IMG/VR virus record: IMGVR_UViG_3300025168_000908 | Location: 1 to 20,125 of that record | Length of the DNA: 20,125 nt | Source of the DNA: a virus | Direction: 5' to 3' (one strand) | In this document: positions 1-20,125 of the stretch, one piece after another | How the letters are laid out: each line of letters begins with the position of its first letter | Position numbering within the stretch: the first letter of the stretch is position 1 | The notes under the pieces: generated by a model | The model's input: only the letters and a program-made list of their open reading frames with translations | What the model was told of the DNA's origin: nothing | Database searches by the model: none | Translations under genes and position numbers: made by a program

Positions 1-94
1 CAAACGTATATTCAAAAGAATATAGAACGCCGTGCTGACTTTCATACGTACCCGCACCTTGTATGCTGGTTACTTTTTTAACTTGATTTCCCAT
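1..94 (-). CDS. N-terminal part of an unknown phage protein, cut by the window edge
   Basis: An ATG at 94 opens a frame that runs without a stop to the window edge and gives 31 residues beginning MGNQVKKVTSIQGAGTYES. The alternating pattern of hydrophobic residues and glycines suggests a small beta-barrel start. It resembles the N-termini of small phage nucleic-acid-binding (OB-fold-like) proteins, but 31 residues are too few to assign a family. It is divergent from the early plus-strand cluster, and a TATCTTTG box lies about 30 bases upstream on the same strand, which supports this being a real gene start. The upstream sequence is A/T-rich with no Shine-Dalgarno motif, like the other genes here. 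Confidence 0.55.
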   Translation of the reverse strand, partial: MGNQVKKVTSIQGAGTYESQHGVLYSFEYTF

Positions 95-122
95 AATATT
101 TTTTTAAGGATTAATAATAATG

Positions 123-130
123 CAAAGATA
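123..130 (-). promoter_or_regulatory. Promoter -7 box (TATCTTTG) for the minus-strand gene at 94
   Basis: The minus strand reads TATCTTTG here, an exact match to the Bacteroidota -7 consensus TAnnTTTG. It would start transcription around 115-119, giving a leader of about 20-25 bases before the ATG at 94. I do not see a convincing TTTG -33 element upstream, only A/T-rich sequence, so the call rests on the -7 box and its position. Confidence 0.4.
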
Positions 131-164
131 ATAAAAAGAAACTTTAAATAAAAATATAAATTTA

Positions 165-196
165 TTTGTTTTAATATAAACTTTGTTTTATATTTG
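165..196 (+). promoter_or_regulatory. Bacteroidota-type promoter for the early plus-strand cluster
   Basis: TTTG at 165-168 is followed, after a 20-base spacer, by TATATTTG at 189-196. This fits the known primary-sigma consensus of Bacteroidota (TTTG at -33, TAnnTTTG at -7). Transcription would begin near 200-204, leaving a leader of about 20 bases before the ATG at 222. It lies in the only long non-coding gap ahead of seven tightly packed co-directional genes, so it very probably drives them. The gap 95-221 between the two divergent genes is otherwise A/T-rich, with no further gene. Confidence 0.6.
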
Positions 197-221
197 ACAC
201 ATAATTAAACAATCAAACAAA

Positions 222-392
222 ATGAATTTAGACGACATCATAGAAAAAGCAATAATTGACGTTAAGTATTATCAAGAACGTCTAAGAGAAGCCGAATTAA
301 AATTAGATGCTTTTTATACCGCTCGTGATTGTAAAGGGGAAATAATTTACGATTGTGGGATGCCACATCATAATGAAAATTCAACAAAATGA
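222..392 (+). CDS. Small helical protein of unknown function (56 aa)
   Basis: The ATG at 222 follows AACAAA, the A-rich start context used by the neighbouring genes, and is about 20 bases downstream of the predicted transcription start. The product begins MNLDDIIEKAIIDVKYYQER and is mostly charged amphipathic helix through residue 36, then a short tail with C37, C45 and H49-H50. I recognise no family. Its TGA overlaps the next ATG as ATGA at 389-392, so it is translationally coupled and is the first gene of the early cluster. The tight coupling and coding-like composition argue it is real despite its length. Confidence 0.7.
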   Translation: MNLDDIIEKAIIDVKYYQERLREAELKLDAFYTARDCKGEIIYDCGMPHHNENSTK

Positions 393-724
393 ACCAATCT
401 ATAAAATGTGAGTTGTTAGAATATATTGAAACAACTTTAAAAGAATTAAGGCATTACAAAGATTTGCCAACAGAAATATCAGATTTACACCACGAACTAT
501 TTAACCAAGATTATTACATAATTGGTTATTACCAAGCGGAACAATGGCTTTTAAAGCACAACATAACAGCATTTCAAGGTATGGAGTATGTACACGATTA
601 TGAAGAATTCCATTTTGGAGAAAAGCGAAATTATACTAATGCCGAAGCTTTAGTTAATATGATTGTTTATATTAAAGGCGAAGAATTATTATATGAATTA
701 GAAGAAGAAATTTACGTAAAATGA
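389..724 (+). CDS. Conserved-type phage hypothetical protein (111 aa)
   Basis: The product is 111 residues, acidic and rich in Tyr and Glu. The stretch DLHHELFNQDYYIIGYYQAE (residues 32-51) resembles a recurrent small-protein family in phages of A+T-rich hosts, for which I know no function. No signal peptide, transmembrane segment or catalytic motif is evident. The fold is probably all-alpha, with predicted helices at the N-terminus (residues 5-22), in the middle and at the C-terminus. It starts inside the previous gene's stop (ATGA) and its own TGA overlaps the ATG of the next small gene at 721, so it belongs to a coupled early transcription unit. Confidence 0.75.
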   Translation: MNQSIKCELLEYIETTLKELRHYKDLPTEISDLHHELFNQDYYIIGYYQAEQWLLKHNITAFQGMEYVHDYEEFHFGEKRNYTNAEALVNMIVYIKGEELLYELEEEIYVK

Positions 725-825
725 ACCCTTACTCTGATTGCTGCGGAGCAGAAACTACCGAAACAGAAATGGGGATATGCCCCGATTGTTTAGAGCATTG
801 CGAATTTATAAACGAAGAAGAATGA
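721..825 (+). CDS. 34-residue cysteine-rich zinc-ribbon-like peptide
   Basis: This short frame starts with the ATG at 721-723, overlapping the preceding TGA, and ends with a TGA at 823-825 that overlaps the next ATG at 822. The peptide contains CCGAE (C7, C8), then CPDC (C20, C23), and then H26-C27 in the sequence EHCEF. This spacing suits a small zinc-binding knuckle. Similar short 'CCGAE...CPDCxEHC' proteins occur widely in phage early regions with no assigned role. The start/stop overlaps at both ends and the conserved-looking cysteines make it much more likely to be real than the longer frame from 738, which runs across it and has an Arg-rich nonsense-like N-terminus. Confidence 0.8.
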   Translation: MNPYSDCCGAETTETEMGICPDCLEHCEFINEEE

Positions 826-980
826 AAACTACTCTACCCGAAAAACCAATAAAAGACTATGACGAATGGAGGAAGTATATTGCTAAGCAAGTACAAACAC
901 CAGCAGAAAAATTTGAATCTGATTTTATGCGTATATGGTCAGAGTTTAAACAATCAATAATTAAAGCACGAACAAAATGA
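822..980 (+). CDS. Small unknown protein (52 aa), start corrected to 822
   Basis: The open frame extends upstream to an ATG at 738, but that part is the shadow of the cysteine-rich peptide gene in another frame and translates to an Arg-rich stretch. The ATG at 822 fits the cluster rule, since it overlaps the previous TGA as ATGA. It gives a 52-residue product beginning MKTTLPEKPIKDYDEWRKYI. The product is charged and helical, with an aromatic-rich core (W17, F39, W41, F44), and has no recognised domain. Its TGA (978-980) in turn overlaps the next ATG at 977. The function is unknown. Confidence 0.7.
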   Translation: MKTTLPEKPIKDYDEWRKYIAKQVQTPAEKFESDFMRIWSEFKQSIIKARTK

Positions 981-1405
981 GTCACACATTAGACGGCAAT
1001 GGAGAAGTAATGTTAACGGGTGAAAATTATCCCTACAATAGCGATATATTAACATACCCAAGATGCACCCCTTATGACCTCGCTAAGTACTATAATAAGA
1101 CAGTTACAGCTAAAGTGAATGGTGGTTATGTTGGTTGGGCGTGTGTTGCTTCATTTATCCATTATAAATCCAACCAAGAACATATCGATACAATAGAAGA
1201 AATTACCTATTGGAATCATTTTAAATGCGGCGAGTATTGCCGTTTTCATTGTATGCTTTTAGTGTCTTGTGGCGAAGATTCAAAAAAATACTATTCCCCT
1301 CGATTGTCTGAGGTAGATAATGAAATTTATATTACACAATATTTAGGTAAGAACTTACCCAAAACAAAAAAGCAAAAAGTAACTTTTAAAACCATTTCAG
1401 AATGA
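977..1405 (+). CDS. Unknown cysteine- and tyrosine-rich early protein (142 aa)
   Basis: The product is 142 residues and begins MSHTLDGNGEVMLTGENYPY. It has a cluster of potential metal-binding residues: H81, C84, C88, H91, C92 and C98, in the context FKCGEYCRFHC. The N-terminal half has the mixed hydrophobic/Gly pattern of a beta-rich domain. The C-terminal ~20 residues are Lys-rich and probably flexible. I recognise no family. A zinc site is an inference from residue spacing only. It is coupled by ATGA overlaps to both neighbours (977-980 upstream, 1402-1405 downstream), which suggests co-expression with the winged-helix-like protein that follows. Confidence 0.7.
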   Translation: MSHTLDGNGEVMLTGENYPYNSDILTYPRCTPYDLAKYYNKTVTAKVNGGYVGWACVASFIHYKSNQEHIDTIEEITYWNHFKCGEYCRFHCMLLVSCGEDSKKYYSPRLSEVDNEIYITQYLGKNLPKTKKQKVTFKTISE

Positions 1406-1761
1406 TAACCAACTTTGAAAGAGAAACACACGAATTAAACCACTATGAATTAGAAACGCTTTTACCCGTTTTATGTATAGGTTTAAATAGAAAGTTTGGC
1501 AAATTAAATGCCATCACTAATAAAGATATTTGTCAAAGTATGAAACAAGCGGGGTACAAATTAACAGATGCCAGACTTAGGAAAATAATCCACCATATAA
1601 GAGTAAATAATTTAATTCCATTATTAATAGCAACCTCAAAAGGGTATTACATTTCCAACGATGAAAACGAAATAAATCAATACATAAAATCACTAAGCGA
1701 AAGGATAAACTCAATACAAGAAATAAAAGATGCACTAAGGTATCAACTAATAACAAAATAA
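1402..1761 (+). CDS. Winged-helix-like DNA-binding protein, putative phage regulator (119 aa)
   Basis: Residues ~15-85 have the layout of a winged helix-turn-helix: a short helix (ETLLPVLCIGLNRKF), a second helix around TNKDICQSMKQAGY, a recognition-helix candidate at TDARLRKIIHHIRVNNLI, and then a beta-hairpin wing at LIATSKGYYISNDE. The C-terminal ~30 residues form a helical tail, possibly for dimerisation. Small proteins with the 'LRKIIxHIRxNxLI...SKGYYI' signature are frequent in phage early and replication regions and are usually predicted to bind DNA. Regulator versus replication accessory cannot be decided from sequence. It starts on an ATGA overlap with the gene before and is 13 bases from the ParB-like gene. 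Confidence 0.7.
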   Translation: MITNFERETHELNHYELETLLPVLCIGLNRKFGKLNAITNKDICQSMKQAGYKLTDARLRKIIHHIRVNNLIPLLIATSKGYYISNDENEINQYIKSLSERINSIQEIKDALRYQLITK

Positions 1762-1774
1762 ATTTTCAAAACAA

Positions 1775-2524
1775 ATGAATTATTTTAAAAAAGAACCAAT
1801 GGTAAAAACCACACACCAAGTTCACACGACTAAAGACTATTTCCTTTTTAAATCTATAGAAGGAAACAGAAATAAAAACCTAATGCATATTAATAGGTTA
1901 AAAGAATCAATAAGTAATAATTATCTATTTACTATAATAACAATAAATGAAAAATATGAAATTATAGACGGGCAGCATAGATTTGAGGTAATTAAAGAGT
2001 TGAATCTTCCTTTAAATTATATTATATGTGAAGGATATGGATTAAATGAAGTACACATCTTAAACGAAAATGCTAAAAATTGGAACAGTGACGATTATTT
2101 AGAAGCGTATTGCAACCTGAACTATCCCCATTATTTAAACTATGCACTTTTTAAAACTCGTTATAAATTAGGGCATAGATTATGTATGGCTATGCTAAGC
2201 GATAATTCAAGTAATGCTTGTACTTCTCAAATTAAAGAATTTTATAGAGGTACTTTTGTAATCAAAGATTTTAAAAAGGCTTGTGACCTTGCTGATAAAA
2301 TCGATATTCTTGCACAATATTACGATGGTAGTAAAAGGTCATCTTTTGTTTTTGCTATGCTCAAACTATTTAAAAATGAAAATTTTGAATTTACCGAACT
2401 TTTGCAGAAGTTAAAGAAGCAACCTACCGCCCTTGTCGATTGTGCAAACACTCAACAATATATTTGTCTAATAGAAGAAATATACAACTATAGAAGAAGA
2501 TTAAAAATTAATCTTAGATACTAA
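1775..2524 (+). CDS. ParB/Srx-fold 'DGQHR' domain protein (249 aa)
   Basis: Residues 64-69 read IDGQHR, followed by FEVIKELNLPL. This is the nucleotide-binding signature of the ParB N-terminal/sulfiredoxin superfamily, in which an Arg/His-containing loop binds or hydrolyses a nucleotide triphosphate. The preceding residues 20-60 (NRLKESISNNYLFTIITINE) fit the usual helix and strand before that loop. Residues ~90-249 are helix-rich, as in ParB-like phage proteins that carry a DNA-binding region, but I see no clear helix-turn-helix. The start context is AAAACAAATG, A-rich as in the other genes. It is the last gene of the early cluster and is followed by the hairpin terminator at 2572. A role in DNA processing or transcription control is possible. 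Partition is unproven because no ParA partner is in the window. Confidence 0.75.
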   Translation: MNYFKKEPMVKTTHQVHTTKDYFLFKSIEGNRNKNLMHINRLKESISNNYLFTIITINEKYEIIDGQHRFEVIKELNLPLNYIICEGYGLNEVHILNENAKNWNSDDYLEAYCNLNYPHYLNYALFKTRYKLGHRLCMAMLSDNSSNACTSQIKEFYRGTFVIKDFKKACDLADKIDILAQYYDGSKRSSFVFAMLKLFKNENFEFTELLQKLKKQPTALVDCANTQQYICLIEEIYNYRRRLKINLRY

Positions 2525-2534
2525 ATATATTTAC

Positions 2535-2542
2535 TATCTTTG
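2535..2542 (+). promoter_or_regulatory. Promoter-like -7 box (TATCTTTG) in the convergent junction
   Basis: TATCTTTG followed by CGC is an exact match to the Bacteroidota -7 consensus TAnnTTTG and sits only 11 bases after the stop of the ParB-like gene. Transcription would start near 2546-2549 and hit the terminator at 2572-2606, giving a transcript of roughly 60 bases. The -33 element is not convincing. The alternative is a chance match in A/T-rich sequence. Confidence 0.35.
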
Positions 2543-2571
2543 CGCTGTGTTTTTTATTAGTAGTTTGATTG

Positions 2572-2606
2572 CCCCCTTACCATCGGTCATTATGGTAGGG
2601 GGTTTT
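2572..2606 (+). terminator. Rho-independent terminator between the convergent early and late units
   Basis: CCCCC, one bulged T and TACCAT pair with ATGGTA and GGGGG (2592-2602), an 11-bp stem with an 8-base loop, followed by TTTT and then A/T-rich sequence. On the plus strand it would end the early transcript after the ParB-like gene. Read on the minus strand the same hairpin lies just past the phosphoesterase stop (2610), so it may also slow or stop the late transcript, although no T-run follows it in that direction. Confidence 0.75.
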
Positions 2607-2609
2607 CAA

Positions 2610-3389
2610 TTATAAAACAGTTCCTTTTTTAGGTTTAGGTTTACCCAAAGGCATAAGGCAATTTATGGCTGTATGTCCTCCCAACACAACACCGCATCCG
2701 ATGGCTTGTTTTTTGTAGTTTTTAGCGTATGCAGCCGCATAACTTTCCCAATCGATACCACAACCCACTTGCATCCCAAACACCCTTAAATTACGTCCTA
2801 CCATCCATTCACTATAAGCCTGAGTATGGATGTGTCCTTGTACTGTAGATTGCATATCGTTTTTAGCTTTGGTTCGTGCCGTTCCACCTTCACCATGCAC
2901 ATATTGTACATCGTCATATACTATCCTTTCGACCCAATTCCAATCAGTTTTTAAAACCTCGTTGTATGACTTCAACCACTCTTTTGGAATAGCTGAACTA
3001 AACGCTTTTCTCATTATAATGCGGTCATGGTTGCCTATGCATACATCAGCCTTTGGAAAAGCTGTGTACCATTTTTGTACACGTTTTACGGCTAAATCTA
3101 ATTCATCACCACCCCCCATTCCGTTGGGGTCGGCTTCGTGAAAACTGGAATAGTGGTTATCGATAATATCCCCGATAAAAATAACGTGGTTACAATTCCA
3201 TTTAGCATAAGTGTCAATACAAAATTGTAAATATTTATCTAAGCAAAATGGTTCATGCAAATCACCGACGACAAGTATGCGCCTCTCCTTTTTGGTTAGG
3301 TGCTGGAACGCCGTTAGTTTGTTCCCTTTAAGCCTGGGTCGAACGTCTTTCAAAAAAAGATAAGCATAGTGGAACAACACCCACAACAC
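2610..3389 (-). CDS. Calcineurin-like metallophosphoesterase (start uncertain)
   Basis: All hallmark metal-binding motifs of the calcineurin-like phosphoesterase superfamily are present in order: GDLH (residues 42-45), GDIID (73-77), GNHD (119-122), a YVHG histidine (165) and GHIH (185-188). The enzyme should hydrolyse phosphomono- or diesters using a two-metal centre. The substrate (nucleotide, nucleic acid or protein) cannot be told. The start is a problem because there is no ATG before the GDLH motif. The given end uses a GTG at 3389, which overlaps the upstream holin-like gene by 62 bases. A TTG at 3353 (247 aa, 26-base overlap) is the shortest usable alternative. The frame also joins the holin-like frame if one T is lost from the 7-T run at 3352-3358. 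It is the last gene of the late module and converges on the terminator at 2572. Confidence 0.85.
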   Translation of the reverse strand: MLWVLFHYAYLFLKDVRPRLKGNKLTAFQHLTKKERRILVVGDLHEPFCLDKYLQFCIDTYAKWNCNHVIFIGDIIDNHYSSFHEADPNGMGGGDELDLAVKRVQKWYTAFPKADVCIGNHDRIIMRKAFSSAIPKEWLKSYNEVLKTDWNWVERIVYDDVQYVHGEGGTARTKAKNDMQSTVQGHIHTQAYSEWMVGRNLRVFGMQVGCGIDWESYAAAYAKNYKKQAIGCGVVLGGHTAINCLMPLGKPKPKKGTVL

Positions 3390-3555
3390 ACAACACCACC
3401 CCTTTCCATTCTATTTCCCCATCCATTGCTGTTAATGCGTAGGTAACTATTAAACCGCCAATGGTTCGTTTTGCACTCCATTTTCTTAGTTCACCTTTTT
3501 CACGAAAAATACTCGTCAGGTCTAACTTCGATAAATGAGCTATTACCCCTTTCAT
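3328..3555 (-). CDS. Holin-like small membrane protein (75 aa)
   Basis: The 75-residue product has a charged N-terminal ~30 residues and then two hydrophobic segments, approximately residues 31-45 (TIGGLIVTYALTAM) and 52-68 (GVVLCVVGVVPLCLSFF), ending in a short charged tail. Two short membrane spans with charged ends, a small size and a place just downstream of the amidase fit a holin, which would permeabilise the inner membrane to release or activate the endolysin. The family itself is not recognised. Its ATG overlaps the TGA of the preceding small membrane gene (ATGA at 3552-3555). Its 3' end overlaps the phosphoesterase frame across a 7-T run, so a read-through fusion cannot be excluded. 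Confidence 0.7.
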   Translation of the reverse strand: MKGVIAHLSKLDLTSIFREKGELRKWSAKRTIGGLIVTYALTAMDGEIEWKGVVLCVVGVVPLCLSFFERRSTQA

Positions 3556-3707
3556 CGATTCCTTCCCAATATAACAGCATTAAAAACTCGTCTGATAATA
3601 TCCAATATCCTATCATCTTCTTTTGTTTCTGTTAAAGCTGTATAAGTACCCAAAAACGTAATTGCTGCGAGTATTAATTCTACCCAATTTTCTGCTAAAA
3701 ATTCCAT
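3552..3707 (-). CDS. Small single-span membrane protein of the lysis cassette (51 aa)
   Basis: The ATG at 3707 directly abuts the TAA of the amidase (TAAATG) and the frame ends in a TGA overlapping the next ATG, so it fits the operon exactly. The product begins MEFLAENWVELILAAITFLG. One hydrophobic span (about residues 8-25) is followed by an acidic KEDDR segment and an amphipathic helix (DIIRRVFNAVILG). Very similar short proteins commonly accompany endolysin genes in phages of Bacteroidota and other hosts. Their role is not established, and holin, antiholin or spanin accessory are all possible. It is easily missed because of its size. Confidence 0.75.
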   Translation of the reverse strand: MEFLAENWVELILAAITFLGTYTALTETKEDDRILDIIRRVFNAVILGRNR

Positions 3708-4175
3708 TTATCTATTCATTAAATTACCAAATTTATCCCGCATATTAAACCCAGGGCAATCTTTGGCTTTGTTATAATCATTATGTCCTCGTAACTTTAA
3801 TTCTCCGAAAATTATCTCTAACATTTCAAAGAAGTTACGAAAAGCATCTTCTTGTTCTTTTGTCATAGTATCTTTTGACACTAACATAGTCTTAGATTTT
3901 GGTTTTTCCTTATCTAAGGATTTCTTTGTTTTTTTTATTACCCCTCCGCAATACGCTACCCCGATGCTGCCATAATTGTTTCCCCATGTATGAGCACCCA
4001 CTTTGTCTATGTGTCTTGCACGTTCTATTTTTCCGTCCTGATGGATAATAAAATGATACCCAATATCTTCCCACCCGTTTTCTTTTACGTGCCAATTTCT
4101 AATTTCTTTAACTGTTAATTTTCGGTCTTTAGGTGTAGCCGTACAATGTAAAATTACTTCTTTTATTTCTCTCAT
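3708..4175 (-). CDS. Endolysin: N-acetylmuramoyl-L-alanine amidase, T7-lysozyme type
   Basis: This 155-residue single-domain amidase would cut the amide bond between N-acetylmuramic acid and L-alanine in peptidoglycan. Residues match the Amidase_2/T7 gp3.5 fold: H10 in LHCTAT (first zinc ligand), GYH at 39-41 (Tyr equivalent to T7 Y46), H62, H131 in RGHND, and KDCPGF at 138-143 with K138 and C140 equivalent to T7 K128 and the zinc ligand C130. There is no signal peptide, so release presumably needs a holin. It lies between small membrane-protein genes, which makes this the lysis cassette. A Lys-rich insertion (residues ~80-103) before the last helix is longer than in T7 lysozyme. The ATG overlaps the preceding TGA (ATGA). 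Confidence 0.92.
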   Translation of the reverse strand: MREIKEVILHCTATPKDRKLTVKEIRNWHVKENGWEDIGYHFIIHQDGKIERARHIDKVGAHTWGNNYGSIGVAYCGGVIKKTKKSLDKEKPKSKTMLVSKDTMTKEQEDAFRNFFEMLEIIFGELKLRGHNDYNKAKDCPGFNMRDKFGNLMNR

Positions 4176-4333
4176 TTTCTATTTTTTCGGTGCGTAATTA
4201 TACCTTCAATATTTAACCATATAAGAGTTAACCCGCCTATTATTCCAATAATTAAAGTTAAATGTTCACTAATCATTCCATACGCCCAACCAGTCCATAA
4301 AAAATTCATTCCTAAAAGTTTTCCGTTTTCCAT
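4172..4333 (-). CDS. Small single-span membrane protein upstream of the amidase (53 aa)
   Basis: The open frame extends upstream to 4378 inside the preceding gene, but the ATG at 4333 overlaps that gene's stop (TAATG) and gives a sensible 53-residue protein beginning MENGKLLGMNFLWTGWAYG. A strong hydrophobic segment (LTLIIGIIGGLTLIWL, about residues 26-41) is followed by a basic THRKNRK tail, so the N-terminus is likely outside and the C-terminus in the cytoplasm. Location and size suggest a holin or lysis accessory, but no family is recognised. Its TGA overlaps the amidase ATG. Confidence 0.65.
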   Translation of the reverse strand: MENGKLLGMNFLWTGWAYGMISEHLTLIIGIIGGLTLIWLNIEGIITHRKNRK

Positions 4334-4878
4334 TATGCATCTAACATTACATATGAAAAATATACATCCATAGTCCATCCCCCGTTAAATACATCTGAAC
4401 ACCAAATCTGAAAAGGTTGGTTAGTAATAGAAAACGGCATTACTTGATTAGCACCAACAGAACCAGCACCACCAAAAGCAGTCGCATTAACACCCGATGT
4501 TACTCCATTCATCCAATCCCTTGCTTCTCCCCATCTTTTAGTTGTGGCAGACGTAGCTGCATCCCACCCCATACGTAAGTCATCCGAAGAACTTTCATTA
4601 GAACCCGCGTGAGTACCTACACAAATAACAGTTAAAGGCATAATAATTTTAGAAGCTTCGGCAGCTTTTAAAGTAATAGGTGTATCATTATATTTCATAG
4701 CTAATACATCCGCATTACTCAAAGAAACTTTAACTGTAATAGTTCCCGCGCCACTCGTTAAATTAGCTACAGTTATTTTTTTCGTTTCGGCAGTTCCCGA
4801 CACATCCACTATTGCAAGAACATCGTCTGATGCTGCTGTGGTTAACGCTGTTAATTCTGTAATTTTCTTGTTTGCCAT
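4333..4878 (-). CDS. Small virion or fibre-associated protein (181 aa)
   Basis: Residues 6-40 (KITELTALTTAASDDVLAIV, then DVSGTAETKKITVANL) match a short N-terminal motif that recurs at the start of many phage fibre and other virion proteins. In those proteins it precedes variable beta-rich domains. The rest (~45-181) is Thr/Ser/Gly/Ala-rich and beta-like, with a WCSDVFNGGWTMDVYFSYVM ending typical of a compact beta-sandwich. I infer an appendage or decoration protein attached near the neck. The exact location in the particle is unknown. It sits between the connector gene and the lysis cassette, with a 57-base gap upstream that carries a small inverted repeat. Confidence 0.6.
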   Translation of the reverse strand: MANKKITELTALTTAASDDVLAIVDVSGTAETKKITVANLTSGAGTITVKVSLSNADVLAMKYNDTPITLKAAEASKIIMPLTVICVGTHAGSNESSSDDLRMGWDAATSATTKRWGEARDWMNGVTSGVNATAFGGAGSVGANQVMPFSITNQPFQIWCSDVFNGGWTMDVYFSYVMLDA

Positions 4879-4897
4879 CTATAAACTTTTTAAGTTT

Positions 4898-4922
4898 TTC
4901 TTCGTTTAATAAACTCGAAGAA
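4898..4922. other. Inverted repeat in the gap before the fibre-like gene
   Basis: TTCTTCG (4898-4904) and CGAAGAA (4916-4922) form a perfect 7-bp stem, extendable by TTTA/TAAA across the loop. On the minus (coding) strand it is followed by AAACTTAAAAAG rather than a T-run, so it is not a standard terminator. It lies in one of the few gaps of the late module and could be an RNA-processing or stability element, or simply chance in A/T-rich DNA. Confidence 0.3.
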
Positions 4923-4935
4923 TAACGCTTTTTCT

Positions 4936-5502
4936 TTAACATATATTTTTAATATTTGCACCCATTAAAAAGGATTGATACCTTAAATCTGATACAGTAA
5001 AATCTACATTTAAACCCTGAGTATAATTGTTTGTCGTAGGTGATAAATCCGAACCCGTGTTAGTGTTGTATTCGGGGTAACTTGCTTCATTGTCGTTTAT
5101 GTAATCTATTAACCTTTCACGATAAAATGTTGCCATATCTAACGCCTGGTCCATTAGCGGTTTTAAATCCTCATAGGTTGCCGCTTGACTTTGTTCTGAG
5201 TTCATAACCACTACCGCGTTATTTACGAATCTAAGGCGTAAAAACGGCACTAACTGAACAAAAGAAAACTGAACTGTCGATGGTATTACATAGTCGTTTA
5301 ATAGCGTTTGATACACGCCTGAAACAGTACCAGCATCGACTTCGGCACAAAGTTTATCATATAACTTTGTTCCCAGTACGGGTAAAATCCATCTTTGTTG
5401 TGCCATATACACATACGGGCGTATTAAATCGTCATCGACGCTACCACCTATGGCAGTATCTCTTTTTAATCTATTTGCTGAAACGAATAAAGCTTGGCTC
5501 AT
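4936..5502 (-). CDS. Head-tail connector/adaptor protein (188 aa)
   Basis: The N-terminal region reads VDDDLIRPYVYMAQQRWILP and then VLGTKLYDKLC. This is the pattern of the small helical head-completion (neck adaptor) proteins found next to portal genes, in Bacteroidota phages often as uncharacterised conserved proteins. They bind the portal ring after DNA packaging and close the head. The first ~130 residues are helical, and the C-terminal ~50 residues are Asn/Thr-rich and probably flexible or tail-facing. It is separated from the portal stop by only a six-A spacer (TAA-AAAAAA-ATG), an A-rich translation start without a Shine-Dalgarno motif. Direct adjacency to the portal supports the assignment. 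Confidence 0.65.
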   Translation of the reverse strand: MSQALFVSANRLKRDTAIGGSVDDDLIRPYVYMAQQRWILPVLGTKLYDKLCAEVDAGTVSGVYQTLLNDYVIPSTVQFSFVQLVPFLRLRFVNNAVVVMNSEQSQAATYEDLKPLMDQALDMATFYRERLIDYINDNEASYPEYNTNTGSDLSPTTNNYTQGLNVDFTVSDLRYQSFLMGANIKNIC

Positions 5503-5508
5503 TTTTTT

Positions 5509-7272
5509 TTAGTTATAGTATCCGTGATTAGGCATATCGATGGGTCGCTTTGCCACTTCTTTTGGGTTGGTTGGTATCCTTACCGCATCGCGTTCGCTTG
5601 GGGGTAAAGAAGTAATTAATTTACGTGCTTCGGTAACTGTTATTTTTTTGTTGTTCTTTTGTAAGTACGTTACCCTTTCCCACCAATGGTAGCAGTTAGG
5701 ACCGCCCTTGTAAAACCATATATCGTATGTCGGTGCGCCGTCAATTCCAAAACCTGGGTTAGCACCAAAACCTTTAATTATATTCTCTTTTGTGTAAACT
5801 TTTCCCGCCTTAATCATATCAAAACAAAAATCTCTTTGCGGTTTGTGTGTGTTCCTGTCGGGTGCATACCTATAACGGATTTTTATAAGTTCGTTATCTT
5901 GTTTGCTTTTCCCTTTACCATCGTTTCCCGTGCTTGGAATTACAGACGCAAATTTAAACAAAGCATCCATAACTGGTTCAGAATGTTCATCGGCTTTGCG
6001 TTCGTCTATCATATCGTATTCTTTAAGTAGTTCGTTTTCATCTTCACCTAACTTAATAAGAGCATCCGCACATTCGATAAGTTTTTTTTTTGAAAACTCT
6101 TCTGCATTTACACCCTCTTTTACTTGTTCGCCTTCGTCTAAAGTATCAATTACATCCAAATCTAAAAAGTCGGCTGGTTTAGCCGTAATAAAGAAAATAT
6201 CTAACTCAATGTCGTTTATAGCAAATAAATCACCTAAAGCCTTTAACAAAATATTTTGAAAAGGTGCTATTACTGTGTTATTGAATAGGCTGTAAGAATC
6301 GCGTAACTCGTCTGCGTTATTTCCAAACCCACCACCCTCAGAACGTACCCCAAACATTAACGGCGAAACCACACGATGCCCTGTTAATATTTTTTCGCTT
6401 ACTGTTTTACTTAGATACTCATACATAGTATCCGCTCCATTGGTGTCGATAGGAGTAAACTCAGGAGCCGTTTCATCACCATCGTTAAACGTAATTAAAA
6501 TACGCCCTGAATTATCCGCACCCGTAAATTTCTCAATTACTTTACGTTCTATTTGTATGCGTTCTTCTTGCGTAGGAACGCCATTTTTAAACGATAATAA
6601 CATAGAAGGAAAGAAACCCCGACGGATGTTATTTAAGTGAAATACGGATACCTCACGGTCTAACTCGATGTAATTTGTAGACCCCACGTAATCAGGAACG
6701 GCGTAATAATGTTGAGCAACAGAATACCTTTTTATCTGAAAACAAGTTGAAGCCTCGGTTCTGTCATCCATTTTAAAGGCTTTTAAGACCTTTTCTTCTG
6801 AACGCCTATCACTCCAATCATATTTGTAATAAAACTCACTCACAACCCCCTCAGAATCCGCTACACCGCTTCTAATCGTGTGAACAGGTAAATGCTTTAT
6901 TGCTCCTAACCGAGTTCTTGATTTATTCCATATAACGTTTAAATACGTCATACCATATAATTTAATATCGAATGCTATCTTTTGTAAAAGGTCGGTGTCG
7001 CTGTTATTCAGCAAATCTTGAAGCCTTAACCACTGTTCCTTTTTTTGGTCGTTTTCTTCCCTATCTACCGCATCCAATCCACCGCCATAAATCATATCCG
7101 AAACCCCGTTAACAATTGCGCCATGTGTGGAACTTGCTAAAAATAAATCTCGTAAATATTCGCCATAAAGATTATCTACGCCATAGTCAACCCATTTTTG
7201 TCCTTGCTTTTCTTTAAATAAAGGTATTTCTGTATTTCCGTAATTTAATACTGAGAAGTTTTGTTTTTTCAT
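5509..7272 (-). CDS. Portal protein with an extra C-terminal Cys/His domain (587 aa)
   Basis: Residues ~1-460 look like a phage portal protein: an N-terminal helical clip/wing region (DNLYGEYLRDLFLASSTHGAIV), a body with HLNNIRRGFFPSMLLSFKNG and helices EERIQIERKVIEKFTG, and the stem-region segment SPLMFGVRSEGGGFGNNADE, typical of HK97/SPP1-type portals. Twelve copies would form the DNA-packaging channel at one capsid vertex. Beyond that, residues 466-587 form a separate module: RNTHKPQRDFC (C483) followed by GGPNCYHWWERV (C527, H529). That motif recalls the C-terminal motifs of head-morphogenesis (MuF-like) minor capsid proteins, here apparently fused to the portal. The ATG overlaps the TGA of the preceding gene (ATGA at 7269-7272). 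Confidence 0.8.
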   Translation of the reverse strand: MKKQNFSVLNYGNTEIPLFKEKQGQKWVDYGVDNLYGEYLRDLFLASSTHGAIVNGVSDMIYGGGLDAVDREENDQKKEQWLRLQDLLNNSDTDLLQKIAFDIKLYGMTYLNVIWNKSRTRLGAIKHLPVHTIRSGVADSEGVVSEFYYKYDWSDRRSEEKVLKAFKMDDRTEASTCFQIKRYSVAQHYYAVPDYVGSTNYIELDREVSVFHLNNIRRGFFPSMLLSFKNGVPTQEERIQIERKVIEKFTGADNSGRILITFNDGDETAPEFTPIDTNGADTMYEYLSKTVSEKILTGHRVVSPLMFGVRSEGGGFGNNADELRDSYSLFNNTVIAPFQNILLKALGDLFAINDIELDIFFITAKPADFLDLDVIDTLDEGEQVKEGVNAEEFSKKKLIECADALIKLGEDENELLKEYDMIDERKADEHSEPVMDALFKFASVIPSTGNDGKGKSKQDNELIKIRYRYAPDRNTHKPQRDFCFDMIKAGKVYTKENIIKGFGANPGFGIDGAPTYDIWFYKGGPNCYHWWERVTYLQKNNKKITVTEARKLITSLPPSERDAVRIPTNPKEVAKRPIDMPNHGYYN

Positions 7273-9302
7273 TGTGAGTAAACGTATTGCGTTAACGTAG
7301 GGTCGTATTCATTAAATGCGGATGTTATTTCGCTGGTATTACCATTGATATTTTGAACAAACGCCGTGCCTTTTTCTAAAAGTTTCGTGGCATTTGTTGG
7401 GTCTAAATTTACGGGTAAAATAGGCTGTTCGTAAATTTTAAATTCATAAAATCCCATTGGGTAGGTATCTTCTCCTCCATTAGAGTCATAAAAAGATATT
7501 ATTCCATCAGCTGGGTCAGTAATTCCATCTTTACTTACTACTGTAAAATTTATTTTTGTATAACGACCGTTATTTGCAGTTATAGAAGTAGGGATAAAAT
7601 ATATGCTATTTTGTGAAGCCATAGATTTTAATTCTATTAAATAACTAACTGTAGCTTGTGCAATAGTTTGAACATCGGCAGCAGTAACATATATGCTTTG
7701 GTCTAAATATGTAGCTAATTTTTTTACTGAAACATTAGTAACCGCAAAATTATTATTAGAAATGGAAGAACCATATATTCTAATTCCAGACGTCCCACCT
7801 TCTACGTCACCAATAAAATCAAATGTATAATCACCATCAGCTTCGTAATTACTACTAATTGGAACAGCTCCTCCCGTTGTTTTCCATTGTACACTTCCTG
7901 AAACATAATCTAACACAGAAAAAGATGCTCTATAAGTTACGTTTTCTTCTATGGTAAATTTTTGTTGGTTAAAATTTTCACCTACAGTAGTATTGTTAAA
8001 TTTTGCTCTATTTTCTCCTATGCTTAAATCATTACTTGATAAAATCCAATCTTCATCAGGGTCAAGAAGTTTAAGGTAAATATATGACATTTTTAAAGTT
8101 CCCGAAGTAGCAGAAGAAAAAAACCTTAATGCCTTAATAGAAGTGGTGTTAGTTACTTGTATGTAAACATTGTGAACCGCAACTGTAGAAGGTAAAGCGT
8201 GTGGACCAAAAGAACTTTCACCCGATAAATGAAAGTCAGTTCCACCAACTAAAGTATTTTCTAAAATTTGATATGTTAATCTATAAGATTTGTAATTTTC
8301 GACAGTAAAATTTTGATACAAAAAACCCCTTACTCCATTTGGAGTTATTTTTGCTAAACCTGTTTCTATAACCCAACCATTTTCTACAGTCCAATTTTGT
8401 CCGACTTCTTTAATTGTTATGTTAGTTATAGTAAATTCTGTATTTATACCACCTACAAACCTTATATATGATGGATATGAATTATCATATATTCCATAGA
8501 TTGTCTTTGTGCCGCTTGTTGTATAAAATCTATTATCTAATTGACCGAACGCACCTGTATTACTTATTCCTATAGTTGTCGTTGTTGCGCTTATAATATC
8601 TAAATCAAAAGTGATTTTATAATTTTTAGCATTTACAAGCGTTCCAACAGTTTGCTCTAAATAATTACTTGAAGTTGTTTGAATTGATTTTGCTTTATCT
8701 TCTATAATACTCCAACCCGTTCCAAGTGTCCAATCTTCTCCGAGTTCTTTAACTGTAATGTCTTTAATTTCAAACGTACTACCTACTTCACCACTGAAAG
8801 CAATTGTATTATACGTACTTGAATAAGTGTTTGCAGGTTTATAATATGTATATTCTACAAACGAAGATGTAATATTTTGTTGGAATGGTTGTGGGTCTAT
8901 TTGATCACTCCAACCAGAATAAAATTCGCCACTTCCCGTTATTATCCTTGCTGTAAATTTTACAATATATGATTTTGAAGCAAATACTGTAATAATTTGA
9001 TTCAAAGCAAAATTTGCACTTGATGAATAAGTTGCTCCCATACCTACAACAGTAGCATAACCATCACTTAAAGATGTCGTACCTAAAACATTCCACGCTG
9101 TAGTTCCTAAAGGGAAAGAGCCATCCGTAACTAACTCGCTCCCCGTTGCACTAAAATCGCCATTCGTTACAAGTTCATCACCTATATCGTCAAATGTTCC
9201 ATTGGTAACTAAATTAGTAGTACTTACTTCATCAAAATTGCCATTTTGCACCAATTCAGGGTCTATAGCTGTTTCTTTATTTAAGGAAGTAATTTGTAGC
9301 AT
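7269..9302 (-). CDS. Multi-module carbohydrate-binding-like virion fibre or decoration protein (677 aa)
   Basis: The ATG at 9302 is preferred over a TTG one codon earlier. The N-terminus has four short tandem repeats of the type LVTNGTFD (residues ~15-63). Then come about four modules of ~115-130 residues (roughly 62-190, 191-304, 305-419, 420-530). Each ends in a linker like ITVKELGEDWT, ITIKEVGQNWT or LKLLDPDEDWI and has the 'W..GxGW..xxGxAK' beginning and beta-rich body of CBM_4_9-type jelly rolls. The C-terminal ~145 residues (YLDQSIYVTAADVQTI ... GFYEFKIYEQ ... LDPTNATKLLEKGTAFV) form a different domain that I associate with Bacteroidota phage virion proteins. The gene lies between the capsid and portal genes, so I infer a head- or neck-attached glycan-binding fibre. 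A tail fibre is the alternative. Confidence 0.7.
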   Translation of the reverse strand: MLQITSLNKETAIDPELVQNGNFDEVSTTNLVTNGTFDDIGDELVTNGDFSATGSELVTDGSFPLGTTAWNVLGTTSLSDGYATVVGMGATYSSSANFALNQIITVFASKSYIVKFTARIITGSGEFYSGWSDQIDPQPFQQNITSSFVEYTYYKPANTYSSTYNTIAFSGEVGSTFEIKDITVKELGEDWTLGTGWSIIEDKAKSIQTTSSNYLEQTVGTLVNAKNYKITFDLDIISATTTTIGISNTGAFGQLDNRFYTTSGTKTIYGIYDNSYPSYIRFVGGINTEFTITNITIKEVGQNWTVENGWVIETGLAKITPNGVRGFLYQNFTVENYKSYRLTYQILENTLVGGTDFHLSGESSFGPHALPSTVAVHNVYIQVTNTTSIKALRFFSSATSGTLKMSYIYLKLLDPDEDWILSSNDLSIGENRAKFNNTTVGENFNQQKFTIEENVTYRASFSVLDYVSGSVQWKTTGGAVPISSNYEADGDYTFDFIGDVEGGTSGIRIYGSSISNNNFAVTNVSVKKLATYLDQSIYVTAADVQTIAQATVSYLIELKSMASQNSIYFIPTSITANNGRYTKINFTVVSKDGITDPADGIISFYDSNGGEDTYPMGFYEFKIYEQPILPVNLDPTNATKLLEKGTAFVQNINGNTSEITSAFNEYDPTLTQYVYSQ
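9114..9263 (-). repeat. Four degenerate tandem repeats encoding LVTNGTF-type units
   Basis: The translated repeats read PELVQNGNFDE, NLVTNGTFDD, ELVTNGDFSA and ELVTDGSFPL, spaced 13-18 residues apart at the N-terminus of the fibre-like protein. At the DNA level they are degenerate, with synonymous changes, so this is old tandem duplication rather than a recent expansion. Each resembles the first strand of a CBM-type jelly roll, as if module starts had been duplicated without their bodies. Confidence 0.6.
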
Positions 9303-9310
9303 CAAAGGTA
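9303..9310 (-). promoter_or_regulatory. Possible -7 promoter box (TACCTTTG) abutting the fibre gene ATG
   Basis: On the minus strand TACCTTTG fits TAnnTTTG and is followed immediately by the ATG at 9302. It comes about 30 bases after the terminator at 9339-9371, the natural place to restart transcription. The start point would fall at or within the first codons, so any transcript would be leaderless or slightly truncated, and no good -33 box is seen. It may be a chance match. Confidence 0.2.
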
Positions 9311-9338
9311 AGAATAGAAATTAAAATCTTATTTAAAA

Positions 9339-9371
9339 TAAAAAAGGGAGGAAGCGCATTGCCACCTCCCT
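9339..9371 (-). terminator. Rho-independent terminator after the capsid genes
   Basis: Read on the minus strand, AGGGAGG (9371-9365) pairs with CCTCCCT (9351-9345), with GGC/GC-rich pairing possible inside the loop, followed directly by TTTTTTATTTT. It lies ~22 bases past the stop of the virion protein gene at 9394. It would give the protease-to-capsid part of the operon its own 3' end while allowing partial read-through into the fibre, portal and lysis genes. Confidence 0.8.
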
Positions 9372-9393
9372 AATTTTATTCTTTAACAACAGT

Positions 9394-9993
9394 TTATGCT
9401 GCTGTAATTGTTAGGTCTGCAGAGTCAGCAAGTCCATCGAAAGGGAATTTAGCTGTCGCAACTCCCGCACTTGCGGGTAATATGTATAACGGTGCTTGTT
9501 CCTTAGCTGTGAAATTCAACGTTAGTCCATTCATATCACTTCGATTTGTACCTGTAGCAATAGAATCCCCACCCGTTAAATAACACCCGTCAGTTATACC
9601 CATTAAGTAGACATTATCGTTTGAATCTTGCACGAATATTTGTGCGCGATTTTTAGAGATAAGTCCAAGTTGGTATAAATCAGCAGCCACAACTTTTTGT
9701 AGAACTACGTCTAAAGTCTGATTCCACATAACCGAACCCGTAGCTTTATCAGCTTCAACGGCTGAACTAAAAGTTGAAAGGTCAGTTACTAAATCATATT
9801 TAAAAACTGTCACCGTAGTGTCTACAATATCCCAGTCCGCAAAACCCGCGTCCGTTATAGTATATGAAGACGCAGTTACGGTTGCTTCTTTTAAAATATC
9901 AGAGCAATAAGAACTACAAAAATAGATGGCTTTTAAACCGCCAATGGCGTCACGGCAATCAATGCCCCTCGCCGAGGTAATTGCGCACGGCAT
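9394..9993 (-). CDS. Virion structural protein, possibly tail tube or capsid decoration (199 aa)
   Basis: The N-terminus (ITSARGIDCRDAIGGLKAIYF) matches a pattern I associate with abundant structural proteins of Bacteroidota phages that are encoded right after the major capsid gene. The middle (WNQTLDVVLQKVVAADLYQL ... NRAQIFVQDSNDNVYLMG) and the segment MNGLTLNFTAKEQAPLYIL resemble the beta-sandwich and late 'LTFTAKE' strand of tail-tube proteins. Tail tube is therefore my preferred inference, with capsid decoration as the alternative. It is only four bases from the capsid gene and is followed by a strong terminator, both of which suit a highly expressed virion component. Confidence 0.65.
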   Translation of the reverse strand: MPCAITSARGIDCRDAIGGLKAIYFCSSYCSDILKEATVTASSYTITDAGFADWDIVDTTVTVFKYDLVTDLSTFSSAVEADKATGSVMWNQTLDVVLQKVVAADLYQLGLISKNRAQIFVQDSNDNVYLMGITDGCYLTGGDSIATGTNRSDMNGLTLNFTAKEQAPLYILPASAGVATAKFPFDGLADSADLTITAA

Positions 9994-9997
9994 CTAT

Positions 9998-10978
9998 CTA
10001 TGTAAAGTTAAATCCTACAACACCATCACTCGCTACTGCTGTTTGAACTCCAACAGCGAAACGCATCGAAACTCTTACATTATCAGAACCATCGTAAGCG
10101 TAGGTAGGAATTAGTTGAGCAGAAATATCAGGTGTATAACTGTTTGCACCTACAACCAAGTTGTCAGGGTAAGTAAATACACAAACGTCAACAGTATTAG
10201 GAATCCCCGCAGTTGGATAAACTGGGTATCCTAAGAAAGATGCACCATCTAAAGATTGATTGTAACTTGCACCTGTATTCAAAGCGGCTAATGCTTGTAA
10301 ATAAAAAGCATACGCCTCGTAAGAAACATAAAACCCACACCCTGGCTTTTGTAAAATACCTGGAATCCCTGCGGCTGCATCAAATACTAAACTAAGATTA
10401 GCTAAAATATTAGCTGCTGTCCAAGCACCACCCGCACCCGTATCTGCTTCAACAAAATCAGCACAAGCAGAAGCATCAATACCCGCTTCGTCAATTACTC
10501 CATCGTTAGAAAGGAAACCTAATCCAAAAACAGCACCCGCGTCTGCTTGCCATATAAGATTTTCAAGGTTAGTACCTGTTCTTTCAGCAACAGCACCTAA
10601 AAGGAAGTCAGTCCACGCAACGGGTAAATTCCCATCTCTTTGCATTCTTCCGTTTGCGGCTATCCAAGTTGGGTACATAGTACCTCGGCAGACTTCTTCC
10701 ATAACAGCTAAATCTGAGGGGTCTAAAACTTGTTCTGTTAGTGTAAGGTCTGCACCATCATTCCACGCACAATTAGCTGCTTGGATTGTGTCGGTAGTGG
10801 TAAGACCTGAAATAACAGACTTTCCAACGATACCTTCTAAAAAGCGGCAACGACCTTTTGCAATCGTTTCCGCACCGAGTAAAGCAGCGGTGACATACGG
10901 CAACGCTAATTCACCCGCATAAGTGTTTGCTCCGATTGTAATATCGAAGTCATACTTTTTTGAATTTATTAAACTCAT
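9998..10978 (-). CDS. Major capsid protein, HK97-like (326 aa)
   Basis: The 326-residue product, rich in Ala and Gly and low in Lys, has the size of an HK97-fold major capsid protein without a long delta domain. Features that fit include an early E-loop-like segment (GELALPYVTAALLGAETIAK), a central helix (PVAWTDFLLGAVAERTGTN), a helix/strand pair around GCGFYVSYEAYAFYLQALAA, and a C-terminal ASFLGYPVYPTAGIP loop. 'G(Y/F)PV' before the last strands is typical of this fold. Context is decisive, because it directly follows the prohead protease and scaffold genes. Hundreds of copies would form the icosahedral shell. The ATG overlaps the scaffold's TGA (ATGA at 10975-10978). Confidence 0.85.
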   Translation of the reverse strand: MSLINSKKYDFDITIGANTYAGELALPYVTAALLGAETIAKGRCRFLEGIVGKSVISGLTTTDTIQAANCAWNDGADLTLTEQVLDPSDLAVMEEVCRGTMYPTWIAANGRMQRDGNLPVAWTDFLLGAVAERTGTNLENLIWQADAGAVFGLGFLSNDGVIDEAGIDASACADFVEADTGAGGAWTAANILANLSLVFDAAAGIPGILQKPGCGFYVSYEAYAFYLQALAALNTGASYNQSLDGASFLGYPVYPTAGIPNTVDVCVFTYPDNLVVGANSYTPDISAQLIPTYAYDGSDNVRVSMRFAVGVQTAVASDGVVGFNFT

Positions 10979-11664
10979 TTGTGAGAATTTTGTATTATGT
11001 GTAGCGCACGTTCTACACCGCTTAATTTAGAAATATCTTTCTGCTTGTGCTGAGCTGAAAGGTTTTGTGGTGAAACACTAACGCCCGATTCAGCGGGTGC
11101 ATTTTCTAATGTTTCAAGTCTTTTGTTAATTGCTTCAAATGCTTCTGAAATAACATCCGATAGATTTTCTTCTTCTGACGCTTCTACCTCCACCTTCACT
11201 TCTTCTTCGGGTGAATAGATACCCGCTACCACTTCCGCTATTGCGTCAATAGTTGCTTCGCCTAAATCGGGGAAACGTTCGTTAAGTACGTTGCGCACTT
11301 TTTCGTAATCCATATCTTCCCTTACATCTTCTTTTTCATCGTCGATACCATCGCGGTAACCTTCTTCTTCTGCTTCGGGGATAGTTTCCATTTCCACCTC
11401 TACCTCTACTTCTGTTTCATCAGCTACAAAAGATTCAATGCGTGAATCTTCTGAGATAACGAGTTTTTTACCATCTTCTAATGTGTACGTTCCCGCATCA
11501 ACTTCAACAGTATTTCCGCTGTCATCGATTACACGAACTTCTACACCAGGTTCAAATGAATCGGCTTCGGTTACTAATACACGCCCATCGTCTATTTTGA
11601 CTTCGGCGTAGAGTGACGTTTTAGGTAATCCCATCACTTCACGGATTTTATCTATTGTATTCAT
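10975..11664 (-). CDS. Acidic scaffold-like protein (229 aa)
   Basis: The protein is very acidic, with Glu-rich runs at residues ~80-120 (EVEVEVEMETIPEAEEE) and ~150-170. A predicted coiled-coil follows (SDVISEAFEAINKRLETLEN), and the C-terminus is short and basic (HKQKDISKLSGVERALHIIQ). This acidic-helical body with a basic C-terminal capsid-binding end is the classic layout of capsid scaffolds. The scaffold would shape the procapsid and then be degraded by the neighbouring protease. The N-terminal ~65 residues (LYAEVKIDDGRVLVTEADSF) form a small beta domain. Its place between protease and capsid genes fits exactly. Sequence alone would not identify it. Confidence 0.75.
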   Translation of the reverse strand: MNTIDKIREVMGLPKTSLYAEVKIDDGRVLVTEADSFEPGVEVRVIDDSGNTVEVDAGTYTLEDGKKLVISEDSRIESFVADETEVEVEVEMETIPEAEEEGYRDGIDDEKEDVREDMDYEKVRNVLNERFPDLGEATIDAIAEVVAGIYSPEEEVKVEVEASEEENLSDVISEAFEAINKRLETLENAPAESGVSVSPQNLSAQHKQKDISKLSGVERALHIIQNSHK

Positions 11665-11714
11665 ATTTGTATGGCTTTACACTTTTAAAAACAGTTTTTT
11701 TAATTACGTTTATT

Positions 11715-12569
11715 TTATCCGTATTTGGCACGTATAGCACCACACACTTTTTCTGCTATCTCTTTGCTTCCGTACTCTTCCGTCTGTTCGCTAACGCATT
11801 TATCCCAATCGTATGACTCCATTTTATAATTGGCTGAGTACAAAATTTCGCCGTTTAAAGTGACTTTTTCAAATCCTGAAACATCGTGGAACATTTGCCC
11901 CCATAATTCAGCCGTTCTTTTATCTGTAAATAGCGGTCTATTGTTTAGAAAAGTTGAGGGTTTTAATTCGTCTAAAATTATGGCTTTTAGCTTCTCCATA
12001 ATTTCGGCATCTTCAGGGCAATTTTTACAAAGTTTTCCTTTTTGCATTTCAACTAATCTATCCGTAAAGTATCCCTCAATAGAAAAACCACGCACTTCTT
12101 GCTTCTTTACCTTTTCCCATATTTGGGGGTTGTTGACTTTTACCGATAGCATCCAAGTTCCAACGGGTAACTTAAAACCATACAAAGCACTTTTGTCTTT
12201 CTTCTCATCTTCTACTAACCAAGATTCCACTACAGTAACCCCATCGATTTTAGAATTGTGTTCTAAAGTGTGTTCGTTGGTTCGTGCTTCTTGCATGAAA
12301 AGTTCCATAGCTTGTCGCACTGTTTCCTTAGAAAAGAATACATCATATTCTTCATTCTCTTCATCTAAGCGCATTATTAACTTTTCAGGTATTAACGCTG
12401 GACCTATAAGCATTTGTTTTTCTTCATCTGTAGCAAATAGCATCTTAGCATCTTGCGTAGCTGATAGATAAACCCAATTTTCTTCTATAGCTGGAAATCT
12501 CACTAAAGAAACCGCTTCGATTCCTGTTAGTTCATCTTCGTCTATTAAAAGTTCTACTTGTTTTCTCAT
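11715..12569 (-). CDS. Prohead maturation protease, XkdF-like (284 aa)
   Basis: The start VELLIDEDELTGIEAVSLVR followed by FPAIEE is characteristic of XkdF-type phage proteins. Candidate catalytic residues sit in conserved contexts: H100/H104 in EHTLEHNSKIDG, E116-S117-W in VVESWLVED, and S163 in EVRGFSIEGYF, consistent with a Ser/His prohead protease. The last ~35 residues (YDWDKCVSEQTEEYGSKEIA, then EKVCGAIRAKYG) form a small Cys-containing helical motif that recurs as an accessory segment in phage head proteins. It would cleave the scaffold and capsid N-termini during head maturation. It is separated from the scaffold by a 50-base A/T-rich gap and from the tape measure by 33 bases. Confidence 0.85.
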   Translation of the reverse strand: MRKQVELLIDEDELTGIEAVSLVRFPAIEENWVYLSATQDAKMLFATDEEKQMLIGPALIPEKLIMRLDEENEEYDVFFSKETVRQAMELFMQEARTNEHTLEHNSKIDGVTVVESWLVEDEKKDKSALYGFKLPVGTWMLSVKVNNPQIWEKVKKQEVRGFSIEGYFTDRLVEMQKGKLCKNCPEDAEIMEKLKAIILDELKPSTFLNNRPLFTDKRTAELWGQMFHDVSGFEKVTLNGEILYSANYKMESYDWDKCVSEQTEEYGSKEIAEKVCGAIRAKYG

Positions 12570-12602
12570 AATGGTAAAAATGTATTTTTTATTCTCGTTT
12601 AT

Positions 12603-14261
12603 TTATAGCGAAGCACCCAATTTAATTTGAGCAATCATAGCACTTTCATCGGCTAACTCACTTTGAACTACAAACGCTTTTACAGGCGGTATAGTAAAGT
12701 CTTGGTTAATTTCATCGAAGTTTGGTGTAAGTCCTAACTGAACGCCCGTAGAACCACCACCACCACCCGAAACCGAACCGACTGAACCCGAAGATGCACC
12801 CGCCTGGTTCATAACGCCCTTAATGGAAGCGAAACCACCAAGTACTATAGCTAACATTTGCGCCGTTAATAAAGGCGACATAACGGGCGCGGCTGGTCCT
12901 AATGCTGCGGCTGCCACTTGCGCACCTCTTATTGCGTTAGACATTGCCACCCCTTGATTAACTAATATTTGCGCTATAGCTAACTTCTTTTGCCCCGCTT
13001 CCGTTTTCGCCATAGATTTTAAAGCCTCAAAACCCGATGCCACTATTCCCATCCTTGCTTGTCGTACTGCTTCTGCTACTGCTTTTTCTCGTTTTTCAAT
13101 TATAGCTAAATCTTTTAGACGTTGTAAAGTTGCTGCTTCTTCTGCCTTTCCCATAGCATCCAAATCCGAAAAGAATGTATCCATCCTTGCCTGTTTCTCC
13201 GCTGCATCTTGCGTTAACATAGTATTTAACTTATTGTTCAATGTCGTTTGCATTTCTGCCGACTCAGTACGAATGTTAATCAATGCAACTTCTAAATCTA
13301 CCAACTTTTGTTTATCTGCTTCCGTAGATTCAGACAATGCCATATTTTGCTTTTGTATCGCAACTTCTTCTTCTGCTAATCTTTGGCGTTCAGCCATTAG
13401 ACCTTTTTCTATGTCTATAGCTTTTTGTGCTGCTTCTATTCTCTCATCTAATCCTTTGGTGGTGTCCTCTGCAATTAAATTATATTCTTTTATTTGCGCC
13501 CTCCCTTCGGCAAATGCCTTACTCAAATTTCTTTGGTCTTCGCGTAGTTTTATAGAACGTTTTGCAAGTTTAGTAGATGCATCGACTGCCTCGTTAACCT
13601 CAGCCACAAATTCTTTTAAAGCGGGGGTCACGTTTTCAACTATTGCCCCAACTGTTTCTATGGCTACCCCTAAAGGTGTTAACTCCATAAATAAACCCGT
13701 TGCCCCTTTTGTGGCATCGGACAAAGCACCTGAAAAATCACCGCTAAATAATTTGACAAAAGCAGAACCCAACAACCCCACCGATTTTATTACTTCATTA
13801 AATTTATCTATGAAGTAAGTTTTTATAGTATCCCATAACCCAATGACGGCTTCTTTTGGGTCGTTAAAAACACCCACTATTTTTTCACCAAATGAAGAAG
13901 CTACATCAGTTATTTTAGCAAAGGCAATCTTTAATCCAGCCATTGCTATTTCTAACTTTTGCGCTCCCCTTTCCGTTTGGGTAAAGTATGCAACCAAAGA
14001 ACCCACCGCCACAACCAACGCCCCTATGCCCGTCGATATTAATGCACCCTTTAAGGTTTTCATTCCTACAACGGCAGTTTTTACCCCACCAATCATAGCA
14101 GCGAAACCACTCGCCGCACCTCCTGTCATTTTATCTAAAGATGACGTTGCCATATCGATATTACCACTTAAATCTTTTGTGGCGTTATCAACATTACTTA
14201 ACTGTTGTGCTGCTTTATCACCACCCACAACTTTTAACCCGACTTCAATTACTTCTGCCAT
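12603..14261 (-). CDS. Tail tape measure protein (552 aa)
   Basis: The architecture is typical of a tape measure. The N-terminus (VGLKVVGGDKAAQQLSNVDN) is shared by many. A hydrophobic segment lies at residues ~85-105 (STGIGALVVAVGSLVAYFT), and a long Ala/Glu/Lys/Gln-rich coiled coil spans ~230-400 (KGLMAERQRLAEEEVAIQKQ). A second hydrophobic stretch (~415-470) and a Ser/Gly-rich linker (GSVGSVSGGGGGST) precede the end. At the usual ~1.5 Å of tail per residue this implies a tail of about 80 nm. The protein sets tail length and leaves the tail at DNA injection. Unusually, it comes after the tail-tip gene in transcription order. Its start overlaps the preceding 60-residue gene by 13 bases. Confidence 0.85.
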   Translation of the reverse strand: MAEVIEVGLKVVGGDKAAQQLSNVDNATKDLSGNIDMATSSLDKMTGGAASGFAAMIGGVKTAVVGMKTLKGALISTGIGALVVAVGSLVAYFTQTERGAQKLEIAMAGLKIAFAKITDVASSFGEKIVGVFNDPKEAVIGLWDTIKTYFIDKFNEVIKSVGLLGSAFVKLFSGDFSGALSDATKGATGLFMELTPLGVAIETVGAIVENVTPALKEFVAEVNEAVDASTKLAKRSIKLREDQRNLSKAFAEGRAQIKEYNLIAEDTTKGLDERIEAAQKAIDIEKGLMAERQRLAEEEVAIQKQNMALSESTEADKQKLVDLEVALINIRTESAEMQTTLNNKLNTMLTQDAAEKQARMDTFFSDLDAMGKAEEAATLQRLKDLAIIEKREKAVAEAVRQARMGIVASGFEALKSMAKTEAGQKKLAIAQILVNQGVAMSNAIRGAQVAAAALGPAAPVMSPLLTAQMLAIVLGGFASIKGVMNQAGASSGSVGSVSGGGGGSTGVQLGLTPNFDEINQDFTIPPVKAFVVQSELADESAMIAQIKLGASL

Positions 14262-14431
14262 GTGTATGCTTTTATTCCTTGTTTGACTTTCTTAAAAAAC
14301 CCCTTAAATCCCGTATATTCATAATATCCATACAGAATCAAAGAATTGTTATCTTTTATTACTTCACTTTCTTGTGCCATCCTTATTGAATAAGGTATAG
14401 ACTTTCCGACGTTATCTATGTACTTTTTCAT
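14249..14431 (-). CDS. Small conserved-position tail protein (60 aa)
   Basis: The 60-residue product begins MKKYIDNVGKSIPYSIRMAQ and contains SLILYGYYEYTGFKGFFKKV. It is Tyr- and Lys-rich with no transmembrane segment. It is tightly coupled, with an ATG on an ATGA overlap with the tail-tip gene's stop and a 3' end running 13 bases into the tape measure gene. Genes of this size next to the tape measure can be tail assembly chaperones, but I see no frameshift arrangement here and do not recognise the family. A small tail-tip or assembly factor is possible from position only. Confidence 0.65.
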   Translation of the reverse strand: MKKYIDNVGKSIPYSIRMAQESEVIKDNNSLILYGYYEYTGFKGFFKKVKQGIKAYTWQK

Positions 14432-17400
14432 TCTTGCTCTAAATAGTTTCCGTTTTCCGTTGTGAGATATTCATAATTTTCGGTAAGAATTAAATTGTCT
14501 AAAGTTTTGGTAAATCCAATATCTAAATATGTAACCTCACAATCTAAATGCCACGATAGAACAGAATTGGCTGGACCTGTACACACAATATTTACCCCCC
14601 TATTTCCCGCAAATCCCGTTTTTCCCGCTGCACCTACTATGTCAATAGTTCTTGTTCCCGCATCACTGTCTTTTTCTTGGAAATCGGTTTGCTCAGAACC
14701 CCCAACGATTGTAATTGTACCCCCGACATTTTTCACCAAAAACGTCCACACTTGAAAAGCAGACGAACCATAAGAACCCGTTCCACCTGTTAAAACGTGA
14801 GTTTGTACACTTAAAGATCTTACAATTATCCTTGCCATTGTGTCAAAGGAAATCATTAAATTAGATATTTCTCCAATTACCCCATTTGGTGTAGCTGTCG
14901 TGGCTGTATTAGAACGTGTGGTAGCATAATAGATAAAAGACTTATTTACCGAGTTAGTTATACTTTCTACATTTTGCCCCCTTGTGCTGTGTTCTCCTTG
15001 TACAGGGTTTATGTTTGGCACTCCACTACGTTTCCTTGAATGAAAGCCACCTACACCTCTTAAATCAGAAATGCCCCCTATAGTGTCATCGCTTGGGTAA
15101 CCATGTGGATTCCACCCCCCAAGTCCTGTTGTTGGATCACCGCCTCCACCGCCTCCACCACCATAACGCCAATAACAATTTGAACCATCCCAAAAATATC
15201 GGAACTCCTTACAACAATCTTCATCTATTACCGCAGCACCCGTTTCGTCATTTTGAAATAATACTATCCCATTAGCCTGAAAAGCAACAGGTGAAGCTTC
15301 ACAATCGTCGGTAGTATCATTGATTTGTAAAGCGGGTATTTTATTTATCTTTTTTAATAGTTGTACTTTGGTGGGTACGTTTGCAAAAGGTTGGTAGTTT
15401 TCAATTTTTAAAACCCTGTAATTAGTATCCTCAATAAAAATTTCATCGTTGAATTGAAAGTTGTGTATATCGGTTGCTGTTAAGTATAAATAGCAATCTA
15501 ATATTCTTGCATTTTTATCATAGTAAGACATTAAAAACTGTTGCCAATATCGCTTGAAATAACCCTCAGAACTTGGTGTAGTTCCAAAAATCTCACCACC
15601 CCATGAGTCGGGGGTTTGAAATTGCCAATATAATAAAGGTGAATCTTCTGCCATTTGCGCCCCCGCATTATAGAAAGGTAAACACAAAGGATAGGAGTAC
15701 GATTCCTGTAACCCAATATAGATTCTATCGTTAGGTAATAACCCTTCTAATCCATTATGGTAAAATAGTTTTGGTTTATTACTTGCTAATGGTCCTTCTG
15801 TTCCTGGTGCATAGCATTTATGTATAACCAAATTTGGTGCATCGGTTACTGAACTGTCATCCTGTCTTGGTACGGGGTTAACATGGAAAGGTGAAAATAT
15901 CGACTTATTTTCTAAAGTTCCCGTTAAAAAATCACCTGTAACCTGTTGCTCATAGTTACCAAATACTTCTCCATAGACTTCTTGGTTAGATACGTTTCTA
16001 CCATCTTCACCCTCAGCATCGCTAAATTTTATAAGTTGTTTTTTGTATTGTGTTGTGGGTGAGATTATCCTATCTTGAGATAAATCTATTTTTTTAGTCC
16101 AATCTTTTCTTGTTCCTAAATTAATATAATCTTGGAACGGCATAACAGTTAAAGTGTTATCATTAGTTTCGTCTGCAACAACTACTAAATTGAACCTTTG
16201 TATAATATCTGTGATAAAATCCGTTTGAGAAATATCGGGAATATTACCAGGCAAATCACATACCCCCGCTAACGTTCCCGAAGAAACTACAGTAAAATAT
16301 GTACCCGCTGCTAATAAATTTACACTGTAACCCGCTTCTACTGTTGCCCTTGCTTTAATGTTTAAATTTTGTCCGCTTAATCCATATACTGAAAAAGGTA
16401 ATGTTACAGTTACTAAATTAGCCGCACCACCATCGTTTCCATTTGCGAAAATTGGTGACATTTCAATATAAGAATTTTGAAAAAAAGAAAATATAGAAAG
16501 TTTTAACTCTACCCCTTGTGCTATAGATGCTGGACCTGTATCAAACGTAGCTGTAAAGACTCCGTTAATTTGTCCATTATAAGGAAAATAAAAATAACCA
16601 TCAGTATCCCAATCGTCTGCAGAATCATAAAAACTTGGTGGATTTGAAGATGCCCCCGCACCTGTTTGTGTAGGAAATAAAATATTTACCCAATCACCCG
16701 AACCATTTTGTATAGCACTTGGTGACCCATGCCATTCTGTTATGTTTGTAGCTGTCGTGTTTCCTACTTGACTTTGGTGCATGGTCGTAGTTGCCATACT
16801 TTCCCTATCCGTTCCCAAAGTCATATATGCCTTTTCAAACGCATCAGAACCAATAAAGGCGTTGTTGCTCAAATTAAAACCCGCTTTTTCAAATACTTTG
16901 TTAAATAGATATTTTAATTTAATGGCTGGTTTTAAATCTTGTGGCTGTAAAAAATTTGGTTCGGTTAACCCATAATCACCAAAAGCGTTATTTTCTAACC
17001 ATATAAAATTATACTCACCTACAAAACCATAATCTATTAAAGGAAAAGTAATAACACCATTACCTACTGTTCCCAATGTTACATCGTTAGATAAATCCCA
17101 AGAATCTATAATATTAGCATCTGAAACGTTAACATTATAATCTGTGGTAAATGAGCTTCCAAAAGCGAATAAATCTTTTAACTTTTTATTTTCTATAGAT
17201 TGAAATAAATTGGCTTCATTTCCATAAACTACAATCTGATAACTTTCTTTTTCTACGTTACAATTTACCAATTTAAAACTACCCGAAATTACAGGAACAC
17301 CATCTACACGAATAGAACATTTACTTTTAAGGTCTGCATTATATTGTGAAAGCGGTTGAGATAATACTGCTAAAGTGTCAACATTAATATTATAAAACTG

Positions 17401-17583
17401 TCTAAAAAATTTATTATTTGTATTTGTAAATGGTAAGTTAAAAGATTGTGAGTATGGCGAATTTCTACCAACTAAATTTCCAATATCCCCGATTTCATAA
17501 TTTAATGAAATAGACCCAGGGTTATCTAAATCTAAATAGTGTGGGTTGTCATACGTTTGGTCAAATGCAACTAATTGAATCAT
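14428..17583 (-). CDS. Tail-tip / baseplate hub protein (1051 aa)
   Basis: The first ~130 residues (LNYEIGDIGNLVGRNSPYSQSFNLPFTNTNNKFFRQF ..., SCSIRVDGVPVISGSFKL) match a recurrent start of large tail proteins in Bacteroidota phages and resemble a Dit/hub-type beta domain. Residues ~460-800 contain a central hub-like part with LVVVADETNDNTLTVMPFQD. An eight-glycine run with flanks (WRYGGGGGGGGDPTT, about residues 803-816) then acts as a hinge. The C-terminal ~235 residues form a separate beta-rich domain that may contact the cell surface. I infer a tail-tip hub carrying a receptor-proximal domain. The N-terminal family resemblance is the strongest evidence. ATGA overlaps couple it to both neighbours. 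Confidence 0.7.
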   Translation of the reverse strand: MIQLVAFDQTYDNPHYLDLDNPGSISLNYEIGDIGNLVGRNSPYSQSFNLPFTNTNNKFFRQFYNINVDTLAVLSQPLSQYNADLKSKCSIRVDGVPVISGSFKLVNCNVEKESYQIVVYGNEANLFQSIENKKLKDLFAFGSSFTTDYNVNVSDANIIDSWDLSNDVTLGTVGNGVITFPLIDYGFVGEYNFIWLENNAFGDYGLTEPNFLQPQDLKPAIKLKYLFNKVFEKAGFNLSNNAFIGSDAFEKAYMTLGTDRESMATTTMHQSQVGNTTATNITEWHGSPSAIQNGSGDWVNILFPTQTGAGASSNPPSFYDSADDWDTDGYFYFPYNGQINGVFTATFDTGPASIAQGVELKLSIFSFFQNSYIEMSPIFANGNDGGAANLVTVTLPFSVYGLSGQNLNIKARATVEAGYSVNLLAAGTYFTVVSSGTLAGVCDLPGNIPDISQTDFITDIIQRFNLVVVADETNDNTLTVMPFQDYINLGTRKDWTKKIDLSQDRIISPTTQYKKQLIKFSDAEGEDGRNVSNQEVYGEVFGNYEQQVTGDFLTGTLENKSIFSPFHVNPVPRQDDSSVTDAPNLVIHKCYAPGTEGPLASNKPKLFYHNGLEGLLPNDRIYIGLQESYSYPLCLPFYNAGAQMAEDSPLLYWQFQTPDSWGGEIFGTTPSSEGYFKRYWQQFLMSYYDKNARILDCYLYLTATDIHNFQFNDEIFIEDTNYRVLKIENYQPFANVPTKVQLLKKINKIPALQINDTTDDCEASPVAFQANGIVLFQNDETGAAVIDEDCCKEFRYFWDGSNCYWRYGGGGGGGGDPTTGLGGWNPHGYPSDDTIGGISDLRGVGGFHSRKRSGVPNINPVQGEHSTRGQNVESITNSVNKSFIYYATTRSNTATTATPNGVIGEISNLMISFDTMARIIVRSLSVQTHVLTGGTGSYGSSAFQVWTFLVKNVGGTITIVGGSEQTDFQEKDSDAGTRTIDIVGAAGKTGFAGNRGVNIVCTGPANSVLSWHLDCEVTYLDIGFTKTLDNLILTENYEYLTTENGNYLEQE

Positions 17584-19076
17584 CTTACAGTCGGTCTTTG
17601 TTTTCCATATTCAAACTTTATTTGGTAAGTAAATGCTCCCCCTTCGTTAAGGTTGTTTTTTCTTACCCATTCTTTATCTGTTACAGTTATAGGAATAGCA
17701 GAACCATCATAGTTGAGTAGTTGCACTTTTGGGGATAGCCAAAGGTTTTCTAAAAAATCCACTTCATCTTCGTTATACAATTCAGTATTGGCTACCATCG
17801 TTTGACGTGCTGAAATTTGTGTGGTAGTAATCCCACCTTCGTCACCTCGATAAGCAAATTGAACCCCCGATTTAGTAGCATTCCAATTTCCCGCTACTTG
17901 GTCAAATGTCTTGCGTTCTATGTTGCTTGTACTCCTTTGGTGCTTTAAAGCAAATGGTTGGTAATCCCATGCTCCAAGAGAATTTTGCCAAGCTAAAGTA
18001 ACATAGTTGTATTTAGTTTTTCCCGTTCCCGTTCCGTAGATACATGAAGCACTTTTAATGGTAAAGCGATAGCAAAGGGAAGCCATAGAAGAAGTCGTAC
18101 CATTTGCGGGAACTGTGGTGCTGTCATCCATAAAAAAGACCTCATAGTATGCTACTGTTCCCGCTGTGAAATGTGTCGTAAATCCTGTATCTATAGTTTG
18201 TGCGTTTAAATTTCTTGCTCCAACACCCACAAATTGTAACCTTTCATAGTCTTGGTCTGAATTGGCTGGGGTAGTTCCCCCATCTGTTCCCGCTGTAAAA
18301 AACCCCGCATCTAAAACGCTGTCGCTTGAATCAAATAAAGCTACATAAAAGCTAACCGCATCAGAAGAAACGGGTGCTGTGTCATCCATTAAAACCGCTA
18401 ACGTTCGCCATTCATTATTCGTTAAGTCTTGATTAATTACTGAAACATTAGATGCTAACGTAGAAGTATATTGTGTGGTTATTGGTCTATCGCTTAACGC
18501 TTTTTTTGTGGAAGCATTAGGACAAAAAATAGTTAGGTAATCGTTTCCGTTAGTCGTGTAAATACCACCCATATCCCAAGTAGGATTCATTTGTTTTCCC
18601 GCACTCATAACGCAACTAACATAAAAAATATCTAAAGCATCCATAACTGTTATAGGGTTGTTGTTTGCTGTTGTAGCATAACTTTGTCCATAGTTTACTT
18701 TTACTTTTCTGTAATTTTGTCCTTCGTTATTTACCCAAATTTTAGTTGTAGAGTTTGAACCTAAAGTATGTATGGTGTCATTAACAAACCCAGCCGATGA
18801 AGTAGAAGAATCCCCCGAAGTTATAGCAACAAAATCCGATATTATTTTATCTATTCTAAATACTCCCGCACCTTCCGAATTAGGTTCTATAAAGATTCGT
18901 GCTTGTTTAACGTATGTATAAGGTGAATCTACGTTAGAAATATAAATATCCGCAACGTATTTAAACTTAAAATAAGTTCCTCCCGCTTGTTCGGTTGAGC
19001 TGGTTACAAAAGTAATCGGTTCATATGCCCCATGTACTTGCCCTGAATTAGGACTATATTCTAAAGTCATACTCAT
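17580..19076 (-). CDS. Tail structural protein, minor tail/distal-tail-like (498 aa)
   Basis: The protein is beta-rich and Thr/Ser/Asn-rich, with a regular N-terminal domain (AYEPITFVTSSTEQ ... KFKYVADIYISN ... GVFRIDKIISDFV). The C-terminal domain contains YVTLAWQNSLGAWDYQPFAL, ERKTFDQVAGNW and NEDEVDFLENLWLSPKVQLL. The 'WxNxxGxWDY' and 'EExxWLExLxxSPxV' signatures recur in tail proteins of Bacteroidota phages. I infer a distal-tail or minor tail protein that cooperates with the hub encoded just downstream. Residues between ~150 and 330 look like an inserted beta domain. It is coupled by ATGA overlaps at both ends, 17580-17583 and 19073-19076. Confidence 0.65.
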   Translation of the reverse strand: MSMTLEYSPNSGQVHGAYEPITFVTSSTEQAGGTYFKFKYVADIYISNVDSPYTYVKQARIFIEPNSEGAGVFRIDKIISDFVAITSGDSSTSSAGFVNDTIHTLGSNSTTKIWVNNEGQNYRKVKVNYGQSYATTANNNPITVMDALDIFYVSCVMSAGKQMNPTWDMGGIYTTNGNDYLTIFCPNASTKKALSDRPITTQYTSTLASNVSVINQDLTNNEWRTLAVLMDDTAPVSSDAVSFYVALFDSSDSVLDAGFFTAGTDGGTTPANSDQDYERLQFVGVGARNLNAQTIDTGFTTHFTAGTVAYYEVFFMDDSTTVPANGTTSSMASLCYRFTIKSASCIYGTGTGKTKYNYVTLAWQNSLGAWDYQPFALKHQRSTSNIERKTFDQVAGNWNATKSGVQFAYRGDEGGITTTQISARQTMVANTELYNEDEVDFLENLWLSPKVQLLNYDGSAIPITVTDKEWVRKNNLNEGGAFTYQIKFEYGKQRPTVR

Positions 19077-19663
19077 TTCACATCTAATTTTGGGTCGCGT
19101 TTTAAATCTTGTCTTACTGCATTTGCCATGTCTGAACTTATTGCGGGTGCTATTGTTTTAACTACGTGCTTTTGAATCTGTATTTTTGTTCTTGTAATAA
19201 ACAAAGACGGTTTTAATCCTCGATTATAAATCGCGTTGCTTATTAAATACACCAAACCTTTGCGGGTTGTGAACCTCCCTTTTTCATCTCTTGAACCACT
19301 TATATTTTTTTGTACTACCCATTTATCGATTGCACCCCTTAACCCCCTCGGTCCAGTACCCGAACCAAATTTAAAAGGCGATTCTGATTGATATGAGAAA
19401 ATGTTCCTACTTGCCCCTTGCACCCCTTTATCTACAAACTCCCAATAACGAACCTGGGGCGTAATATCTACGGCGTACGCATTAGGCATTTCAAGCACGT
19501 TTACGGGCATTGAATTGTATAAAGCACCCGTGTTAACCTTATCTTGTTTTCTAAGGCTTATACGTGCGTTTTTACGCCACATCTTTCCTACCTTTAAAAG
19601 AGCTGCTTTTGTCTTTGGCATATCGTATTCTCGATTACCGATTTTAATAGTTAAAACAGACAT
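19073..19663 (-). CDS. Tail completion protein, HK97 gp10-like (196 aa)
   Basis: The pattern fits the HK97 gp10/tail-completion family: an N-terminal helix with many Lys (KTKAALLKVGKMWRKNARIS), then VNTGALYNSM, then the strand PQVRYWEFVDKGVQG, a common 'xYxxFVexGt' variant. The C-terminal part reads LVYLISNAIYNRGLKPSLFI and is typical of Bacteroidota phage versions. The protein is strongly basic, as expected for one bound at the neck next to the DNA. It would attach the tail to the head-completion proteins. The gene sits next to the tail-terminator-like gene, the usual pairing, with a one-base stop/start overlap at 19663. Confidence 0.75.
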   Translation of the reverse strand: MSVLTIKIGNREYDMPKTKAALLKVGKMWRKNARISLRKQDKVNTGALYNSMPVNVLEMPNAYAVDITPQVRYWEFVDKGVQGASRNIFSYQSESPFKFGSGTGPRGLRGAIDKWVVQKNISGSRDEKGRFTTRKGLVYLISNAIYNRGLKPSLFITRTKIQIQKHVVKTIAPAISSDMANAVRQDLKRDPKLDVK

Positions 19664-20124
19664 TAACTAAATGGTGCAATGCATAAATCGTTTGAGTTAG
19701 AAACCTCCAAAGAAAACGCCCCACTCCACCCTGTAAGTTCATTATCAAACCTCGCAGTAAATGGTGTGCAACTTGCGGGTAGTTCTAACTTGTAGTCATC
19801 GTCGACTGTAGTATTGGTGTTGGCTAATGATTGAATAAACTTATCTAAGACATCGTGAAGAATTTGCAAGGTATCAGAATACACTTGATTTCTATTTGTG
19901 AGGTTTGGTAGTATCATATCCGCCACTAATAATTCAAGGTCATAAGTTAGCACCCCGTTTTCAATCGTTGCGCCCATAATTTCACAATATAAAAATGGAT
20001 AGTCGGGTTGTCCGAGTTTTTTAATATCTACCTCATCCAAAGGCCCAGCATGGAAAGACTGTAAAATTAAATGCTCGGTGGTAATCGTTTCTAATAATTC
20101 AACTATTTGCTTATATGACTTCAT
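19663..20124 (-). CDS. Tail terminator-like protein (153 aa)
   Basis: An ATG at 20124 gives 153 residues beginning MKSYKQIVELLETITTEHLI. The product is small, acidic and alternating alpha/beta, with YPFLYCEIMGATIENGVLTY as a central hairpin, LELLVADMILPN, a helix (SDTLQILHDVLDKFI) and a final strand ending GWSGAFSLEVSNSNDLCIAP. This layout (an N-terminal helix, a beta-sheet edge and a C-terminal strand) and its place before the tail-completion gene suggest the tail terminator, which caps the tail tube and joins it to the neck. The ATG is one base from the window edge, so a longer form upstream cannot be excluded. Confidence 0.65.
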   Translation of the reverse strand: MKSYKQIVELLETITTEHLILQSFHAGPLDEVDIKKLGQPDYPFLYCEIMGATIENGVLTYDLELLVADMILPNLTNRNQVYSDTLQILHDVLDKFIQSLANTNTTVDDDYKLELPASCTPFTARFDNELTGWSGAFSLEVSNSNDLCIAPFS

Positions 20125-20125
20125 C

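Follow-up and report, generated by a model that had tools for sequence, protein, structure and literature searches.

Phage necks decorated with CBMs and adhesins with nested domains are both already known, but separately. The neck passage structure of the 936 lactococcal phages bears CBMs (PMC6669499) and resembles the locus described here in carrying CBM-type modules on a neck- or portal-associated virion protein that varies among relatives, although the position of our protein is deduced from gene order. In the accessible part of that paper the CBMs come after a ring domain at the N-terminus and a helical stalk, with no mention of nesting (PMC6669499); the core domain of our protein is C-terminal. 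In the pilus adhesin RrgA, D3 lies within D2 and D2/D3 within D1, the stem domains being formed from both flanks (PMC5333627). Sequence parsing and a predicted model suggest a similar arrangement here, but RrgA combines unlike domains at a fixed depth and with isopeptide bonds, while here one module family would nest in itself to a variable depth (PMC5333627); we consider the likeness to be an analogy of architecture and not a sign of kinship. DNA polymerases provide an insertion cascade of one domain within another, again of unlike domains and not of copies of a single module, and the same source cautions that one feature may be described either as a terminal extension or as an insertion (PMC2662426). 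The Pm25 GH10 xylanase carries two CBM4s within its catalytic domain, inserted in another domain as here, but these two are in tandem and not mutually nested (PMC7848910); as we read them, its CBM4 cloning primers encode LVDG(S/N)FE at the domain start (PMC7848910). The BACON repeats of crAss-like phages are also phage arrays of carbohydrate-binding-type domains, which evolve by duplication and horizontal exchange, but they are tandem and tail-associated, and the accessible part of the paper makes no mention of nesting (PMC6949934). Domain-level mosaicism of phage proteins, as seen here, was described by Smug et al. 2023, in a main text from which the word "nested" is absent (PMC10684548).

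CBM families 16, 4 and 22 and a porphyran-binding CBM (2zey, 2y64, 4xuo, 8xmz) are likewise beta-sandwiches in which an N-terminal segment is followed by a body, whereas here the domain is predicted to be interrupted and to contain further copies of itself. In the literature searched, subscription journals and preprints being outside it, we found no account of a single CBM-like module that nests recursively in itself, nor "nested domain insertion" together with "phage", nor the motif strings; the accessible parts of PMC10734457 and PMC2662426 ("nested insertion") do not describe self-nesting CBMs. Here one CBM-like module apparently nests in itself, a rule seen again in other environmental virus sequences.

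The window, which is the whole stretch of 20,125 nucleotides analyzed (IMG/VR record IMGVR_UViG_3300025168_000908), encodes the protein of interest between head genes (Table 1). Its start is the ATG at 9302 and its stop codon is at 7269-7271, the listed reading frame beginning one codon earlier with TTG. The whole protein gives only a sub-cut-off EKR match against Pfam and PHROGs, and neither the whole protein nor the core nor the L088 array had a tblastn match in named phages. The first-pass annotation had placed the gene between capsid and portal, and so it is, with a single extra gene on the capsid side because the phrog_19091 protein intervenes. We read the next gene as a candidate for the major capsid protein from its matches to phrog_11320 (unknown function) and phrog_1623 (virion structural). 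The portal is similar to those of Nonlabens phages, from which we would guess at a flavobacterial host.

Table 1. Positions of the features in the window.
Feature	Positions	Strand	Basis or remark
Gene for core structural-type protein with apparently four-deep nested CBM-like array, 677 aa	7269..9302	-	ORF, self-comparison, profile, AF2 model
Portal protein	5509..7272	-	phrog_33693, E 1.4e-101; 4-nt overlap with stop codon of the 677-aa gene
phrog_19091 protein (9394-9993) and major capsid candidate (9998-10978)	9394..10978	-	PHROG matches; syntenic in relatives
N-terminal peptide MLQITSLNKETAIDP	9258..9302	-	counterpart of first residues MLQI(Q/R)NAS in module-less alleles
S1 ELVQNGNF, putative N-terminal segment of module 4 (outermost bracket)	9234..9257	-	CBM16/CBM4 structures align, model residues 14..529
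S2 NLVTNGTF, putative N-terminal segment of module 3	9192..9215	-	structure rows with model ranges 25..417, 26..413
S3 ELVTNGDF, inferred N-terminal segment of module 2	9153..9176	-	profile and bracket rule
S4 ELVTDGSF, N-terminal segment of module 1, joined directly to its body	9114..9137	-	8xmz_A, model range 53..188, Z 15.1
M1 body (innermost; predicted distal tip)	8733..9095	-	profile, AF2 model, structure comparison
M2 body	8394..8732	-	profile, AF2 model
M3 body	8055..8393	-	profile, AF2 model, structure comparison
M4 body (outermost; adjoins core)	7710..8048	-	profile, models, structure comparison
Core domain DQSIYVTAADVQ...	7272..7703	-	module-less in 8/28 related contigs
455-nt block shared with L003	8728..9182	-	starts two codons before S3, stops one codon past W of M2

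About four modules of some 115 residues had been proposed, and both self-comparison and a family-derived profile that detects all four bear this out (protein residues 70-190 for M1, 191-303 for M2, 304-416 for M3 and 419-531 for M4). Against 500 shuffles, M1-M2 scored 90 (shuffle maximum 62) and M2-M4 scored 66 (maximum 61); the scores of 54 for M2-M3 and 52 for M1-M3 were each reached by 1/500 shuffles, that of 47 for M3-M4 by 3/500, and that of 31 for M1-M4 by 308/500, which is no similarity signal. The linkers ITVKELGEDWT, ITIKEVGQNWT and LKLLDPDEDWI are present as quoted in the annotation, and the C-terminal domain (534-677) is indeed distinct, as its scores against the modules were matched by 128 to 378 of the 500 shuffles.

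The proposed tandem arrangement with duplicated start fragments is not supported. Four starts of the LVTNGTF type do exist (LVQNGNF, LVTNGTF, LVTNGDF and LVTDGSF, that is, three short fragments upstream of M1 and M1's own), yet they are apparently not spare duplicates: modules 2-4 lack an N-terminal segment of their own, and exactly three surplus LVxNGxF segments lie upstream. The modules are taken to be nested because these extra fragments appear to be the missing segments of modules 2-4. Sequence parsing, split-module pairs in other viruses and the AF2 model indicate that module 1 apparently sits inside 2, 2 inside 3, and 3 inside 4. It is thus quite probable, in our judgment, that the gene encodes a conserved virion-type protein of about 150 residues with a recursively nested array of CBM-like beta-sandwiches inserted in its N-terminal region.

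The AF2 model of residues 1-532 has a pLDDT of 81.9 and a pTM of 0.77, from an input alignment that included nested rows and covered M4 with 1-4 rows at sampled positions. In the VIA rows for this model, 2zey_B (CBM16) has Z 15.0 and rmsd 2.0 with 125 residues aligned, model 14..529 to chain 3..146; such a range gives the first and last aligned residue only, and we read this one as fragment 1 plus module 4. A second model lacks S1 because it begins just before M4, and for it 2zey_B has Z 10.7 with 111 residues aligned, chain 17..146. For the S3-M2 pair there was no single-domain row among the best 50 VIA rows. DSSP assigns strands in the linkers before S2, S3 and S4 but not in the LVxNGxF motif, and residues 14-23 of the AF2 model contain no strand.

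The suggestion that the modules are CBM-like beta-sandwiches is supported by the predicted models, for which the leading matches are a porphyran-binding module, CBM16, CBM4 and a hyaluronan-binding module. No Ig domain is named among the best 50 structure rows for either model, and nothing in those rows points to an Ig-like fold. Pfam CBM_4_9 (PF02018) matches one of eight S+body modules, at 20 bits and so below the cut-off of 25.9; it is not listed when 28 bodies are compared with Pfam, one of which touches AlcCBM31 at E 0.058. The structure-match lists also include ephrin-receptor, meprin and toxin domains, as might be expected if modules of CBM-type fold bound protein or served as spacers that extend an appendage. 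Since the best-ranking rows are CBMs, we find a non-glycan role doubtful, and infer that the modules bind glycans, with a possible gain in adhesion to the host or to a matrix.

Related phages carry from 0 to 6 modules at one spot near the N-terminus of the conserved protein, six being the highest count at the core locus; L002, for instance, has a two-module allele, and L175 has an array six deep. The module-less alleles (L031-L038) occupy the same genomic place. The core domain has portal and/or capsid genes as neighbours in 28/28 contigs, and it lies beside the portal gene in 26/28, the remaining two contigs ending before the portal. This conserved synteny supports the suggested head or neck position, where the array would be displayed. 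A tail-fibre-type host-range protein might merely be located among head genes, and module carriers elsewhere are of many kinds, several of them fibre-like or unknown to us. We think this unlikely, however, as the core stays between phrog_19091 and portal across relatives and exists without modules too, and as the carrier in L003 is tail-terminator-like. The core domain itself gave nothing better than E 0.095 against Pfam, PHROGs and PDB sequences, and a pattern search of genome contigs returned 26 matches, none of them a relative. Its low-depth profile showed no similarity to gp05 of Nonlabens phage P12024S, which has the same gene place, and a BFVD search with the M4 plus core model returned mostly unnamed viral proteins and did not identify the core, the model of which is of low to medium confidence.

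In other viral sequences, segments and bodies are equal in number and correctly ordered in 44/54 non-redundant multi-element runs among the matches listed, while 20,000 permutations gave a mean of 15.9 balanced runs and a maximum of 29. A fresh set, for which motif, profile and gap limits were frozen beforehand and the selection pattern favours nested arrays, had 50/61 runs balanced among the matches listed (permutation mean 26.1, maximum 40). Other thresholds gave 41/53 at 9 and 44/54 at 6, again among the matches listed. The unbalanced runs (10/54 and 11/61 among the matches listed) seem by eye to be due to undetected divergent segments, false matches or contig ends. The contiguous-run parser was devised after a cruder whole-protein count, in which numbers were equal in 57/91 overall (shuffle maximum 45) and in only 23/57 of the non-trivial subset (shuffle mean 15.0, maximum 28), which is not decisive; an intermediate parser found 212 runs, 166 of them balanced, of which 120 were single S+body pairs.

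One body, contiguous with its segment in L134, is separated from it in L048 (98.1% amino acid identity over 106). A second insertion site occurs in at least 5 distinct carriers: there the body breaks off behind KA.S.QALG and continues from E(I/V)(A/S)TSYL, its halves spanning profile positions 1-16/17 and 23/24-105/107; joined, they score above either half and below the sum of both. Virion appendages are often trimeric, and fragments that completed bodies on adjacent subunits of an oligomer would likewise give equal counts, with no intramolecular nesting. Such exchange is improbable, we believe, given that sequence order is enough to show nesting in the split-body arrays of the second site and that, as we read the ranges, the monomer model already pairs S1 with M4 and S2 with M3. 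We reject as very improbable a stalk of four tandem modules like beads on a string, in which the extra LVxNGxF fragments would be linkers or relics of partial duplication and pair with nothing in the structure. Arrays of tandem CBMs are common, slippage can generate short repeated fragments, and M1 and M4 have little sequence in common, but fragment number follows the number of segment-less bodies in both data sets, and M4 without S1 misses the first CBM residues, which are matched once residues from 14 are included.

The block shared by the window and L003, phages otherwise dissimilar, is identical at 445/455 positions (97.8%) and ends sharply at module seams. In L003 it sits in a tail-terminator-like gene, the PHROG match of which comes from the C-terminal 128 residues only, the whole carrier having none. 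Interior ends of shared blocks fall at two seams in 65/114 cases, against 13.0 expected if they were uniform, and the exact crossover points are blurred because block ends fall in conserved motifs. A transposon-like element was set aside, as sharp block ends at seams fit short-homology recombination. Codon identity at matching residues was 0.580 in seams versus 0.473 in bodies, a weak difference between regions that also differ in residue make-up.

Under the nested reading, the core protein would be produced just ahead of the portal with the array in its N-terminal region. Each module would be split into an N-terminal segment "S" (LVxNGxF) and a "body" (from W), with the next module filling the split, in the architecture S1[S2[S3[S4-M1]M2]M3]M4-core. 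With such a layout the chain would therefore ascend via four S and descend via four bodies, and the outcome would be a hairpin-like stalk, its two ends lying at the base and module 1 at the tip. Phages would presumably swap bodies through recombination in two seams that are conserved (NGDF..DW and NVSVKE..W), and an inner S[..]W block could be inserted into another module or carrier, the number and sort of modules changing while the fold is kept.

More broadly, we give an even chance to the idea that the CBM-like module is a recursive mobile coding unit, inserted in frame at a fixed loop of its own and at a second one, as well as into unrelated virion proteins (portal-side core, tail terminator), with the two seams letting phages add or swap nested modules, and that many environmental viruses thus build balanced-bracket stalks, the deepest stacks holding at least six modules. 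If this is right, many family-less viral proteins with puzzling short repeats would become parsable by a simple rule, could be correctly folded, and could have their bodies aligned one with another. The reason why module number varies, from none to six at one locus, would become testable, and there would be a natural system for studying how well a domain tolerates repeated self-insertion. It would also give a concrete route by which phages may extend and diversify their surface appendages, with the inside swapped and the fold kept.

The first-pass annotation described the product of the gene directly upstream of the portal gene as four modules of about 115 residues with repeated linkers, LVxNGxF fragments upstream and a distinct C-terminal domain, and this description is accurate. 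The similarity between the modules is real and modest, and no family in Pfam or PHROG searches covers the 677-aa protein.

Coordinates of features in the window, a virus record of 20,125 nt, and in related loci (L-numbers)
Locus	Feature	Positions	Strand	Remarks
Window	Major capsid candidate	9998-10978		First in downstream gene order
Window	phrog_19091 protein	9394-9993		Between major capsid candidate and subject gene
Window	Terminator-like hairpin with T-run	9349-9370	-	Between phrog_19091 gene and subject gene
Window	Subject gene	7269-9302	-	677 aa; stop overlaps portal start by 4 nt
Window	Portal	5509-7272		phrog_33693; directly downstream of subject gene
Window	DUF6712 protein	4936-5502		Downstream of portal
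Window	1,051-aa protein	14428-17583	-	Presumed tail region; unmatched in Pfam and PHROG at E 0.1
L159	Nonlabens phage P12024S gp05 (NC_018271)	3031-3408		125 aa; same place, 4-nt overlap with portal; function unknown
L015	Large protein with nested modules	5464-7374		
L162	Six-deep stack	1162-8448		In a ~2,400-residue protein
L175	Six-deep stack	4303-11508		In a ~2,400-residue protein

A module comprises an N-terminal segment (S, LVxNGxF) and a body (B, starting at W). In the window, M2, M3 and M4 each lack their own segment, and three surplus segments lie upstream of M1, for which we propose the nesting S1[S2[S3[S4-M1]M2]M3]M4-core. Segments and bodies are equal in number in related loci of different depth (2+2 in L002, 3+3 in L003, 4+4 in L039 and 5+5 in L025); in L007, L020, L021 and L024, six of each stand in a more complex order and the brackets still close, while L026, L006 and L030 obey the rule only with motif-divergent segments counted by eye. 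A crude whole-protein count was noisy, with S = B in 57 of 91 proteins and, in the non-trivial subset, in 23 of 57, inside the shuffle range. A later parser considered contiguous runs only, in carriers pooled from three scans (whole protein, core and pattern), and gave at least 171 non-redundant runs, in 54 of which S or B occurs two or more times. Among the matches listed, 44 of these 54 had S = B in the correct order, against a permutation mean of 15.9 and a maximum of 29 (20,000 permutations). Inspected by eye, the 10 unbalanced runs reflect divergent segments that were missed, sometimes splitting the run (L030, L026, L119, L006, L103), contig ends (L125, L146) or false segment hits (L085, L108, L148).

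A fresh set of loci was fetched by a different pattern, a body end followed by W, with motif, profile and gap limits unchanged and a slightly stricter contig-edge filter; runs reaching a contig end (25) or seen before (9) were excluded. In this set, whose pattern favours nested arrays, 50 of 61 multi-element runs among the matches listed were balanced and ordered (permutation mean 26.1, maximum 40). By eye, three of the 11 failures are cut by contig ends (L239, L220, L173) and eight have segments missed by the motif; once missed segments are counted in this way, L162 and L175 each form a single stack of six S and six B.

Independent of segment counts is a second cut site, found within the body in five distinct carriers. 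Here W(T/S).G.GW....KA.S.QALG is followed by a complete inner block and then by E(I/V)(A/S)TSYL with the remaining body. The first halves match profile positions 1-16/17 and the second 23/24-105/107; rejoined, the bodies match positions 1-105 or 1-107 at 47.6-58.5 bits, more than each half and less than the sum of the halves. Over 106 residues, the interrupted body of L048 shares 98.1% identity with an L134 body that directly adjoins its segment. To judge from the sequences, nested arrays arise by insertion rather than duplication.

Structure predictions were compared with known structures, among them carbohydrate-binding modules (CBMs). In a model of M4 plus core (28 sequences), M4 is a good sandwich (pLDDT >=80 in nine of the first 12 ten-residue blocks) and confidence in the core is low to medium. 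Lacking S1, M4 leaves the first residues of CBM chains unmatched: alignment starts at residue 17 of 2zey_B (Z 10.7, 111 aligned), 14 of 1gu3_A and 26 of 8xmz_A. A model of residues 1-532 (76 sequences; mean pLDDT 81.9, pTM 0.77) has DSSP strands directly before S2, S3 and S4 (26-30, 40-43, 53-56), LVxNGxF itself not being assigned as strand. This model matches CBM16 2zey_B over 14..529 (chain 3..146, Z 15.0, rmsd 2.0, 125 aligned), CBM4-2 2y64_A over 14..529, the phage tailspike entries 5w6h_A (26..413) and 8iqe_C (25..417), and the porphyran-binding module 8xmz_A (53..188, Z 15.1). We read these ranges, which are first and last residues only, as the predicted pairs S1+M4, S2+M3 and S4+M1; the pair S3+M2 is absent from the best 50 rows of the comparison.

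Among 135 representative carriers, we surveyed blocks (>=150 nt, >=88% identity) shared by proteins not globally alike. Interior block ends fall at the two conserved module junctions, NGDF..DW and NVSVKE..W, in 65 of 114 cases (36 at the W seam and 29 at the VSVKE seam) against 13.0 expected under uniform placement, or in 49 of 93 against 10.6 when each breakpoint is counted once, the exact position of the ends being blurred by the conserved seam motifs. In the best example, a block identical at 445 of 455 nt between the window and L003 starts two codons before S3 and ends one codon past the W of M2. DNA comparison of L003 with the window gave no match beyond it, and none of six window proteins searched was found in L003. 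The L003 carrier gene is flanked by what we take, from gene order, to be an HK97 gp10-like gene and a likely major tail protein gene; its product, 528 residues long, matches no PHROG in its entirety, and the last 128 residues of the product hit phrog_347, tail terminator (E 2.3e-6). One inner unit is thus common to two dissimilar phages, in a different gene of each. The contig names of L003 and of L026 and L033, from the window's group, bear one metagenome number, 3300025168, so the two phage groups may co-occur. Other phages (L013-L019) have a large protein with the same nested modules, its N-terminal part in L014-L019 presumably being a LamG-like domain. L015 also matches phrog_347 (E 1.4e-9), in a profile region different from that matched by L003, and the tail terminator label is therefore doubtful for L015.

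The whole protein as query matched 18 IMG/VR loci, and the core matched 28 contigs (31 rows, with L004/L027, L005/L023 and L012/L028 counted twice). Portal and/or capsid genes flank the core in all 28 (portal 69-91% and capsid candidate 72-89% identical); the portal is present in 26, L024 and L039 ending before it. Eight contigs (L031-L038, two with identical protein) have a module-less gene, consisting of MLQI(Q/R)NAS, a few residues and the core (in most of them xIYVT(A/C)ADVQ), 19 have a whole or partial array between MLQI(Q/R)NAS and the core, and L040 is truncated within the core. Since the arrays lie between the two stretches of the module-less alleles, the array is, on this sequence comparison, an insertion into the N-terminal region of a conserved protein. 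Alleles of this one locus carry 0, 2, 4, 5 or 6 modules. Terminator-like hairpins with a T-run numbered one against 0.3 expected; a similar sequence lies 5' of the gene in 14 of 15 other loci inspected by eye, with modules or with none, and is absent in L038. No similarity was detectable between the core and P12024S gp05.

Phage necks bearing CBM-type modules, mosaicism at the domain level and domain nesting have each been described separately. RrgA has nested domains, D3 in D2 and D2/D3 in D1 (PMC5333627), as do polymerases (PMC2662426). The open-access literature searched contained no module family that nests within itself to varying depth, obeys a bracket rule in numerous virus contigs and shares blocks bounded by fixed seams.

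Inner blocks would be exchanged by recombination via short homology, which the Erf-like annealing protein and exonuclease encoded by P12024S would suit; this distant relative (portal 34% identical) came from seawater and was isolated on the flavobacterium Persicivirga. The likely anchor is the core, whose coding sequence accompanies those of capsid and portal, a virion position that we infer; the probable ligands of the modules would be polysaccharides on the host surface or in its surroundings. Binding to host cells was reported for GFP fusions of one neck and one tail CBM of 936 phages (PMC6669499). In a nested stack, the chain would start and finish at the base and the innermost module would form the tip, which would allow exchange of inner blocks to lengthen or re-tip the stalk while leaving base and attachment unchanged.
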